64,000 nucleotides of DNA from Nocardia tenerifensis NBRC 101015 (GTDB lineage: Bacteria > Actinomycetota > Actinomycetes > Mycobacteriales > Mycobacteriaceae), in assembly GCF_000308715.1 (NCBI RefSeq), contig NZ_BAGH01000418.1, forward strand, positions 1 through 64,000, given 5' to 3'. Made by a program: the position numbers and the translations under genes. Within the stretch, counting starts at the first letter, position 1; each line of letters begins with the position of its first letter. The notes beneath the pieces are model-generated. The model had not been told where the DNA came from. It saw only the letters and a program-made list of their open reading frames with translations, and ran no database searches. This document shows, piece after piece, positions 1 to 64,000 of this stretch.

Positions 1-411
1 CAGCCGCCAGCCTGTGCCGCGGCGGTACACCTCGAGGCAGATGAGCGCCGCCTCCCCCGCCGACGGCGTGACCACGAATTCCGCTGCCGCCCGGTCGTTC
101 TCGGACAGGGTCGCGGTCACCGTGCCGAGGCCGCCGGGGCGCCCGGGGACGGCCGGGTCGGCGCTGACCACGAGCAGCACCGCCTTGGCGTCGCCGCGCA
201 CCTCGGGCAGCGCGACGGTCACCTCGTCCTTGTCCAGCCGCACCCCCGGCGCGCTCGGCTGGTTGTAGAAGACGAAGTCCTCCGGGGCGAAAACCTTCAG
301 GTTCTCCGCCACCACCAGCGCCGAAACATCCAGCGCCGCATCGGCTTTCGCGCCGAAGCGAACGACATCACCGGTCAGCGGCACGTTCTGACCGGCCTTG
401 AGTTGAATCAC
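1..411 (-). CDS. TerD-family stress protein, 3' part outside window
   Basis: The gene runs leftward off the window edge, so only the first 137 residues are visible. It starts at a GTG (411-409) about 30 bases after the stop of the upstream TerD gene, so the two are probably co-transcribed. The visible part has the N-terminal TerD fold pattern: KAGQNVPLTGD near the start, a DVSALVV strand, and the EDFVFYNQPS motif around residue 50, followed by EVYRR near residue 130. TerD proteins are small beta-sandwich Ca2+-binding proteins linked to tellurite, phage and envelope stress responses. The start is inferred from the family pattern; a TTG slightly upstream is possible. The missing C-terminus leaves open whether a second domain follows. 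Confidence 0.85.
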   Translation of the reverse strand, partial: MIQLKAGQNVPLTGDVVRFGAKADAALDVSALVVAENLKVFAPEDFVFYNQPSAPGVRLDKDEVTVALPEVRGDAKAVLLVVSADPAVPGRPGGLGTVTATLSENDRAAAEFVVTPSAGEAALICLEVYRRGTGWRL

Positions 412-442
412 CTTGTCTACCTTGCTGTCAACGCCACCCAGA

Positions 443-1867
443 TCACGCGTGCTGGAGAAACCGGCCCAGGTGCGGCACCGCCTCGCCGGGGTGCTTGGCC
501 GCGAAGCCCTCGCCGAGCGCCTGCAGCTTCCAGTCGTTGCCGACCCGGAAGACCTTGGCCATCGCCATCGCGGTGAACGGCATGCCGCCGGCCAGGGTGT
601 ACCTGGCCAACTCGGCGTTGGTCGTGCCGTCGACCAAGCGGCAGAACGCATTCTGGATCTGCTCGAAGGTGTGGCCCTTGTAGGAGGTCACGATGAACAC
701 CAGCGTGCTCACGTGCGCGGGGATGCGGGTGAGATCGACCAGGATCACCTCGTCGTCGCCCTCGCCCTCGCCGGTGAGGTTGTCGCCCTGGTGCCGGATC
801 GAGCCGTCCTTCGAGGTCAGCTGGCCGTAGTAGGCGACGTCCACCGGGTTCGTGTCGGCGAACATGACCACCGACGCGTCGAGATCCACGTCGACGGTGC
901 GGTTGCCGAACATGCCTCGATTGCGCACCGGGTCCCAGCCGAGGCCCATCTTGACGAAGGTCAGCGCGGCGCCGCCCTCCTTGCGCAGGGTGACCCGCTG
1001 GCCCTTGACCAGGCTGACCGGGCGGTCCTTGCTCAGGCTCACCTCGGCGGGCGGCTGCTGCGGCGCCGGCTGTCCCGGCGGCGGGTAACCACCCTGGCCG
1101 GGCGGCGGGTAACCGCCCTGCGGGGGCGGCGGATAGCCGCCGGGGCCGGGCGGCGGCGGGTAACCGGGGCCGGGCGGCGGGTAGCCCCCGGTCGGCGCGT
1201 ACTGCGGATCCTGTTGCGCCGGATAGGCGGGCGTGGTCGGCGGCGGGTAGTTCGGCGCGGGCTGGGTGGGGTACGCCGGCGGCTGCTGGGCCGGGTAGGC
1301 GGGCGGCGGCGCGGGCTGAGCCTGCGGCGCGGGCTGACTCTGCGGTGCGGGCTGGGCCGGCGAGTCGTCGACGGTCACGCCGTGATCGGTGACCAGCGCG
1401 GCGAAACCGCCCGCGTAACCCTGCCCGACGGCGCGCACCTTCCAGCTGCCCTGGCGGCGGTACAGTTCGAGCGCGATGACGATCGACTCGGTGTTCAAGC
1501 CCTCGATCCGGTACTCGTACAACTGATTACCGGCCGCGTCCGAGACGATCGCCGTCGGCGCGGGGAACCGGCCGAAATTGGCGTTCGCGTCGTCCAGCGT
1601 GATGACCGCGCGGATCTGCGCGATATCGGCGGGTACCGCGTTCAACGACACCGCGAGCGAGGCGGGCTGCCCGGCCGGCGCCGGCTGTAGATTGACGCCG
1701 GGTCCGCTCGGCTGGTTGAAGAAGACGAAGTCGGCGTCGCTGCGGACCTTGCCCTGCTCGGTGACCAAGAGCGCGGACAGATCCGCGGGCGCCGTGAGCT
1801 GGACGGAGACCACCACGTCGTTCGTGGCCAGCGGACCGTTTTGGCCCTTGGCGAGTGTTGCGGACAA
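443..1867 (-). CDS. Tandem TerD-domain protein with Pro/Gly/Tyr-rich linker
   Basis: This 474-residue protein contains two TerD domains. The first (about residues 1-165) has GQNGPLATNDVVVS and the DFVFFNQPSGPG motif. A low-complexity linker of about 110 residues, rich in PAPQ, YPAQQ and GGYPPPG units, leads to a second domain (about 281-474) with the SLVKGQRVTLRK start, the DLDASVVMF Ca2+-site-like strand and GEGEGDDE. Start is a TTG at 1867-1865 with GAAGGG just upstream. It is divergent from the AIM24 run at 2051 and upstream of the TerD gene at 411. The linker resembles those of surface or assembly-forming actinobacterial proteins, but no signal peptide is visible, so it is probably cytoplasmic. 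The molecular role of TerD proteins remains unresolved. Confidence 0.9.
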   Translation of the reverse strand: MSATLAKGQNGPLATNDVVVSVQLTAPADLSALLVTEQGKVRSDADFVFFNQPSGPGVNLQPAPAGQPASLAVSLNAVPADIAQIRAVITLDDANANFGRFPAPTAIVSDAAGNQLYEYRIEGLNTESIVIALELYRRQGSWKVRAVGQGYAGGFAALVTDHGVTVDDSPAQPAPQSQPAPQAQPAPPPAYPAQQPPAYPTQPAPNYPPPTTPAYPAQQDPQYAPTGGYPPPGPGYPPPPGPGGYPPPPQGGYPPPGQGGYPPPGQPAPQQPPAEVSLSKDRPVSLVKGQRVTLRKEGGAALTFVKMGLGWDPVRNRGMFGNRTVDVDLDASVVMFADTNPVDVAYYGQLTSKDGSIRHQGDNLTGEGEGDDEVILVDLTRIPAHVSTLVFIVTSYKGHTFEQIQNAFCRLVDGTTNAELARYTLAGGMPFTAMAMAKVFRVGNDWKLQALGEGFAAKHPGEAVPHLGRFLQHA

Positions 1868-2050
1868 GTTAGACCCTTCGCTTGTCGGTGCGTTCGAGTG
1901 CCACTCTACGAGAAACGCGCGGTCGGCGGTTCGGGTAAAGGCGTCGACGGTCCGGGCAGTCGCCGAGGTGATCGGTTAATGTGTCGACACGCAGTTGGAA
2001 TGTGGTGCCTTTCCATGTTCCCGAACGAGACAGCAGGCAGAACACTTTCC

Positions 2051-2674
2051 ATGGCGCAACTGTTCGAACAATCCAAGAAGGTGATCGAGGCCCATCTCGC
2101 GGGCACCACTCTTCGCGCGATTTCCGGCTCGATGATCGCCTACGAAGGCAACGTGCAGTTCAAGGCGGCCGGTTTCGGCGGCGGCGACGGCGTGCTCGCC
2201 GGGCTCAAGCGCCGCGCCACCGGCGAGAAACTCTCGCTGATGGAGTGCGCCGGCCACGGGCGGGTCTTCTTCGCGGTGAACGGTCAGCACGTCACCGTGG
2301 TCAATCTGAACAACGAGACGCTGCAGGTGGAGTCGCAGCAACTGCTCGCGTTCGCCGGAAACCTGCGCACCGACGTGCGTTTCGCCGGCGTGCGTGGCGC
2401 GTCGACCGGGGCAGGCCTGTTCACCACGACGGTGTCGGGCCAGGGGCAGGTCGCGCTGCTGTCGGCGGGCGGGCCGCTGATCCACCTGGAGGTGTCGCCG
2501 CAGTACCCGCTGATCGTCGATCCGGACGCGTTCGTCGCGGCGCGCGGCAACCTCAATCAGTCCTTCGTCACCGACGTGTCCTGGCGCACGCTCGTCGGCC
2601 AGGACGCGGGCGAGGCGTTCTCGCTGCGCTGGGACGGCCAGGGCGTGGTGTTGATCCAGCCGGCGGAACGGTAA
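2051..2674 (+). CDS. AIM24 / TIGR00266 family protein (first of three)
   Basis: A 207-residue beta-rich protein of the AIM24 family, recognised from the SGSMIAYEGNVQFKA start, the VTVVNLNNETLQVE middle segment and the IVDPDAFVAARGNL pattern followed by the SLRWDGQGVVLIQP ending. The open frame extends upstream to 1841, but ATG 2051 (MAQLFEQSKK) gives the family-typical N-terminus. The next gene starts 10 bases downstream, so this is the head of a three-gene AIM24 operon. Family members form double-psi beta sheet folds. Bacterial ones have no established biochemical role but often lie beside TerD genes, as here. The divergent promoter with the tandem TerD gene lies in about 1868-2050. Confidence 0.85.
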   Translation: MAQLFEQSKKVIEAHLAGTTLRAISGSMIAYEGNVQFKAAGFGGGDGVLAGLKRRATGEKLSLMECAGHGRVFFAVNGQHVTVVNLNNETLQVESQQLLAFAGNLRTDVRFAGVRGASTGAGLFTTTVSGQGQVALLSAGGPLIHLEVSPQYPLIVDPDAFVAARGNLNQSFVTDVSWRTLVGQDAGEAFSLRWDGQGVVLIQPAER

Positions 2675-2684
2675 GGGCGAGCGG

Positions 2685-3380
2685 ATGTTCGAGAAGGTCA
2701 ACGGCAAGGTCGTCAAGGTCAATGTCGGGATGGCGGGCGGCGTGGTCGCCCGCACCGGCGCGATGCTGTTCTACACCGGCGATGTTTCCTTTGCGCCGCA
2801 CCAGATTCCGGGCGGCCAGGGCATGGGTGGCGGCGGCTTGATGCGGATGGCCGGCCGGATGATGGCAGGCGAGCACGAGATGACCATGCTCGCGCAGGGC
2901 AGCGGCGAGGTGCACTACGGATTCGCCGGCCTGGAGGTGCACGTCGTGCACATGCAGCCGGGCGCGGTGCTGCGGGTGGAGGCGTCGCGGCTGCTCGCCA
3001 ACACCGCGGGGCTGCAGAGTTCGGTTGTGTCGGTGATGAGTTCGGGCGGCGGGGGCGGTGGCGGCGGGTTGATGGGCGCGCTGCGCGGCGCCGCGTCCGG
3101 CGCGCTGACCGGCCAGGGCATGTTCACCACGCAGCTGTCCGGGCAGGGCGCCGCGGTGCTGCTCGCGCACGGCGGCTTCCTGGAACTCCAAGTGGGCGGG
3201 CCCAATCCGATCGTGGTCGATCCGCAGGCGTTCGTCGCCGCGTACGGCAATGTGCAGACCGAACTGAAGACGGCGCTCAGCTGGCGCGACGCGGTGGGCC
3301 GTGGTTCGGGTGAGGCCATGCAGTTGCACTGCGTCGGACAGGGTGTCGTGTACGTACAGGCCTCGGAAGAGAAGTTGTGA
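2685..3380 (+). CDS. AIM24 / TIGR00266 family protein (second of three)
   Basis: A 231-residue AIM24-type protein. The N-terminus (VNGKVVKVNVGMAGG, then RTGAMLFYTGDVSF) and the IVVDPQAFVAAYGNV pattern repeat the layout of its neighbours. It differs by two glycine-rich insertions (GGQGMGGGG near residue 47 and a GGGGGGGG run near residue 125). It ends VVYVQASEEKL and its TGA overlaps the GTG of the third AIM24 gene, which implies translational coupling. The three paralogues are divergent enough to be separate subfamilies rather than recent duplicates. Function is not established; any heteromeric assembly is an inference from co-translation. Confidence 0.85.
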   Translation: MFEKVNGKVVKVNVGMAGGVVARTGAMLFYTGDVSFAPHQIPGGQGMGGGGLMRMAGRMMAGEHEMTMLAQGSGEVHYGFAGLEVHVVHMQPGAVLRVEASRLLANTAGLQSSVVSVMSSGGGGGGGGLMGALRGAASGALTGQGMFTTQLSGQGAAVLLAHGGFLELQVGGPNPIVVDPQAFVAAYGNVQTELKTALSWRDAVGRGSGEAMQLHCVGQGVVYVQASEEKL

Positions 3381-4147
3381 TCATGCCCGAAATCCTGAAT
3401 CCGATGAATCTCGGTGCGAGCGACAACCTTCCGGGAAACAGCTACGCCTACTGCATCGACCTGACCAAGCCCTGGTTCATGCGCAAGGGCGCGATGATCG
3501 CCTACTACGGCGACATGCGATTCCAGATGCTGACCCACGGCCTGCAGGGCGGGCTGCTGCACATGGTCGCGCAGCAGTTCTCGGCCCCGCTGTTCACCGG
3601 CGACTACGTGGTGGCCGAGGGGCACGGCAAGCTGATCATCGGCGACCGCGGCTACGACATCAACTCCTACGACCTCGAGGACAACGGCAACCTCACCATC
3701 CGCGCCGCCAACCTGCTCGCGTTCGAACCGGGGCTCTCGCTCAACCAGTCCATCGTGCCCGGCTTCCTCACCCTGATCGGCACCGGCAAGTTCCTCGCCT
3801 CCTCTAACGGCCCGGTCATGTTCGCCGAGCCGCCGCTGCGGGTGGACCCGGAGGCCCTGGTCGGCTGGGCGGACTGCCCCTCCCCCAGCCACCACTACGA
3901 CCAGCGCTGGATCTCGAGCTTCCTCGCCGCGGGCGCCGCCCGCTTCGGCGTCAACTCCGGCGAGGAGCGTCAGTTCGACTTCACCGGCGCGGGCACCGTA
4001 CTCATCCAATCCAGCGAGAAGGTGCTCAGCGACGCCATGCTGGTGCGCACCATCGAGGGCCAGATCCAGAGCGGCATCACGCCGAGCGGACTGCAGCGTT
4101 TGCAAGGCGTCATCGCTCAGCAGCTGGGTGGGCAGCAGGGCTACTGA
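3377..4147 (+). CDS. AIM24 family protein (third of three)
   Basis: A 256-residue AIM24-like protein with YCIDLTKPWFMRKGAM and AYYGDMRFQ near the N-terminus, a GHGKLIIGDRG core strand and the GAGTVLIQSSEKVL ending shared by the family. It has a C-terminal extension of about 40 residues that is probably helical. The GTG at 3377 overlaps the previous stop by four bases (GTGA); an ATG at 3383 is an alternative start. It is the last gene before a strong inverted repeat at 4154-4185, which probably ends the operon. Role unknown beyond association with TerD loci. Confidence 0.85.
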   Translation: MIMPEILNPMNLGASDNLPGNSYAYCIDLTKPWFMRKGAMIAYYGDMRFQMLTHGLQGGLLHMVAQQFSAPLFTGDYVVAEGHGKLIIGDRGYDINSYDLEDNGNLTIRAANLLAFEPGLSLNQSIVPGFLTLIGTGKFLASSNGPVMFAEPPLRVDPEALVGWADCPSPSHHYDQRWISSFLAAGAARFGVNSGEERQFDFTGAGTVLIQSSEKVLSDAMLVRTIEGQIQSGITPSGLQRLQGVIAQQLGGQQGY

Positions 4148-4153
4148 GCGGGC

Positions 4154-4185
4154 GGACGACCCGGGAATCATTCTCCGGGTCGTCC
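4154..4185 (+). terminator. Terminator-like hairpin after the AIM24 operon
   Basis: An 11-bp perfect stem (GGACGACCCGG pairing with CCGGGTCGTCC) with a 10-base loop lies six bases after the third AIM24 stop codon. There is no long T-run, as is common for actinobacterial terminators. Confidence 0.7.
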
Positions 4186-4251
4186 ATTCGACGGACTCAG
4201 GGACGTTCGACGCGGGGTTAGTTTTCCGGCAGGACACTGCTGGGAGGCATC

Positions 4252-4956
4252 GTGAGTATCGGACTGATGATCGGCATCATCGCCGGGGCGATCGTATTGA
4301 TCGTGAAGCGGTTCATGGGTGAGCCGGTGGACGCGCGGGATACCTTCCTGACGCCGTTGATCCTGGTCGGGGTCGGTGTCTACAGCGTGACCAAGGTCGA
4401 CGACCTCGGCGGGATCGACATCGTCTGGCTGGTCGTCGGCGGCGTCGTGGGTATCGCGTTCGGGGCGGTGCGCGGCACCACCACCGTGCTGTTCGCCCGC
4501 GACGGGCATCTGTGGCAGCGCTACACCGTGAAAACCCTTGTGGTGTGGGCGGTCTCGGCGATCGCCGGTTTCGGGATCACTCTGCTCGGGCACGCGACGG
4601 GGATGCATCACGACGCCAAGCCGATCACGCTGTCGATCGGCATCGGCATGCTCGGCGAGATGCTCACCCTCGGTCTGCGCGCGCTGTCCACCGGCGTTCC
4701 GTTCGCGCCCGACAAGAAGTCCGGCTCCTATGGCCAACGCGGAGAGAGCAATTCGTATCTCGACCGGTTCCTCGACAATCTCGGGCATCCGGGCACGGCG
4801 CGTGAGACCGGCGACTCGGGCCAGCCGCCGCGACGCGACGCACCGGATCAGTACCTGCGCAAACCCACCGACGCGCAGCATCCGCGCATCGATCGTTCAC
4901 CTACGCTGCGCGACGGTCTCGACTGGCTCAACCAATTCCGGGACCGCAGAGCATGA
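4252..4956 (+). CDS. Four-to-five-pass membrane protein, DUF1453/CcdC-like
   Basis: A 234-residue protein whose first about 150 residues are membrane segments (IGLMIGIIAGAIVLIV, a second around 34-45, VWLVVGGVVGIAFGA, VVWAVSAIAGFGITLLG and one around 130-145). A polar C-terminal tail of about 80 residues follows. The order of segments and the RGTTTVLFARDGHLW turn resemble DUF1453/CcdC-type proteins, but this is a pattern judgement only. GTG 4252 is preceded by GGGAGG at good spacing. It follows the AIM24 terminator and converges with the epimerase gene. No function is assigned. Confidence 0.75.
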   Translation: MSIGLMIGIIAGAIVLIVKRFMGEPVDARDTFLTPLILVGVGVYSVTKVDDLGGIDIVWLVVGGVVGIAFGAVRGTTTVLFARDGHLWQRYTVKTLVVWAVSAIAGFGITLLGHATGMHHDAKPITLSIGIGMLGEMLTLGLRALSTGVPFAPDKKSGSYGQRGESNSYLDRFLDNLGHPGTARETGDSGQPPRRDAPDQYLRKPTDAQHPRIDRSPTLRDGLDWLNQFRDRRA

Positions 4957-4963
4957 TCGACGA

Positions 4964-5890
4964 TCACGTCCTCTGGCGCGACAGCCAAGCATCGCGGAGA
5001 ATCGCGGCAATATCGGAAAACTTTGGCTCCCAGCCCAATTCACGCCGCGCCCGGTCGACGTCGCCGATCAGTCGGGGCGGCTCCGGCACCGCCGCACCAT
5101 GTCCGACGGCGATCGTACGACCGGTCAGGCGGGTCGCCTCGGCGACGAGTTCGCTGACACTGACCCCGATGCCGCTACCGATGTTGTACCGGCGGCACGC
5201 ACCGGGCTCCGGCAGGTGCGCGACCGCCGCCGCGAAAGCCCTTGCGGCGTCGTCGATGTGCACATAGTCCCGGACGACGGACCCGTCGCCGTTGATCGAC
5301 AGGCACGAACCCTCGCCCGCCGCCGCCAGCACGCGCGGCACGATTCTGGTCGGGTCCGGATCGTCGCCGCCCGCGATATTGAACAGCCGCAACACCACCG
5401 CGCCCAGCCGACCCGTGGACGCCTGCGCGGCGATCACCGACTCGGCGGCCTGTTTGCTCGCCGCGTACGGATGGGGCGGCCGGTCCGGCAGATCCTCGGT
5501 CATCGGCTGCCGCTCCGGCGTGCCGTAGATCGACGCCGTCGACGCGAAGACCAGCTTGTTCACCCCCGCCGCCGCCATCGCCCGCAGCAGCGAGACGGTG
5601 CCGCCGACATTGACCTCGTAGTAGCGCAGCGGGTCGTCGAGCGATTCGCGGACGCGGGTCAGCCCGGCCAGATGGCACACCGCGTCGACCTCCCGGACCG
5701 CCGCGGTCACCGCCTCGGTGTCGAGCAGGTCGGCGGTCTGAACCGGAACTCCCCGCGGCACCCGCGCCCGCGCACCATGCACCAGCCCTGCCACTTCGTG
5801 ACCATCGGCCCGCAACGCCTCGACCACCGCGCCGCCGAGGTACCCGTTCGCTCCCGTCACCAGTACACGCACCGGGCCATTGTCGGTCAC
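4964..5890 (-). CDS. NAD-dependent epimerase/dehydratase (extended SDR)
   Basis: A 308-residue extended short-chain dehydrogenase. The N-terminal Rossmann motif TGANGYLGG binds NAD(P), DLLDTEAV gives the adenine-site acid, and PYAASKQAAE supplies the catalytic Tyr-xxx-Lys. The ADGHEVAGLVHG and RYEVN-like segments fit UDP-glucose-4-epimerase-type proteins, so a nucleotide sugar is the likely substrate (inference). The GTG start overlaps the stop of the upstream MBL-fold gene by four bases (GTGA), which decides this start over an ATG-like codon further upstream and implies coupled translation. The substrate cannot be named from sequence. Confidence 0.85.
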   Translation of the reverse strand: MTDNGPVRVLVTGANGYLGGAVVEALRADGHEVAGLVHGARARVPRGVPVQTADLLDTEAVTAAVREVDAVCHLAGLTRVRESLDDPLRYYEVNVGGTVSLLRAMAAAGVNKLVFASTASIYGTPERQPMTEDLPDRPPHPYAASKQAAESVIAAQASTGRLGAVVLRLFNIAGGDDPDPTRIVPRVLAAAGEGSCLSINGDGSVVRDYVHIDDAARAFAAAVAHLPEPGACRRYNIGSGIGVSVSELVAEATRLTGRTIAVGHGAAVPEPPRLIGDVDRARRELGWEPKFSDIAAILRDAWLSRQRT

Positions 5891-6684
5891 CGGTAACCGG
5901 CGAACTCCCACGGATCGTGCGCGCTGAACACCGAGACCTCCTCGCCGTGCTCACGGACGAGTTCGCGCAGCCGAGCCTGGGTGCCGACCCGGAGATCGTG
6001 GTGTACCTCCGAGGTGGTCTGCACAATGTCCATGATCGGGTGCGGATGGTGCCGCTGCTCCAGTTCGCGGTGGTAGTAGTAGGCGTCGCCGCTGTGCAGC
6101 AGCCAGCGTTCGCCGTCGCGCACCGCGACCCCGGCGTGCCCGGCGGTGTGTCCGCCGAGCGGGATCAATCTGAAATCGTCTGGCAGCCCCCGCAATCGGG
6201 TAGAGGTGAAGCCGAACCAGTCCTCGCCCCGCTCGGGCGAGTAGGTGACCCAGCGCGGCTCGTGCGCCCAATGCGCGTCGCGGTAGCGGAAACTCGGCGC
6301 CTCGGCGAGCGCGGCCGCGAGCTCCGCCGCCAGCACATGAACCTCGGCCTGGGGGAAATCGGGCAGGCCGCCGCAGTGGTCCACGTCGAGGTGGGTCAGG
6401 ACGATGTGGCGGACGTCCGCGGGCTTGTAGCCGAGGCGCGCGACCTGCCGGATCGCCGTCTCCTCCTCGTCCAGTAGCGGCTGCGCCATGGCGACCCAGT
6501 CCGCGCCGAGCGTGCCTGCCGGATCGCGAACGTCGTCCAGGCCTATCCCCGTCTCGACGAGAACCAGTCCGGCGGCGTCGGTCTCGACCAGCAGGCAATG
6601 GTTGACCGCGTGCGCCGGCGACGGCCCCGGGTAGGTGGCCTCGATCTGTCGCACGGACCCGCAGTTGAGGTGATGAATCGTCAT
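5887..6684 (-). CDS. MBL-fold metallohydrolase, lactonase-like
   Basis: A 265-residue metallo-beta-lactamase-fold hydrolase. The zinc-binding motif THLDVDHCGG and a downstream HTAGHAG histidine are present, and the layout resembles N-acyl-homoserine lactonase-type enzymes. ATG 6684 (MTIHHLNCGS) is preferred over an upstream in-frame start because the upstream start would read through the operator dyad. It is transcribed divergently from a MerR-family regulator only 46 bases away, with a 22-bp dyad between them, so control by that regulator is likely. The substrate is unknown; quorum-quenching activity is a possibility, not a conclusion. Confidence 0.85.
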   Translation of the reverse strand: MTIHHLNCGSVRQIEATYPGPSPAHAVNHCLLVETDAAGLVLVETGIGLDDVRDPAGTLGADWVAMAQPLLDEEETAIRQVARLGYKPADVRHIVLTHLDVDHCGGLPDFPQAEVHVLAAELAAALAEAPSFRYRDAHWAHEPRWVTYSPERGEDWFGFTSTRLRGLPDDFRLIPLGGHTAGHAGVAVRDGERWLLHSGDAYYYHRELEQRHHPHPIMDIVQTTSEVHHDLRVGTQARLRELVREHGEEVSVFSAHDPWEFAGYR

Positions 6685-6698
6685 GCCGGGTAGTCTCC

Positions 6699-6720
6699 GA
6701 CTTAAAGCGCGCTTCAAGTC
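6699..6720. promoter_or_regulatory. MerR-type operator dyad
   Basis: The 22-bp inverted repeat GACTTAAAGCG/CGCTTCAAGTC has a single mismatched pair and fills the gap between the MBL hydrolase and merR-like genes. Its position next to the regulator gene suggests the regulator binds here and controls both directions. Confidence 0.75.
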
Positions 6721-6730
6721 AAGGAGAGCA

Positions 6731-7153
6731 ATGACCGACACCCTGCTCGATATCGCCGAGGTCGCCGCGGCGTCCGGGCTCGCGCCGTCCGCCTTGCGGT
6801 TCTACGAGAAGCGCGGGCTCATCACACCGGCGGGCCGCAACGGCCTGCGTCGCACCTTCCGGCCCGATGTGCTCGGCCGCCTCGCGCTGGTCTCCTGTGC
6901 CCGCGGCGCCGGCTTCACCATCGCCGAGATCGCCGGATTCCTGCGGGCCACCCCCAGCGACACCGAGTTACGCGCGGGCATGGCCCGCAAGGCGCGGGAA
7001 CTGGACGAGGACATCGCCAGGCTCACCCGCATGCGCGACAGTCTGCGCCACGCCTCCACCTGCACGCACGAGCCACTGGTCGAATGCCCCGACTTCAAGA
7101 CGACCTTTGAGAACGCCACCGCGCCAGGGGATTTCGCGCGCAAGGCGGTGTAG
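6731..7153 (+). CDS. MerR-family transcriptional regulator
   Basis: A 140-residue MerR regulator. The winged helix-turn-helix is at about residues 6-75 (DIAEVAAASGL, LRFYEKRGLI, then RRTFRPDVLGRL), followed by a dimerising helix and a C-terminal segment with Cys/His residues (STCTHEPLVECPDF). These could bind a metal or sense oxidants. ATG 6731 has AAGGAG directly upstream; the frame extends further but would overlap the dyad operator. It is divergent from the MBL hydrolase it probably controls, and its stop nearly abuts the convergent HAD gene. Effector unknown. Confidence 0.88.
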   Translation: MTDTLLDIAEVAAASGLAPSALRFYEKRGLITPAGRNGLRRTFRPDVLGRLALVSCARGAGFTIAEIAGFLRATPSDTELRAGMARKARELDEDIARLTRMRDSLRHASTCTHEPLVECPDFKTTFENATAPGDFARKAV

Positions 7154-7156
7154 CTG

Positions 7157-8002
7157 CTATTCGGGCATCGGCGGGGAGCCCTTGATGAACCAGTTGATGA
7201 TCTCCTCGCCCGCGAGGATGCCGGTGGCGCGGGTGATGGTGAGATTCGGGTGCGTCCAGTTGAGGTGTTCGAGCTCGCCGTGCCTCGGGCGGATCGCGTA
7301 GTCGGCCGCGCGCAGCATCTCGGCGTCGAGCGCGCCGTCGCCGGCCGCGAAAGTCCGTGCCTCGTCGGCGAGTTCGCCGGACTCCAGGAGCCTGCGCCGA
7401 ACCTCGGCGACGGCGTGGCTCTTGCAGACGACGTCGGGCATGGCGTAGATCTTGCGACCCTGCTGGGAGGCGGACCAGCCGCGTTCCCGGCACCACGCGT
7501 CCCACTCGGCCAGGAAGCCCGCGGGCACCTCCTTGGGGCGCACGACCAGATAGCAGAACAGGTCGTCGGCCTCGCGAAACTTGCTGACCCACGAGTCGTC
7601 GATCCTGGTCCGCAGCTCGGCGGTGATCTCGGACAGGGTCGCGCCGCCCGCGCGCACCTTGGCGTCGATGTCGATGCGCCAGCGCAGATCGGGCACGCCG
7701 TCGACGAGGATATTGCCGCCGTTGCTCGTGATGGCGTAACGCCATGGGGCGCCGGGCAATCGGATGCGCGAGAACTGCTTGATGGTCCGGGTGGTCGTCG
7801 GGATCACCGCGGCGGGCTGGGTGAGGGTCTGCATGCGCAGCGCGGCCGCGGTCGTCATGAACGACAGCGGCGCGCCCTCCAGATGCTCCACGCAGACCGT
7901 CGGCACGTCGGCGTGCGCGCTGAAGGCGTTGCGGGAGTAGATCATTGTTCGATCGAGATCGGTGGCCACGAGCGAGTGTCTTCGTAGCCTGGATAAATCC
8001 AT
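7157..8002 (-). CDS. HAD-superfamily phosphatase of the Ter metabolite operon
   Basis: A 281-residue HAD hydrolase. Motif I DLDRT is at residues 15-19 (nucleophile Asp15, general acid Asp17), a Lys lies in CKSHAVAEV, and motif IV GDGALD is near the C-terminal third. The cap region resembles Cof/sucrose-phosphatase types. ATG 8002 overlaps the stop of the upstream phosphoribosyltransferase gene by one base (TGATG), fixing the start and implying coupling. As the last gene of the operon it probably removes a phosphate from the phosphoribosyl product proposed for Ter-linked pathways (inference from published genome-context predictions). It converges with merR with three bases between stops. Confidence 0.87.
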   Translation of the reverse strand: MDLSRLRRHSLVATDLDRTMIYSRNAFSAHADVPTVCVEHLEGAPLSFMTTAAALRMQTLTQPAAVIPTTTRTIKQFSRIRLPGAPWRYAITSNGGNILVDGVPDLRWRIDIDAKVRAGGATLSEITAELRTRIDDSWVSKFREADDLFCYLVVRPKEVPAGFLAEWDAWCRERGWSASQQGRKIYAMPDVVCKSHAVAEVRRRLLESGELADEARTFAAGDGALDAEMLRAADYAIRPRHGELEHLNWTHPNLTITRATGILAGEEIINWFIKGSPPMPE

Positions 8003-10515
8003 CACGTCCGGCGCACGTCCTTGATCAGTCCCATACACGAGTAGGCCAGGCCGGGCACGACCTCGACCGGCACGCCGCGGGCCGCGGCGAGCAGACGGAT
8101 ATGCGCGTGCTCCGGGGCCTCGGCCGCGCGGACCAGCACGCGCCACGGCAGCCGCCGCAGCAGGACCCGCGTGGTCTCGCCGACGCCGGGCTTCACGAAA
8201 TTCACGCTGTCGATGCCGTATTCGGCGCGCACCTGTTCGACCGAGGCCCAGCCGGTCCAGGTCGGCGTGCGATCGCTGCCCTGGACCGCGGCCACCGCCG
8301 CGGGCACGTCGGCGCGGACGGCGTCGAACGCGGCGGCGACCGTGTCGAGCAGGCGCTCGGACACATCGTCGCCGGTTAACTCGCGGTAGTACTTGGCACC
8401 GTGGAACTCGCCGGGCCCGATCAACGCGTCGTTCAGCACGGTACGCGAAACCAGCCCGGACACCGTCGAATTCAGACACGCCGAGGCGATGAGGAAGTCG
8501 TCGCGGGTGCCGTAGGTGCGCACGCAGTGTCCGGGATCGGCCAGCACCGCGAGTTCATCGTTGAACCGTGCGCCGCCCGCCGCGTGGTACGCGTCGAGCG
8601 CCTCGGTGAGCTCGCGGGTGATGGCGCCCTTGCCGGTCCAGCCGTCCACGAACACGATCGAGGCCGGATCATGGTGGCGGGCCAGGTAATCCAGCGCGAC
8701 GGCGTCGATGCCGCGGCCGCGCACGATCGACACCGCGTAGTGCGGCACGTCGAGACTCGGCAGCCCGGCCCCGCGCCCCGACCGCAGCCACCGCTTCATG
8801 AGGATGCCGATCGGTGTGCCCGCGCGGGCCAGCGACACCAGCACGATGTCGTTACCGCGTTCGGCGACAACGAGTTCCGCGACGGTCGCCACGGCGAGCG
8901 CGAGCCGCTCGGCGCTGTCGGCGAGCACCTCGTCGAAGAGCGTGCGGTAGGCGGCGTCCGGCTGGTACTCGATCGGCAGCGACTCCGCGTAGTGCGCGGC
9001 GCCGGACTGGATGCGCCGCTCCCGGTCCGCCACGTCGGCCTCGAGATCCACCTCGGACAGATCCTTCAGCAGCCAGGAAACCTCTTCGGCCGCATAAGAA
9101 CCGAAATCGGGACCGTGCAGCGGCTCGGGCAGTGTCGTTACACGGCCGCCGCGCTCGGCGTGCAGCGTGCGCGGATCGGCGCCCGGCAGCACCGCGACGA
9201 GCACATCCGCGCCGGAGGCGGTCAGCACGTCTACGAGTCCGCCCTCGGCGACGAGTTCCTCGGTGTCGGCGGGCGGGTCAACTACCACCACCAGCACCGG
9301 ATCAGCTTCGGCGTCAACCGGATCCGTCTGCTCGGCGGCGTCCGGCCGACCGGAGAACTCGGCGGTCCAGTGCGCGTTGTACAGGTAGCGCGGCTGCTCC
9401 TGACCGGACTCCGGTGCGGTGAAACGGAATCCGCGCCGCAGCGGGTAACCGGGCTCGTCCAGCACGTACGCCGGCGATCGCGTGGTCGTCTGATACCGGG
9501 TCGGCGTACCGGCGGCGGCCAGCTCCGCCGCCAGCCGCAGCGGCAGATACATCAGCTCCTCGTGCGCCAGCACGATCACCGGCCGGTCCGCGAACTGCGC
9601 CGCGAGCCGCGACCGCAACACCTCGTGCGCGGCGCCGACCGCCGCGTCGAACGCGGGAAGGTCCGAGCGAAGGACCCCGTGCCTGCCGCCCTCCGGCACC
9701 GCGGCGGGCCACGGCAACTCCAGCCGAGTGACCGAACCACGCTGCGCCGCAACAGGGTTCAGCTCAGGCTCGGGCAGCTCCGCGACCGCCTCGACCAATC
9801 CCTCCGGCAGCACGGTCCGCCCCGACGCCAGGCAGGCGGTGTCGATCTCGGCCCCCAGCTCCGCCGCCGCCTGTTCGAAGGCGATGCGATCCGCCTCGAG
9901 GCGCATGTCCACCAGCGAGGCCAGCACGTACCGCGTGCGCGGCGAGAACGCGTGCAGCGCCCGGATGGCGTCGAGTGCCGTTGCGCCGGTGGAGATCTCG
10001 TCGTCCACCAGCACCAGCGGCAGATCGTTGCGGAAGAGATCGGCGGGCACGGGCTGCAACTGGTGCGAGGTGGCGTGCGAGTGCCCCTCCTCGAACCCGG
10101 TCAGCGTCTCGACCTCGGCCACGTCGCGCCGCGTCGAATGCAGGTAGCCCACCGCACCGATGCGCGCCGCGACGCAGTGCCCCAAACCCGTTGCCGTCTC
10201 GGCGAACCCGAGCACCAGCGCGGGACTGTCACCGAGCGCCGCGCGCACCAGATCGCCGAGGCGGTCGCCCGCGTCGAGCACGACCCGCGGCTCGGTCGGC
10301 ACGTGTTTACCGAGCACGGTGGAGACCAGCAGATGCGCGCGCCGGGGATTGCGGCGCAGGCCGGGCTGGATCAACTCCCCGATCGCGAGCTCGGCGGGCA
10401 ACGCACTCACCGGCCGGGCGTCGAGCGCCCCGTAGGACCGTTCGTGGCGCAGATCGAGCCCGAGAGTTTTCGTAGCCCAGGGAATTCCATCGATCTCGAG
10501 CGCAACGCCGCTCAT
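8002..10515 (-). CDS. Four-domain PRTase protein: PRTase_2, TRSP, StiP-type PRTase, PELOTA-like
   Basis: An 837-residue fusion. Residues about 50-230 form a phosphoribosyltransferase domain with the PRPP loop VLVDDEISTGATA near 168-180. A TRSP-like region follows (about 250-470). Next is a second PRTase-like domain of the type annotated StiP or cysteine protease (about 490-740), with VSLARAGTPIGILM, YAVSIVRGRGID and a second PRPP-loop-like stretch VFVDGWTGKGAI. The last about 80 residues (HAHIRLLAAARGVPVEVV...) resemble the PELOTA RNA-binding-like domain. ATG 10515 overlaps the lyase stop by four bases (ATGA). The gene belongs to the predicted Ter-associated pathway for a nucleoside-like metabolite; none of the steps is proven here. 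Confidence 0.88.
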   Translation of the reverse strand: MSGVALEIDGIPWATKTLGLDLRHERSYGALDARPVSALPAELAIGELIQPGLRRNPRRAHLLVSTVLGKHVPTEPRVVLDAGDRLGDLVRAALGDSPALVLGFAETATGLGHCVAARIGAVGYLHSTRRDVAEVETLTGFEEGHSHATSHQLQPVPADLFRNDLPLVLVDDEISTGATALDAIRALHAFSPRTRYVLASLVDMRLEADRIAFEQAAAELGAEIDTACLASGRTVLPEGLVEAVAELPEPELNPVAAQRGSVTRLELPWPAAVPEGGRHGVLRSDLPAFDAAVGAAHEVLRSRLAAQFADRPVIVLAHEELMYLPLRLAAELAAAGTPTRYQTTTRSPAYVLDEPGYPLRRGFRFTAPESGQEQPRYLYNAHWTAEFSGRPDAAEQTDPVDAEADPVLVVVVDPPADTEELVAEGGLVDVLTASGADVLVAVLPGADPRTLHAERGGRVTTLPEPLHGPDFGSYAAEEVSWLLKDLSEVDLEADVADRERRIQSGAAHYAESLPIEYQPDAAYRTLFDEVLADSAERLALAVATVAELVVAERGNDIVLVSLARAGTPIGILMKRWLRSGRGAGLPSLDVPHYAVSIVRGRGIDAVALDYLARHHDPASIVFVDGWTGKGAITRELTEALDAYHAAGGARFNDELAVLADPGHCVRTYGTRDDFLIASACLNSTVSGLVSRTVLNDALIGPGEFHGAKYYRELTGDDVSERLLDTVAAAFDAVRADVPAAVAAVQGSDRTPTWTGWASVEQVRAEYGIDSVNFVKPGVGETTRVLLRRLPWRVLVRAAEAPEHAHIRLLAAARGVPVEVVPGLAYSCMGLIKDVRRT

Positions 10516-11726
10516 ACAGTCACCAATGCCGACAACAAATCCACGAACGAAACTCCCTTGTTGGCCACACCGAATACCCGCGCCCGCAACAGCGTCTGCC
10601 GCGCCCAACTCCGGTGCGGCCGCATCTCATTCATCTTGTTCCGATAGCCCGACGCCGCGACGCCGCCCACATCCACCTGCAGAATGTCCAGCGCGTCCGA
10701 GTACTCCTCGTGCGTCACCACCGACAGCGCGTGCACCGCCGCCACATGCGACGGATGGATCACGGTTTTGCCCTGGATCCCGTTGGCCCGGTCCAGCGTG
10801 ATCTCGCGCAGCAGCCCATCCAGGTCCCGGCTCACCAGGTACTGCCGGAAGGGCACCGCGTCGGACTCCTCGAACGGCGCCGTGCGCAGTAACGGCCGGA
10901 ACATCCGCTCGTGGTCGGCGAAGTACTCCCAGACCGGCCCGGTGATCACGAAACCCGTTCCGTCCGCGCGCCCCAGGTAGTTCACGATGTCGGCGATGAC
11001 ATCGGCGACCACCCGCACGTCGTAGATCGTCAGGTCGCGATCGCGCCGGATGCCGAACGTCGAGCACATGTCCGTCGCGCCGACGCGCACCGCGAGCACC
11101 CGCTCCCGATGCTCGGCCAGCAGCTCCGCGATCCGCGTCAGTTCCTGGTCCCGCGTCTGCCGGTGCACCAGCCCCGCCGATTCCAGCACGGGCATGCCGT
11201 AGATCGGCCGGTCGAGCCGCCGCGCCGCCGCGCTCAACGCGTCCAAATATCTCGGCCCCGTCGCGCTGTCGAACTTGGGGAAGACGAACCCGGTCAATAC
11301 CGAAGCGCCCGCACCGAGCTGGTCGACGATCTCGGCGATCGTGTCCGCGTCGCGCACCCGCACGAACAGCAGCGGGTTGGCGTCCCCGTTGGCCGCGAGC
11401 AGGTCCAGCGTCTCGACGGTCTGTCGCTTGGCGTACTCGACCTCGTGATCGGCGACCGCGTCCTCGAGGTCGATCACCATCGAGCACACCCCGCGCTCGG
11501 CGCGTTTGCTGATGGTGAGGGCCAGGTCGGGGCGGGTCGCCGGCGCGTACAGCGTCGCACCCAGCCCGAAGGCCAGTAACTCTCGATCGGTGTGGTCGTC
11601 GCCGAACGGCTCGGGCGCGCGGTGGAAAAGATTTCGTGCCTCGGGGCCGTGCAGCTGCCGAAAGTGGCGCAGCGGCATTCGCTTCCGCAGGGAAACCTCC
11701 CGCTGGACGGCGATGCCTGCGGTCAT
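10512..11726 (-). CDS. HpcH/HpaI aldolase / citrate-lyase-type enzyme
   Basis: A 404-residue TIM-barrel lyase of the HpcH/HpaI-CitE class. The metal-site motif VIDLEDAVADHE lies about residue 85, followed by FVRVRDAD, the FVFPKFDS strand and RVGATDMCSTFG. The enzyme class cleaves or forms C-C bonds on acyl-CoA or keto-acid substrates. Ter operons carry this subgroup beside PRTase and HAD genes. The start at ATG 11726 has GGATGGG upstream; an ATG at 11678 with GGAAG is an equally reasonable start. Its stop overlaps the PRTase start. Substrate unknown. Confidence 0.87.
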   Translation of the reverse strand: MTAGIAVQREVSLRKRMPLRHFRQLHGPEARNLFHRAPEPFGDDHTDRELLAFGLGATLYAPATRPDLALTISKRAERGVCSMVIDLEDAVADHEVEYAKRQTVETLDLLAANGDANPLLFVRVRDADTIAEIVDQLGAGASVLTGFVFPKFDSATGPRYLDALSAAARRLDRPIYGMPVLESAGLVHRQTRDQELTRIAELLAEHRERVLAVRVGATDMCSTFGIRRDRDLTIYDVRVVADVIADIVNYLGRADGTGFVITGPVWEYFADHERMFRPLLRTAPFEESDAVPFRQYLVSRDLDGLLREITLDRANGIQGKTVIHPSHVAAVHALSVVTHEEYSDALDILQVDVGGVAASGYRNKMNEMRPHRSWARQTLLRARVFGVANKGVSFVDLLSALVTV

Positions 11727-11740
11727 TCGTTAACCCATCC

Positions 11741-12958
11741 TCATTCTCGTCGTGGTCCTGCTTGTTTTCTCATTCGTTCCACTACCCCGGCTATGAAGTC
11801 CGCAATCGTGTCCAGCTCGACGACATAGGCCCAGTAGTCCGGGTGCCGACCCGACAGTGTTTCGCTGATTCGATCGATCCGGGCAACCTGTGCGTCCAGC
11901 ACAGAGCCCCATTCGGTGACGAGCCCGCGACTCACCGCGAGCATTTGGGCGTCCCGCAGCCGAAATCGTACGGCCTTGGCCTTCTCTTGCGGGTCGGACC
12001 GGACCGCACGCAATGTGGCGAGCCGCTTGGTGACGGCGTCGACCTGCTGTTCGGCCTCCGTGAGATACCCGCGGGCGGATGTGGTCAGATCAAGTGCAGT
12101 CTCCGGGTCGTGCGCCGCCGCCGCGGCTCGCGCCCGGCCCAGGGCAGCGTCCGCGGCCTCGATGGCTCGCTGGCTTTCCCGTTCATTGTCGGCCAGATCC
12201 GCCGAACTCGCAGCGCTGAACTCCCGCAGCAGCGCGGAGTAGGCCGGCGCGAGGCCCTCGGCCCTGGTCCGCGCCGCGGCCAGCCGGGTGGTCACCGAGG
12301 AGATCGCGGTCTTCGCGGCCGCGGCGCGAGATGGCGCCTGCGCCAACGCATCCGCGAGCCGCTTCGTCGCCGTCTCCAGCCGGTTGGCCGCCTCGCGCAC
12401 CGTCGCCGCCGACGCGCCCGGCTCCGCGGCTTCCAGTGTGATGAGAGCCTCATCCACGGCCGCGGCCTGGCTGCGCACCGAGGGGTAGTTCGCGTACTCG
12501 GATTCGGCCGCCTGCCCGCGCACCCCGGCCGCGGCCACCTTCACCTGCTGAGCCAGCTGCGGCACGGTGCCGAGCACGGCGACGGCGTGCTCGAGCTGCG
12601 CCTGGTTGCCGCGGTAGAACTCGTCGACGGCGCGGGCCGCGTCGGTCAGCTGCCGAGTCACCGACTGGGCCTGCTGTGGCCCCTGCGCCAACGCGATTCC
12701 GTCGCGTTCGGCCTGCTCGAGCCGCTCGGTCAGCGCGACGTACGCGCCCGCGGCGTCGTAGCAACGACCCCGCACCGGCTCCCACGCGGCCGCCATCCTG
12801 CGGTCCGGGAACACCTGCTCGGCCGCGTGCACCGCCGCCTCGGCCGCGCTCTGGCGCTTGTCCATGTCGAGGAACGCCGAGGCCAGCGCCTCTCGCGCCG
12901 GCGCGATCCATTCGTTGTTCCCGGATGACCGGAACCAGCCACGCCTACGACCCACCAC
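11741..12958 (-). CDS. Alanine-rich coiled-coil protein of the Ter operon
   Basis: A 405-residue, almost wholly helical protein, rich in Ala, Glu, Arg and Gln with heptad-like spacing throughout (for example AAEAAVHAAEQVF, RLETATKRLADALAQ, EQQVDAVTKRLATLR). It has no signal peptide and no catalytic motif that I recognise. It is the first gene of the leftward operon, with 14 bases to the lyase gene, and faces terD across a 145-base shared promoter region. Long coiled-coil proteins occur in Ter loci and may scaffold the TerD/TerC membrane complex, but this is inference. Confidence 0.75.
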   Translation of the reverse strand: MVGRRRGWFRSSGNNEWIAPAREALASAFLDMDKRQSAAEAAVHAAEQVFPDRRMAAAWEPVRGRCYDAAGAYVALTERLEQAERDGIALAQGPQQAQSVTRQLTDAARAVDEFYRGNQAQLEHAVAVLGTVPQLAQQVKVAAAGVRGQAAESEYANYPSVRSQAAAVDEALITLEAAEPGASAATVREAANRLETATKRLADALAQAPSRAAAAKTAISSVTTRLAAARTRAEGLAPAYSALLREFSAASSADLADNERESQRAIEAADAALGRARAAAAAHDPETALDLTTSARGYLTEAEQQVDAVTKRLATLRAVRSDPQEKAKAVRFRLRDAQMLAVSRGLVTEWGSVLDAQVARIDRISETLSGRHPDYWAYVVELDTIADFIAGVVERMRKQAGPRRE

Positions 12959-13103
12959 GCCCCGATCTTAGAGATCTCCGGTGTTCACCGGGGGTTCCGC
13001 GGGTTCCTACGCAAGTTCGCGGAAACCTACTACTGTCGTAAGGCGTACCCGGCGATTCGGACATGCTGGGAACCAATGACGGACTATTGAAAGGGAATCC
13101 CGC

Positions 13104-13679
13104 ATGGGTGTCAGTTTGTCCAAGGGCGGCAATGTCTCGCTGACCAAGGCGGCGCCTAACCTCACCAACGTCGCCGTCGGCCTAGGGTGGGACGTGCGGA
13201 CCACCACCGGTACCGACTTCGACCTCGACGCCAGCGCGATCGCGACCGGCGCGGACAAGAAGGTGCTCTCCGACCAGCACTTCGTGTTCTTCAACAACCT
13301 GAAGTCGCCCGACGGCGCCATCGAGCACGCGGGTGACAACACCACCGGCGAGGGCGAGGGCGACGACGAGGTCATCAACGTCGACCTGGCGAACACCCCG
13401 CCGACCATCGAGAGCATCTTCTTCCCCGTCTCGATCTACGACGCCGAGACCAGGCAGCAGTCGTTCGGTCAGGTGCGCAACGCCTACATCCGCGTCGTCG
13501 ACCGCAGCAACAACAACGAGCTCGCCCGCTACGACCTCACCGAGGATGCCTCCACCGAGACCGCCATGGTCTTCGGCGAGCTGTACCGCAACGGGGCCGA
13601 GTGGAAGTTCCGCGCGATCGGCCAGGGCTACGCCTCCGGCCTCGCGGGCATCGCCCGTGACTACGGCGTGAACGTCTAA
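13104..13679 (+). CDS. terD: TerD-family tellurium/stress resistance protein
   Basis: A canonical 191-residue TerD protein: GVSLSKGGNVSLTK start, VGLGWDVR, the acidic strand DFDLDASAIA, HFVFFNNLKSPDGAI, GDNTTGEGEGDDE and GQGYASGLAGIARDYGV at the end. The conserved acidic residues (DFDLD, EGDDE) match the Ca2+ sites known in TerD structures. ATG 13104 follows GAAAGGGA. It is divergent from the coiled-coil/lyase/PRTase/HAD operon, so both halves of the Ter system may share regulation from 12959-13103. A strong GC hairpin follows the gene. Confidence 0.95.
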   Translation: MGVSLSKGGNVSLTKAAPNLTNVAVGLGWDVRTTTGTDFDLDASAIATGADKKVLSDQHFVFFNNLKSPDGAIEHAGDNTTGEGEGDDEVINVDLANTPPTIESIFFPVSIYDAETRQQSFGQVRNAYIRVVDRSNNNELARYDLTEDASTETAMVFGELYRNGAEWKFRAIGQGYASGLAGIARDYGVNV

Positions 13680-13700
13680 GGAACGCACGGCGGTTCGACA

Positions 13701-13722
13701 GGGGGCCCGGCGACGGGCCCCC
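13701..13722 (+). terminator. Hairpin terminator after terD
   Basis: A nine-base-pair stem (GGGGGCCCG with CGGGCCCCC) and a four-base loop lie 21 bases after the terD stop. No T-run follows, so some read-through into the TerC gene is possible. Confidence 0.7.
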
Positions 13723-13891
13723 TCGTCATGCGCCCCGCCCTGGCTCGAAGCCCACCGCTTCAGCGGGCACGACACCGTTGGACAACCGGCGGTTCAGCGG
13801 CCACGCTGGTATCAGCGGTGCCATATCGGTTACATCAGACAAGCGCTCGGACGGCAACAACGTCCGGCCGACGCAGACGAAAGGTCCCCGC

Positions 13892-14992
13892 GTGGTCCTG
13901 CGCATTTTCGGCATGTCAATCATCGTGACGGTGCTGTCGCTCGCCGCCGCGCTGCTCTATGGAGGACCGACCGCGCTGGCGCTGGCCGCGATCCTCGGCA
14001 TCCTCGAGGTCTCGCTGTCGTTCGACAACGCCGTCATCAACGCGACGGTGCTCGAGCGGATGAGCGAGTTCTGGCAGAAGATCTTCCTCACCATCGGCGT
14101 GCTGATCGCCGTGTTCGGCATGCGGCTGGTCTTCCCGCTGGCGATCGTGTGGGTCACCGCGGGCCTGAACCCGGTGAAGGCGCTCGACCTGGCGTTGAAC
14201 CCGCCGGCCGACGACGCGTCGCACTTCGCCAACGGCGATCCGAGCTACGAGACGCTGCTCACCGACGCGCACCCGCAGATCGCCGCGTTCGGCGGAACGT
14301 TCCTGCTGCTGCTGTTCCTGAACTTCATCTTCGAGAAGCGCGACATCACCTGGCTGTCCTGGCTGGAGCGCCCGCTCGCCCAGCTCGGCAAGCTCGACAT
14401 GCTCTCGGTGGTCGTCGCGTCGATCGCCCTGCTGCTCACCGCGGAACTCGTCGCCGCCGAGGACGAGCGCGCCACCGTGCTGGTCGCCGGCCTGCTCGGC
14501 ATGGTCACCTACATCGTGGTGGACGGCCTCGGCTCGATGTTCCACACCGAGGAGCACACCGGCGACGGTCCGTCGCAGCTGGCGAAGGCCACCGGTAAGG
14601 CCGGGTTCTTCCTGTTTCTCTACCTCGAGGTGCTCGACGCATCGTTCTCCTTCGACGGCGTGATCGGCGCGTTCGCCATCACCTCCGACCCGATCATCAT
14701 CGCGCTCGGCCTCGGCCTGATCGGCGCCATGTTCGTCCGCTCGATCACCGTATACCTGGTGCGCAAGGGCACGCTGTCGGAGTACGTGTACCTCGAGCAC
14801 GGCGCGCACTGGGCGATCGGCGCGCTGGCCGTCATCCTGTTCATCTCCATCGGCGTGCACATCAACGAGCTGATCACCGGCATGGTCGGCATCGCGTTCA
14901 TCGGTGCGGCGTTCATCACCAGCGTCATTCGCAATCGCCGGGAAGACGACGAAAAAGTGGACAGCGAACGAGAGCCGACCCCGGTAGGCTGA
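13892..14992 (+). CDS. TerC/DUF475-family integral membrane protein
   Basis: A 366-residue multi-pass membrane protein. TerC features are the acidic membrane motifs EVSLSFDNAVINATVLE (first half) and LDASFSFDGVIGAFAIT (second half), which are thought to line a metal-ion path. There are about eight to nine hydrophobic segments. It is of the longer DUF475 type with an extended loop after residue about 95. The frame is open from 13778, but GTG 13892 preceded by GAAAGG gives the family-typical start (VVLRIFGMSIIVTV). TerC proteins are linked to Mn2+/Ca2+ efflux and membrane docking of TerD complexes. It lies between terD and the TerA-like gene. Confidence 0.88.
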   Translation: MVLRIFGMSIIVTVLSLAAALLYGGPTALALAAILGILEVSLSFDNAVINATVLERMSEFWQKIFLTIGVLIAVFGMRLVFPLAIVWVTAGLNPVKALDLALNPPADDASHFANGDPSYETLLTDAHPQIAAFGGTFLLLLFLNFIFEKRDITWLSWLERPLAQLGKLDMLSVVVASIALLLTAELVAAEDERATVLVAGLLGMVTYIVVDGLGSMFHTEEHTGDGPSQLAKATGKAGFFLFLYLEVLDASFSFDGVIGAFAITSDPIIIALGLGLIGAMFVRSITVYLVRKGTLSEYVYLEHGAHWAIGALAVILFISIGVHINELITGMVGIAFIGAAFITSVIRNRREDDEKVDSEREPTPVG

Positions 14993-15019
14993 TTTTCGGC
15001 AGAACAGCCGAAGACTCGT

Positions 15020-15058
15020 GCGGCAGCGGCCATTCCCCTCCGGGGAGACCGCTGCCGC
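15020..15058 (+). terminator. Hairpin after the TerC gene
   Basis: A 10-bp stem (GCGGCAGCGG with CCGCTGCCGC) encloses an inner CCCC/GGGG pairing between the TerC stop and the TerA-like gene. It is either a partial terminator or a processing site. Confidence 0.6.
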
Positions 15059-15102
15059 TCCCGTATTGGTGCCACGCACACAGCCCGAGGGGGATCACGC
15101 CG

Positions 15103-15726
15103 ATGGCGATCGACAGCAACGCCGGTGGGGTCAACCTCTCGAAGGTGACCCTGTCGAAGGCGACACCGAGCATCAACCTCACCAAACCCGGTGAGCAGCA
15201 AGGGAACATGCGGGTCAACCTGAACTGGTCCACCGGTTCCAAGGGGTTCTTCCGCAGGTCCAAGCCGGTCGATCTCGACCTCGGCTGTCTCTACGAACTC
15301 GCCGACGGCAGCAAGGGCGTCGTGCAGGCGATCGGCGGGAACTTCGGCGCGCTCGACGCCCCGCCGTACATCCTGCTCGACGGCGACGACCGCAGCGGCA
15401 CGGCGGCCGGCGGCGAGAACATGCACATCAATCTCGCTCGGCCCGAACTGTTTCGGCGCGTGCTGATCTTCGCGTTCATCTACGAGGGCGTGCCGAACTG
15501 GGCCGCCGCCGACGGCGTGGTCACCCTCTTCCCGACCTCCGGCCCGCAGATCGAGGTGCACCTCGACTCCCCCGTCGACGGCGCCCGCTCCTGCGCCATC
15601 GCGCTGCTGCAGAACCAGGGCAGCGGGATCACCGTGCACCGAGAGGTGCACTACATCAACGGCGCGCAGAAGGAGATCGACGAGGCCTACCGCTGGGGCA
15701 TGAACTGGCAGAGCGCCCGCAAGTAA
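15103..15726 (+). CDS. TerA-like protein of the TerD superfamily
   Basis: A 207-residue protein. Residues 10-80 (VNLSKVTLSK, SINLTKPGEQ, MRVNLNW) and the DLDLGCLYELADG strand show a divergent TerD-type beta sandwich. The continuation APPYILLDGDDRSG, ENMHINL and RRVLIFAFIYEG fits TerA-type members of tellurite loci. The DLDLG and DGDDR acidic clusters are candidate Ca2+ ligands. It is the third gene of the rightward terD-TerC-TerA run and converges with a DMT exporter 17 bases away. TerA was chosen over TerD because the N-terminal GVSLSKGG signature is missing and the middle strand differs; confidence is moderate. Confidence 0.8.
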   Translation: MAIDSNAGGVNLSKVTLSKATPSINLTKPGEQQGNMRVNLNWSTGSKGFFRRSKPVDLDLGCLYELADGSKGVVQAIGGNFGALDAPPYILLDGDDRSGTAAGGENMHINLARPELFRRVLIFAFIYEGVPNWAAADGVVTLFPTSGPQIEVHLDSPVDGARSCAIALLQNQGSGITVHREVHYINGAQKEIDEAYRWGMNWQSARK

Positions 15727-15743
15727 GACCCCGCGCCGGGCCT

Positions 15744-16643
15744 TCATCGCACCGCCACCACCGGCCGCGGCGTAACCAGCGGAGCCGCAGACGGTTTGCG
15801 CGCGGCGAGCACGAGCCCGAGCACGCCGACCGCGAGACCCGCGATCGTCAAGGGGTGCAACGGCTGATCGATCAGCACCCAGGCGAGCAAGGCCGTCACG
15901 GCGGGGGTGGCGAAGAACAGCTTGCCGACCCTGGTCGCGTCCCAGCGCCGCAGCATCGCGTTGAGCAGCAGGAACGCGGCCATGGAGTTCACGAACACCA
16001 TCCAGGTGAGTGATCCGGCGAACCTGCCGAGGTCCGATACGTGCAGCTCACCGGTCAGCCAGGCCAGCACGCCCGCGATCGGCGCGCTGACGACCACGTG
16101 CAGCGCCGTGGCCGCCCTGGAGTCGACCTCGGGCACGAATCGCTTCTGATACACCGTGCCGACGCTCAGCCCGAGCAACCCGACCACGCACAGCGCCAGG
16201 CCGATCAGCGACAGGTTCGACTGGTCGAAGACCGCCATGGCCACACCGACGCCGCCGATCGCGAAGCCCAACCACTGTCGCGCCGTGACGGTTTCGCCGA
16301 GCACCCCGGCGAACAACGCGATGACCACCGGGTTCAGGCCCTGCACCAACGCGATGACGGCGGCGGGCACATGCTCGCCCATCGCCGTGTAGAACGCGCC
16401 GAACTGAACCATCTGCATGAGCAACCCGGCGACGGCGACGTGTCGCAGCTGCCCGCCGCGCGGCCAGACCGCACGCATCACGAAGGCGTACCCGGTGAGC
16501 AGGATTCCCGCGATCGCGTAGCGCGCGAACAACACCATCATCGGCGGCGCCGCCCCGACGCCGATCATTCCCGCGATGAACGCGCTGCTCCACAGCACGA
16601 CGAACAGCGGCTGCGCGACCACCGACATGAACTGAGCCTTCAC
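15744..16643 (-). CDS. EamA/DMT-family exporter
   Basis: A 299-residue protein with ten hydrophobic segments arranged as two EamA repeats (five plus five). The first begins VVLWSSAFIAGMIG and the second contains VSAPIAGVLAWLTG to LGLVLAARKP. The class exports small metabolites or amino acids by proton exchange. The start is GTG 16643, with GGAGG six bases upstream; an internal ATG is 15 bases further on. It is divergent from the CGNR regulator across an 82-base gap containing two operator-like inverted repeats, so it is probably the target of that regulator. Substrate unknown. Confidence 0.9.
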   Translation of the reverse strand: MKAQFMSVVAQPLFVVLWSSAFIAGMIGVGAAPPMMVLFARYAIAGILLTGYAFVMRAVWPRGGQLRHVAVAGLLMQMVQFGAFYTAMGEHVPAAVIALVQGLNPVVIALFAGVLGETVTARQWLGFAIGGVGVAMAVFDQSNLSLIGLALCVVGLLGLSVGTVYQKRFVPEVDSRAATALHVVVSAPIAGVLAWLTGELHVSDLGRFAGSLTWMVFVNSMAAFLLLNAMLRRWDATRVGKLFFATPAVTALLAWVLIDQPLHPLTIAGLAVGVLGLVLAARKPSAAPLVTPRPVVAVR

Positions 16644-16656
16644 GAGCCCTCCTGAG

Positions 16657-16677
16657 CTAACCGCCTTGGGTGGTTAC
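16657..16677. promoter_or_regulatory. Operator-like inverted repeat 1 (CGNR regulator)
   Basis: TAACCGCC and GGTGGTTA face each other across a short spacer, with one mismatch. The site lies just upstream of the exporter GTG. A related site at 16696-16719 shares the GGTGGTTAC arm, so the two are probably bound by the same regulator. Confidence 0.65.
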
Positions 16678-16695
16678 ACCGTCGCAGCTCGACAC

Positions 16696-16719
16696 ATAAC
16701 CTGTCAAGGTGGTTACTAT
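16696..16719. promoter_or_regulatory. Operator-like inverted repeat 2 (CGNR regulator)
   Basis: ATAACC and GGTGGTTACTAT form an imperfect dyad whose right arm repeats the GGTGGTTAC of the first site, about 38 bases away. It ends seven bases before the regulator start, consistent with autoregulation. Confidence 0.65.
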
Positions 16720-16725
16720 GAGGAG

Positions 16726-17259
16726 GTGTTCACCTTCGTCAGCGGCAACCTCGCCTTGGATTTCGCGGGCACGATCAAGGCCCGCACCGGCTCCTTCGAC
16801 GACGCCCTCGGCCGCCCCGCGGACCTCGCCGAGTGGTTCGTCGCCGCCGAACTGCTCGACCGCGCGCCCGACTGCGACGCCGGCACCCTCGACCGGGCCG
16901 TGCGCCTGCGCGAGGCCGCGTACCGCATGGCGATCGCCGTGTCGCACGGCGAACCGCTCGCCGACGCCGACCGCCGCATCGTCAACGACTGCGCGAAAGG
17001 CGAACTCCCCGCGATATCCCTGCGCGCCGACGGCACCATCACCCGCACCGGCACCCCGGCCGCCGCGCTCACCGCGATCGCCCGCGCGGCGATCGAGCTC
17101 CTCGGCAGCTCGGCCTCGATCAAAGAATGCGGTCGAGCGGAGTGCACCCGCCTTTACGTCGACGCCTCCCGGGGCGGCACCCGCCGCTGGTGCGACATGA
17201 CCATCTGCGGCAATCGCGTCAAGAGCGCGGCCTTCCGCGCCCGGCACACCGCCGACTGA
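16726..17259 (+). CDS. CGNR zinc-finger transcriptional regulator (ABATE domain)
   Basis: A 177-residue regulator. The N-terminal ABATE-type domain begins FTFVSGNLALDFAGT and runs to about residue 125. The C-terminal CGNR zinc finger has its four cysteines at CGRAEC and CDMTICGNRVK, with CGNR itself at the end. The GTG start sits directly on the AGGAGG sequence rather than the usual five to eight bases after it, so the transcript may be leaderless or the true start may differ; no other in-frame start fits the family. It is divergent from the EamA exporter with two inverted repeats between. Confidence 0.85.
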   Translation: MFTFVSGNLALDFAGTIKARTGSFDDALGRPADLAEWFVAAELLDRAPDCDAGTLDRAVRLREAAYRMAIAVSHGEPLADADRRIVNDCAKGELPAISLRADGTITRTGTPAAALTAIARAAIELLGSSASIKECGRAECTRLYVDASRGGTRRWCDMTICGNRVKSAAFRARHTAD

Positions 17260-17297
17260 GCGACGCGTTCGGTGGACATCGCGCGGCCGGCCATCGA

Positions 17298-18692
17298 CTA
17301 CCCGACCGGAATCAACTCTCCCGGCGCGAATCTCGGCACCGGCGGCGGCACCGGCCGAAACCCACGCGGCCTCGCCCGCAGGAACAGGAAGAACAGCACG
17401 ACCAGCAGCACCGCCCGGCCCCACACCCCGAACTGGACGACCTTCTCCATCTGCTCCCACGGCCGCCCCGTGCCGAGCGCGTAGAAGTAGCGGAACACGC
17501 CGATCCCCAGCGCCGCGTCGGCGACCAGGTACGCGCCGATCGCCGCCCACGGCACCTCGAGCAGTACCAGGAACGGCACCAGCCACAGCGTGTACTGCGG
17601 CGAATGCACCTTGTGGAACAGCAGGAATCCACAGAGCATCGCGCCGCTCACCCCGACCCACGGGAACACGCCCCGCGCCTGGTATCGCCGCCACCCCAGC
17701 CACATGGCCAGCGCGAACGCGATCAGCACCAGCGTCGGCGAGGCCACCGACACCACCTGCTGGAACAGCGCCTCGCTCTGCGCGTCCGCACCGAACAGCG
17801 GCCGAAGTCCCCAGTACCAGATGGAATTCGTGGTGATATCGGCCTGCCGCAACTGCTGGAAGGTGATCGAGGCGCGCCAGCCCTCGTACCCGGCCAGGGC
17901 GAACGGCAGGTTCACCACGACCACCGTGCCGATGGCCGCGCCCGCCGTCATCAGCGCGCCGCGCACGTCGAGGCGTCGCTCGTCGCGCTCACGTTCGACG
18001 CCGCCGGTGAGCACGTACGCCAGCAGCGGCAGCACGAAGATCCCCGGATAGAGCTTCAGGCAGAAGCCGAGGCCCAGCAGGATCGCGGCCAGAATTCCCC
18101 TGGTGCGCAATGAGTATCGAGTCAGCGTGGCGACCACGTAGACCGCGGCGACCGCCGTGCACACCACCGGCAGTTCCCAGTTGTGGAAGGCGTAGAGCAC
18201 CAGCGGCGGCCCCGCCGCCCACAGCAGCGCCGCGCGGCCCGCGAGCCGGGCCAGCATCCAGGCGGTCAGCAGCGCGAACGGCGCGAGCAGCAGCGCGGAG
18301 TGCCGCAGGAACTCGGCGTCGTTGTCCGCGCCGAGCGCGCCCAGCCACATCAAAACGCCGCTGAGCACCGGGTATTCGACCGCACCGCCGACCAGCGTGC
18401 CGTCGTGGGTGATACCGCCCTGGACGTACGGGAAGACGTGCTCGTTGATGTCGCGGCCCAACCACAGGAACTGGATATCGGAGTAGCAGACGTCCGAATC
18501 CTTCGCGATATCGAACACCACGCTGCGGCCGTCCGCGGTGAACGGCGCGCCCGCACACCGCGCCTTGTTCACATACCCCAGCGCGAGCGTTAGCCCGCAC
18601 AACACCACCACCACCGCCGCGAACGCCGCGCGACGAGTCACGCGACGCGCGATCAGGTCGCGGCTGGCGAGTCCGGTCGGCATGTGGACCAC
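17298..18692 (-). CDS. Polytopic GT87/DUF2029-type glycosyltransferase
   Basis: A 464-residue membrane protein with about ten to twelve hydrophobic segments. The periplasmic first loop carries an acidic pair (CYSDIQFLWLGRDINEHVFPY), typical of polyprenyl-phosphate-sugar-dependent mannosyltransferases (GT87/GT-C class). The C-terminus is basic and proline-rich. The equivalent position upstream of rpsF in mycobacteria is held by the same type of protein (Rv0051), which supports orthology. GTG 18692 or ATG 18683 could be the start. It is divergent from rpsF. The substrate is probably a cell-wall glycan or glycolipid (inference). Confidence 0.85.
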   Translation of the reverse strand: MVHMPTGLASRDLIARRVTRRAAFAAVVVVLCGLTLALGYVNKARCAGAPFTADGRSVVFDIAKDSDVCYSDIQFLWLGRDINEHVFPYVQGGITHDGTLVGGAVEYPVLSGVLMWLGALGADNDAEFLRHSALLLAPFALLTAWMLARLAGRAALLWAAGPPLVLYAFHNWELPVVCTAVAAVYVVATLTRYSLRTRGILAAILLGLGFCLKLYPGIFVLPLLAYVLTGGVERERDERRLDVRGALMTAGAAIGTVVVVNLPFALAGYEGWRASITFQQLRQADITTNSIWYWGLRPLFGADAQSEALFQQVVSVASPTLVLIAFALAMWLGWRRYQARGVFPWVGVSGAMLCGFLLFHKVHSPQYTLWLVPFLVLLEVPWAAIGAYLVADAALGIGVFRYFYALGTGRPWEQMEKVVQFGVWGRAVLLVVLFFLFLRARPRGFRPVPPPVPRFAPGELIPVG

Positions 18693-18803
18693 ACTAAGCG
18701 GCGAGATACGCCGCCGTCCGCGTTCCCTCGCCGATGGGATCGATTTCAGAGGTCAAGGGGTGTTCGGGTAGCCTGGTCGGGTTGCTGACGCGACGACCCT
18801 CCT

Positions 18804-18822
18804 GCCACGGAGAGCCCGTGGC
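18804..18822 (+). promoter_or_regulatory. Leader hairpin upstream of rpsF
   Basis: A seven-base-pair hairpin (GCCACGG, loop AGAGC, CCGTGGC) lies about 30 bases before the rpsF start. Ribosomal protein S6/S18 operons often carry autoregulatory leader RNA at this place. I cannot show the full S6:S18 motif, so this is a suggestion. Confidence 0.4.
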
Positions 18823-18853
18823 CGTTTCCTAGTCCACAGGAGGTGATTGGTCC

Positions 18854-19141
18854 GTGCGTCATTATGAAGTGATGGTCATTCTCGATCCCAGTCTGGACGA
18901 GCGCACCGTTGGTCCGTCTCTCGAGACGATGCTCAACGTGGTTCGTACCGATGGCGGCAAGGTCGACAAGGTCGACATCTGGGGCCGCCGCAGGCTCGCC
19001 TACGAGATCGCCAAGCAGGCCGAGGGCATCTACGCGGTGGTCGATCTGACCGCGGAGCCCGCGACCGTGAGCGAGCTCGACCGCCAGCTCGGGCTGAACG
19101 AGTCGGTGCTGCGCACCAAGGTTCTGCGCCACGACAAGTAG
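18854..19141 (+). CDS. rpsF: 30S ribosomal protein S6
   Basis: A 95-residue S6 protein: [15 protein letters not shown] start, [22 protein letters not shown] and the [15 protein letters not shown] ending are the family hallmarks. It has the short actinobacterial C-terminus without a long acidic tail. GTG 18854 is preceded by a near-perfect AGGAGGTGA. It binds S18 on the 30S platform. It is first in the rpsF-ssb-rpsR-rplI operon; ssb follows after 90 bases. Confidence 0.98.
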
Positions 19142-19231
19142 TCCGCCCAACCCTCGATTGCGTCGGTAGCTGTCTCTAGGCTCTACCGCAAATACCGAGA
19201 TTGCGGACTGCACCCGAGCAGGAGGAACCAC

Positions 19232-19762
19232 ATGGCAGGCGACACGGTCATCACCGTCATCGGAAACTTGACGGCCGACCCCGAGCTTCGATTCACGCCC
19301 GCGGGAGCGGCGGTGGCGAATTTCACCGTCGCGTCGACACCCCGTGTGTTCGATCGCAATTCGAACGAATGGAAAGACGGCGAGGCGCTGTTCCTGCGCT
19401 GCAACATCTGGCGCGAGGCCGCGGAAAATGTCGCCGAAAGCCTGACCAGGGGTTCCCGCGTCATCGTCAGCGGACGGCTCAAGCAGCGCTCCTACGAAAC
19501 CCGCGAGGGTGAGAAGCGCACGGTCGTCGAGCTCGAGGTCGATGAGGTCGGTCCCTCGCTGCGCTACGCCACCGCGAAGGTCAACAAGACCAGCCGCGGC
19601 GGCGGTGGCGGCGGTGGCTTCGGGTCCGGCGGCGGCAGCGCCCCGACCGGCTCCGGTGGTGGCGGCGGTCGTTCCGGCGGCGCCGAGGACGACCCGTGGG
19701 GCAGTGCGCCCGCGGCAGGCTCCTTCGGGGGCGGCCGCATGGATGACGAACCGCCGTTCTGA
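19232..19762 (+). CDS. ssb: Single-stranded DNA-binding protein
   Basis: A 176-residue SSB. The OB fold covers about residues 1-112 ([59 protein letters not shown]). A disordered tail rich in glycine and serine ([14 protein letters not shown]) ends in the acidic tip MDDEPPF that recruits replication and repair partners. ATG 19232 follows AGGAGGAA. It sits between rpsF and rpsR, the standard arrangement. It coats single-stranded DNA during replication; the helicase gene dnaB lies downstream. Confidence 0.98.
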
Positions 19763-19820
19763 CAACGGCTCTCATAGGCCCACCCAGCGTGGACCATCAA
19801 TGATTACGGAGTAAAAGACC

Positions 19821-20072
19821 ATGCCTAAAGCGCCCGCGCGCGAAAAGGTGCTCAAGAAGAAGGCTTGCGCGTTCTGCAAAGAGGCCAAGTCCGGACTCGT
19901 CAACATCGACTACAAGGACACGGCGCTGCTGCGTAAGTACGTCAGCGATCGCGGCAAGATCCGTGCCCGCCGCGTCACCGGCAACTGCGTGCAGCACCAG
20001 CGTGACATCGCGGTTGCCGTCAAGAACTCGCGTGAGGTGGCCCTGCTTCCTTACGTGTCGACGGCTCGCTGA
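19821..20072 (+). CDS. rpsR: 30S ribosomal protein S18 (zinc-ligand form)
   Basis: An 83-residue S18: [53 protein letters not shown] and the LPYVST ending. The CAFC and C-x-x-H residues (Cys16, Cys19, Cys56, His59) make it the zinc-binding C+ type. Many actinobacteria keep a second, zinc-free S18 elsewhere under Zur control; this window shows only the C+ copy. It lies between ssb and rplI with 17 bases to rplI. Confidence 0.97.
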
Positions 20073-20089
20073 GTAAGGGAGGCACGCAA

Positions 20090-20542
20090 ATGAAGTTGAT
20101 TCTGACCGCTGACGTGGACAACCTCGGTGGGCCCGGCGACACCGTCGAGGTCAAAGACGGCTACGGCCGTAATTTCCTGCTGCCCCGCGGGCTGGCCATC
20201 GTGGCCAGCCGCGGCGCCGAGAAGCAGGTCGCGGGCATCCGCCGGGCGCAGGACGCGCGCCGCGTGCGCGACCTGGATCACGCCAACGAACTGAAGCAGG
20301 CCATCGAGAACCTCGAGTCGGTCTCGCTCTCGGTCAAGACGGCCGGCACCGGCAAGCTGTTCGGCTCGGTGACCCAGGCGGACGTCGCCGCGGCCATCAA
20401 GTCGGCGGGCGGCCCCGTGGTCGACAAGCGCAGCATCGAGCTGCCCAAGTCGCACATCAAGTCGACCGGCAAGCACGGCGTCGTGGTGCACCTGCACCCG
20501 GACGTGGTGGCAAAGTTCGACCTCACGGTCGCTGCCAGCTGA
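20090..20542 (+). CDS. rplI: 50S ribosomal protein L9
   Basis: A 150-residue L9 with the N-terminal rRNA-binding domain ([17 protein letters not shown], then [16 protein letters not shown]), a long linking helix and a C-terminal domain ([32 protein letters not shown]). The start follows GGGAGGC. It binds 23S rRNA and limits ribosome slippage. It closes the rpsF operon; a UUCG-type hairpin follows within 20 bases. Confidence 0.98.
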
Positions 20543-20560
20543 TATAGCACCATCTCGGAG

Positions 20561-20590
20561 GCCACTCCCGTGTTCGGCACGGGGGTGGTC
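20561..20590 (+). terminator. rpsF-operon terminator hairpin
   Basis: An 11-bp stem (CCACTCCCGTG with CACGGGGGTGG, one G-T pair) closes a TTCGG loop about 20 bases after the rplI stop, followed by TCTTCG. It is the likely end of the ribosomal-protein operon. Confidence 0.8.
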
Positions 20591-20710
20591 TTCGACTGTG
20601 CGATGCTGCCCACGTTTTCCGATAACTGACTATTTGCCCCTCGGGCGGCACTGCCATCCGGAAGCTTCTCGGCAAATCCTCGCTGGTCACAGGGCTCCCA
20701 CGGGCGAGCC

Positions 20711-20719
20711 TGTGGATTA
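20711..20719 (-). promoter_or_regulatory. DnaA-box-like 9-mer
   Basis: On the minus strand this reads TAATCCACA, one mismatch from the consensus TTATCCACA. It is the leftmost of three such sites in the gap before dnaB. Confidence 0.45.
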
Positions 20720-20825
20720 TTCGGAAAACCGACCGGTGGCAATGTGATACAGCTCATAGCTGCCACACTCGTCGTTAACCCAACACGCCCGGCTGTTCAA
20801 CTTGCCCGACACGCCGCGACTTTAT

Positions 20826-20834
20826 TCATCCACA
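20826..20834 (+). promoter_or_regulatory. DnaA-box-like 9-mer
   Basis: TCATCCACA, one mismatch from the consensus DnaA box, on the plus strand between the rplI terminator and dnaB. Confidence 0.45.
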
Positions 20835-20944
20835 CCTGGATAGATCGAGAAATCGAGATCTATCTGCGGGTTTCTACGGGATGACCTGGGTTTTCCCCAA
20901 GTAGTACACAGGGGGTGCACATCGTTGGGTGAACAGTCCCCAAC

Positions 20945-20953
20945 TTATCCACA
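20945..20953 (+). promoter_or_regulatory. Perfect DnaA box
   Basis: TTATCCACA matches the strict DnaA-box consensus. It lies 236 bases upstream of the dnaB start and may bind DnaA to tune dnaB expression or to titrate the initiator. Confidence 0.6.
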
Positions 20954-21188
20954 GGTGTGTACACAAAGCGGTTTGGCGACCGTCTCCCGGTCGCCTAGGT
21001 TCATCCCTACGCCGAAGTAGGAGTGGCCCGAACGGCCGGAAATCGCGGATACCGCAACGGTAGCTGGAACTCGCAGGTGGCACCGGTCATCGCGCGAGCG
21101 ACCGCCGCCACGCCGCAAGGGTCATGTCGGATCCCGCAAGTCATCAATAGGGTGAGCCCGTTAGGTGGAGAGAGGACGGTCGAGTCAC

Positions 21189-23816
21189 ATGGCAGTCGTC
21201 GATGACCGCGGGCACGCGAGCTTCCCGCCCGAACCGCCCGGCGAGGATTTCGGGCGCCAGCCTCCGCACGACATGGCGGCCGAGCAGTCCGTGCTCGGCG
21301 GCATGCTGCTGAGCAAGGACGCCATCGCCGACGTCATCGAGGTCATGCGCCCCGGCGACTTCTATCGCCCCGCCCACCAGCTCATCTACGACACCATCCT
21401 CGACCTCTACGGTCGCGGCGAACCCGCCGACCCCGTCACCGTCTCGGCCGGCCTCGACCGCCGCGGCGAGCTCAAACGCATCGGCGGCCCGCCCTACCTC
21501 GTCACCCTCACCCAGACCGTCCCCACCGCGGCCAACGCCAGCTACTACGCCGAGATCGTCGCCGAGAAGGCCATCCTGCGCCGCCTCGTCGAGGCAGGCA
21601 CCCGCATCGTCCAGTACGGCTACGCCGGCGCCGACGGCCAGGACATCGCCGAGGTCGTCGACCGCGCCCAGGCCGAGGTCTACGAGGTCACCGAGCGCCG
21701 CACCACCGAAGACTTCCTCCCCCTAGAGGAACTCCTCCAGCCCACCATGGACGAGATCGACTCCATCGCCAGCCGCGGCGGCATCTCCCTCGGCGTCCCC
21801 ACCGGCTTCACCGAACTGGACGAACTAACCAACGGCCTCCACCCAGGCCAAATGATCATCGTCGCCGCTCGACCCGGTGTCGGTAAGGCGCTCGCCCTCG
21901 ACACCCCGCTGCCGACCCCGACCGGCTGGACCACCATGGGTGAGGTCCGCGTCGGCGACGAACTGCTCGGCGCGGACGGCCGCCCCACGCGCGTGGTCGC
22001 CGCCACCGATGTCCTCCTGGACCGCCCGTGCTACGAGGTCGAATTCTCCGATGGCACAGTGCTCGTCGCGGACGAGGAACACCAGTGGCTCACCGAGACT
22101 CGCGCGTCCCGACGGTCCGCGCAGCAGGCGGTCTCCGGTCGGCACCGCAACCAGCGCACCTTCGCCGAGGTTCGCACCACCGGCGACATCGCGCGCACGC
22201 TGCGCTGCGAGACGGCCGATCGTCGACTCAACCACTCCGTCGTCAACGCTCAGCCGCTGCAGTTGCCGGCGCGCGACCTGCTCGTGCCGCCGTACACCCT
22301 CGGTGCCTGGCTCGGAGACGGTAGTTCCGCCGCCGCGCAACTCACTTCGGCAGACCCAGAGATCGTCGCTCGGATCGAGGGGGAAGGGGTGATGGCGGTT
22401 CCGTCGCGGTCCGCGAAACTGCGCTATCACCTGCGGCTACCCGCCGACGCGCCGGTCGCGCCGCGCGAATGTGTGGTGTGCGGAGCGGAATTCACTCCGT
22501 TCACCAGCGAGGTTCGTACCTGCGGCCGCTCGTGCGGCGGCAAGGCGCGTTTCCATTCCGCGCCGGTCGCGGCCCCCACCTGCGCGCACTGCGGAGGCCC
22601 CTCGATCGGGCTGCGGTTGTGCCAGTCCTGCCGAAACACCGTGGGTAGCGTGCAGGCTCGACTGCGGGCCATGGGCGTGCTGGGCGACAAGCACATTCCG
22701 GAGCACTATCTCCGGTCCGCCGAGGCACAGCGCCGTGCTCTGCTCGCCGGACTGCTGGATACCGATGGCACGGTTACCCACGGTGGTTCGGTCCAGTTCA
22801 GCGTCACCAATGAGCGGTTGTTCCGGGACGTCGCGGAGCTTGTTGTCAGTCTCGGATATCGCTGCCATGTCTCGACGAAGCGCGTACGTGGCCGGTCCGA
22901 GAGTTCGTCGACCGCATATACCTTGACATTCGTGACCGATGACGAAGTATTCGGCCTGTATCGAAAGGCGCTGCTGCACAAGGAGCGTCGAGCGTCCCAC
23001 AATACGATTCGATCCGGTTCGCGATACATCGTCGACGTCCGCCGCATCGACAGCGTGCCCGTCCGCTGCGTGGAGGTCGACAACGCCGACCATCTCTACC
23101 TGGCCGGGCGATCGATGATACCGACGCACAACTCCACGCTCGGCATGGATTTCATGCGTAGCTGCTCGATCAAGCATGGGTTGGCGAGCGTTATTTTCTC
23201 GTTGGAGATGAGTCGCACGGAGATTGTGATGCGTCTGCTTTCGGCGGAGGCGAAGATCAAGCTTGGTGATATGCGTGCGGGGCGGATGAGCGACGATGAT
23301 TGGACGAAACTCGCGCGGCGGATGAGCGAGATCAGTGAGGCGCCGCTGTTCGTCGATGATTCACCGAACCTCACCATGATGGAGATCCGAGCGAAGGCGC
23401 GGCGGTTGAAGCAGCGCCACGACCTGAAACTCGTTGTGGTCGACTACCTTCAGCTGATGACCTCCGGCAAGAAGGTCGAATCCCGCCAGCAGGAAGTCTC
23501 GGATTTCTCCCGAAACCTGAAACTGCTCGCCAAGGAACTAGAGGTTCCGGTGATCGCCATCAGCCAGCTGAACCGCGGCCCCGAACAACGAACCGACAAG
23601 CGCCCCATGGTCTCCGACCTCCGCGAATCCGGCTCCCTCGAGCAGGACGCCGACATGGTCATCCTCCTGCACCGCCCCGACGCCTTCGAACGCGACGACC
23701 CCCGCGGCGGCGAGGCCGACCTCATCGTCGGCAAACACCGAAACGGCCCCACCGCCACCATCACCGTCGCCCACCAACTCCACCTCAGCCGTTTCGTAGA
23801 CATGGCCCGCGGTTAA
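21189..23816 (+). CDS. dnaB: Replicative DNA helicase DnaB, interrupted by an intein
   Basis: The 875-codon precursor encodes a 460-residue hexameric helicase after removal of a 415-residue intein. The N-extein (residues 1-233) has the DnaB N-domain (HDMAAEQSVLGGMLL, DVIEVMRPGDFYRPAHQLIYD) and ends in the P-loop half ARPGVGK. The C-extein resumes with STLGMDFMRSC and carries LKLVVVDYLQLM (Walker B), VIAISQLNR and the arginine-finger region GKHRNGPT. Without splicing the nucleotide site would be split, so splicing is needed for activity. ATG 21189 is chosen over an in-frame start at 21165 because it gives the conserved short N-terminus and has GAGAGAGGAC upstream. Upstream DnaA-box-like sequences may regulate it. 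Confidence 0.97.
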   Translation: MAVVDDRGHASFPPEPPGEDFGRQPPHDMAAEQSVLGGMLLSKDAIADVIEVMRPGDFYRPAHQLIYDTILDLYGRGEPADPVTVSAGLDRRGELKRIGGPPYLVTLTQTVPTAANASYYAEIVAEKAILRRLVEAGTRIVQYGYAGADGQDIAEVVDRAQAEVYEVTERRTTEDFLPLEELLQPTMDEIDSIASRGGISLGVPTGFTELDELTNGLHPGQMIIVAARPGVGKALALDTPLPTPTGWTTMGEVRVGDELLGADGRPTRVVAATDVLLDRPCYEVEFSDGTVLVADEEHQWLTETRASRRSAQQAVSGRHRNQRTFAEVRTTGDIARTLRCETADRRLNHSVVNAQPLQLPARDLLVPPYTLGAWLGDGSSAAAQLTSADPEIVARIEGEGVMAVPSRSAKLRYHLRLPADAPVAPRECVVCGAEFTPFTSEVRTCGRSCGGKARFHSAPVAAPTCAHCGGPSIGLRLCQSCRNTVGSVQARLRAMGVLGDKHIPEHYLRSAEAQRRALLAGLLDTDGTVTHGGSVQFSVTNERLFRDVAELVVSLGYRCHVSTKRVRGRSESSSTAYTLTFVTDDEVFGLYRKALLHKERRASHNTIRSGSRYIVDVRRIDSVPVRCVEVDNADHLYLAGRSMIPTHNSTLGMDFMRSCSIKHGLASVIFSLEMSRTEIVMRLLSAEAKIKLGDMRAGRMSDDDWTKLARRMSEISEAPLFVDDSPNLTMMEIRAKARRLKQRHDLKLVVVDYLQLMTSGKKVESRQQEVSDFSRNLKLLAKELEVPVIAISQLNRGPEQRTDKRPMVSDLRESGSLEQDADMVILLHRPDAFERDDPRGGEADLIVGKHRNGPTATITVAHQLHLSRFVDMARG
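21888..23132 (+). other. DnaB intein (415 aa) with LAGLIDADG endonuclease; class 3 features
   Basis: The intein begins ALALDTPLPTPTGW and ends MIPTHN before Ser+1. It lacks the usual Cys or Ser at position 1. Trp67 after the block B His65, Cys394 in block F (PVRCVEVD) and Thr413 in block G match the Trp-Cys-Thr triad of class 3 inteins, in which the block F Cys starts splicing. A homing endonuclease domain has two LAGLIDADG motifs (LGAWLGDG at 138-145 and LAGLLDTDG at 286-294). Between them are two four-cysteine clusters (Cys195, 198, 212, 216 and Cys232, 235, 245, 248) that look like zinc ribbons. The insertion point inside the GVGK/S P-loop is a known DnaB intein site. Confidence 0.93.
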
Positions 23817-23863
23817 CGCGGCTGTAGGGTCTCAGAACACTCGTCGCTGCGGCTACTGGACGA

Positions 23864-24541
23864 TCACCTGTACGCGACGGGTCCGACGAGCATCGCGCGA
23901 TCGAGGATTTCCGGGATGAATCGCACTTGGGTGAGCTTCGCGGCCAAAGCGAAAGCATTCGGTAGGGCAGAGACGTAGTCGCTCTCGTATCTCTCGTCCT
24001 CGTCCTCCCAGTCGTATTCGTCGTCGCGATCGTTCTCGTCGTCCAGCGAGTCCACGGCCATGCCGAGTTCCCGCATGAACCCGTTGAGCCGGTCAGGCTC
24101 GGAGCCGTATCGAAGGTGGGGGCAGTGCAAGGGGTGGTAGGCCGTGACAATCGTGCCGTCGATCGCGTACCCGAGGCTGTCCTCGGCGTAGCCGTGCCGA
24201 GTGATGGCCAATACCTCACAATCACGCGACAATTCGGCCAGGACATCGTGGAGCGTGGCCATCCACCCGATCGGCTCGATGGCCACGCTCCACTCACCGA
24301 CCTGCAAGACACCCACGGTGCCTCCCCCGTACCCTCCGCCGGTTTTGATAGAGAACTCGGTGGCCTGGTCCATGAGCCCGACGAAGTCCGATTCCTGGCC
24401 GTGATCCTCGCCGCGGCTGAAGCGGCGCACCACCTCCGACGGGTCGAGCCCGCGGAAGAAGGCCACGGTGAAGATATCGTCCAGCAGGGAGTCACCGTCG
24501 TGGAGCCACCGGAATGGGGCCAACGGGTCGGAAGACGTCAT
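23864..24541 (-). CDS. DUF6461-like hypothetical protein
   Basis: A 225-residue acidic soluble protein. DPLAPFRWLHDGD, FTVAFFRGLDPSEVVRRF, VGEWSVAIEPIGWM, VLAITRHGYAEDSLGYA and GSEPDRLNGFMRELG match the pattern of DUF6461 proteins common in Streptomyces and Nocardia. The C-terminal third contains a strongly acidic stretch (DDENDRDDEYDWEDEDE). ATG 24541 (MTSSDPLAPF) is preferred over an upstream in-frame ATG. It is divergent from the beta-propeller gene with a 120-base gap. DUF6461 proteins are often encoded near contact-dependent toxin or immunity loci, but no toxin is visible here. Function unknown. Confidence 0.75.
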   Translation of the reverse strand: MTSSDPLAPFRWLHDGDSLLDDIFTVAFFRGLDPSEVVRRFSRGEDHGQESDFVGLMDQATEFSIKTGGGYGGGTVGVLQVGEWSVAIEPIGWMATLHDVLAELSRDCEVLAITRHGYAEDSLGYAIDGTIVTAYHPLHCPHLRYGSEPDRLNGFMRELGMAVDSLDDENDRDDEYDWEDEDERYESDYVSALPNAFALAAKLTQVRFIPEILDRAMLVGPVAYR

Positions 24542-24661
24542 AGCGTGCATGATGGCAGGTGGTACCGACAACTCGTTTCTTCCTTAGCCAGAGGACAATT
24601 CGAGATCCGCGCGATGATCTCCGCCAGTTGCGGTCCTTGACAGAAGGATTCGGGTTGGCGG

Positions 24662-25753
24662 GTGCGGCGGCGTCGAGAGCGGGTGAGCCATAAAGTATTC
24701 GCGGAAGTGATTTTCGTCTGGTGGACTGGCTGGGTGTTCTGTCAGACGCTGTGGGAGCGGCAGCTACATCAACGGGGCTGTATCAAGGCAGTGGCACTGA
24801 CACCCGAATCGGTCGTCGTCCATGAGCGCAACACGCGGCTCGTCAGCTTGGACCGACCCACGGGCTCGCTTCGTTGGGACGTTTCCGTCGGCAGATGGCC
24901 CCGCGCGGTCCACGTGACCGGCGATCGGTGCCTGGTCATCGCCCAAAACACTCACCAATTGTCCTGTCTGAACGTGCGGACAGGAGCACTGCTCTGGAAT
25001 ACCGCCATCCCTCCGGCGACGGGTCACCTGGTGACCACGGCGGATACTGTGCTCGCTGGTGGCTGGCGAAACTATTCTCCGCTCATGGCGTTTGATCTCG
25101 AGACGGGAGCACGCCGCTGGGAAACGACCGACTGCGTCGACACCGTGCTGCCCGCCCTCGTCGGTGACGGCGTGCTGATCGGAGTGCCGGGCGACACGGT
25201 GATTCGATTGATCCGTCCAGGTGATGGCGAGGAACTATCACGCTGGCGATTGCCGGAGCCACTGATCAGCTGCGATGACCAGCCAGCCTTCACCCCGATC
25301 GGACCCGATCGCTTCCTCGCGCGGTGCGGGCCGAGGTCGGTGGTCGATATACGACTGTCATCCGCCATCGTGCGCGAGTTCGTCCGTGCTGAGGCCGACC
25401 TCGCCGCAACGGCAGTCGAGTACAACGCCGGCATGCTGTGGCTGCGTGAACTTCGCGGCGGTTACCTCGCCGTCGACCCGGTCGACGGCCGTGTGTTGTG
25501 GCGGGTGAATGTCCGCGAGGCGCTGGTTGATCATGTGGCTATGACGAGGGCTGGGCTCGTAGTGGCCACGCACACCGGAGCGTTGCTCCGCTTGGACTCC
25601 GTGGGACAGGTGCTAGAGCGCACCGCCGTGGCCAGAAGGATTTCTGCGTTACGTACCGCGGGACCGAGCGAGCTGCTCGTTCAAACCAAGGGAACCTTGC
25701 TTGCCGCAGAGGTGCTGGATCTCAACCAGACCGAAGAAATGCCATCGAACTGA
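24662..25753 (+). CDS. PQQ-like beta-propeller repeat protein
   Basis: A 363-residue protein built of repeated blades with the PQQ-type pattern: LVSLDRPTGSLRWDVSV, LSCLNVRTGALLWNTAI, LMAFDLETGARRWETTD and LAVDPVDGRVLWRVNV, each ending in a Trp. The first about 35 residues (VFAEVIFVWWTGWVFC) include a hydrophobic stretch that could be a membrane anchor. No catalytic residues are visible, so it may be a binding or scaffold propeller. Start is uncertain within the first 15 codons. It is divergent from the DUF6461-like gene. Function unknown. Confidence 0.75.
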   Translation: MRRRRERVSHKVFAEVIFVWWTGWVFCQTLWERQLHQRGCIKAVALTPESVVVHERNTRLVSLDRPTGSLRWDVSVGRWPRAVHVTGDRCLVIAQNTHQLSCLNVRTGALLWNTAIPPATGHLVTTADTVLAGGWRNYSPLMAFDLETGARRWETTDCVDTVLPALVGDGVLIGVPGDTVIRLIRPGDGEELSRWRLPEPLISCDDQPAFTPIGPDRFLARCGPRSVVDIRLSSAIVREFVRAEADLAATAVEYNAGMLWLRELRGGYLAVDPVDGRVLWRVNVREALVDHVAMTRAGLVVATHTGALLRLDSVGQVLERTAVARRISALRTAGPSELLVQTKGTLLAAEVLDLNQTEEMPSN

Positions 25754-25912
25754 GGTAAGCGCTGCTGGCCACGGCGTGAGACAACTGGAAACCGCCAGGT
25801 CAATCGGCTGGCGGCTGCCGCGAATTTGAGACCCTACAGCAGCAGCTTGGAGGGGATCGCAGGCCTAGCGTTGTCCAGCATCCGTATGTCTCATGAGACG
25901 GCGTGGAGGGCA

Positions 25913-26470
25913 TTACGGAGAGCTGGTCAGCCGGTGCTCGTTGCTGACGGGGCCGGCGGTGAGGTGGATTTGGCCGGCGAGGTGTGAGCAGTCGACTGGG
26001 CCGGTGGTGTCGACGGCCAGCGTGGGTATGAGTCCCAGTGGCGCGGCTTGCGCGGCCCAGGTGTCCCAGTCCTCGGCGAGCCGCTGGTGGTCTTCGTAGA
26101 GGGCGGGACGGTTTCTGCCTGCATAACGAGCCCTGGCGATTTCGGCGGGGACGTCGCACCAGATCTCGATCGCGCGCGAGGCTCCGCTTTTCCGGATTCC
26201 GGTGCGGGCCAAGTACAGGTCACGTGGCTTGAACCACCATGAGTCGATGACGACGGTGCCCGGAATTGCCTGCGCGAGGGCCCATACCGTGTCCATCGCG
26301 ATCCCGCCGAGTGCGCGCAGGTCAGTGGCATCATCGAGGCAGGTCGCAAGGGCTTCCTTGACGGTGTCCTTCGATAGGAACTGGGCGTTCAACGACCGGG
26401 CCAACGCCCGGCCCAATGTCGACTTGCCCGAGCCGGGAAGTCCGTTGACCAGCACCAGGAATTTGTCCAT
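25913..26470 (-). CDS. P-loop kinase-like AAA-family ATPase
   Basis: A 185-residue nucleotide-binding protein. The Walker A motif GLPGSGKSTLGRALA is at the extreme N-terminus, and TVVIDSWWF serves as Walker B. A lid-like segment with Arg residues (RARYAGRNRPALYEDHQ) follows. The layout matches small kinases of the zeta-toxin or chloramphenicol-phosphotransferase-like group in actinobacteria. ATG 26470 starts immediately at MDKFLVLVNG. It may phosphorylate a small molecule; the substrate cannot be deduced. The left flank (25754-25912) holds no supported gene. Confidence 0.75.
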   Translation of the reverse strand: MDKFLVLVNGLPGSGKSTLGRALARSLNAQFLSKDTVKEALATCLDDATDLRALGGIAMDTVWALAQAIPGTVVIDSWWFKPRDLYLARTGIRKSGASRAIEIWCDVPAEIARARYAGRNRPALYEDHQRLAEDWDTWAAQAAPLGLIPTLAVDTTGPVDCSHLAGQIHLTAGPVSNEHRLTSSP

Positions 26471-26606
26471 CGAATCATCATGATGAAGTGCTTGGTGAAG
26501 TCATGCGGTAGTCGTCGAATCGTCGGTGCGGTGGAATTCTTAACCGAGGAGCGTGTTCTCGTGGCGATGGTGGTCGCTGCCCGACCGTGGATTCGAGGGG
26601 CTCGGT

Positions 26607-27023
26607 TCACGGCGCCGATTGTTCTGGGTAAACGGCGATCTCGATCAGGTTTCCGTCCAGATCGCGGCAGTAGTGCGACACCATGTCGCCCAGCGCTCCG
26701 GTCTTGGGCACCGGGCCCTTCGTGATTTCCACACCACACGCCAGCAGGTGCGCCCGGACGTCATCGGGCGATGCGGTGGTGATGAAGCACAGGTCTGCTG
26801 AGCCCGCCGCTTCGACAGCACCGGTCTCCCAATCCGGATCGTCCTGCGAAGCTCCCAGGGGTCGTAGATTGATCTTCTGGTTGCCGAACGCCAAAGCCGT
26901 CCGGCCGGCCGGACCGAATTTTTCGGCTCGCATTCCGAGAACCTTCGTGTACCAGTTCGCGGTCGCCTCGACATCACGGCAATTGATTACGATGTGATCG
27001 AACCGTACGATCTCGAATCCCAT
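26607..27023 (-). CDS. VOC-family (glyoxalase/dioxygenase-like) protein
   Basis: A 138-residue VOC protein. IVRFDHIVINCRDVEATANWY and KINLRPLG form the first beta-alpha-beta module; LCFITTASPDDVRAHL and YCRDLDGNLIEIAVY form the second. The His9 and Glu near the C-terminal LIEIA are metal-ligand candidates. The subgroup resembles virulence-associated VOC proteins of actinobacteria. ATG 27023 is chosen because it gives a short N-terminus typical of the family; the frame is open further upstream. It is divergent from the second VOC gene, but the two do not look like close duplicates. Substrate unknown. Confidence 0.82.
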   Translation of the reverse strand: MGFEIVRFDHIVINCRDVEATANWYTKVLGMRAEKFGPAGRTALAFGNQKINLRPLGASQDDPDWETGAVEAAGSADLCFITTASPDDVRAHLLACGVEITKGPVPKTGALGDMVSHYCRDLDGNLIEIAVYPEQSAP

Positions 27024-27177
27024 TGGTACACAGTACCTTTCGCTTCTGCACGACATATCCGCATGGCTGCGACACATCGGCAACGATGATTTCGCCCCTA
27101 CAGCATCGGCTGCGGTGCTAGTGACGGGCGGCACAGGGCCTTGACCCTGACGTAGCGTGAGGCTCGAGGCTGTTGGC

Positions 27178-27684
27178 ATGACCGAGACTTTCCCTGCATT
27201 CAGTATCAGTCCTGTTCCCGCGCCTGGCGTCGGCGCTGTGCCGCCGGAGCTTTTTCGGGGGATCTACGGCATGCCGATGTATGCCACGGTGCCGACTTCG
27301 GATCTGGCTGCGTCGGCGGAGTTCTGGATTCGTGGGCTGGGGTTCTTCGATCTGTTCTCGGTTCCCGGGCAGATCACTCATCTGCGGCGGTGGGCGTTTC
27401 AGGATGTTCTGCTGGTGCCGGCGGAGCGTGCCGCTGAGGCGACGGCATTGAGTGTGGGCTTTTCGTGTGTGTTGAGTCAGATCGACGAGATTGCCGCCGC
27501 CTGTGCGGAGTTGGTGCCGGGGTGTACGTCGGGGCCGCGCGAAATGCCTTGGAATACGGTGGAGTTGGAGGTGAGGACGCCGGACGATACTCGGGTGATC
27601 ATGACGGCGGCGCGGCCGCACGATCCTAAGAGTGTCGAGGCCGAGTTTCTTCGGTCCATAGGAATCGAAGCGCCTGAACGATGA
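27178..27684 (+). CDS. VOC-family protein coupled to a MerR/TipAL regulator
   Basis: A 168-residue glyoxalase-like protein. MYATVPTSDLAASAEFWIRGLGF starts the VOC fold, and WNTVELEVRTPDDTRVIMTAA is the second module. The expected first metal ligand His is replaced (Tyr or Thr at that place), so it may be a binding protein rather than an enzyme. ATG 27178 follows a short poorly defined leader. Its stop overlaps the next gene's ATG by four bases (ATGA), so it is co-translated with the TipAL-like regulator. This recalls resistance or sensor pairs in which a VOC protein sequesters a drug, but that is only inference. Confidence 0.78.
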   Translation: MTETFPAFSISPVPAPGVGAVPPELFRGIYGMPMYATVPTSDLAASAEFWIRGLGFFDLFSVPGQITHLRRWAFQDVLLVPAERAAEATALSVGFSCVLSQIDEIAAACAELVPGCTSGPREMPWNTVELEVRTPDDTRVIMTAARPHDPKSVEAEFLRSIGIEAPER

Positions 27685-28535
27685 GCATGGCGGCGGTGTC
27701 GCATCGCAGCGCTGCCAGACTGGGCGGTATGACGAAGCGAGCTGCGGCGGACGCCGGTCTCACCGTCGGTGTCGCTGCGACGCGCACGGGCGTGACGATC
27801 CGGACACTGCATCACTGGGATGCGATCGGGTTGGTCCGTCCGTCCGGGCGCACCGACTCCGGGTACCGCCTCTACACGGCTGCGGACCTCGCCCGTATTC
27901 ATCGGGTGCTGATCTACCGTGAGCTCGGCGTACCGCTCGATGACATCAAGACGTTGCTGGAGGCGCCGGCGGGCGATGCGATGGCCTCGCTGCGTGAGCA
28001 GCGTGATCAGCTGCGAGAGCGTGCGGATCGCATGCACCGAATGGCCGGAGCCCTGGACCGTTTGATCGAGGCCAGGGAGAGCGGGATTCTGCTGTCGGCC
28101 GAGGAGCAGGTCGAGATCTTCGGTCGGGACTGGCAACCCTCCTGGGTGGAGGAGGCGCGGGATCAGTGGGGTGACACCGTTCAGTGGGCGCAGTACGCCG
28201 AACGCGCCGCCGGTAGGACGGCCGAGCACTGGCAGCAGATCGCCGCCGGTGTCGAGGCGCTGAACGCGGAGTTGGCCGCGGCCTGCCGCGCGGCGGTGGC
28301 GCCCGGCAGCGACCAGGCCAACGCGCTGGCGGAGCGGCATCGGGCATCGATCGGCGCCTACTTCGACTGCACCCATTCGATGCACGTCTGTCTAGGGCGC
28401 AGGTACGTCACGGATCCGGGATTCGCCGCTTTCTACGACGACCTCGCGCCCGGCCTGGCCACGTGGCTCCGCGACATCATCGACGCCAATGCTCGCGTCC
28501 ACGGCATCGACCCGGAATCGGCGACCTGGAACTGA
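27681..28535 (+). CDS. MerR-family regulator with TipAS-type ligand domain
   Basis: A 284-residue regulator. The MerR HTH is at about residues 25-95 (VGVAATRTGVTIRTLHHWDAIGLV, GYRLYTAADLARI). A coiled coil follows, then a TipAS-type domain at about 160-280 (HRASIGAYFDCTHSMHVCLGRRYVTDPGFAAFYDDLAPGLATWL, shown here in pieces). TipAL proteins sense thiopeptides and other drugs through TipAS. ATG 27681 overlaps the VOC stop; an internal ATG at 27729 is a possible alternative start. It converges with a TetR gene 12 bases away. Confidence 0.87.
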   Translation: MSMAAVSHRSAARLGGMTKRAAADAGLTVGVAATRTGVTIRTLHHWDAIGLVRPSGRTDSGYRLYTAADLARIHRVLIYRELGVPLDDIKTLLEAPAGDAMASLREQRDQLRERADRMHRMAGALDRLIEARESGILLSAEEQVEIFGRDWQPSWVEEARDQWGDTVQWAQYAERAAGRTAEHWQQIAAGVEALNAELAAACRAAVAPGSDQANALAERHRASIGAYFDCTHSMHVCLGRRYVTDPGFAAFYDDLAPGLATWLRDIIDANARVHGIDPESATWN

Positions 28536-28547
28536 CACCCACGTGGG

Positions 28548-29111
28548 TCAGCACCGGGCGCTGGCCTTGTGCACTTCGGTGAGGGCTCGGCGCGCGAGTG
28601 CACCGAAGTCGTCGGCCGACTCGATCCAGCGCTCATAGGCGATTTTCCAGGCGAGCGCGCCCAGTTGCGCCGCCACGCGCGCGGTCAGGGCGGGAACGCC
28701 GCGGCGCTCGAGTGCGTCGACCATCGCCGCGGTGAGAGCGAGTTCTTTCAATGCCTCACGTTCGCGCAGTTCCGAATGGGCGGCCAGGACTGCCTGCCGC
28801 CGAGCACTGAACTCGCGCCGATCGGGTGTGAAGGCTTCGCGCCCGATCGCCTCCAGGGCGTGCGCCACTGTTTCGACAGGTCCGGCGCCGGCGGGCGCGG
28901 CGGCGATCCCCTCGATGAGTAGTGCGGTCATCGTGCCGCCGCCGAAGAGAACCTCCCGCTTGTCCGGGAAGTACCGGAAGAAGGTGCTTTTCGTGAGCCC
29001 GGCGCGTTGGGCGATCTCGATCACCGTCGTGCGCTCGTAGCCCTGCTCCTCGAACAGGTCGAGGGCGGCGGCGGCGAGTCGCTGTGCGGCGTTGGGTTGC
29101 CAGCGGGCCAT
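28548..29111 (-). CDS. TetR-family repressor
   Basis: A 187-residue TetR regulator with the N-terminal HTH (AAALDLFEEQGYERTTV, IAQRAGLTKSTFFRYFPDKREVLF) and a helical C-terminal domain of the type found in many oxidoreductase repressors. It is divergent from the quinone-oxidoreductase gene; two copies of a GACC-rich palindrome lie between the two starts and are its probable operators. It most likely represses both genes and responds to an unknown small molecule. Confidence 0.9.
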   Translation of the reverse strand: MARWQPNAAQRLAAAALDLFEEQGYERTTVIEIAQRAGLTKSTFFRYFPDKREVLFGGGTMTALLIEGIAAAPAGAGPVETVAHALEAIGREAFTPDRREFSARRQAVLAAHSELREREALKELALTAAMVDALERRGVPALTARVAAQLGALAWKIAYERWIESADDFGALARRALTEVHKASARC

Positions 29112-29125
29112 GACACACAGAGTAC

Positions 29126-29138
29126 GGGACTTGGTCCC
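29126..29138. promoter_or_regulatory. TetR operator copy 1
   Basis: GGGACTTGGTCCC is an almost perfect palindrome next to the TetR start. It is the reverse complement of the second copy (29159-29171) apart from one base. Confidence 0.75.
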
Positions 29139-29158
29139 ATCATCGGGTGTACGGTGAT

Positions 29159-29171
29159 GAGACCAAGTCCC
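29159..29171. promoter_or_regulatory. TetR operator copy 2
   Basis: GAGACCAAGTCCC, the inverted second copy of the TetR site, lies about 20 bases before the oxidoreductase start. Two copies 33 bases apart (three helix turns) suggest cooperative binding. Confidence 0.7.
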
Positions 29172-29192
29172 ATCACTTCATCGGAGGCAGTC

Positions 29193-30122
29193 ATGAGTCG
29201 AGCGGTCATCTACGACACATTCGGGGGTCCGGAGGTCCTGGAGTTGCGGGAGGTTCCGCAACCACATGCCGGGCCGCGCGCGGTCCGCGTCCGCGTCACG
29301 GCCGCCGGCCTGAATCCCATGGATTGGGGTATCGCCGCGCGACCCGAGCTAGCGGCGCAGTTCGGTATCGCCCTGCCGTCCGGCTTCGGTTATGACTTCG
29401 CCGGCGTAGTCGACGAAATCGGCAGTGACGCCGAGGGTTTCGCGGTGGGTGACCGCGTATACGGTGGCGCTATGGGTAGAGCCGTCGCCGATTTCGTTGT
29501 AGTCGAAACACCGCCGTCCGCGGCCGAAATGCTCTGGCACACACCGGAAGGCATCAGCGATGAGGTGGCGGCCACGCTCCCGGTGGCCGGCATGACCGCC
29601 GCCGCGGCGCTGGCGGCGGTCGAACTGCGGTCCGGCGACACCATTCTGATCGGCGGGGCCGCGGGCGGAGTGGGGGTGTTCGCCGTACAGCTCGCGAAAC
29701 TGGCGGGCGCCACAGTAATAGGGACGGCTTCGCCGAGCACATTCGAATTCCTGCGCCGGTTCGGCGTCGAGCCCGTGGCCTACGGACCCGGGTTGGCGGA
29801 CCGCGTGCGCGCACTGGCACCCGAAGGAGTGACCGCGGCGACCGATCTGTTCGGCACCGAAACGGCCGAGGCCGCAAGGGCTCTCGGCGTATCGCCCGAG
29901 CGGATCTCCACCGTCGCCGCCGGTCCCAACCCGCCCGGCGGCGTGCGCGCAACCGGTGGCTTCGATGCGGCCCCGGAGTCCATGGCGCGGATCACCGACT
30001 CGATCCTCGCCGGCAGGATCACCGTGCCGATCGCCGCGACGTTCCCGATCGAGGAGATCCGCGAGGCCGTGACACTGCAGGCCGACCGCCACGTCCACGG
30101 CAAAATCGTGATCACGCTTTGA
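29193..30122 (+). CDS. NADP-dependent quinone-oxidoreductase-type MDR protein
   Basis: A 309-residue medium-chain dehydrogenase of the quinone-oxidoreductase type. SRAVIYDTFGGPEVLEL start, AAGLNPMDWG, GYDFAGVVDEIG and the cofactor-binding IGGAAGGVGVFAVQLAKLAGA are typical. The zinc-ligand Cys/His residues of alcohol dehydrogenases are missing, as expected for this group. ATG 29193 follows TCGGAGGC. It is divergent from a TetR repressor and preceded by two palindromic sites. Substrate unknown, perhaps a quinone or reactive aldehyde. Confidence 0.9.
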   Translation: MSRAVIYDTFGGPEVLELREVPQPHAGPRAVRVRVTAAGLNPMDWGIAARPELAAQFGIALPSGFGYDFAGVVDEIGSDAEGFAVGDRVYGGAMGRAVADFVVVETPPSAAEMLWHTPEGISDEVAATLPVAGMTAAAALAAVELRSGDTILIGGAAGGVGVFAVQLAKLAGATVIGTASPSTFEFLRRFGVEPVAYGPGLADRVRALAPEGVTAATDLFGTETAEAARALGVSPERISTVAAGPNPPGGVRATGGFDAAPESMARITDSILAGRITVPIAATFPIEEIREAVTLQADRHVHGKIVITL

Positions 30123-30154
30123 CCCGTACGCTACGAAACTTGCTGCGCGAGCGG

Positions 30155-31288
30155 TTAGGTGGCCGCGTTCGCTCGGCGCCGGTCCGGCTGGAAGAACTCG
30201 AGCATTCTTCGGCTGGCGTCGGGGGATGTCAGTAGTTCTTGTACCGCAGTGGACTGTTGGGCGGCGGCGGTGGTTCTTTCGAACATTTCGCGTTCGTATT
30301 CTTCGATGGCCGAGGCGTAGTCGTCGGGGTGGGCGGCCAGGGCGAGGGCCAGTTGGGCGCCGTCGAGTAGGGCCATGTTGGCGCCTTCGCCTACCGGCGG
30401 CATGAGGTGGGCGGCGTCGCCGAGCAGGGTGACGGTCGGGTTCGAGGGCCAGGTCAGGCCGGCGGGGAGGGCGGTGAGCGCGCGGGGCACGATGGTGTCG
30501 TCGCTGGCGGCGATGAGGGCGGTGAAGCGGGCGTCCCAGCCGTCGAACAGTTCGATGAGTCGCGCTCGGGCGGCGGCTGGGTCGTCGAAGGGAATCCCCT
30601 TGGTGGCGAACCAGTCCCCCGGGGTGTTGTAGAAGCTGAGGCCGATGCGGACTCGGCCGTCGCCGTTGCGCTGAGCCGCCAGGGATTGCCCGTTGCCGAG
30701 TACCCAGTAGTTGCCGCGCCCGACCATGGCGGCGAGGTCGGGGTAAGTGCGGTCGATGTCGGAGATGCTGAGTTCGATGATGTTCTGGCCGATGTGCGCG
30801 GGTCGGGCGTCGGTGAGGAGCGCGCGGACTCGCGAGTTCGCGCCGTCGGCGCCGACCAGCAGGTCGTAGCTCGCACTGCCGCCGTCGGTGAAGCGCAGCA
30901 CGCCGTTGTCGGCGGACTCGAATGCATGACCCCAGCGCACCGTGTGTTCGGGGAGGGAGTTCAGAAGCAGGTCGCGCAGATCGGCGCGGTCCACCTCGGG
31001 CCGCGCGAGCGGGGCGTCCTCGGGGGTGTCCTCCTGGAGCAACAGGGTGCCGTCCGGCTCGAGTAGCCGCATGTCCTGACCTTCGCGCCGGGCGATCAGG
31101 AAGAACTGGTCGATCAGACCGGCCTCGCGCAGCGCCTGCTGCCCGGAGTGGATGTCGAGCATGCCGCCCTGCCCGCGGGCACGACGTGACGATTCTCGTT
31201 CGTACACAACGGCTTCGATGCCGTGCACGTGCAGCACGCGAGCGAGGGCCAAGCCGCCCAGGCCGGCTCCGACGATAGCGATGGTCAT
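30155..31288 (-). CDS. TetX-like FAD-dependent monooxygenase
   Basis: A 377-residue class A flavoprotein monooxygenase. It has the GAGLGGLALARVL dinucleotide motif, GQGGMLDIHSGQQAL, DRADLRDLLLNSLPE, the VGADGANSRVR motif and LLGDAAHLMPP. The order and spacing of LDIHSGQQAL, the D-x-x-DLR-x-LLNSL block, YWVLGNGQSLAA, and FDGWDARFTALI parallel tetracycline destructases of the TetX type more closely than rifampicin or phenol hydroxylases. ATG 31288 is chosen because GAGGAG lies just upstream. A divergent TetR-type repressor with a palindromic site supports drug-inducible control. Whether it degrades tetracyclines is unproven. Confidence 0.82.
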   Translation of the reverse strand: MTIAIVGAGLGGLALARVLHVHGIEAVVYERESSRRARGQGGMLDIHSGQQALREAGLIDQFFLIARREGQDMRLLEPDGTLLLQEDTPEDAPLARPEVDRADLRDLLLNSLPEHTVRWGHAFESADNGVLRFTDGGSASYDLLVGADGANSRVRALLTDARPAHIGQNIIELSISDIDRTYPDLAAMVGRGNYWVLGNGQSLAAQRNGDGRVRIGLSFYNTPGDWFATKGIPFDDPAAARARLIELFDGWDARFTALIAASDDTIVPRALTALPAGLTWPSNPTVTLLGDAAHLMPPVGEGANMALLDGAQLALALAAHPDDYASAIEEYEREMFERTTAAAQQSTAVQELLTSPDASRRMLEFFQPDRRRANAAT

Positions 31289-31316
31289 GGCTTCTCCTCG
31301 ATTCACTGCATCTGCC

Positions 31317-31329
31317 GATACACTGTATC
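31317..31329. promoter_or_regulatory. TetR operator of the monooxygenase
   Basis: GATACACTGTATC is a perfect 13-base palindrome between the divergent monooxygenase and TetR-type genes. A related half-site TGTATTG follows. It is the probable repressor site. Confidence 0.75.
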
Positions 31330-31355
31330 AGCGACTACGGTGTATTGTCAGTGCC

Positions 31356-32036
31356 ATGTTGGTGTGGGAGCGGCCGGAGCCGCCGGATCGGCCGGTGCCG
31401 GCCCCGCTGAATCGGGAGCAGATCGTTCGCGCGGCGATCCAGCTCGCCGACGCGGACGGCCTGGACGCGGTGTCGCTGCGCAAGGTCGCCGCGGCGCTGA
31501 ATGTCGGGCCGATGCGGCTGTACGGCTACATCGACACCAAGGAGGAACTGCTCGATCTGATGGTCGACGCGGTCCACGCCGACATCCGGCCGACGGGCGA
31601 CGGATGGCGAGAAGTGCTGCGCTCCCTGGCCGAGTCCACCCGGCGGGCCGCCCACCAGCACGAGTGGCTCGCCGACCTGATCGGCGGACGGCCCCAGCTC
31701 GGACCCAACACGCTGGCGAGCGGGGAATCCGTGCTGGCCGCTATGGACGGCGTCGACCTGGATATCGTCGTGCCCGCGGTCGACGCGGTGAACGCGTACG
31801 TGATCGGCGCGGTGCGCCGGGAGATCACCGAGCGGCGCGCCGAGCGGGCCTCCGGAATGGACAAGACGCAGTGGCAGGTCGCCTTCGGGCCCTATCTAGT
31901 GCGAACCTTCGCGACCGGCCTGTTCCCCGCGCTGGCAAAGATGGTGCACGACGGGCCCCACCTGGACGCCGACCAAACCTTTTGGACCGGACTGGATTTC
32001 GTGCTCGACGGGATCGAAGCCCGGATTGCACGCTGA
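31356..32036 (+). CDS. TetR-class repressor with tetracycline-repressor-like C domain
   Basis: A 226-residue TetR protein. The HTH (NREQIVRAAIQLADADGLDAVSLRKVAAAL) is followed by the GPMRLYGYIDTKEELLDLMVDA pattern typical of true TetR-type repressors and then by a TetR_C-like domain with ITERRAERASG and WTGLDFVLDGIEARI. ATG 31356 (MLVWERPEPP) gives a short proline-rich extension before the HTH. It is divergent from the TetX-like monooxygenase with a 13-bp palindrome between, so it probably represses both. Inducer unknown. Confidence 0.87.
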   Translation: MLVWERPEPPDRPVPAPLNREQIVRAAIQLADADGLDAVSLRKVAAALNVGPMRLYGYIDTKEELLDLMVDAVHADIRPTGDGWREVLRSLAESTRRAAHQHEWLADLIGGRPQLGPNTLASGESVLAAMDGVDLDIVVPAVDAVNAYVIGAVRREITERRAERASGMDKTQWQVAFGPYLVRTFATGLFPALAKMVHDGPHLDADQTFWTGLDFVLDGIEARIAR

Positions 32037-32052
32037 GCGAGTTCGTCGGGCG

Positions 32053-32418
32053 TCAGGTGGTGATGGTGGCGACGGGATCGAGCCCGTAGGTGCGGGCGTA
32101 ACCGTTCTCGGTGCCGACGAGAAGGTCGATGATCTCGAAATAGCGGTCCCAGAACGGGGTTTCGCGCAGTGCGTCGATGAGCAACTGGTAGGCGTGGTGG
32201 TCCCGCGCTTCCCATACCCAGACATCGGTGACGCGGGCGGAGTAGAACTCGGTGTCGTAGAAGCGCGACCGCACGCCGGTGGTCTTGGCCTCGATGGCGG
32301 GCAAGACCTGGGTGGTGAAGGCGTGCGCGCGTTCCTGGACGGTCAGCGCGAGCCACTCGGGCGTGGTCTTGACGAGGATGAACGCCGTGACCGGCGGTTC
32401 GGTGTGTTCAGCGGGCAT
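32053..32418 (-). CDS. Darcynin-like protein
   Basis: A 121-residue protein. [40 protein letters not shown] and [20 protein letters not shown] match darcynin-family proteins (ferredoxin-like fold; role unknown). It ends in a Gly-rich turn ([14 protein letters not shown]). It lies 31 bases upstream of the NmrA-type gene's stop side and shares its strand, so the two may be co-transcribed from near the LysR promoter. Function unknown. Confidence 0.65.
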
Positions 32419-32449
32419 CTGGGCGCCTCCGAAAAGTAGTGGGTGGATG

Positions 32450-33343
32450 TCAGAAACCGACTGCGGGCGCGAGGATTTCGGCGCACCACTGCTCGAAGGT
32501 GGTGGGAGAAGCGGTGTCCGGCGTGCGAGCGACGCCCGCGTCGAGACCCTGGTCCTTCGCCCGCTTCATGTCGACCACGCCCTGAGCGAATTCCTGGTTG
32601 AGCCCGTAGCCGAGCAGGGTGGTATGCAGCTCCTCGTACGGCTGGCGTTCGTAGCGGACGGGGCGGCCGAGCTGCTCGGTCATGATGCGCGCCAAGTCGT
32701 TGGGCGACAGGTCCTCCGGACCGAGGACGGGAACGCTGTCATTGCCGCTCCACGAGCGGTCCAGCAGCAGACCGGCGGCGACGGCCGCGATGTCGGCGAC
32801 GGCGACCAGCGGGGCCTTGCGGTCGGGGTCGACGACGTCGACGAAGACGCCGTTCTCGCGAATCGAGTCGGTCTCCTCCAGGAAGTTCTCGAAGAAGGAC
32901 GGGTTGGCCAGGGCACGGTAGGCGACGCCGGTGCCCGCGATGAGATCGTCCATGGCGAGGGTGGCGGTGACCAGCCCGGCACGCTCGGCCACCGGGGTGC
33001 CGCGGCCGAGCGCGGAGACGGCGACGACATGGCCGACGCCGTGTGCGGCAAGGGCTTTGACGGCGGGAGCGGCGAATCCGCTGTAGCCGTCCGCCGGGGT
33101 GCGGGAGCTGTCCGGCGGAACGAGCCAGAAGACGGCGTCCGCGCCCGCGAAGGCTCGGTCGAGGACCTCGGCGTCGGCGTGTGATCCGGTGATCACCTCG
33201 ACGCGCCCGCGCGCCGCGGCCGGAAGCCCCCCGGGATCACGCACGATCACCCGCAGTTCCTCTCCCGCGGCGGGCGCGGACTCCAGGAGCCGAGAGAGCA
33301 GGGGACGGCCGATGTTCCCGGTAGGGGCGGTAATGACGATCAT
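32450..33343 (-). CDS. NmrA-like NAD(P)-binding protein
   Basis: A 297-residue atypical [23 protein letters not shown] is the NmrA-type dinucleotide motif (GxxGxxG), followed by [22 protein letters not shown] and the conserved [11 protein letters not shown] segment. These proteins bind NAD(P) and sense redox state, or act as reductases. ATG 33343 gives the proper Rossmann start; the frame extends about 80 bases further. It is divergent from a LysR gene across 102 bases, a common regulator/target arrangement. Substrate unknown. Confidence 0.85.
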
Positions 33344-33445
33344 GCAAACCTCGCAGGTGATGTGGATCGGTACACCCGCAATCCTGTGGCGCGCCAAGCG
33401 TTGCCACAATGGGAATTTCGGCACGGAATTATTGACTGAAACGGA

Positions 33446-34405
33446 ATGATGCTGGTGAGCCGCTCGAATCCGATCCTCGACGCCAACCTCGCCATCGCGC
33501 TGGACGCCCTACTGGCCGAACAGAGCGTCACCCGCGCGGCCGCCCGGCTGCACACCTCGCCCGCCGCCATGAGCCGCACCCTCGCCCGCCTGCGCCGCAT
33601 CCTTCAGGACCCGCTCCTCGTCCGGGCCGGACAGGCCATGGTGCCCACACCACGGGCGCAAGCCCTGCGCGAGGAAGCCGCGGCGGTGGTGCGCAGCCTC
33701 GCGGCGCTGCTCAGCCCCGGCACCGGCGTCGACCCCGCCGGACTGAGCGGCACCTTCACCCTTCAGACCGCCGATCTGGTCGGGGCGGCGCTGGCGCCCC
33801 GGCTGCTGCGCCTCGCGGAGCAGGAGGCGCCGGGGGTCTCGTTCCGGCTCAGAGCCGAAGAGCTGGAGGCCGGGTCCGCCCTCCGTGACGGCCGGGTCGA
33901 TCTGGAGATCGGATCTATCGATCACGTCGACCCCGAAACCGAGGTCGAAGAACTGGTCACGCTGCGCATGGTGGCGGCCGTCCGGGCCGGCCACCCGCTC
34001 ACCGAAGGCCCCTTGACGGCGGACCGGCTCGCCGCCGCACACCATGTCGCGGTCAGCCGGCGCGGACGGTTCACCGGACCGCTCGACACCGCGCTGGCCG
34101 AGCAGAACCTGCACCGCCGCGTCGGCATTGTCCTCCCCAGCCACCTCGCGGCCATGACCCTCGCCGCTCGCAGCGACATCGTCTGCCTCGTCCCCGCCGC
34201 CCTTCCCGGCGCCGACCCCTCCCCCCTCACCGACGACGCGAACGCCCTCGGCCTGCGCCTCCTCGACATCCCCCTGCCACTGCCGCCCCTCACCATCAGC
34301 ATGGCCTGGCACCCCCGCCACACCGCCGACGGAGCCCACCACTGGCTCCGCACCGCCATCCGCCGCACCCTCCGCCCCGGCCAGGAACCCGACGCGGGCC
34401 CATAG
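33446..34405 (+). CDS. LysR-family regulator
   Basis: A 319-residue LysR protein. The winged HTH is at about residues 10-70 (LAIALDALLAEQSVTRAAARL, PAAMSRTLARLRRIL, DPLLVRAGQAMVPT), and the substrate-binding periplasmic-type domain follows (FTLQTADLVGAALAPRLLRL, DLEIGSIDHVDPETE). It is divergent from the NmrA-like gene and probably regulates it; a GGAATT direct repeat around 33412-33430 may be part of its site. Ligand unknown. Confidence 0.88.
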   Translation: MMLVSRSNPILDANLAIALDALLAEQSVTRAAARLHTSPAAMSRTLARLRRILQDPLLVRAGQAMVPTPRAQALREEAAAVVRSLAALLSPGTGVDPAGLSGTFTLQTADLVGAALAPRLLRLAEQEAPGVSFRLRAEELEAGSALRDGRVDLEIGSIDHVDPETEVEELVTLRMVAAVRAGHPLTEGPLTADRLAAAHHVAVSRRGRFTGPLDTALAEQNLHRRVGIVLPSHLAAMTLAARSDIVCLVPAALPGADPSPLTDDANALGLRLLDIPLPLPPLTISMAWHPRHTADGAHHWLRTAIRRTLRPGQEPDAGP

Positions 34406-34546
34406 GCGTTGTGCCGGAGCCGAATTCGCCAAAGCACCGGTGGCGGGACCTGACGCTCCCCGGCTGGCGCTGAGTCGGCGGTGGCTCCGGATTCCGCGAG
34501 ACGGCTACAGTCGGTGGGTGGCCAGCGGTGGGGGCAAGGAGTCGGT

Positions 34547-35077
34547 GTGGGGCACTCCCAGAAGTTGATCGGCCCGATGTCGCTGGTGTGGACGGTGGGC
34601 GTCGCGGTCGCGGCGGTGGCGTTCATGGCGGGCGTGCTGAACGTGGGGGCCGCGATAGCGCGCTGGACCGGTTCGCAAGTCGCCATGGCGCTGTTTCTGC
34701 CGATAAGCGTACTGCTGGGCGTGGGCGCGTGGATGCTCGTCCTGGCCGCCGCATGGCGGCTGCGTCGAAAGTTTTTGCGCCGGAACGGGTCCGAGGTGAC
34801 CGCGGTGGTGGTCGAGTCGGATCTGCGGCGCAAGTACGGTCGAAGCCTGCTCAACTTCGATGTGTGGCGGGTGACGGTGGAGGCCGAGTTTCCACATCCG
34901 GACTCGGGTGCGCAGGCCCGGGTCCGCAAGCAGTACTTCTATCCGCAATACCGTGAACTCGAAGCACGGGCGTTGACTGAGCGTCTCAGTGTTGGCTCCT
35001 CGATCGCCGTTGTCGTGCAGGGCAATTCGGCTTTGCTCGATGTTCCCAAACGACCGATCTGGGCCGACATCTGGTGA
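34547..35077 (+). CDS. DUF3592-like membrane protein
   Basis: A 176-residue protein with two hydrophobic segments (WTVGVAVAAVAFMAGVL at about 16-36 and VAMALFLPISVLLGVGA at about 45-65). A soluble beta-rich domain follows (SEVTAVVVESDLRRK, WRVTVEAEFPHP, SIAVVVQGNSALLDVP). The GSEVTAVVVES and VTVEAEFP strands resemble DUF3592 domains, which often sit in membrane protein tails. GTG 34547 has AAGGAG five bases upstream; the frame extends further to 34481. No function is assigned. Confidence 0.65.
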   Translation: MGHSQKLIGPMSLVWTVGVAVAAVAFMAGVLNVGAAIARWTGSQVAMALFLPISVLLGVGAWMLVLAAAWRLRRKFLRRNGSEVTAVVVESDLRRKYGRSLLNFDVWRVTVEAEFPHPDSGAQARVRKQYFYPQYRELEARALTERLSVGSSIAVVVQGNSALLDVPKRPIWADIW

Positions 35078-35131
35078 CCATGCGCCTGAATCGGTTGGGG
35101 GCGTTCGGTTGAACGCCCTCTGGTCGATCAC

Positions 35132-35542
35132 TCAGTCCAGGACCGCATATGCCTCTACTTCGACGAGCACGTCGGGTTCGAAGAGGTAGTCGACGCCGAT
35201 GGCGGAGACGGGTGGGAGGGGTTGGGGTAGGGCGAGTTCTTCTGCTACCTCTTCGATTCCGGCCAGGAAGGCAGGGTACTTGTCGGGGGTCCAGTGGGTG
35301 ACGAAGAAGCGGAGGCGGACTACGTCGGCGAAAGTGGCTCCGGCGCCGGATAATCCGCGGGCAGTGTTGCGAAGCGCTTGGGCCAGTTGGCCGGTGAGGT
35401 CGCCGGGGGCGACGGGGTTGCCGTCGGCGTCGCGGGCGATCTGGCCTGCCACGTGCACCTGGCGCGTGCCGGTGCCGATCGAGACGTGGTGGTACGGAAC
35501 GGGGGTGAACATGCCCTCGGGGGTGAGCAGCTGCACGGCCAT
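35132..35542 (-). CDS. RidA-family (YER057c/UK114) enamine deaminase-like protein
   Basis: A 136-residue RidA-type protein: PYHHVSIGTGTRQVHVAGQIARDADG start, LTGQLAQALRNTARGLSGAGATFADVVRLRFFVTHW and VEVEAYAVLD at the end (quoted in parts). The conserved Arg of the active site is not clearly in the classical position, so it may belong to an uncharacterised RidA subgroup. It is divergent from an HxlR regulator across 72 bases, a typical control arrangement. Substrate unknown; it may remove reactive imines. Confidence 0.85.
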   Translation of the reverse strand: MAVQLLTPEGMFTPVPYHHVSIGTGTRQVHVAGQIARDADGNPVAPGDLTGQLAQALRNTARGLSGAGATFADVVRLRFFVTHWTPDKYPAFLAGIEEVAEELALPQPLPPVSAIGVDYLFEPDVLVEVEAYAVLD

Positions 35543-35614
35543 GAAATGTCCCTTCTGCGTAGGTATCCGATGTCTACCTGGTGTCCCAAGGGAACTTCAA
35601 CGAGACTAGGTGTC

Positions 35615-35998
35615 ATGCAGGAAACCGCCGCGTCGTACTCGGACAGCCCGCAACTCACCGAACAGCACCGTGAACTGCTCGATCAGGTGCTCGACAAGTG
35701 GTCGCTGCAGGTGCTCGACGCGCTGTGCGGGTGCCCGCTGCGCTTCAACGAACTTCGTCGGGCGATCCCGGTGGTGACGCAGAAGTCGCTCACGGCCGCG
35801 CTGCGGCGGCTGGAGCGCAACGGAATGGTCGAGCGCGTGGTCACGAACACGCGACCGGTCGCCGTCGAGTACCGCATCACCCCGCTCGGCAAGACGTTGC
35901 AGGACCTCATCGACGCACTCCTGCGCTGGTCGACGCTCACCCTGCCCGAGGTCGAGCGCGCCCGCGAGCGCTTCGACGACCAGGCTGTCGCCGATTAA
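35615..35998 (+). CDS. HxlR-family winged-helix regulator
   Basis: A 127-residue HxlR protein: VLDKWSLQVLDALCGCPLRFNELRR, VTQKSLTAALRRLERNGMVER and EYRITPLGKTLQDLIDALLRW (in parts). The conserved Cys near residue 39 (LCGCPLRF) could act as a redox sensor, as in some HxlR/HypR proteins. ATG 35615 is the only start that fits the family. It is divergent from the RidA-like gene. The ECF41-type sigma gene follows 23 bases after its stop. Confidence 0.87.
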   Translation: MQETAASYSDSPQLTEQHRELLDQVLDKWSLQVLDALCGCPLRFNELRRAIPVVTQKSLTAALRRLERNGMVERVVTNTRPVAVEYRITPLGKTLQDLIDALLRWSTLTLPEVERARERFDDQAVAD

Positions 35999-36021
35999 TC
36001 GCGATAGTCGAGCATGGAGCG

Positions 36022-36960
36022 ATGAGTACGCGCGAGGCCGATCTGTTCGAGAGCTACCGGGGCCGGCTGGAGGCGATCGCCTACCGGCTGCTCGGGTCGG
36101 CCGGCGACGCGGAGGACATCGTGCAGGAGACGTTCCTGCGCTGGCACGCGGCGGACCGGTCGCTGATCGAGACGCCGGAGGCGTGGCTGACGAAGGTGCT
36201 CACCAATCTCTGCCTCAATCAGCTCACCTCGGCCCGGATGCGGCGGGAATCGTATGTGGGCCAATGGCTGCCGGAGCCGGTCCTGGCCGGTGACCGGATG
36301 CTCGGCCCGGCCGACACCGCCGAACAGCGCGAGTCGGTCTCGCTCGCGATGCTCACGCTGATGGAGCGGCTCTCGCCCAACGAGCGCGTGGTGTACGTGC
36401 TGCGCGAGGCGTTCGGGTACGCGCACCGCGAGATCGCGGACATTCTCGACCTCACCGAGGCGAACTGTCAGCAGCTCTACCGGCGGGCCAAGCAGCATGT
36501 GAGCACCGATCGGTCCCGCGTCGAGGTCGACGCGGCGACGGCGCGCAGGGTGGTCGAGGAGTTTCTCGCCGCGGCGCTCAGCGGCGACACCGAGCCGCTG
36601 GTACGGCTGCTCACCGACGGCGCGGTGAGCGTCGCGGACGGCGGCGGACGGTTGCCCGCGCGCAAGATCCCGGTCGTCGGCGCGTTCGACATCGCGCGGT
36701 ACCTGCGCCATGTGTTCCAGCCGACCCCCGCCAAGCGCGCCTTCGTCGGCGACGACGCCGTCTTCTACGCGGTCGTCGCCAACGGCGCTCCCGCGCTGCT
36801 CGTCGAGGTGGGTGGGCGGGTCTACGGCGTCATCGGCCTCGAGCCGGGGCCCGACGGCGTCGCGGCGATTCATATCCAGGTCAACCCCGACAAGCTGGCG
36901 CACATCACCCGCCAGTGGTCGGCCACCGGGCCGCACGAGCCACTTGATCGGAAGTGGTGA
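36022..36960 (+). CDS. ECF41-type sigma factor (SigJ-like) with SnoaL-like C domain
   Basis: A 312-residue sigma factor. Region 2 (ESYRGRLEAIAYRLLGSAGDAEDIVQETFLRW) and region 4 (RLSPNERVVYVLREAFGYAHREIADIL, NCQQLYRRAKQHV) are intact. The last about 120 residues form a SnoaL/NTF2-like domain (VVEEFLAAALSGDTEPLV, GAFDIARYLRHVF) that in the ECF41 group contacts the core and controls activity instead of a classic anti-sigma factor. ATG 36022 is the clear start. ECF41 genes usually sit next to an oxidoreductase, epimerase or carboxymuconolactone decarboxylase, and an NDH-2-like flavoprotein follows here. Trigger unknown. Confidence 0.9.
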   Translation: MSTREADLFESYRGRLEAIAYRLLGSAGDAEDIVQETFLRWHAADRSLIETPEAWLTKVLTNLCLNQLTSARMRRESYVGQWLPEPVLAGDRMLGPADTAEQRESVSLAMLTLMERLSPNERVVYVLREAFGYAHREIADILDLTEANCQQLYRRAKQHVSTDRSRVEVDAATARRVVEEFLAAALSGDTEPLVRLLTDGAVSVADGGGRLPARKIPVVGAFDIARYLRHVFQPTPAKRAFVGDDAVFYAVVANGAPALLVEVGGRVYGVIGLEPGPDGVAAIHIQVNPDKLAHITRQWSATGPHEPLDRKW

Positions 36961-37041
36961 GCCACATCACAACCGGGACCTGTCAGGGTTCGCGCCGCTG
37001 TCCTGTTCAGGAGGTGAGTGCAACCCAGATAGGAGCTCGTC

Positions 37042-38229
37042 ATGAAGCATCGCATTGTCGTCCTCGGAGCCGGGTACGCCGGAGGCATCACCGCGGGCCG
37101 CCTCGCCAAGCGGCTGCACCGCGACGACGTCGAGATCACCCTGGTGAACGCCGACCCCGAGTTCGTCGAGCGGGTGCGGATGCACCAGCTCGCGAGCGGG
37201 CAGGAGCTGCCGGCGCGCCCGCTGCGAGAGATGTTCGCGCGCACCGGCGTACGGGTCGTGGTGGCGCGGGTCGCCGAGGTCGACGTCGACGGCAAGACGG
37301 TCGATCTCGTCGACGAGGACGGCGCCGAGACGCTCGGCTACGACACCCTCGTCTACGCCCTGGGCAGCACGATCGCCGACTACGGCGTCCCCGGTGTCCG
37401 CGAGTACGCCAGCCATGTCGCGAGCAAGCAGGCCGCGCTGCGGCTGCGCGCGCGACTGAACGAGTTGACCACCGGTGCGACCGTCCTGGTCGTCGGCGGC
37501 GGCCTCACCGGTATCGAGGCGGCCACCGAGATCGCCGAGGCCCGGCCGAATCTCGCGGTCGCCATCGCCGCGCGCGGCGGGGTCGGCGACTGGCTGCACG
37601 AGAAGGCGCAGCGGCACCTGCGTCGCTCCTTCGACCGGCTCGGCATCACGGTGCACGAGAATGTCGACGTCATGCGCGTCGAGGAGAACGGTGTGAGCAC
37701 CGGCGCGGGCGAGCTGATCGCGGCCGACCTGACGGTCTGGACGGCGGGTTTCACCGTGCACCCGATCGCGGCCGCCACCACGCTGACGGTGTCGGACACC
37801 GGCCGGATCGTCGTCGACGCCACCATGCGCTCGGTCTCGCACCCCGATGTCTACGCCGTCGGCGACGCCGGCTTCGCGATCGGCGTCGGCGGCGAACCGC
37901 TGCGGATGGGCTGCGCCACCGCGAGCCCGATGGCGTGGCTGGCCGCCGACGCCTTGGCCGCGCGGCTGACCGGACGCGAGGTTCCCGACGCCCCCATCGG
38001 TTATGCGACGCAATGCATCAGCCTCGGCCGCCGCGACGCCATCGTCCAGAAGGTGACCCCCGCCGATCAGCCGACATCCACCGTCTTGACGGGCCGATTC
38101 GCCGCCCGCGTCAAGAATCTCATCTGCGCGGGCGCGGCCTGGAGCGTCGCCCACCCGACCATGCTGATGCCGAGCCGCCGCCGTCACCTCGCGACAACCG
38201 ACGCGGCCTCGACCCCGGCCGAGGTCTAG
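37042..38229 (+). CDS. NAD(P)/FAD-dependent oxidoreductase, NDH-2-like
   Basis: A 395-residue two-dinucleotide-domain flavoprotein. VVLGAGYAGGITAGRLA binds FAD, VLVVGGGLTGIEAATEIAE binds NAD(P)H, and VYAVGDAGFAIG is the FAD-ribityl motif. The pattern resembles type II NADH dehydrogenases and related ferredoxin reductases. ATG 37042 follows TAGGAG. It lies 81 bases downstream of the ECF41-type sigma gene and is probably its target, as is usual for this group. No CXXC redox pair or clear membrane anchor is seen. Confidence 0.87.
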   Translation: MKHRIVVLGAGYAGGITAGRLAKRLHRDDVEITLVNADPEFVERVRMHQLASGQELPARPLREMFARTGVRVVVARVAEVDVDGKTVDLVDEDGAETLGYDTLVYALGSTIADYGVPGVREYASHVASKQAALRLRARLNELTTGATVLVVGGGLTGIEAATEIAEARPNLAVAIAARGGVGDWLHEKAQRHLRRSFDRLGITVHENVDVMRVEENGVSTGAGELIAADLTVWTAGFTVHPIAAATTLTVSDTGRIVVDATMRSVSHPDVYAVGDAGFAIGVGGEPLRMGCATASPMAWLAADALAARLTGREVPDAPIGYATQCISLGRRDAIVQKVTPADQPTSTVLTGRFAARVKNLICAGAAWSVAHPTMLMPSRRRHLATTDAASTPAEV

Positions 38230-38236
38230 GACGGCC

Positions 38237-41200
38237 TCATCGAGGCGGCGGCAGAGAGGCCACCTGGATGAGTTGCGGGTCTTGGGACCGCGTGACCAGG
38301 GTGCCACGCCCCGGCGGGAGCGGGGTGGCGCGCAGGTCGGCGGTGAAGGGCTTGCCCTCTTCGGCCGGGGCGCTCATGAGCAGGGCGGCGGCGGACACCT
38401 CGCGCAGCCTGCCCAGCAGGGTGCCGTGCAGCGCCCTGGCCAGGCCGGTCGACCGGCGCGCGACGACCAGGTGCAGGCCGAGATCGGCTGCGGCGGGCAG
38501 GAATTCGAGCAGCGGCTCGAGCGGGTCGGCGCCGTCGGTCACGATCAGATCGTGGTCGTCGACGACGACGTAGCACTCCGGGCCGGACCACCAGCCGCGC
38601 TCACGCAGCTGGTTCGGGCCGACCTCGGGGCCGGGCACGCGGGCGGCGAGCGTGCGGCACAGCGCGTCGATCGCGTCCGGCACCGCCGCCGCCGAGGCGC
38701 AGTAGGCGGTCAATCGGCGCGGGTCCACCGCGTCGAGCAGGGTGCGCCGGTAGTCGATCAGCAGGATCTCGGCCTGCTCGCGAGTCGAGTTCTCGGCGAT
38801 GCCGAGCAGGATGTTGTGCAGCAGCGTGGTTTTGCCGCAGCCCTGATCGGCGAAGGCCATGAGGTGCGGTTGCGCGTCGAAATCCAGGACCAGCGGCGAC
38901 AATTCGTTCTCGCCGAGGCCGACGGCCAGATGCGTCGCGTCCTGCGCGACACCGGCGTGCAGGGCCGCGCGCAGCACCTGGGCGCGCGGAATCTCCAGCG
39001 GCAGCAGGCGAACCTCCGGCGCCCGCCGGGTCCCATAGATCGTGCGCAGCCGCCGGGCGGCCTCGGCGACCCCAGTGGACAGCTGCTTCGGATCGGTGTC
39101 GGAGTCCAGCCGGGGCAGCGCGATGAGCAGATGCAATTTGTCCGGGGAGAGCCCGCGCCCGGGACGATCCGGCGGCACGGTACCGGCGGCCTGACGATCC
39201 AGCTGGGAGTCGGCGGGGTCGCCGAGCCGCAGCTCGATCAGGGTGCCCGCCACGTCGGGCAGCGCGAGCCGGGTCCTGGTCCACGGCGGCAGCGTGACCA
39301 CGACATGGACACCGAGGCGTGGCCCCTGCGTCGCGATCGTGATGATCGTCTGCTCGAGCGCCGGATAGTCCTGTTGCACAACGTCGAATCCGTCGACGAG
39401 CAGAAATACATCACCGTAGGCGTCCGCCGAGATCGGTTCGGCCGCTCGCTTTTCCGGCGGCAACTCCGCCACTCGTGCCTTGCGCGAACGGAACTCACGC
39501 ATCGACACGAGCCCGAGTTCGTGGAACCGCTGCTCCCTGCGGCCGACGAGGGCGGCCACCTCGGCTACGGTGCGGCGCACCCGATCCGAGTCGCGCCGCC
39601 CGGCGACGGACCCGACATGCGGGAACTCGGCCAGCCCGGCCAGCGCGCCGCCCATGTCCAGGCAGTAGAACTGCACCTGCTCCGGCGTGTGCGTGGCCGC
39701 GGCGGCCACCACCAGCGTCCGCAGCGCGGTCGACTTCCCCGACCGCGGGCCGCCGACGATCGCCAGGTGCCCCGTGCTGTCCGACAGGTCGGCGAACAGC
39801 ACGTCGCGGTAGTGCCCGCGCGGTACGTCGACGACGCCGATCGGCAGCCGCAGCAACCCGGCCTGCTCCGTCACCGACGGCGTATCCCGCTGGCGCAGCA
39901 GCATTCCCACGGTCGGTGAGTCGCCGAGCGGATCGGTCCACACCACATGCGCGGCGGAGCCGTGGCCGCCGAGAGCCACCGCGAGCGACTCCGACACCGG
40001 ACGATCGACCGGTCCCGCGCCGCCGGAGATCGACGGGCCGGGCCCGGAGGCGTACGCGGTCCGGAAACGCGTCACGGCTCCGGTGCCGATGCGCAGATAT
40101 CCGTACCCGGGTATCCGGGGCAGGTGATAGGCGTCGGTGGTGCCCAGCACAAGCCGGGACTCGGCGGCCGAAAAGGTGCGCAGCGCAATGCGATACGAGA
40201 GATAGGTGTCCAGCGCGCGCAGCCGCCATTCGTCGGGCCGCTGCGTGCCGAGCAGCAGGTGCATGCCGAGCGACCGGCCGAGCCGCCCGATCCGGACCAG
40301 CACGTCGACGAATGTCGAAGTCCCCGAGAGCAACTCGACGAACTCCTCGATCACGATCACCAGCGCGGGCAGCGGCGGCAGCGGCGCGCCGCCGGCCCGT
40401 GCCTGCTCGTACTCGCCGATCGTGGTGTACGGGCCGCTGTCCTCGAGATGCCTGCGCCGCCGGTCGATCTCGCCGTCGAGCACGTCCTGCAGGCGTTCGC
40501 GCAGATAGAGATCCTGCTCCACGTCGCGGACATGCCCGGCGAGGTGCCGCAGGCTGGCTAACGGCTGGAACGTCGCACCGTTCTTGAAGTCGACGAGCAG
40601 GAAGTTCACCCGCTCCGGGCCGTGATGCAGCGCCAGTCCGAGCACGATGGTGCGCAGCAGCTCCGATTTTCCCGAGCCGGTCGCGCCGACCACCAGTCCG
40701 TGCGGGCCCATGCCGCCCTCGGCCCCCTGTTTGAGATCGAGCAGCACCGGGTCGCCCGGGCGCGTCGCACCGATGGGTATTCGCAACGCGTCCCGCGGCG
40801 CGCGCTCACCCCACCAGTGGTCGATATCGAGCGCGGAGATGTCGCCGAGGCCGTGCAGCGCGGCGAAACTCGCCTCGACCTCCGGCCCCGCCGAGCCGGC
40901 GCCTGCCCCCTCGGTCGTGTGCCGCGCTCGCACCCGGGCGACCAGGTCGGCCGCGCCGTCGGTCATGTCGTCCACCATCCGGGGGTCCGCGGGCGGCTCG
41001 CGAATGTCGGGCACCGCGATGCGGAACGGCTGCTGCTGGTGCAGCGCCCACCCCGGCCCCTCCGGCAGGCGCACGGCAAGCTCCGGATCGATGTGCGAAT
41101 CGCGAGGCTGGTGCATGCGCAGCTCGATCTGCACGGCCAGCAGCCGCACCATCCAGTCCGGCACCTCGCTCCAATCCCGGACGGTGGCGACCACGTGCAC

Positions 41201-42586
41201 GGCATACTCCGGCCCGGTGTCGGCTATGCGGCGCACCGTCTCCTGGATTCTCGGCAGCAGCTCGGCGAAGTCCTCCCAGCGGTCGAGGACCAGGAACAGA
41301 TCCGGCACCGGGCTCTCGGGCAGCGTGGCCCGAACCGCCCGCAGGCTGGTCGGCGAGTCGATGTTGTGCTTGCGGTACAACCGCTTTCGGCGGCCGATCT
41401 CCTCCATCATGCGCTGCAGCAGCTCGGCGACCTGCTCGGGCTCGTCGTCGCAGACGACGTCCGCGACGTGCGGCAGTTCGCGCATCGAGCCGAGACGATT
41501 GCTGGACTCGAGCACGTGCACGCGCGCCTCGTCGGGCGAGTGGGTCAGCGCGAGCGAGGCCACCACCGTGCGCAGCAGGGTGCTCTTGCCGGAACCGGCG
41601 CGCCCCACGACGAGCAGGCCGTTGTCCGGCCCGGCGAACTCGAGCTGCACGATGTCGCCCGCGGTGCCGTCCGGCCTGCGCTGCCTGCCGATCGGCACCG
41701 CCAATCTGCCGGTGCCCCACCAGTTCTCCGCGCGCAGGCCCGAATCGTCGACCTGCTCCAGCCGGCCGAGCAGGCTGCCGAGCAGCACACGATCGCCGCC
41801 GTCGCCTGCGCCCGCCGTGCGGCGGCGCGTGCGCGCGATGTAGACCTCGTCCTTCAGAAAACCGTAGTGGTTCGGGGTCTGCCGGTCGGTGCGGCGACGC
41901 ACCTCGTCGTAGACGTGGGTCCACAGATCGTGGGTGCTGATCTGCCCGGTGCCGCTGCCGGCCAGCCCATTGCTGGTGATGCCGTTGACGATCGCCGAGG
42001 TGAACATCGACAGCGGCACGGAATCGTCCGCGGCGGAACGCACTCCGTCCTCGGCGATCTGCACGCCGGTGCAGGCGGTCATCACGCAGATCCCGTCGCC
42101 GGTGCCGAGGAACTGCCCGACGCCGTCGTCCTGGCCGTCGACCGCCTTGATCACGTCGTTGCCGAAGAACGCGCCGCTGTAGCAGCAATCGAGCAGGATG
42201 ATCTTGGCCGTGGCGCTCGACTCGTGGATCAGTTCCTTGATGAACGCCGAGGACACCGCGGAGCTGCTCGGCAGATTCGGGTCGGTGTTGCAGGCGGCGA
42301 GATACAGGTTGCGGCTGGTCCGGAAGCCGTGGCCGGAGTAGTAGAACAGCACGAGATCCTCCGGCCCGGCGCCGCGGAACAGCCGCTCGATGCCGCGCTC
42401 GATCTCCGTCTTCGACTCGTTGACCAGGATCTCGGCCGGTTGGAAGGCGCCGATGCTGGGGTCGTGCAACAGGTTTCGCAGCTCACGGGCGTCCGAGACG
42501 GGTGCGTAGAGCTGGGCGATCGACGGCGAGTGGAAGGTGTCGTTGGCGACGAACAGCGCGATCCGGCGGCCCCGGGGGCTAGTCAT
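38237..42586 (-). CDS. Caspase-like protease fused to four FtsK/EccC-type ATPase domains
   Basis: A 1449-residue protein. Residues about 1-255 form a caspase (C14) domain with catalytic His86 in YYSGHGFR and Cys135 in LLDCCYSG. Four P-loop domains follow, with Walker A motifs near 328-336 (VGRAGSGKST), 633-641 (VGATGSGKSE), 944-952 (VGGPRSGKST) and 1246-1253 (ADQGCGKTT). Walker B strands are LFLVLDRW, LVIVIEEF, VFLLVDGF and CYVVVDD. The second domain has the EccC-D1-like LVDFKNGATF. ESX EccC proteins carry three such domains, so an extra one has been added. ATG 42586 overlaps the EACC1 stop by eight bases, tying the two products together. The caspase-EACC1 pairing is known from actinobacterial conflict systems; the output is unknown. 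Confidence 0.9.
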   Translation of the reverse strand: MTSPRGRRIALFVANDTFHSPSIAQLYAPVSDARELRNLLHDPSIGAFQPAEILVNESKTEIERGIERLFRGAGPEDLVLFYYSGHGFRTSRNLYLAACNTDPNLPSSSAVSSAFIKELIHESSATAKIILLDCCYSGAFFGNDVIKAVDGQDDGVGQFLGTGDGICVMTACTGVQIAEDGVRSAADDSVPLSMFTSAIVNGITSNGLAGSGTGQISTHDLWTHVYDEVRRRTDRQTPNHYGFLKDEVYIARTRRRTAGAGDGGDRVLLGSLLGRLEQVDDSGLRAENWWGTGRLAVPIGRQRRPDGTAGDIVQLEFAGPDNGLLVVGRAGSGKSTLLRTVVASLALTHSPDEARVHVLESSNRLGSMRELPHVADVVCDDEPEQVAELLQRMMEEIGRRKRLYRKHNIDSPTSLRAVRATLPESPVPDLFLVLDRWEDFAELLPRIQETVRRIADTGPEYAVHVVATVRDWSEVPDWMVRLLAVQIELRMHQPRDSHIDPELAVRLPEGPGWALHQQQPFRIAVPDIREPPADPRMVDDMTDGAADLVARVRARHTTEGAGAGSAGPEVEASFAALHGLGDISALDIDHWWGERAPRDALRIPIGATRPGDPVLLDLKQGAEGGMGPHGLVVGATGSGKSELLRTIVLGLALHHGPERVNFLLVDFKNGATFQPLASLRHLAGHVRDVEQDLYLRERLQDVLDGEIDRRRRHLEDSGPYTTIGEYEQARAGGAPLPPLPALVIVIEEFVELLSGTSTFVDVLVRIGRLGRSLGMHLLLGTQRPDEWRLRALDTYLSYRIALRTFSAAESRLVLGTTDAYHLPRIPGYGYLRIGTGAVTRFRTAYASGPGPSISGGAGPVDRPVSESLAVALGGHGSAAHVVWTDPLGDSPTVGMLLRQRDTPSVTEQAGLLRLPIGVVDVPRGHYRDVLFADLSDSTGHLAIVGGPRSGKSTALRTLVVAAAATHTPEQVQFYCLDMGGALAGLAEFPHVGSVAGRRDSDRVRRTVAEVAALVGRREQRFHELGLVSMREFRSRKARVAELPPEKRAAEPISADAYGDVFLLVDGFDVVQQDYPALEQTIITIATQGPRLGVHVVVTLPPWTRTRLALPDVAGTLIELRLGDPADSQLDRQAAGTVPPDRPGRGLSPDKLHLLIALPRLDSDTDPKQLSTGVAEAARRLRTIYGTRRAPEVRLLPLEIPRAQVLRAALHAGVAQDATHLAVGLGENELSPLVLDFDAQPHLMAFADQGCGKTTLLHNILLGIAENSTREQAEILLIDYRRTLLDAVDPRRLTAYCASAAAVPDAIDALCRTLAARVPGPEVGPNQLRERGWWSGPECYVVVDDHDLIVTDGADPLEPLLEFLPAAADLGLHLVVARRSTGLARALHGTLLGRLREVSAAALLMSAPAEEGKPFTADLRATPLPPGRGTLVTRSQDPQLIQVASLPPPR

Positions 42587-42947
42587 CGGCTAAGAGACCC
42601 CGCAACTGGTCGACGAGGTCGTCGACCTGCCCGTCCGTCGGCCGCACGATGGTGACGCGGCGGTCGCCGTTGCGCACCGTCACCGACTCGGCGCGGCCGC
42701 GCGCCAGGAACCGCAGGACGATATCGCGGATCGCCCAGGCGGTGGTGCCGAGCGCGCCCCCGGACACCAGCAACTGGCCGACCTCGATCGCGGTACCGGA
42801 TTTGGTGCCGGGACTACCGGCCGTCGTCGCCGTGCCGACGCGCACGCCGGAGATCTCCCGTAGCTCGTCGGCGAGTTCGTCGGTCAGCCGATCGAGTCGC
42901 CGTGTGTCTCCCGGACCGACCGTGACGATGAACAACAAGTCGGCCAT
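42579..42947 (-). CDS. EACC1 (effector-associated constant component 1)
   Basis: A 122-residue protein with LLFIVTVGPGDTRRLDRLTDEL at the start, GTKSGTAIEVGQLLVSGGALG, then IRDIVLRFLARGRAESVTV and RRVTIVRPTDGQVDDLVDQL. This is the pattern of the effector-associated constant component 1 described in ternary conflict systems, with one hydrophobic helix that may contact the membrane or a partner. ATG 42947 has GGGGAGGC just upstream. Its stop lies inside the start of the caspase-ATPase gene. It is thought to be a constant partner of variable effectors; the biochemical role is unknown. Confidence 0.85.
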   Translation of the reverse strand: MADLLFIVTVGPGDTRRLDRLTDELADELREISGVRVGTATTAGSPGTKSGTAIEVGQLLVSGGALGTTAWAIRDIVLRFLARGRAESVTVRNGDRRVTIVRPTDGQVDDLVDQLRGLLADD

Positions 42948-43131
42948 GGCTTTGCCTCCCCGCTTCGCCCGCCGCCTGTGCGGCGCAACGCCATTCTAGC
43001 CAGCGGCGCACCCGCGAAGAGGGCAAACGATCGGCAGTCTCGCGGCTCGCGCAGAACGCCGGCTCAGGTGTCGTATCGCGTTATCGTGACTTTGCGCCGA
43101 GAACCGACGTAGATCGCGGGGGCAGTACATC

Positions 43132-43980
43132 GTGGATGAGCAACAACAAGAGTCGCCGTTCGCCCGCTCGATGTTCACCCGGGTCGACCGCAGCGCCAGG
43201 GCGTACGCCGACGAGGAGCTGCACAGGTTCCTGGCCCAGAAGTGGGATGTGCGCCGGCGCGAAGGCGAACAGGCGCTGTTGGATTCGTTCACCAAGCACG
43301 TCGAGGCGATCGTCGCCAAGTACGACCCGCCGGGCATTCGCCGGCGCAGCGACAGCCTGCTGTTCGCGCGCGGCTACGCGCGCCTGGATCAGACGGCCGG
43401 ACCGAGCGGGCAGGTCTCGCCGGAGGTGCTGGTCGCGCTGTTCGCCGCCGAGGTCGAGTACCGGGGTCCGCTGCGGTTGAGCCGCACGCAGAGCCGGCGG
43501 CTCGCCGAGGTCTACGAACTGATCGGCACCGCGTTGGCGCCGGTGTTGCCCAGCCATGCGGCGCTGGCGTTCCAGCGCGCGTGGAGCCTGTTCCGCCAGG
43601 ACGGGGACACCGACGCGGAGGACCGCTGCGGCCTGAGCCTGGCCAGGGCGCGGCGGCGGGCCCAGCCGATCCGGTGGCGCAGGGGCGTCGGCTACTTCTC
43701 GGATCTGGTGTGCGGCTATGGGTATCGCCCGTATCGGATGCTGCTGTGGATAGTGCTGCAGGTCGGCTTGTCGATCGTGATCGTGCGCTGGCTGTCCACC
43801 GCCTCCACGGTGACGGTGGTCTACGACTGCGCCATGAACTACCTCAACCCCCTCAGCTCCTCGGATACCGCGGGGCTGCAGGGGGCCGCTCAGCTGGTCT
43901 TCGTTGTGCAGGCGTACGCGGGGGTGCTGTCGACGTCGGTGTTCTTCGCGCTGCTCGTGCGGCGCTGGTTCCGGCTCTGA
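43132..43980 (+). CDS. Hypothetical protein with C-terminal membrane segments
   Basis: A 282-residue protein. About 200 residues of charged helical sequence (EGEQALLDSFTKHVEAIV, RLSRTQSRRLAEVYELI, FQRAWSLFRQDGD) precede two hydrophobic segments (MLLWIVLQVGLSIVIVRWL at about 204-222, and AQLVFVVQAYAGVLSTSVFFALLV at about 252-275). The second ends in VRRWFRL. The two segments flank a loop (NYLNPLSSSDTAGLQG) that vaguely recalls a two-helix ion-channel pore, but the selectivity motif is missing. GTG 43132 is the start. It is divergent from the EACC1-caspase operon across 184 bases and converges with the SCO252x cassette. No family is recognised. Confidence 0.7.
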   Translation: MDEQQQESPFARSMFTRVDRSARAYADEELHRFLAQKWDVRRREGEQALLDSFTKHVEAIVAKYDPPGIRRRSDSLLFARGYARLDQTAGPSGQVSPEVLVALFAAEVEYRGPLRLSRTQSRRLAEVYELIGTALAPVLPSHAALAFQRAWSLFRQDGDTDAEDRCGLSLARARRRAQPIRWRRGVGYFSDLVCGYGYRPYRMLLWIVLQVGLSIVIVRWLSTASTVTVVYDCAMNYLNPLSSSDTAGLQGAAQLVFVVQAYAGVLSTSVFFALLVRRWFRL

Positions 43981-43999
43981 ATCGCACCCGTCGCGGGCC

Positions 44000-44977
44000 T
44001 CACCAGTCGTGGCTGATTATTTTGGAATGCCGCAGCGCCTTGAGGGTTTCAGTGGTCACCCGGTCGCGCAGCTGGCCGACGCGGGCGGTCCACTGCCGGG
44101 TGAACCCGGGGTCGGACTCGAGTTCCGCCCACAGCCGCCGCAGTCCGGGCGAGGCGTGCGCGCCCGGCATCCACAGCGGCACAAGCTGATCGAGCATCGG
44201 CACGAGTTGGTCGAGCAGCATGTCGGTCTCGTGGTCGGAGGCCCCGCCGCGGTCGGCCATCTGACTGATGGTGGTCAGCAGCCAATCGTGGGCCGCCAAA
44301 TCCTCGCAGAAGCGTTGCGCGGCGGCCATATCCGGCTCCGCCATGGTGAGCCGCACCGAGCGCACCCGCTTACCGACGAGCCGAAAGGCGAAGCGCGGCA
44401 GCTCATTCGCGTCCGGGTCCACCTCGACGGCCCAGCGTAGCCGAGTTGTCCCGGCCCGGAAGGGCATTCGCTGATCGAGCCGGGGATCGACACGGATGAA
44501 GGTCGACATCCGCTGGCTGATCGAGGTCAGGTCCAGCTGGTCCTCTTCGTGCGCGCGCAGATGCCCGTCGGCCAGCCGACCGGCGGGGGCGTCGCCGAGC
44601 TTGCTCACCGCCTCCACCGTGCCCGGCATGCTCAGATAATGCGACCACGGCTGCCGCGCGGCCTCCTGTGCCCGCGTCACCCGAGTCTGCGAGGAACCCT
44701 GCAGGATTCGGCCGCCGACCACGACCGCGCGCGAGGCGATCGTGCCGATGACGTGAACGTGCTTGCCCGACAACGGAATCAGATCGCAGTCGACGCCCTC
44801 GACCCGGTTCGGCGAGATCGCCAGCGGGATAGGCCTTTCCCGGGACGAGACGGTACTGCCCGGCTGCACCGCGCTCAGCAGCTCGCTGCTCGCGGGCAGA
44901 TCGAGCACGTTGCGCGAGGGCAGAAGGCACGTGTGGATCTCCCCGAGCACGGCCAGCGGCGAATCGGGCCCGGTCAC
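44000..44977 (-). CDS. SCO2521-family protein
   Basis: A 325-residue protein of unknown function. LAVLGEIHTCLLPSRNVL at the start, RPIPLAISPNRVEGVDCDL, and IGTIASRAVVVGGRILQG match the SCO2521 family of Streptomyces and Nocardia. GTG 44977 overlaps the SCO2522-type stop by four bases (GTGA). It is the last gene of a four-gene overlapped cassette and converges with the membrane-protein gene at 43980. No catalytic motif is visible; the C-terminal half is helical. Confidence 0.82.
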   Translation of the reverse strand: MTGPDSPLAVLGEIHTCLLPSRNVLDLPASSELLSAVQPGSTVSSRERPIPLAISPNRVEGVDCDLIPLSGKHVHVIGTIASRAVVVGGRILQGSSQTRVTRAQEAARQPWSHYLSMPGTVEAVSKLGDAPAGRLADGHLRAHEEDQLDLTSISQRMSTFIRVDPRLDQRMPFRAGTTRLRWAVEVDPDANELPRFAFRLVGKRVRSVRLTMAEPDMAAAQRFCEDLAAHDWLLTTISQMADRGGASDHETDMLLDQLVPMLDQLVPLWMPGAHASPGLRRLWAELESDPGFTRQWTARVGQLRDRVTTETLKALRHSKIISHDW

Positions 44978-46026
44978 GACGGCGTCGGCAAGATCGCGTG
45001 CTCGGCGGCGGGCAGGCGCTTGACGACCTCGTCGACGAACACATGGGACAGGCGCTGGCCGACCTCCCGCGGAATCACGATCCGCTCGTCGGCGCCGCGC
45101 TTGATGGTCTTGTCCAAGACCTCCTGATCGATGACGATGTGGTCCAGGATCGTCCGGACCGCGTGCTCGATGTTCAAGTAACTCTGCGGCAGAATCGACA
45201 GCGCCTGATACGCCGCGAACGGCGCGGCCTTCGGATTCAGCTGCACCACCGACGGCATCTCCCACCAGCTCTTCGGCCAGCTCGCGGCGCGCGGCACCGG
45301 CTCGACCACCGCCCGGCCCTCGTAGCGGACCATGCCCAGGCGCAGCAGCTGCCAGATCGAGGCCAGGAAGGGGCAGGACCAGCGGGTGTTCTCCTCGCCG
45401 TCCTTGCCGATCTGCTTGTTCCACAGCTCGACGTCGAGGAAGATCGAGTGTTCGCGGCTGCCGAGCTCTTTCGGATGGCGATACTCCGGCACCTGCATCG
45501 CCTGATCCGAGTCGTGCTCGGAGGAGCGCCGCCCGTTGCACAGCCAGCCGGACTCGACGTCGGGTGGGCGTCGTCCGGTGGTGGGCTGCACCGGCTCGGC
45601 CACGAGCCAGGACGCGACCATCTCGGCCAGCTTGATCTGCTGCCCGGTCAGGTGGCCGTCGACGTACAGCGGCGTCTCCCAGCAGCCCGCCTCGCGCGCG
45701 AGATAGTCGATGCGCAGCTCGCAGTCGTTCGCGATGTCGAGCACCTTCGTGAGGATCTCGGTCGGGTCGGTGTTCGGGCCGAAGTAGTCATCGATCAGGA
45801 AACAGGTACTCACCCGCGCGGATTCACCGAAGTCCGCCTTCGCGGCCTCGGTGTACAGGTCGACCAGCTTTGCCACCCGCTTGAAGTGTGCGCGGATCGT
45901 AGCGTCATCCCCATTCGTCAGGTTCTTCATATAGAAGTGCCCCGTTTCGATGGAAAGATGCGCCAACTCCACGCCGGCGACCTGGACCTGCTCGGTCGCC
46001 TCGCTGTACACGGTGGCATCGTTCAT
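44974..46026 (-). CDS. SCO2522-family protein
   Basis: A 350-residue protein. VAGVELAHLSIETGHFYM, RVSTCFLIDDYFGPNTDP and LRIDYLAREAGCW match the SCO2522 family. A conserved DDYF acidic patch and the CW residues could form a site, but no known enzyme fold is recognised. ATG 46026 overlaps the SCO2523-type stop (ATGA) and its own stop overlaps the SCO2521-type start, so the cassette is fully coupled. Function unknown. Confidence 0.85.
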   Translation of the reverse strand: MNDATVYSEATEQVQVAGVELAHLSIETGHFYMKNLTNGDDATIRAHFKRVAKLVDLYTEAAKADFGESARVSTCFLIDDYFGPNTDPTEILTKVLDIANDCELRIDYLAREAGCWETPLYVDGHLTGQQIKLAEMVASWLVAEPVQPTTGRRPPDVESGWLCNGRRSSEHDSDQAMQVPEYRHPKELGSREHSIFLDVELWNKQIGKDGEENTRWSCPFLASIWQLLRLGMVRYEGRAVVEPVPRAASWPKSWWEMPSVVQLNPKAAPFAAYQALSILPQSYLNIEHAVRTILDHIVIDQEVLDKTIKRGADERIVIPREVGQRLSHVFVDEVVKRLPAAEHAILPTPS

Positions 46027-46958
46027 GACCAGAAGAGCCCGTCCTTGTCTATGAGTCCCTCGGCCAATTCCTCGAACGCGTCGACGGTTTCCTTATTGGC
46101 GATCTTGGCGTCGACGTCGGCGTCCAGAATGACCTGTTCCCGCCACTGCAGCACCGGCTCGACCGGCGTGGTGCCCAGCGTGACGCTCAGGCCGATCTGA
46201 TTGGCCTGAGCGAGCTGTTCCAAAGCCTCGTTCTGCTTGCGCAACCACGCCCACTGCGGCCCGCGGTCCTTGTCGCCGGCCCCCTCGTCGGTCGACGGCA
46301 CGGCGGTGCGCACGTAGCGCACAGATTCAAGCAGACGCCCCGCTTCGTGGCCAAATTTCGCGCCGGTCACCAGAATTCCGTTCGGGCCGTGCACCAAACC
46401 GTTGGCCGCCAGGATATGTTGCCGGGTCCAGCGGTGGAATACGAGCCACCGCGCCGTCGACTCGCGCAGTGGCTCGGCGGCGGTGGCGCGCAGCACGATC
46501 TCCAGCGCCGCCGAGCGGCCCGCGCTGAGATCGACGAAGGTGACGTCGTAGTCCTGTTTGCAGATGGTGAGCAGGTCGATGCACTGCTTCACCACCTTGT
46601 CGGTCGGCGCGAACTCACCGCCGCCGCGGTCGCCGGGGAACAGGGTCAGCTGATAGGGGTGCCGAAGGGCGTGCAGGTCTTTGCGATTGGTCTCCGACCG
46701 GATATCGCGCCCGGTGGGCATTTTGTCCTTGCCCGTCAGGTACCGGTGCAGCCCTTGATTATCGGTGACGCCGCGGTCCATCTTATCGATCTCGAACAGC
46801 GCGCCCGAGGTCGGCGACCCGAAATCGAAGTCGAGATAGGCGACGTTGTACCCCTGGACGCTGAGCCGGTAGGCAATGTTACAGCTGGTCACGGACCGGC
46901 CGGTGCCGCCTTTGTCCGACGTCGAGAAAACGAGGATGCGCTCGCTCAACTCATTCAC
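46023..46958 (-). CDS. SCO2523-family variant P-loop protein
   Basis: A 311-residue MinD/ParA-like P-loop protein. Its loop reads STSDKGGTGRSVTS: the first lysine of the deviant Walker A is kept, but the second is an Arg. YLDFDFGSPTSGALFEI is the switch-like strand and DVTFVDLSAGRS the Walker B. GTG 46958 overlaps the SCO2524-type stop by eight bases. ParA-like NTPases position cargo or sense nucleotides at membranes; here the partner is probably the SCO2521/2522/2524 set. Function unknown. Confidence 0.88.
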   Translation of the reverse strand: MNELSERILVFSTSDKGGTGRSVTSCNIAYRLSVQGYNVAYLDFDFGSPTSGALFEIDKMDRGVTDNQGLHRYLTGKDKMPTGRDIRSETNRKDLHALRHPYQLTLFPGDRGGGEFAPTDKVVKQCIDLLTICKQDYDVTFVDLSAGRSAALEIVLRATAAEPLRESTARWLVFHRWTRQHILAANGLVHGPNGILVTGAKFGHEAGRLLESVRYVRTAVPSTDEGAGDKDRGPQWAWLRKQNEALEQLAQANQIGLSVTLGTTPVEPVLQWREQVILDADVDAKIANKETVDAFEELAEGLIDKDGLFWS

Positions 46959-48828
46959 CCCTCATCGCATCGAGACTGGCGACTTCGAGACCATCCAGCT
47001 CGCGCAGGGCATCGACGCACAAGCTGAATGCCGTGCCGGGACGCTCATCGATCAATTTGCTCGCTCGCAGCAGATTCTTCTCGACGCTCTCCAGGGCCCG
47101 GCGATTAGGCGTGTTGTCCCTTTCACTGAGCTCGAGAAATCTCTGATTGAGCAGATGGTCGGCTTCATCGAGCAATTCCAGCGCGCGCGTCAGCGACGTC
47201 GGGGAACGGAACGGCGGATTCAGATAGGTCGACTCCGCCACGACCAGGCACTCGATGATGCGTTCGGTGAAATACCAAGAGGGCGGTGCGGTCTCGTCCC
47301 GCGTGGTGCGCGTGTACTCCCCACTCGACGAACGCTCGAAGGCGCGCGCCGCGTCGTCCCACAGGCCTTTGGCCGGACCGCTCGGAAAGGCGCGCTGCTC
47401 CAGGTGGTCCATCGTCGCCTGCGCCAGTGCCAGCAGCCGCCTGCGGGTGGACAGCGTGCGCGACAGCTGCGCCGCCTGCAGGATGCGCTTGAGCAACATC
47501 GGCGCGTAGTCCGACACCGACCAGTACAGCAGCGGACCCTGGTCGATCGTCTCGATGCCGTGCAGTGTCAGCAGCACGCCGGGGACGTGCAGCCCGAGCG
47601 CCGGGTCGTCCTCGGTCAGCCTGCGGGTGATGCGGCCGCGGCGAGCCAGTTCGTCGAAGATCAGGGTGGCCCTGGTGAGGTCGTCGTCGTCGGCTTCGCG
47701 GGCGATGAGGTCCTGGATCAGCAGGCCCGAGACACAGAGACTGAAGTAGTCCGACTCCTCGCCGTCGGAGGTGCGCCAGGGGATGTCCTCCAGCGGCCAG
47801 TCGCCGTCGCCGTATCGGGCCATCGCCGACCAGTACCGTTGCGCCAGATCCCAGCGCAGCTGCAGCGCGTCGGCGAGGCGGCGCTGCTCGGCGTCGAGCA
47901 GGTCGAGTTCGCGGGTGCGCGGCTGGGTGAGGTCGTTGATGCCGTCGAGCGCGGTGATGGTGAAGTACAGGTAGGGGCGCGCGATCGCGAAACCCTCCGA
48001 TTTGGCGATCGGCACGTCGATGAAGTCGATGATCTCGGCGTCCTTGACCACGCCCCAGCTCCAGCCGCACTCGAACATCAGGCCTTCGCTCTCCAGGTCG
48101 GCCTGCGGCGTCTTGTTCAGCGTGACGTCTCGGCGCAGCCTGCCGCGGACCCGTTCGAGCCGCCGCGCCACGCCGCTGACCACCGCGTCGGGTTCGGCGC
48201 CGGTCTGGTTGAACATGCTGAGCATCGCCTCGCCGGTCTCGCTGTCGGGGTCGACCGACTGGACCACGAAGCTGCGCACCAGACCGACCATGGCCGCGGT
48301 GAGCCGCTTGTTGAGGCGCGCCTCGACGGGCTTGATCAACTGCTCCAACCGCTGCTGCTCACCGGAGCCGCCGGTCGACTCCCGCAGTGCGCGAAGGAAT
48401 TGCAGGCCGGCCAGGCAGACGGTGAGCGACATGGAGTACGCGTCGACCACGTCGACGGAGCGCTGCCGGTCGGTGGCGCCCGCGGCGTCGGTGGCGCGCA
48501 GATAGCTACCCGCCGCGAAGACCGGCTGCTCGTCGTGTTCGTAGCGCAGCAGGTAATCATCGAGCACCTCGACGATCTTCATGCCGATGCGTCGCTCGCG
48601 GCCCAGCGGTTTCAAGATCGTGCGGACGTCGTCGGCGATCCGGTCGGGGTTGTGCAGTGCGAAACTGCCGATCTGGGTGGCCGGATAGAGCAGACACAGC
48701 AGTTGCTCGGCGTCGCTGATGGAGTTCGAGCCGTCGCGCCCGCCCCAGATCCAGGCGTTGTCTTGGTAGCAGGCCGCCAGCAATGAACTCCAGACATTCA
48801 GAATCTGGCGCCGTGGCTGGATTCTCAT
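46951..48828 (-). CDS. SCO2524-family protein
   Basis: A 625-residue mainly helical protein. IQPRRQILNVWSSLLAACY, WIWGGRDGSNSISDAEQLLC and LYPATQIGSFALHNPD match the SCO2524 family. No P-loop, nuclease or transferase motif is visible. ATG 48828 follows GAAAGG. It is the first gene of the overlapped SCO2524-2523-2522-2521 cassette; the promoter must lie in the 638-base gap to the right. The conserved size and gene order across actinomycetes imply a functional unit. Function unknown. Confidence 0.85.
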   Translation of the reverse strand: MRIQPRRQILNVWSSLLAACYQDNAWIWGGRDGSNSISDAEQLLCLLYPATQIGSFALHNPDRIADDVRTILKPLGRERRIGMKIVEVLDDYLLRYEHDEQPVFAAGSYLRATDAAGATDRQRSVDVVDAYSMSLTVCLAGLQFLRALRESTGGSGEQQRLEQLIKPVEARLNKRLTAAMVGLVRSFVVQSVDPDSETGEAMLSMFNQTGAEPDAVVSGVARRLERVRGRLRRDVTLNKTPQADLESEGLMFECGWSWGVVKDAEIIDFIDVPIAKSEGFAIARPYLYFTITALDGINDLTQPRTRELDLLDAEQRRLADALQLRWDLAQRYWSAMARYGDGDWPLEDIPWRTSDGEESDYFSLCVSGLLIQDLIAREADDDDLTRATLIFDELARRGRITRRLTEDDPALGLHVPGVLLTLHGIETIDQGPLLYWSVSDYAPMLLKRILQAAQLSRTLSTRRRLLALAQATMDHLEQRAFPSGPAKGLWDDAARAFERSSSGEYTRTTRDETAPPSWYFTERIIECLVVAESTYLNPPFRSPTSLTRALELLDEADHLLNQRFLELSERDNTPNRRALESVEKNLLRASKLIDERPGTAFSLCVDALRELDGLEVASLDAMRGE

Positions 48829-49466
48829 TGATCGCAGCCTTTCTGTCGTCTCAGCGGGGTGTGCATCAGAACGGGGCGCTCGGCAGGGAAAGCCGACCGC
48901 CCAGTTTTCTTATCCGGTTAGTCTCCACGCGGACAACGTCGTTCGCGGTCACGTACTGACCAGGCCATACCCATTGCCTGCCCCAGAAGCGTATCGCGGT
49001 ACTCGAATCATTTATCGAGGTCGGCGAATTTGACCGGTGTTCGACGTCGACGCCGGCGCGCCGCCACTCCGGTTCCCCGGTCGGGTGGCGTCCGTCTGCC
49101 GTCCAGTGTTCCACGTCGGCGGTGAATCCGCCTGTCGGCGTGGAGGTTCCGGGGCACTGTCGCCCGGCGACGGACCGGTCCCCCCGGGGTCGACGAGGTG
49201 CTCGCCTCCCCACCTACCTCCAGGAATGCTCCAAAACGGAATGCGCACATTGCATTAAGACTGAATTCGCCCGGCGAGTGGATTGTCGATGCCCCTATTA
49301 CTGGGGGCAAGTGGTCGTTCCCGCAGCGTTACAGGGTTGTGCTCGAGCGCACACGCGGGCACCACCGCGTAACGCGCCTCTCCCCTTTTTCGACGTCTCT
49401 GGTGACGCACGGCCTCGGGGGGCCTGCCCGTCCAACATGCCGGTAATTGGAATGGGGAATCAGGAC
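48829..49466. other. 638-bp intergenic region, divergent promoters
   Basis: Between the SCO2524-type gene and the cutinase. No supported gene lies here, although GC-rich frames are open. It contains a lower-GC stretch at about 49215-49270 that may hold the cutinase promoter, and a sequence at about 49290-49313 (CCCC, seven bases, then GGGGGCAAGTGG) that recurs upstream of the next transporter. Confidence 0.5.
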
Positions 49467-51095
49467 ATGGACTTTCGCGGGTTCTTCGCCCGACATCGTA
49501 TCGCCTCGGCGGTCGCCGCGCCCGCCGTGCTCGGCGTCGCGGCGATCGTGGCCACCACGTTCGCACTGACGTCGTCACCGCAGACCAGAGATACGCAGCT
49601 CACGTCGTCGGTGACCGAGTGCCACGACATGGTGAGCATCTCGGTGGCCGGGCGCAACGACACGCCACGGCAGGGCACGACGAAACTGCTGGTGGACGCG
49701 AACGGCAACGAGTTGCCCGCCGCGCTCTCGGGCGACCACAGCAGCGAATGGGTCGACCCGGTGGTGAATCCGGCCGCCGGCGCCGTCGAGCCCGGCTCGT
49801 ATGCCGCCGTCTACATCGCCTACCCGGCGAACATGGCCACCTACGAGGACGCCGTCAACGCGGGCGCCGCCAACACCGAGCAGGTGATGCGGGAAATCGC
49901 GCGGGCGTGCCCGAACACCAAGTTCTCCATCGTCGGCTACAGCGAGGGCGCCGATGTGGTGCGCCGGGTCGCGATGAAGGTCGGGCATCAGGAAGCCGGC
50001 AAAGACGGCGAGTACGGAATCGTGGACCCGGCCAACGTCGTCGGCGTCGTCATCCTCGCCGACGCGGGCCGCTCGGCCGGCGACGGGCCGTTCCCCGGAG
50101 CCAAGGATCCGAACCACCCCGACGGCTTCGACCAGAAATACCAGGACGGCAAGAATCCGACGCCGGGCCGGGGCGCGCTGCCGGGTACCAGCGGTGACTT
50201 CGGCGCGCTGAACGGCAAGATCGCCTCGTTCTGCTCCGACGGCGACCTGACCTGCTCCGCGCCCGAGAACATCTCGCTGCTGCAGCTGGTGGTCAACGTG
50301 GGGCGGCAGCTCAATGTCGACGCCCTCGAACGCGACGGGCTCAACCCGGCGACCGGTCAGGACGTCGCCGTCGTGCTCGGCCGCATCGCGCTCGCCGCGT
50401 TCGCCGACATCCAGTCGCAGCCGAACTGGCTCAAGAGCGACGAGACGTTTCTGCAAGTGCTGCTGAAGGTTTCGGACCCGGCTTACAAGCCCGGCCAGGC
50501 GCCCAAGGAGCCGGTGAAGGCGGACGCGATCGCGGCCGACACCATGTCGCCGCTGGCGTACCTGCCGCAGAAGATCCTGAACGAGATCATCGGTCTCATC
50601 GTGACCAACCAGAACACCATTCCGGTCGTGATGAGCGATCCGTACAAGCTCACCCTCGGCCCGGACCACACCGGTCACCACTTCGACTACTGGCACGACG
50701 CCGACCCGGCCAAGGGCAGGCCGATGACCTCCGCCGAGTACGCCGCCGCCTGGATCACCCACCTGGCCAAGCAGGCCCAGGAGGGCAAGAAGGTCGACAC
50801 CAGCGCCAAGCCCACCGAGGCCGATCTCGCCGCCGCGTACAAGGCGGCCGCCGCGACCTCGACCGCCGCGCCGACCACCACCGCGACGCCGACCACCACC
50901 AGTGCCGCCCCCACCACGAGCAGCACCACCACCCCGGCGACCACCACCCCGGCGGCGCCGACCACGACCTCCACCCAGCCCACCACCACCCAGGCTCCGA
51001 CCTCAATCTCCCCGACCGAAACCACGCAGCCGACCACGACAACCCCCACCACCACAACACAATCCACCACCCCAAGCCCCACGCCCACCCGCTGA
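49467..51095 (+). CDS. Cutinase-family secreted serine hydrolase with Thr/Pro-rich tail
   Basis: A 542-residue protein. A hydrophobic N-terminal segment (about residues 12-34) acts as a signal peptide or anchor. The cutinase-type alpha/beta hydrolase core has the nucleophile motif GYSEG (Ser159) and a CSDGDLTC loop with the likely catalytic Asp. A long insertion leads to YKLTLGPDHTGHHFDYWHD, where the catalytic His may lie. The last about 90 residues are almost only Thr, Pro, Ser and Ala (ATPTTTSAAPTTSSTTT), a probable wall-spanning or glycosylated tail. ATG 49467 is chosen because it precedes the signal. Mycobacterial relatives are cutinase-like phospholipases or esterases; the substrate here is unknown. 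Confidence 0.87.
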   Translation: MDFRGFFARHRIASAVAAPAVLGVAAIVATTFALTSSPQTRDTQLTSSVTECHDMVSISVAGRNDTPRQGTTKLLVDANGNELPAALSGDHSSEWVDPVVNPAAGAVEPGSYAAVYIAYPANMATYEDAVNAGAANTEQVMREIARACPNTKFSIVGYSEGADVVRRVAMKVGHQEAGKDGEYGIVDPANVVGVVILADAGRSAGDGPFPGAKDPNHPDGFDQKYQDGKNPTPGRGALPGTSGDFGALNGKIASFCSDGDLTCSAPENISLLQLVVNVGRQLNVDALERDGLNPATGQDVAVVLGRIALAAFADIQSQPNWLKSDETFLQVLLKVSDPAYKPGQAPKEPVKADAIAADTMSPLAYLPQKILNEIIGLIVTNQNTIPVVMSDPYKLTLGPDHTGHHFDYWHDADPAKGRPMTSAEYAAAWITHLAKQAQEGKKVDTSAKPTEADLAAAYKAAAATSTAAPTTTATPTTTSAAPTTSSTTTPATTTPAAPTTTSTQPTTTQAPTSISPTETTQPTTTTPTTTTQSTTPSPTPTR

Positions 51096-51106
51096 CCGAC
51101 CCGAAG

Positions 51107-51143
51107 ACCCTGCCCGCCGCACCCAGCGACGGGCAGGGTTTTT
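51107..51143 (+). terminator. Intrinsic terminator after the cutinase gene
   Basis: A 10-bp stem (ACCCTGCCCG with CGGGCAGGGT) is followed directly by a TTTTT run. It lies 11 bases after the cutinase stop. Confidence 0.9.
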
Positions 51144-51505
51144 CATTGCCCGCGCACGATCGGCAGCGGATGTCCGAAATCGTTGTACAACATCACAATT
51201 CGCGTAAGCCGCGTGCGGATAAACGGAGCGAAGCGACGTCTGGCCGGGTAGCCGCGTTCGGACTGGCCTGCACCTGGCATGACGATCAGGGTGCCGCCGA
51301 TCGCCCGCGCCCGCTGGTCGAAACCCGGTGAGCGGTAGGCGGTGCCCCGAGTATTGGGGGCAAGTGGCCTGGTCGGGGCCCGGAAAAGTGGATCTGTCGG
51401 ATCATCGGATCTCCTGTATAAGCTCCCGTTCTGATCGAAAGCGAGTGAGCGTATGCCGGATGTTCAGACCTACCCCAGTGTTCGATGCCATCGGGCGGTC
51501 GCGCG
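51144..51505. other. 362-bp non-coding gap before the DMT exporter
   Basis: No supported gene lies here. A perfect 10-bp palindrome GTTGTACAAC is at 51182-51191, and a copy of the CCCC/GGGGGCAAGTGG element is around 51344-51367. A promoter for the exporter is expected in the last 150 bases; none can be called with confidence. Confidence 0.45.
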
Positions 51506-52423
51506 ATGACGCGGCGCGGATGGGCGCTGTTTCTCGCGATGGGCGTCATCTGGGGCGTGCCCTACGCGATGATCCGGATCGCGGTGGTCGACTTCGACCC
51601 GGTGGTGGTCGCGTTCGCGAGGACGTCGGTCGGCGCGCTGGTGCTGTTGCCGATCGCGTTGTACACCAACGCTTTAGGCCCGGTGTTCCGCCGGTGGCGG
51701 CCGCTGCTGCTGTACACGGTGATGGAGATCATCGGGCCGTGGCTGTTCATCGGGTTCGCGGAGACCACGCTGAACAGTTCGACGGTCGGACTGCTGATCG
51801 CCGCGGTTCCGCTGATCGCGGTGGTCATCGTGACCAAGCTCGGTCACGAGGGCTTCGACCGGCGCCGCGTCACCGGCCTGATGATCGGGTTCGCCGGCGT
51901 CGCGGCCCTGGTCGGTCTGGACATCGACCTGTCCAACCCCGCGGCCATCGGCGCGATCGCGCTGACCACCATCGGCTACGCGATCGGCCCGATCGTGATC
52001 AACCGGGCGCTCACTGACCTGCCGCCGCTCGGCGTGGTGACCGCGTCGCTGATCATCGCCGCGGTGGTGTACGCGCCGTTCGCGGCGTTGCGCAGGCCGG
52101 CAAGCTACCCGGCCGACGCCACGCTGTCGGTCCTCGGTCTCGCGCTGATCTGCACCGCGGCGGCGTTCCTGCTGTTCTTCGCGCTCATCTCCGAGGTCGG
52201 CCCCGCCCGGGCGACGGTGATCACCTACATCAATCCCGCGGTCGCCATCGTGCTCGGCGTCGCGGCGCTCGGCGAGCCGCTCACCGCGGGCATGGCGATC
52301 GGCTTCCCGCTGGTGATCCTCGGCTCGATCCTCGGCACCGCCCGCAGTCGCGAGACGCCCGAGGACGCGCTGTGCACCACGCCCGCGGCGCCCGAGGCGG
52401 CGGCCCAATTACCCGAGAGGTAA
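51506..52423 (+). CDS. EamA/DMT-family exporter
   Basis: A 305-residue transporter with ten hydrophobic segments in two EamA repeats (WALFLAMGVIWGVPYAMI at the start; VTASLIIAAVVYAPFAAL opens the second). The second repeat ends VILGSILGTARSRE, followed by a polar tail. ATG 51506 (MTRRGWALFL) is preferred over ATG 51485 because it places the first helix at the N-terminus. It is unlike the exporter at 15744-16643 outside family motifs. Substrate unknown. Confidence 0.87.
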   Translation: MTRRGWALFLAMGVIWGVPYAMIRIAVVDFDPVVVAFARTSVGALVLLPIALYTNALGPVFRRWRPLLLYTVMEIIGPWLFIGFAETTLNSSTVGLLIAAVPLIAVVIVTKLGHEGFDRRRVTGLMIGFAGVAALVGLDIDLSNPAAIGAIALTTIGYAIGPIVINRALTDLPPLGVVTASLIIAAVVYAPFAALRRPASYPADATLSVLGLALICTAAAFLLFFALISEVGPARATVITYINPAVAIVLGVAALGEPLTAGMAIGFPLVILGSILGTARSRETPEDALCTTPAAPEAAAQLPER

Positions 52424-52502
52424 TCGACGGCGGCGCGGGCCGTGGCCAGAATGAGGACCGCGCCGCCTCGACCGGAGGCGGCGCGGAACGGAAGGATCGG
52501 CC

Positions 52503-52934
52503 TTGTCCGCTACCACATCCACATCCACCCGAGCCGTGGTAACCGAGCTGTTGCGCAGGATCGGTTCGGGCGACGCCGACGCGATCGCCGAGCTGTACGC
52601 CGACGAGGTGGATTGGCGACTGGACTGGCCGGACGCCGAGCACGGCCGCGCCGCGACGCCATGGATCCGGCACCGCTCGACCGGCGCGGAGGCGGCCGAT
52701 CATTTCCGGGCGATAGCCGAACACCATGTGCCCGAACAGGTGGCGACGCAGATCGAGCGCGTGCTGGTCGACGGCGAGGACGCGGTGGTGCTCGGCGAGA
52801 TCCGGCAGACCGCGCGCGCCACCGGACGCGCCTACCGTGCGAGATTCGCGCTGCACCTCACGATCCAGGACGGCCGGGTCACCCGTCACCACGTCTACGA
52901 GGACAGCCTGGCCGTCGCGCAGGCCTTCGCCTGA
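52503..52934 (+). CDS. SnoaL/NTF2-like protein
   Basis: A 143-residue cone-shaped NTF2-fold protein: VVTELLRRIGSGDADAIAEL, YADEVDWRLDWPDA, DHFRAIAEHHVPEQVATQI and FALHLTIQDGRVTRHHVYEDSLAVAQAF (in part). These are enzymes or binding proteins for small hydrophobic substrates. The start is a TTG (MSATTSTSTR) preceded by GGAAGGATC. It follows the DMT exporter and precedes a methyltransferase, with no clear operon link. Substrate unknown. Confidence 0.8.
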   Translation: MSATTSTSTRAVVTELLRRIGSGDADAIAELYADEVDWRLDWPDAEHGRAATPWIRHRSTGAEAADHFRAIAEHHVPEQVATQIERVLVDGEDAVVLGEIRQTARATGRAYRARFALHLTIQDGRVTRHHVYEDSLAVAQAFA

Positions 52935-52962
52935 CCTCTCGCGCGCTGTGGATGATGTTGGG

Positions 52963-53610
52963 ATGAACGAACTCTCGAACGCCCCCGCCGACGTGGCCGT
53001 CACCCGCGCCGCCTACAACGACGTCGCCGAGCTCTATACCGAGATCGCCAAGAACAACCTCGCCGAGAACCCCCATGACCGCGCCATGCTCGCCCTGTTC
53101 GCGGAACTGGTGGGCGCCGGCACGCCCGTGGCCGACATCGGTTGCGGCCCGGGGCGACTCACCGCGCATCTGCACTCGCTCGGCCTGTCCGCCTTCGGCA
53201 TAGACCTGTCGCCGGAGATGATCGCCATCGCCCGTCGGCAGTATCCGGGGCTGTCCTTCGAGGTGGGCACGATGGAGCGGCTGGCGCTGGCCGATGCGGG
53301 CCTGCGCGGATTGATCGCGTGGTATTCGCTGATCCATCTCCCGCCGGACCGCATGCCGGAGGTGTCGGCGGAGTTGTATCGGGTATTAGAGGTGGGAGGG
53401 CACGCGCTACTGGCCTTTTTCGCTACCGACGCACCCGGCGCGGTGGAGGCGTTCGAGCACAGGGTGACTCGCGCCTACCGATGGTCGCCGGAGCGGCTTG
53501 CCGCAGTGTTGCGGGACGTCGGCTTCACGGTGCGCACGCGGATGATCCGGGAGCCCGATCCCGGCGAGCGATTCCAGCAGGCGTACCTACTGGTGTCGAA
53601 GGTGGGCTGA
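52963..53610 (+). CDS. Class I SAM-dependent methyltransferase
   Basis: A 215-residue methyltransferase. VADIGCGPGRLTAHLHSLG is motif I (SAM-binding), FGIDLSPEMIAIAR motif II, and LRGLIAWYSLIHLPPDRMPEVSAELYRVLEVGGHALLAF (parts) the motif III-IV region. It lacks any targeting signal and resembles ubiquinone/menaquinone- or natural-product-type methyltransferases. ATG 52963 is the first good start. It lies 28 bases after the SnoaL-like gene. Substrate unknown. Confidence 0.87.
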   Translation: MNELSNAPADVAVTRAAYNDVAELYTEIAKNNLAENPHDRAMLALFAELVGAGTPVADIGCGPGRLTAHLHSLGLSAFGIDLSPEMIAIARRQYPGLSFEVGTMERLALADAGLRGLIAWYSLIHLPPDRMPEVSAELYRVLEVGGHALLAFFATDAPGAVEAFEHRVTRAYRWSPERLAAVLRDVGFTVRTRMIREPDPGERFQQAYLLVSKVG

Positions 53611-53739
53611 AGGCTGGGCAATGATCGCTGAATTAGGTAAATTGTTGCCAGCCGCGCAGGATTCATGGCTGCGCGCGGGCCCGCCCGACAACGTGGTCGA
53701 TCCATTTGCACACCACGCCTGTCGCCAGGGAGCAACACC

Positions 53740-55092
53740 ATGGACCTCATCGCGCCTATTGATGCCGTTTTCCTGCTCGCCGAGTCCCGCGAACATCCGA
53801 TGCACGTCGGCTCCCTCCAGCTTTTCGAGGCGCCCGAGGACGCCGGGCCCGATTTCGCCCGGCAGACCTACGAGAAGTTGTTGTCCTGCAAGGACATCGA
53901 CGCGACGTTCCGTAAACGACCGGCCACCCTGTTCGGCGCGCCGCGCATGGCGTGGACCACCGAGGACGACGTCGAGCTCGAGTACCACGTCCGCCGCCAG
54001 GCCGTCCCCCGGCCGGGCGGGACGGACCAGCTGGTCGAGCTCGCGTCGAGCCTGCACAGCGCCCTGCTCGACCGGCATCGCCCGCTGTGGGAGATCCACC
54101 TGATCGAGGGCCTCGCGGACGGTCGCTTCGCCGTCTACTCGAAGATGCACCACGCCCTGATCGACGGCGTCTCCGCACAGCGGTTGATCCAGCGGACGCT
54201 GACCAGTGAGCCCGCCGGCGAGGCGCGGGTCCCGTGGAATCTGCCGAGGACACCGCGCACGCCGGCGACCGATTCGTCCGCCGGACTGCTCGGCGCGGCC
54301 CGAAACCTGTTGTCGGCGGCGGCTTCCGGCCCGACGCTGCTGCGCACGGCCCGCGCCGTGCTGCTCGAGCAGCAGCTGACCATGCCGTTCGAGGCGCCGC
54401 GCACGATGTTCAACGTGCCGATCGGCGGGGCGCGCCGCACCGTGGTCCGCTCGTGGCCGCTGGAGCGGATCAAGCAGGTGAAGAAGGCGACCGGCGCGAC
54501 CGTCAACGACGTGGTGCTCACCATGTCCGCCGGCGCGCTGCGCTCCTACCTGGCCGAGCGAGACGCGTTGCCGGACAAGCCGTTGATCGCGATGGTGCCG
54601 ATGTCGCTGCGCTCGCCCGACGACGTGGCGACCGACGGCGTGAAGGTCGGCGCCGTGCTGTGCAATCTCGGCACCGACGTCGCCGACCCGCTCGACCGAC
54701 TACAGGTGGTCGGCGAATCCATGCGCAAGAGCAAGGACGTCTACAGCTCGCTGTCGAGCATCCAGACGATGGCGCTGTCCGCGCTGATGGTCAGCCCGAT
54801 CGCGCTCAGCCTGCTGCCCGGCCTGGTCCCGCTGACCAATCCGGCGTTCAACATTGTCATCTCGAACGTGCCCGGCCCGCGCGAGCCCATGTACTGGAAC
54901 GGCGCCCGCCTCGACGCCACCTACCCGATGTCCATCCCGTTCGACGGTCAGGCGGTAAACATCACTCTGACCACCAACGGGGACAATCTCGACTTCGGCG
55001 TGGTCGGCTGCCGCCGCAGCGTGCCGGAGCTTCCGCGCCTGCTCGATCACCTGGAGAACGCGCTGAGCGAGCTGGAGTCGGCCGCCGTCTGA
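53740..55092 (+). CDS. WS/DGAT-type wax ester synthase / diacylglycerol acyltransferase
   Basis: A 450-residue acyltransferase. The catalytic motif HHALIDG (HHxxxDG) follows the first about 130 residues, which begin MDLIAPIDAVFLLAE. The second domain has NDVVLTMSAGALRSYL, NPAFNIVISNVPGPR and FDGQAVNITLTTNGD. These enzymes make storage wax esters or triacylglycerol from acyl-CoA and are abundant in Nocardia, Rhodococcus and Mycobacterium. ATG 53740 follows AGGGAG. It precedes a nitronate-monooxygenase-like gene after 228 bases. Lipid substrate unproven. Confidence 0.93.
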   Translation: MDLIAPIDAVFLLAESREHPMHVGSLQLFEAPEDAGPDFARQTYEKLLSCKDIDATFRKRPATLFGAPRMAWTTEDDVELEYHVRRQAVPRPGGTDQLVELASSLHSALLDRHRPLWEIHLIEGLADGRFAVYSKMHHALIDGVSAQRLIQRTLTSEPAGEARVPWNLPRTPRTPATDSSAGLLGAARNLLSAAASGPTLLRTARAVLLEQQLTMPFEAPRTMFNVPIGGARRTVVRSWPLERIKQVKKATGATVNDVVLTMSAGALRSYLAERDALPDKPLIAMVPMSLRSPDDVATDGVKVGAVLCNLGTDVADPLDRLQVVGESMRKSKDVYSSLSSIQTMALSALMVSPIALSLLPGLVPLTNPAFNIVISNVPGPREPMYWNGARLDATYPMSIPFDGQAVNITLTTNGDNLDFGVVGCRRSVPELPRLLDHLENALSELESAAV

Positions 55093-55320
55093 CCGAAGCC
55101 TGCCGGGCAAAACTAGAACGTGTTACTGTCACCCTATGGTGCTGAGACCAGTCGAGGACGTCGCGGCCGCGCAACGGCGATACCCGCGGCTCGCGACCGA
55201 TTCGACGGGTCGGGGTCCGAGCATGCTCCGGCGGGCACCGCGAACAACTATGTAACTCGTTCTAGGACAAGCTGCCGTCGTCGCTCGCGGCGCAGGAGCA
55301 GCGAGGGAGACCAGCAGGCC

Positions 55321-56445
55321 ATGCGTACCGAAATATGCGAACGGCTCGGGATCGAATTCCCCATCTTCGCGTTCACCCACTGCCGCGACGTGGCGGCCGC
55401 GGTCAGCAATGCCGGCGGGCTCGGCGTGCTCGGTGCGGTCGGCTTCACCGCCGAGGAGCTCGAGATCGAGCTGGCCTGGCTCGACGAACACGTGCACGGC
55501 GTGTACGGGGTCGACCTGGTGATTCCGAGCAAGTACGAGGGCAAGGGCATCGACGGCCTCAGCCCCGAAGAGCTGGAAGCCAAACTGGCGGAACTGGTTC
55601 CGAGCGGGCACCGCGATTTCGCGGAGAAGATCCTCGCCGACCACGGCGTGCCGGCGCTGCCCGACGGCGAGCGGCACAACCAGTTGCTCGGCTGGACCGC
55701 GACGACCGCGGCCCCGCAGGTCGAGGTGATCCTGCGGCACCCCAAGGCCAAGCTCGTCGCCAACGCGCTCGGCACCCCGCCCGACGACGTGATCAAGCAG
55801 GTTCAGGACTCCGGCAGGCTGATCGGCGCGCTGTGCGGCTCGGTCAAGCACGCGCTCAACCACAAGAACGCCGGCCTGGACTTCGTGGTCTGCCAGGGTA
55901 CCGAGGGCGGCGGGCACTGCGGCGAGATCTCGTCGCTGGTGCTGTGGCCGCAGGTGATCGACGCCGTCGGCGACCTGCCGGTGCTCGCGGCGGGCGGCAT
56001 CGGCAACGGCCGCCAGGTCGCCGCCGCCATGGCGATGGGCGCGGCGGGCGCGTGGACCGGCTCGCTGTGGCTGACCGTCGAGGAGGCCAATGTGCCGCCC
56101 GCGCAGATGCAGACCTACATCGACGCGTCCAGCCACGACACCGTGCGCTCGCGCTCGTGGACCGGCAAGCCGTGCCGCATGCTGCGCAACGACTGGACCG
56201 ACGCCTGGGAGCAGGCCGACACCCCCGACCCGCTGCCCATGCCGCTGCAGATGATGGTGGCCCTGGACGGCGTCAAGCGCGGGCACCGCTACCCCGAGGC
56301 CGCCAAGGACGTGAACTTCAACCCGGTCGGCCAGGTGGTCGGCATGATGACCAAGGTCGAGCGGTCCGCGGACGTGGTGAACCGGCTGATCCAGGAGTAT
56401 GTCGAGTCCTGCGATCGGCTCAACAAGCTCAACGGCGGGCTCTGA
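55321..56445 (+). CDS. Nitronate monooxygenase-like FMN protein
   Basis: A 374-residue TIM-barrel flavoprotein of the nitronate monooxygenase/enoyl-reductase group. VAAAVSNAGGLGVLGAVGF, GLDFVVCQGTEGGGHCGEI and PVLAAGGIGNGRQVAAAMAMGA (parts) bind FMN and phosphate. The sequence fits the mycobacterial class that includes Rv1533-like proteins rather than the fungal class. ATG 55321 is the family start. It follows the WS/DGAT gene and converges with the DUF5996 gene. Natural substrate unknown; possibly detoxifies nitronates. Confidence 0.88.
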   Translation: MRTEICERLGIEFPIFAFTHCRDVAAAVSNAGGLGVLGAVGFTAEELEIELAWLDEHVHGVYGVDLVIPSKYEGKGIDGLSPEELEAKLAELVPSGHRDFAEKILADHGVPALPDGERHNQLLGWTATTAAPQVEVILRHPKAKLVANALGTPPDDVIKQVQDSGRLIGALCGSVKHALNHKNAGLDFVVCQGTEGGGHCGEISSLVLWPQVIDAVGDLPVLAAGGIGNGRQVAAAMAMGAAGAWTGSLWLTVEEANVPPAQMQTYIDASSHDTVRSRSWTGKPCRMLRNDWTDAWEQADTPDPLPMPLQMMVALDGVKRGHRYPEAAKDVNFNPVGQVVGMMTKVERSADVVNRLIQEYVESCDRLNKLNGGL

Positions 56446-57417
56446 TCACTCCGGCCATTCGGGCCAGCCTTTTTCGCGCAGCACCGGGTCGGTGACGCCG
56501 CCCCAGCAGGTCAGCTGGTCGGTGTCCCACCCGGCCAGCTCGGCCCCGTTGGCGTAGACGGACTGGAAGAACTCGCGGGCGGACCCGACCGGGTCCTCCG
56601 TCGCGCGGGCGGCGTCATAGGGGTAGTAGGCCGAGTGGCCCGCGCCGGAGGCCACCCAGTGGGCGCCGGCCGGGCTCAGCGGGCGTTCGGCCAGCCCGGC
56701 GGGCTCGGGCGCGGTGTAGGAGTAGAAGGTCGGCTCGGGCACCTTGTCGTCGCCGAACCAGAAACCGGCGCTGATCACCTCGCGCGAGTACGCCTCGCGG
56801 GTCACCGAATCCACCGTCTCCGGCAGCTCGATATGCCGCGGCGAGAATCGCTGCACCGCGATATCGAAGGTGTGCCAGAACAATTGAACGGGGCTGATCT
56901 TGCCCGAGTAGGTCGCGCTGAACTCCTCGAGCACCCGTCCGACCTGGCTCTGCACCCGGAAGGCGTGGCGCGCCCGGTCCGGGTCGTAGTCGCGGTGCTC
57001 GTCGTCGTCCTCGAACGGCCTGCGCGCGTCGGGCAGGTCGAACGGGTGCGGGTGCGCGAGGGTGACCTCGATGTCGAGGTCGCGCAGCCCGTTGCGCACG
57101 TCGCCGTAGAAGGTGGCCACCGACTGGTCGACGAGGTCGATCTCGACCTGGGCGCCCTGATCCGTGGCTATCCGCAGCACGTGGTCGAAGAAGTCGAACG
57201 CGCAGGTGAAGACCGGGCCGTTGCGCGCGGATCCGAGCGGGACGGTGGTCCAGCCGCGCGCGGTGAGCCGGTAGGTCATGTGCCACCAGTGGTTGCGCCG
57301 GACGCCCTTGGCCAGCGCCACCTTGCCGACGATCTGGGCGAAGCGGTGCAGTGTCTCCTTGGTCGGCCGCCAGGATTCGAGCGGAATCGCGGGCAATGGG
57401 TCGAATGAGACGGTCAT
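56446..57417 (-). CDS. DUF5996-family protein
   Basis: A 323-residue protein. PLESWRPTKETLHRFAQIVGKVALA, NHWWHMTYRLTARGWTT, DFFDHVLRIATDQG and KISPVQLFWHTFDIAVQRFSPRH (parts) match DUF5996. Conserved His and Trp residues (NHWWHM) suggest a possible metal or ligand site, but no reaction is known. It converges with the nitronate-monooxygenase-like gene with no gap and is divergent from the SRPBCC gene across about 130 bases. Function unknown. Confidence 0.82.
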   Translation of the reverse strand: MTVSFDPLPAIPLESWRPTKETLHRFAQIVGKVALAKGVRRNHWWHMTYRLTARGWTTVPLGSARNGPVFTCAFDFFDHVLRIATDQGAQVEIDLVDQSVATFYGDVRNGLRDLDIEVTLAHPHPFDLPDARRPFEDDDEHRDYDPDRARHAFRVQSQVGRVLEEFSATYSGKISPVQLFWHTFDIAVQRFSPRHIELPETVDSVTREAYSREVISAGFWFGDDKVPEPTFYSYTAPEPAGLAERPLSPAGAHWVASGAGHSAYYPYDAARATEDPVGSAREFFQSVYANGAELAGWDTDQLTCWGGVTDPVLREKGWPEWPE

Positions 57418-57483
57418 GCCGGAAACGGTACGCCGCGGCCGAGCCCGGGCCCGTCAGGTCATCCGACCCAACTCTTCCTTGAT

Positions 57484-57494
57484 TGTCCCAGACA
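57484..57494. promoter_or_regulatory. GntR-type operator, SRPBCC promoter
   Basis: TGTCCCAGACA, a TGTC-N3-GACA palindrome, is followed by a TATACG sequence that could serve as -10. It lies 58 bases before the SRPBCC start and matches sites at the GntR/ABC1-kinase and DoxX-like promoters. Confidence 0.7.
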
Positions 57495-57551
57495 GTATAC
57501 GCTCCTGTCAGCGACCCTCGAAACACGAAGCAGGCCAAGGGAGTAACTCGG

Positions 57552-58142
57552 ATGATCTGGCTCGTCATCGCCGTCGTACTGCTCGTCCTGGCGCTCGCCG
57601 CAGTGGTGGCGTCGGCCGTGTTGCGGCGCTGGACCAAGACCGTGCTCGCGGGTGGCGGCAACCCGCTCAGGCCCGTCCGCGCCGACGAACTCCGGCGCTT
57701 CATCGAGCGCAAGGCGGCCTTCGTGGTCACGACCGAGCAGACCTTCGACGCCGCCGCCGAGCACGTCTGGGCGGCGCTCGACACCGACGGCCTGTTCTCC
57801 TGGCTCCCCGTGATCAATGGCATGCGTTACCGCGACCAAGACCGAACTGTCGGTGTCACAAGGGTTTTCGACGGATTTCTCGTCGCAGGCGCGGAACGGG
57901 CGATCGTTCGGGAGCAGGGGCGCAGGCTCGCGTTCACGGCGATCAGTTCCTCGGTGCCGTTCGTGCTGAAGTCGATCGCGGAGGAATATGTGCTCACCCC
58001 AACGGATTCCGGGGCGACCACACTCACCTGGACACTGGCCGCGCATCCGCGCTTCGCCCTGCTGGTGCCGTATCGGCTCTTCGTCCCGCTTGCGCGGCCG
58101 GTGGCGCGGTGGAACCTGCGCGGACTGGCCACGCGGATGTGA
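57552..58142 (+). CDS. SRPBCC-family membrane-anchored protein
   Basis: A 196-residue protein with one N-terminal hydrophobic helix (IWLVIAVVLLVLALAAVVASAV) and a SRPBCC (START-like) domain: TFDAAAEHVWAALDTDGLFSWLPVINGMRYR, TRVFDGFLVAGAER and TTLTWTLAAHPRF (in parts). SRPBCC proteins hold lipids or aromatic ligands in a deep pocket. ATG 57552 has AAGGGAG upstream. A TGTCCCAGACA palindrome in its promoter links it to the GntR regulator downstream. Ligand unknown. Confidence 0.82.
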   Translation: MIWLVIAVVLLVLALAAVVASAVLRRWTKTVLAGGGNPLRPVRADELRRFIERKAAFVVTTEQTFDAAAEHVWAALDTDGLFSWLPVINGMRYRDQDRTVGVTRVFDGFLVAGAERAIVREQGRRLAFTAISSSVPFVLKSIAEEYVLTPTDSGATTLTWTLAAHPRFALLVPYRLFVPLARPVARWNLRGLATRM

Positions 58143-58187
58143 TCGGTCGCCCCGGCGAGCAGCCATAAAGACACCCCTCCGCCAAAT

Positions 58188-58198
58188 CGTCTGGGACA
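58188..58198. promoter_or_regulatory. Near-match to the GntR palindrome
   Basis: On the minus strand this reads TGTCCCAGACG, one base off the palindrome. It sits between the convergent SRPBCC and GntR genes, not in an obvious promoter, so it may be a silent or auxiliary site. Confidence 0.4.
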
Positions 58199-58286
58199 GA
58201 ACGAGTCTGAGGCAATGCGACAACAAGCGCCGAATTCACCCAGCGTTACGCCGGCCGATGCCGAGCGCGGGAAGGCCAGACCGCCG

Positions 58287-59063
58287 TCAGGCGGTGGCGG
58301 CGTGCCCGTCGGCCGTTTGCTCCTCGGATGCGCCGACCAGCTCGTCGAAGCGCAGGATCACCCGCTCGTGGTACATCCCGAACAGATCCTCGAACAGCGC
58401 GACCTGCGCCTCGGACGGCCCGGAACCGGAGTCCCACACCGCGGCGAGCGCCCGCCAGACGAGCACGTGCAGGTCCGGCGCGCCGGCGAAGAACGCCTCG
58501 ACCGCCTCCGGCACCTCGAGCACCATCTCACCGATCGAGTTCAGAATCGCCCGCTGCATGGTCAGACCGAGCGCGGTGAGCAGTCTGCGCACCAGGCCGA
58601 CCTCGATGGCGAGGATCTGGCGCAGATCCGGATCGTCCTGCCGGGCAATGGCTTCGAGCTTGTCGATCTCGGCCTTGAGCACCGCCTGATCGATCGCCTG
58701 CTCGCTGCCAGTGTAGGCGAGCAGCGTGTCCATCACGATGCCGCGCTCGACGTCGACGATGTCGCGGAACATCTCGATCGCGACGTCCGGCCGCGGGATC
58801 GAGAAGCGGAACAGCTGCCGATACACATCGACGCCGCCGGCCTCGCGGACGTCGCGAATGGTGAAGCCCTTGCCGCGGCGCGCCTCGACGAACCCGTTCG
58901 TCTCCAGCCGTCCCAGCGTCAGCTGCGCGGTCGCCCGGTTCATGTCGAACTCCTCGGCCACCTGACGCACCGACGGCATGAGATCCCCCGGCTGATACTC
59001 CCCCGCGGCAACCCGGCGCGCCAACTCGTCGGCAACGTCGGCGACTACCGTCTGGGATCCCAT
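58287..59063 (-). CDS. GntR-family transcriptional regulator
   Basis: A 258-residue GntR protein. The HTH is at about residues 5-75 (LARRVAAGEYQPGDLMPSVRQVAEEF, MNRATAQLTLGRLETNGFVEARRGKGFTI) and a helical effector domain of the FadR/FCD type follows (ERGIVMDTLLAYTGSE). ATG 59063 follows GAGAGGTGAC; the frame is open upstream but would overlap the promoter. The protein faces the ABC1-kinase gene, and a CGTCCCAGACA palindrome and a near-copy lie between. Fatty-acid-like or lipid effectors are plausible for this domain class, unproven here. Confidence 0.88.
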   Translation of the reverse strand: MGSQTVVADVADELARRVAAGEYQPGDLMPSVRQVAEEFDMNRATAQLTLGRLETNGFVEARRGKGFTIRDVREAGGVDVYRQLFRFSIPRPDVAIEMFRDIVDVERGIVMDTLLAYTGSEQAIDQAVLKAEIDKLEAIARQDDPDLRQILAIEVGLVRRLLTALGLTMQRAILNSIGEMVLEVPEAVEAFFAGAPDLHVLVWRALAAVWDSGSGPSEAQVALFEDLFGMYHERVILRFDELVGASEEQTADGHAATA

Positions 59064-59093
59064 CGAAGTCACCTCTCGACTACGTTCGAAATA

Positions 59094-59104
59094 CGTCCCA
59101 GACA
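59094..59104. promoter_or_regulatory. GntR-type operator at its own promoter
   Basis: CGTCCCAGACA, one base off the TGTC-N3-GACA palindrome, is followed by a TCTAAG sequence like a -10. A weaker copy TGTGCCAGACT is at 59118-59128. It lies between the GntR and ABC1-kinase starts, so autoregulation is likely. Confidence 0.7.
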
Positions 59105-59170
59105 GTCTAAGCCCTACTGTGCCAGACTGCACGTGTGCGACACTGGTCGGCGCACAGTGTGAGGTGAGTC

Positions 59171-60661
59171 ATGGCTATCCAGCGCAGCGGCGACGGTTCT
59201 GACGCGGGTTCGACGGGCAGGCGCTCGCGTCTGTTCACGTCGCGGATCGACGGTAAACCCCCTGTTCGCGCGGCTGTGCGCAATGCCAAGCTGGCCGCGC
59301 TGCCGATCGCCTTCGCTGGACGCCAGGCCGCGGGCGTCGGCAAGCGGGCACTCGGCAGATCGGCCGAAGAAGTCAATCGCGAGATCCAATTGCGCACCGC
59401 CCAGCACATGTTCGAGGTGCTCGGCGAGCTCAAGGGCTGCGCCGCGAAACTCGGTCAGCTGCTTGCCATTTACGAGCTCGGGCTGCCGCCGGAGATAGCC
59501 GAGCCGTACCGGATCGCGCTGAGTCAGCTTCAGGATTCGGCGCCCATCATGCTGCCGAAGACCGTGCACGAGGCCATCGCGGCCAGCATGGGCGAGGACT
59601 GGCGCTGGCATTTCCGGGAATTCGACGATCGGCGCGCCGCCGCCGCCTCGCTCGGCCAGGTGCATCGCGCGGTCTGGCACGACGGCAGGCCGGTCGCGGT
59701 CAAGGTGATGTACCCCGGCGGCCGCCAGGCCATCGAGGCCGATCTCGAGCAACTGCGGCGGATCTCGCACCTGGCCTCGGTCTTCCTGCCCGGCGCCGAC
59801 GTCAAGGCGGTCACCGAGGCCATCTGCGACTGCGTCCGTCAGGAGTTGGACTACGCGGCCGAGGCCGAGCACCAGCGCGCCTTCGCCGCGGCCTACGCCG
59901 ACGACCCGGATTTCTTTGTGCCGCATGTCGTGGCCCAGCGCGGCGACGTGCTGATCACCGAGTGGGTCGAGGGCACGCCGCTGACCCGCATCGTGGCCTC
60001 GGGCGCGCAGGCCGAGCGCGACCGGGTGGGCATGCTGATGGTCCGCTTCGTCACCTCCGGCTGGGGCGTGCACGGGCTGCTCTACGCGGACCCGCACCCC
60101 GGCAACTTCCGGGTGCTGCCGGACGGGCGGCTCGGCGTGGTCGACTTCGGCGCCTGTTGTGCTTGGCCGCCTGCGGGTTTCGAGGAGCTGGCGATCGACT
60201 ACTGCAAGGCCTTCTTCAACGGCGGCGGGCCGGCGAAGCTCGAGGAGGCCACGCGGCGGCACGGTTTCGTCGCCTCGGGTCGCGCGTTCGACACCGAGGA
60301 GCTCTACGCCATCGTCGCGCCGTGCAGCGAGCCGTTCAAGCACGCGACGTATCGGATGACCACGCCCTGGCTGCGCAAGCAGGTGCTGCGCACCACGAAC
60401 CCCCGGCTGACGAACGTGGTGCGGGAGATGACGATGCCCGCCTACTTCACCCCGTTCGCCAGGGCGGCGCTCACACTGATCGGCGTGCTCAGCCAGCTGG
60501 AGACCGAGGGCCCGTACCGCGACGAGATCCTGCGCTGGCTGCCGGGCCTCGCCGAGGCGCTCGCGGTGGCCGAGGAGCCGCAGGCGCAGCGGCCGGTGGA
60601 CCTGGCCGCGGTGCGCGAGCGGCGCACCGACGCGCAGAACCGGCAGATGTCGGTCGGCTGA
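59171..60661 (+). CDS. ABC1/UbiB-family atypical kinase-like protein
   Basis: A 496-residue ABC1-kinase protein. The KxGQ motif (AAKLGQLLAIYE) and the A-rich loop AAAASLGQVHRA replace the usual glycine loop. RPVAVKVMYPGG has the nucleotide Lys, ITEWVEGTPL follows, then YADPHPGNFRVL and VVDFGACC give the catalytic Asp residues. Family members assist lipid and quinone metabolism at membranes. ATG 59171 is 108 bases from the GntR start. Together with the SRPBCC and DoxX-like genes it may form a lipid- or quinone-related regulon. Confidence 0.9.
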   Translation: MAIQRSGDGSDAGSTGRRSRLFTSRIDGKPPVRAAVRNAKLAALPIAFAGRQAAGVGKRALGRSAEEVNREIQLRTAQHMFEVLGELKGCAAKLGQLLAIYELGLPPEIAEPYRIALSQLQDSAPIMLPKTVHEAIAASMGEDWRWHFREFDDRRAAAASLGQVHRAVWHDGRPVAVKVMYPGGRQAIEADLEQLRRISHLASVFLPGADVKAVTEAICDCVRQELDYAAEAEHQRAFAAAYADDPDFFVPHVVAQRGDVLITEWVEGTPLTRIVASGAQAERDRVGMLMVRFVTSGWGVHGLLYADPHPGNFRVLPDGRLGVVDFGACCAWPPAGFEELAIDYCKAFFNGGGPAKLEEATRRHGFVASGRAFDTEELYAIVAPCSEPFKHATYRMTTPWLRKQVLRTTNPRLTNVVREMTMPAYFTPFARAALTLIGVLSQLETEGPYRDEILRWLPGLAEALAVAEEPQAQRPVDLAAVRERRTDAQNRQMSVG

Positions 60662-60688
60662 GGCGCACGCCCTGCCCACTGGCTCATC

Positions 60689-60699
60689 TGTCCCAGACA
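60689..60699. promoter_or_regulatory. GntR-type operator, DoxX-like promoter
   Basis: TGTCCCAGACA is followed by a TGCTAG sequence that could be a -10. It lies about 50 bases before the small membrane-protein start and is identical to the SRPBCC site. Confidence 0.7.
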
Positions 60700-60747
60700 A
60701 TGCTAGCTTCGATGGGGACTACCATCCGCGACCCATCGAGGAGAGAC

Positions 60748-61089
60748 ATGCGCACGAAAACCATCGGTCGTCGCAGACGAGACCGGACGGACAGGCCACA
60801 GCAGCGTCCGGTCGTGATCAAGCAGCGAACCCCCGACAGCGTGCGCGCACGGGCCTTCGGCCTCGGCCTCGCTGGCACCGGCGCGGCCCACTTCACCGCG
60901 CCGCGCGCCTTCGATCCCCTTACGGCGCGGGCGTTTCCACGCGCCACCCGTCGCTGGACCTACCGCAACGGCCTCACCGAACTGGTGCTCGGCCTCGCGA
61001 TCACCTTCCGGCGCAGCAGGCCGATCGGGTCGATCGGCTTCATCGCCTACCTCGCGTTCCTGGGCACGCGCCTCGCCCGGCCGGCCTGA
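60748..61089 (+). CDS. Small DoxX-like membrane protein
   Basis: A 113-residue protein. A basic N-terminus (RRRRDRTDR) is followed by AFGLGLAGTGAAHFTAPRAF, then TYRNGLTELVLGLAITF and a third hydrophobic stretch (GFIAYLAFLGTRLA). The G-AHF and T-x-NGLTEL pattern resembles DoxX/MauE-type membrane proteins. ATG 60748 follows GAGGAGAG. A TGTCCCAGACA palindrome in its promoter ties it to the GntR group. Role unknown. Confidence 0.72.
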   Translation: MRTKTIGRRRRDRTDRPQQRPVVIKQRTPDSVRARAFGLGLAGTGAAHFTAPRAFDPLTARAFPRATRRWTYRNGLTELVLGLAITFRRSRPIGSIGFIAYLAFLGTRLARPA

Positions 61090-61191
61090 CCGCACGCCGC
61101 TCCCCTGTCCGCCCGCACAAAATGAACACCACCTGCGCGGGGCGCTGAGCAGACAATAAGATCGCCAGTGGTGCGACAGGGAGGGAGTGAC

Positions 61192-61983
61192 GTGACAACC
61201 GAGTCCGTACCGCAGGCGCAGGCGCGGCCGGAGCGGTTCGCGGATCTGTTCGCCCATCGGCGCTGGATACGCCGCACGCAGCCGTTCCCGCACGTGTACG
61301 CCAGGGATGTCTTCGTGCCGGAGTTCTATCAGCGGCTGACCGACGACCTGGCGCGGGTCCGGCGTGACAGTCCCCAGCTGTTCGGGCAGGTCGCGACGAA
61401 CTACAGCGCCGACGGGATCCGCCTGGCCGACCTGCGCGACACCTCCTTCGAGGTGTTCATCTCCCGCGAGTGGCACGACCTGATCACCGGCGTCGCGGGG
61501 GTGACCGCGACCGGCGACCTCGAGGGGTCGGTGCACCATCACGCACCGGGCGCACCGTACGGATGGCCGCACAACGACCTCAACCCCGCGTGGTTCCCCG
61601 GCGAGGCGCCCGGCCCGGCGGAGGTGCGGCTGCCCGACGGCTCGGTGGAGACGAAAACCGGTGCGCGCGAACCGGGTGTGGTCGCCCGCGAGTCGATTCG
61701 CGCGGTGGCGATGCTGTTCTACCTCGGCAACCCGGACTGGCAGCCCGGCGACGGCGGCGAGACCGCGCTCTACGACAACATCGCCGAGGGCGAGAAGCTG
61801 CCCGAGCTGACGCTCGTTCCGCCGCTGGACAACTCGCTCATTCTGTTCGAGGTCACGCCGCGCACCTGGCACACCTTCGCGGGCGGGAACACCAAGGATC
61901 GCAACAGCGTGGTGATGTGGGCGCACCGGACCAAGGACGACGCGCTGGAGCGCTGGGGAGGGGACCGCATTGCCTACTGGTGA
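61192..61983 (+). CDS. 2-oxoglutarate/Fe(II)-dependent oxygenase-like protein
   Basis: A 263-residue cupin-fold oxygenase. The iron-binding HND (WPHNDLNPAW) and distal His (TWHTFAGGN) with the later Arg fit the 2OG-Fe(II) HxD...H pattern of prolyl-hydroxylase-type enzymes. GTG 61192 follows GGGAGGGAGTGAC; an upstream GTG at 61168 is possible. The stop overlaps the SDR start by 14 bases, so the two are coupled and probably act in one pathway. Substrate unknown. Confidence 0.82.
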   Translation: MTTESVPQAQARPERFADLFAHRRWIRRTQPFPHVYARDVFVPEFYQRLTDDLARVRRDSPQLFGQVATNYSADGIRLADLRDTSFEVFISREWHDLITGVAGVTATGDLEGSVHHHAPGAPYGWPHNDLNPAWFPGEAPGPAEVRLPDGSVETKTGAREPGVVARESIRAVAMLFYLGNPDWQPGDGGETALYDNIAEGEKLPELTLVPPLDNSLILFEVTPRTWHTFAGGNTKDRNSVVMWAHRTKDDALERWGGDRIAYW

Positions 61984-62689
61984 ACGCCGGGTCTGCCTGA
62001 TCACGGGCGCGGGCGGCACGCTCGGCAACGTGTTCTGCCGTTCGTACTACACCGACTACGACATCGTCGCGGTCTGCCGCACCCGCACGCCCGCGGTGCC
62101 GTCGCAGCTCGAGTGGTTCGTCGACCCGCTCGAGCCGGAAAAGCCGGTGCCGGAGAACGTTTCGCGGGTCTTCGTGATCCGCGCCGATCTCACCGCGCCG
62201 GGCGAGGTGGAGCGGGTGGTCGACCTCGCGCTGGCCCGGTTCGGCAAGGTCGACCTGCTGGTCAACAACGCCGCCCACGTGCAGCTGCACCCGCGCGGCA
62301 TCGTGGACGGCGACGCCGCGCTGGAGCAGTTCGATCCGCATTTCACGCTGAACGTCGCTGTGCCGCTGCGCTTCTCGGCGCGCCTCGCGCAGCGGTTCTG
62401 GCTGCACGCCGGGCCGGAGAACCGCGCGGCGAACCGCAATATCGTCAACGTCTCCAGTATCTCCGGCTCGGAGGTGTATCCGGGGCAGACGCTGTACTCG
62501 GCGTCGAAGGCCGCGCTCAATCAGCTGACCCGGAATATCGCCGAGGAGTTCGGCGAGTTCGGCGTGCGGGCGAACGCCATCGCGCCGACCACGTTTCCGG
62601 CGCTGGTACCCACCGAGCAGGTCGCGAAGGCGATCGTGGAACTCGACGAGGGCAGCTATACCGGCGGCGTCTTCGGCGTCGGCGAGTAA
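61970..62689 (+). CDS. SDR-family oxidoreductase coupled to the 2OG oxygenase
   Basis: A 239-residue SDR with TGAGGTLGNVF (cofactor motif), LLVNNAAHVQLH (NNAG variant), IVNVSSISGSE (Ser) and YSASKAALNQLT (Tyr-Lys). The TTG 61970 start lies inside the oxygenase gene, so translation is coupled. It probably oxidises or reduces the product of the oxygenase (inference). Its 3' neighbour is another SDR on the opposite strand. Confidence 0.85.
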   Translation: MPTGERRVCLITGAGGTLGNVFCRSYYTDYDIVAVCRTRTPAVPSQLEWFVDPLEPEKPVPENVSRVFVIRADLTAPGEVERVVDLALARFGKVDLLVNNAAHVQLHPRGIVDGDAALEQFDPHFTLNVAVPLRFSARLAQRFWLHAGPENRAANRNIVNVSSISGSEVYPGQTLYSASKAALNQLTRNIAEEFGEFGVRANAIAPTTFPALVPTEQVAKAIVELDEGSYTGGVFGVGE

Positions 62690-62706
62690 CCCGGCGAGTC
62701 CGGCGG

Positions 62707-63543
62707 TTACCCGGTGACCCGCTCGGACATCTCCCAGAGCTGTTGCGCCAGAGCGGCATCCACCGCCTGCTTGTTGCTGGGCGGTTCCAGCTTGAACTGG
62801 TGAAAGTACTGCCCGTTGATGTCGTCCGCCGTGGTGGCCAAGTGCACCAGCGGTTCCGAGCCCTTCTCCGGCCGGATGAAGAACGGCTTGGACAGCGGGG
62901 AGCGGATGAGCCAGCCGAGGCCGAGCGGCGCGCGGTCGTACACGTGGGTGGCCACGGCGCCCGGATGGAAGGCGGCGGTCACCAGCCCGGTGCCCGCGGT
63001 GCGGCGGGCGAGTTCCCTGGTGAACAGGATGTTCGCCAGCTTCGACGCGGCGTAGGCGCCCATCTGATTGAACGAACCCGTCGTCGCGTTGACGGTGTCG
63101 AGGTTCAGCCGCGCCATCCGGTAGGTCACGCTCGCGGTATTGATCACCCTGGCCCGCGACCGCACGAGCCGGTCGAGCAGCAGGGTGGTGAGCAGGAACG
63201 GGGACAGGTGGTTGACCTGGAAGGTCAGCTCGTTGCCGTCGTCGGTGGGGGTGCGCTTCGGCCAGGAGCCGCCCGCGTTGTTGGCGAGCACGTCGATGTG
63301 CGAATAGCGGTCGAGCAGTTGCTCCGCCAGCCTGCGCACCTCGTCGAAGCGGGCGAAGTCGGCGAGGAACGGCTCGGCCCCGGCCTTCGCGGCCACCTCG
63401 GCCGTGCGCTCCGGCGAGCGGCCGACCACCGCGACGGTGGCGCCGCGTGCGGCGAAAGTCGCCGCCGCCGCGGCGCCGATGCCGGAGCTCGCCCCGGTCA
63501 CCACGATGGACTTGCCTGTCAGATCCTGGTCCTGCACAGCCAT
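62707..63543 (-). CDS. SDR-family NAD(P)-dependent oxidoreductase
   Basis: A 278-residue classical/retinol-dehydrogenase-like SDR. VVTGASSGIGAAAAATFAARGA is the cofactor motif, VLANNAGG replaces NNAG, NTASVT holds the Ser and AYAASKLANILFTREL the Tyr and Lys (in parts). ATG 63543 has CAGGAGGCGG directly upstream. Its stop is 18 bases from that of the preceding rightward SDR. Substrate unknown. Confidence 0.88.
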   Translation of the reverse strand: MAVQDQDLTGKSIVVTGASSGIGAAAAATFAARGATVAVVGRSPERTAEVAAKAGAEPFLADFARFDEVRRLAEQLLDRYSHIDVLANNAGGSWPKRTPTDDGNELTFQVNHLSPFLLTTLLLDRLVRSRARVINTASVTYRMARLNLDTVNATTGSFNQMGAYAASKLANILFTRELARRTAGTGLVTAAFHPGAVATHVYDRAPLGLGWLIRSPLSKPFFIRPEKGSEPLVHLATTADDINGQYFHQFKLEPPSNKQAVDAALAQQLWEMSERVTG

Positions 63544-63611
63544 TCCGCCTCCTGGACATCGGTGTACCTGACCTGATCGTGTGCGGCGCGGGCCGTTTCG
63601 GCAAGTACGAA

Positions 63612-64000
63612 CTACGCCGACGCCGCGAAATGCGCCGCGATCTCGTCGGTGGTGGTCAGCCACACGCCGGGGTGATTCACCACGTACTCCAGCGCCTGAT
63701 CCAGATACTTGGCCCGGAAGGCCTGACCTATGACGAACGGGTGCAGCGCGAGGGCCATCACGCGGCCGCTGTCGGCGGACTCGGCGTAGAGCTGGTCGAG
63801 CTGATCCTTGACGATGCGCACGAAATCCGGCCCGCTGGTGCCCTTCGCGAGAAACAGCGTGTTGTCGTTGAGTTCGACGGTGTACGGAACGCTCAGCATC
63901 CCCGGCACATTCAGCCGATAGGGCTGGTCGTCGTTGGTCCAGTCGAGCACGTAGTCCAGGCCGAGCTCGGCCAGCAGTTCCGGCGTGCGGAAGGTCTCGG
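63612..64000 (-). CDS. Polysaccharide deacetylase-family protein, 5' part outside window
   Basis: The C-terminal 128 residues of a polysaccharide deacetylase/allantoinase-like enzyme are visible: ETFRTPELLAELGLDYVLDW, then PYRLNVPGMLSVPYTVELND and VMALALHPFVIGQAFRAKYL. The LHPF His is probably a metal ligand. The start lies to the right of position 64000. It ends 68 bases before the divergent SDR start on the same strand, so co-transcription is possible. The PuuE-type layout fits a purine- or sugar-amide hydrolase, unproven. Confidence 0.75.
   Translation of the reverse strand, partial: ETFRTPELLAELGLDYVLDWTNDDQPYRLNVPGMLSVPYTVELNDNTLFLAKGTSGPDFVRIVKDQLDQLYAESADSGRVMALALHPFVIGQAFRAKYLDQALEYVVNHPGVWLTTTDEIAAHFAASA

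Follow-up and report, generated by a model that had tools for sequence, protein, structure and literature searches.

Results and Discussion

The window, by which we mean the whole 64,000-nucleotide stretch that was analysed, carries on its minus strand four adjoining genes encoding an SCO2524 family protein (46951..48828, 625 aa; NF040567, 782 bits against a cut-off of 300), an SCO2523 family ParA/MinD-like P-loop protein with the motif KGGTGRS (46023..46958, 311 aa; NF040564, 427 bits, cut-off 200), an SCO2522 family protein (44974..46026, 350 aa; NF040566, 427 bits, cut-off 200) and an SCO2521 family protein (44000..44977, 325 aa; NF040565, 362 bits, cut-off 150). All four proteins pass the curated NCBIfam cut-offs and their genes lie in the usual order, 2524-2523-2522-2521, so that genes, order and coordinates are those of the original prediction. 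Given the full-length family matches and the recurrence of the cassette in 111 loci, the set of genes is far beyond chance. All four proteins and their order are shared with the SCO2521–SCO2525 locus of Streptomyces coelicolor (NCBIfam NF040564–NF040568), from which the window's genome differs in having no match to the SCO2525 model and in carrying, as its adjacent membrane gene, the one we term c7TM and not c5TM. The families had been described as bearing numbers only, which is correct, and passages of the papers found to name SCO2525 or SCO2521 yielded no function for SCO2521–SCO2524. The adjoining SCO2525, however, has been linked in print to growth and morphogenesis: PMC11472566 assigns "an operon sco2521-sco2526" to the HupS regulon and calls SCO2525 "necessary for normal growth", and PMC6344877 ascribes to it "a morphogenetic role".

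The c7TM gene (43132..43980, plus strand) is convergent with the cassette. Its 282-aa product has a pair of hydrophobic segments close to the C-terminus (residues 200-218 and 255-276 in the hydropathy profile), no NCBIfam match and no Pfam match above cut-off. Two further genes lie on the minus strand: a small gene (42579-42947), EACC1-like by position only, which matches no family and shows no hydropathy peak at the threshold applied, and a caspase-EccC/FtsK fusion gene (38237-42586; TIGR03925 at 913 bits and Peptidase_C14 at 56 bits, both above cut-off), which scores 137.8 bits with NF047832 (EACC1-associated caspase), just below the cut-off of 140. These two genes (38237..42947) are probably not part of the module.

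Neighbouring cassette genes overlap at all three junctions, by 8 bases between SCO2524 and SCO2523 (46951-46958) and by 4 bases each between SCO2523 and SCO2522 (46023-46026) and between SCO2522 and SCO2521 (44974-44977), as had been predicted. The overlaps had also been taken to fix the stoichiometry of the products, which we reject: a potential 4-base overlap is found in 74 of 233 close same-strand pairs from the same loci with the cassette genes excluded (another count, 87 of 283 close same-strand pairs, possibly includes some cassette pairs), and in 24 of the 111 related loci SCO2521 is encoded on the other strand. The overlaps themselves are ordinary and are not conserved among relatives, where the SCO2522/SCO2521 overlap of 4 bases recurs in 11 of 89 same-strand junctions. 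The 8-base overlap hinges on SCO2523 starting at GTG 46958; the alternative in-frame start, TTG 46949, would give a 1-base gap after SCO2524. When the start nearest the previous stop is chosen in relatives, the gap is at least 0 in 100 of 116 junctions, and this rule applied to the window selects TTG 46949 for SCO2523 too.

A stable complex, likewise proposed from the overlaps, is plausible through co-inheritance instead. In a genome-wide search of 298 genomes from the order, SCO2523, SCO2522 and SCO2521 exceed their cut-offs in the same set of 29, a cleaner comparison than that of the 111 loci, each of which was found via one cassette member. These loci comprise the window, 30 stretches found via SCO2523 (28 other or same genomes) and 80 named loci found via SCO2522, the best 80 of 221; some are repeats (L053 and L086 come from one genome) or belong to near-identical species, and the numbers given count loci and not independent events. 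The script that called genes in them was simple and left some shadow frames; neighbour counts given below derive from profile searches of all frames, within 7 kb or over the whole locus. SCO2524, checked in the loci only, is present in 110 of 111, with none detected in locus L037, and the order and strand of SCO2524-2523-2522 are kept in 110 of 111. Profile comparisons among three pairs of core families revealed no relation.

The core is patchily distributed, occurring in 20 of 121 genomes in the genus of genome G523 and in 33 of 345 genomes of the class. A cassette tree was built from the named loci, the window and a second cassette copy of the window's genome, using the 76 of 103 loci with alignable SCO2524, SCO2523 and SCO2522; although quick, and with long branches flagged, it tracks families, with 7 changes for 7 groups over the 76 cassettes (minimum 6, shuffled mean 40.8), three of them in Nocardiaceae and two in Pseudonocardiaceae. 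At E 1e-5, searches of 50,697 phage records and 72,556 plasmid records recovered no relative of SCO2522, although the title of one named locus, L120, gives it as a plasmid contig.

Arginine in place of the P-loop lysine of SCO2523, noted in the original prediction, proves real and family-wide. All 112 of the intact, distinct relatives carry the pattern KGG[TA]GR[ST], an invariance that rules out a local mutation. The P-loop lysine supports hydrolysis in ParA/MinD proteins, and the deviant Walker A motif KGGxGK[ST] of these ATPases is found in none of the 112. The ParA/MinD signature itself is there (PF01656, 29.7 bits, cut-off 25.4; PF10609, 29.5 bits, cut-off 27.1), and its nearest sequence relatives among solved structures are of the Mrp, MinD and Soj types, at a best E of 0.001. 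With the ParA/MinD/Mrp ATPases SCO2523 has in common the P-loop region, the first (signature) lysine of KGGxGxS, which the family keeps, and an aspartate-rich switch-like stretch, with DLSAGRS at the place expected for Walker B; it differs from them in the second lysine. The variant as such is known, the NCBIfam family name already reading "variant P-loop protein". A KGGVGR-motif variant AAA family (NF047398) by its name has the arginine in common with SCO2523, but the match to it reaches 40.5 bits, below the cut-off of 90. Searching the window's own genome with the KGGVGR model gave eight matches, with KGGxGR in the two SCO2523 copies only and KGGxGK in the other six, and thus no wider KGGVGR set. 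That the arginine is fixed across the whole family implies that the protein is kept by selection despite missing a residue usually held essential.

SCO2522 is predicted to have the catalytic fold of a class I aminoacyl-tRNA synthetase. Its AF2 model (pLDDT 89.8, pTM 0.88) was compared with solved structures (VIA), and all 50 listed rows, which repeat few enzymes and above all MetRS, are class I synthetases or the mycothiol ligase MshC, with Z scores of 12.4-10.5: ArgRS 1iq0 ranks first (Z 12.4, rmsd 8.5), and CysRS 3sp1 (Z 12.3, rmsd 3.0 over 187) and MshC 3c8z (Z 10.7) are also listed. Foldseek with the same model returned a best E of only 0.06. SCO2522 differs from these enzymes in three respects. 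First, HIGH- and KMSKS-like patterns occur in 0 of 114 sequences, by a pattern search over whole sequences and not by structural superposition; their lack may mean that there is no adenylation at all. Second, a profile search of solved structures gave nothing credible, and the SCO2522 profile set against 15 actinobacterial CysRS and 15 MshC sequences gave an HH probability of at most 2.3%. Third, the catalytic-domain match spans residues 20-341 of 350 and leaves no room for a tRNA-binding domain beyond it. An alignment of 87 family members has 28 invariant columns, which include H23, S25, E27, H30, D79, D80, D107, R111, H193 and D198; many of the columns are polar and lie in motifs such as HxSxExGH and STCxxxDDY.

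The AF2 model of SCO2524 (pLDDT 91.5, pTM 0.89) is an alpha/alpha toroid over about residues 1-540, followed by a helical C-terminal extension. In the VIA comparison its best row is 5x32_A (Z 20.3, 332 residues aligned, rmsd 3.9) and the rows span Z 20.3 to 16.8; Foldseek gave a best E of 1.1e-3. The predicted fold thus resembles that of toroid enzymes (the N-acylglucosamine 2-epimerase group, GH76 mannanases and squalene-hopene cyclases), from which SCO2524 differs in its extra C-terminal helices and in having neither a Pfam match nor a credible solved relative by profile search, where the best match is YacP (E 0.037), against the C-terminal helices. The squalene-hopene cyclase motif DxDD is present in 18 of 112 SCO2524 sequences and is not conserved. 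D39, H414 and D491 are among the D, H and R positions that do not vary in the family. SCO2521 has no Pfam match, and its best profile match to solved structures, at E 0.17, is not credible.

One reading of these three proteins is that SCO2522, SCO2523 and SCO2524 have kept enzyme folds but no longer catalyse, and serve together as a scaffold that senses a ligand or nucleotide and signals to a membrane protein. The invariant lysine-to-arginine exchange and the lack of HIGH and KMSKS point this way, as do passages of Kaur et al. 2020 (PMC7159879) that predict inactivity for MinD/ParA-like domains in the conflict systems covered there. On the other hand, the polar invariant columns of SCO2522 and the invariant residues of SCO2524 have the appearance of an active or ligand site that has been preserved. 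We regard a pure scaffold as possible, if doubtful.

The cassette is often flanked by a membrane gene of one of two types. Within 7 kb, c5TM accompanies the cassette in 54 of 111 loci and c7TM, which recurs in Nocardia and some relatives, in 31; over the whole locus the two never occur together, and 26 of the 111 loci have neither. Profile comparison of c5TM and c7TM gave no relation, and the two types split by lineage, so that the swap looks old and not polymorphic. The SCO2525 methyltransferase gene (NF040568) lies within 7 kb in 53 of 111 loci and, over the whole locus, in 24 of 25 Streptomycetaceae loci, preceding SCO2524 in the arrangements listed. Neither the window's genome nor four other core-bearing genomes of the same genus contain a match to NF040568 (0 of 5; control genome G228 is positive), and the SCO2525 phenotype therefore need not apply to the core.

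Two unrelated and mutually exclusive membrane partners would also suit a conflict or defence module, in which the core, on detecting an invader, would activate a membrane effector that brings about cell death or arrest. Consistent with this are the large neighbour c19, found within 7 kb in 13 of 111 loci, the nearby caspase fusion of conflict type, the patchy presence within the genus of genome G523, and a weak PADLOC match of SCO2523 to PDC-M28B (E 7e-07, residues 6-66 only). By its appearance, c19 may be a DUF4062-type conflict protein. Yet SCO2521, SCO2522 and SCO2524 have no PADLOC match, only 8 of 111 loci have a caspase gene within 7 kb of the cassette, the phage and plasmid records hold no SCO2522 relative, the tree tracks taxonomy and the membrane swap looks old. 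The systems described in PMC7159879 resemble the cassette in their MinD/ParA-like domains, predicted inactive, and, with the caspase gene near it in the window, in a gene of the system 4 kind, but the cassette is not named there and "SCO25" has 0 occurrences in the main text. We consider a defence role unlikely. Still less probable is a ParA/MinD-type system by which a complex of the membrane or wall would be positioned within the hypha along its length. The signature, first lysine and nearest solved relatives of SCO2523 are in keeping with it; the arginine that replaces the hydrolysis-supporting lysine throughout the family speaks against it, as do the modelled partners, a toroid and a synthetase-like protein, which do not resemble ParB or MinE.

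Conclusions

We favour, at a probability of about 40% for the reading as a whole, that the four genes form one obligate, mostly vertically inherited ligase/switch module tied to hyphal growth in mycelium-forming actinobacteria. Going by their modelled folds, SCO2522 and SCO2524 probably bind and process either a small molecule or a group attached to a carrier. The fixed arginine of SCO2523 suggests nucleotide binding as a slow switch or scaffold and not a fast ATPase. SCO2521 would complete the complex and the adjoining membrane protein, where present, would be its likely site of action, with the SAM methyltransferase SCO2525 feeding or modifying the same pathway in Streptomyces and some other lineages. 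The output would go to hyphal growth and development, which is to be read with reserve above all outside Streptomyces. Put more specifically and more tentatively, SCO2521–SCO2524 could be an undescribed machine in which a ligase without HIGH or KMSKS, a toroid enzyme and an arginine P-loop switch make or transfer a growth-controlling molecule at the membrane, SCO2525 being an optional tailoring enzyme.

The cassette consists of named families to which no function has been assigned, and its strict co-inheritance, together with two altered enzyme folds, gives concrete biochemical hypotheses for a set of genes linked to SCO2525, for which a part in growth has been published.

Cassette organization and gene overlaps

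Four minus-strand genes, each assigned by NCBIfam well over cut-off, make up the cassette in the window: the SCO2524 family gene (46951-48828), the SCO2523 family gene (46023-46958, GTG start at 46958), the SCO2522 family gene (44974-46026) and the SCO2521 family gene (44000-44977). The families, positions and three overlaps of the original prediction are all present, and the cassette is a fresh member of an already catalogued set, its only Pfam match being the P-loop of the SCO2523 protein. The window's genome is Nocardia-like, the cassettes closest to this one being found in N. colli, N. vulneris and N. brasiliensis (top identity 83% over 1234 columns). The overlaps had been taken to fix stoichiometry, a weight they do not bear. 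Across 111 loci, comprising the window, 30 stretches from a genome search with SCO2523 and 80 named loci from a SCO2522 search (best 80 of 221), the 4-base SCO2523/SCO2522 overlap is common (69 of 115 junctions) and the other two are not: that between SCO2522 and SCO2521 is found at 11 of 89 same-strand junctions, SCO2521 lying on the opposite strand in 24 loci, and 100 of 116 junctions show a gap of at least 0 when the SCO2523 start closest to the preceding stop codon is taken. In the window, the SCO2524/2523 overlap hinges on the GTG start, a TTG 9 bases downstream (46949) giving a 1-base gap. With a 4-base overlap also possible in 74 of 233 close same-strand pairs outside the cassette, these overlaps are ordinary operon packing.

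Co-inheritance and distribution

The cassette genes are one unit. SCO2523, SCO2522 and SCO2521 occur in all 111 loci and SCO2524 in 110, tblastn with two queries not finding it at the remaining locus, L037 (G252:C34:41500-59500). An 870-aa frame is called there directly before SCO2523. SCO2523 (above cut-off), SCO2522 and SCO2521 are each present in 29 of 298 genomes of the order, drawn with the same genome handles for all three families, and these are the identical 29 (handles matched by eye; SCO2524 was counted in loci only). Within the window's genus, 87 of 118 genomes carry SCO2522, as do 33 of 345 genomes of the class (7 of its 126 genera) and 20 of 121 genomes of the genus of G523, inferred to be Streptomyces; none of 14 control genomes does. 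The named carriers belong mostly to mycelial genera, Rhodococcus rhodnii (L138) being the least typical. A tree of 76 cassettes tracks families, its 7 groups needing 7 changes, and phage and plasmid collections hold no SCO2522 relatives at E 1e-5; the record of one named locus, L120, is titled a plasmid contig. Two complete cassettes lie next to each other in tandem at three loci (L049, L068, L078) and as an inverted pair at one (L080), an arrangement suggesting that the module was duplicated locally as a whole. The window's genome holds a second, divergent complete cassette (L042, G000:C602:11000-30000, at about 7447-12247), whose SCO2522 is matched as two pieces (C602 21259-21429 and 21429-22250), reflecting a frameshift or assembly error.

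Predicted folds of SCO2522 and SCO2524

The SCO2522 model, built from an alignment of 87 proteins, is confident (pLDDT 89.8, pTM 0.88). Foldseek places ArgRS as top match at an E of just 0.06, and VIA-align on Foldseek's top chains gives Z 12.4-10.5 among the 50 entries listed, compared with a typical top Z of 7 to 8 that the tool notes for models without clear match. These entries repeat a few enzymes (first row rmsd 8.5), and every one is a class I synthetase (for Arg, Cys, Met or Glu) or MshC, the mycothiol ligase; CysRS 3sp1 superimposes with Z 12.3 and rmsd 3.0 over 187. An obligate ligase/switch complex of mycelial actinobacteria is the reading with best support, and we give it a probability of 0.4. 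Counting against the synthetase-like fold of SCO2522, HIGH- and KMSKS-like patterns occur in none of 114 SCO2522 sequences, and profile comparison with CysRS and MshC returns no similarity; that the module is instead a pseudoenzyme sensor is a lesser, though real, possibility. Judged by eye rather than by computed alignment, SCO2522 STCFLIDDYF may occupy the position of NVTD(I/V)(D/E)D in CysRS and MshC. The SCO2524 model (86 sequences, pLDDT 91.5, pTM 0.89) matches toroids, with a top Z of 20.3 (5x32_A, 332 residues) exceeding the best Z of 14 noted for helical models. Since the rows listed mix sugar epimerases, GH76 mannanases, glucuronyl hydrolases, squalene-hopene cyclases, complement domains and others, the predicted toroid fold is clear, but the chemistry is not.

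Neighboring genes and the SCO2523 P-loop

Neighbors were counted by profile searches in all frames of the 111 loci. The membrane-protein types c5TM (54 loci; at most two hydrophobic segments; weak match to DUF6879, 19.7 bits vs 23.9) and c7TM (31 loci; 43132-43980 in the window, convergent with SCO2521) are unrelated by profile and co-occur in none of 104 loci with any neighbor match. Among the 80 named loci, c7TM accompanies Nocardiaceae (19/23), Pseudonocardiaceae (4/5) and the one Frankia, and c5TM Streptomycetaceae (23/25), Streptosporangiaceae (16/16) and Micromonosporaceae (5/7), with minor occurrences in Pseudonocardiaceae (1/5) and Nocardiaceae (1/23); given this split by lineage, the replacement looks old. 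A GNAT protein gene lies near the cassette in 53 loci, a link that is tentative because the group is broad and built by single linkage.

A protein of roughly 1400 aa, c19, adjoins the cassette in 13 loci (L032-L034, L038-L041, L059-L061 and others), and its start seems to resemble a DUF4062-type conflict protein. In the window, a caspase-EccC fusion and a small upstream gene span 38237-42947: the fusion protein, of 1449 aa, has a caspase domain at its N-terminus followed by a complete FtsK ATPase of the EccC-like kind (type VII secretion), and the small gene (42579-42947, no family match), overlapping the fusion's start by 8 bases, takes the place of EACC1 in the EACC1-caspase system. Seven close Nocardia loci also have the caspase gene in the vicinity of their cassettes. 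The block at 24001-28000 has the lowest G+C (0.632) of the window's sixteen 4-kb blocks. A defense module is a rather unlikely reading of the cassette.

The P-loop Arg is no local peculiarity but a trait of the whole SCO2523 family, being present in 112 of 112 intact, distinct proteins (KGGTGRS in 110, KGGTGRT and KGGAGRS in one each; the motif is missing from two fragments among 117 called copies), and the NCBIfam name, 'variant P-loop protein', already records it. The same 112 retain the first P-loop Lys and D[FY]DFGSPT, and 109 carry D[LVI]SAGRS. The window protein scores 40.5 bits with NF047398 ('KGGVGR-motif variant AAA ATPase'), below the cut-off of 90. In Kaur et al. 2020 (PMC7159879), the MinD/ParA-like domains of the conflict systems described there are predicted inactive. 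A positioning system built on this MinD/ParA-like protein is improbable.

Implications

The SCO2525-type methyltransferase lies near the cassette in 53 of the 111 loci; the window's genome and four further same-genus genomes with the core give no match to its model (NF040568), which does match in G228, the positive control. In a mutant screen by Gehring et al., SCO2525 reportedly influenced colony growth and development. PMC11472566 lists 'an operon sco2521-sco2526' among HupS-controlled genes and, citing Gehring et al. 2004, describes SCO2525 as needed for normal growth; PMC6344877 assigns it a morphogenetic role, and PMC3017869 mentions its mutagenesis in the context of SAM. It is the predicted folds and the strict co-inheritance that make the cassette worth pursuing.
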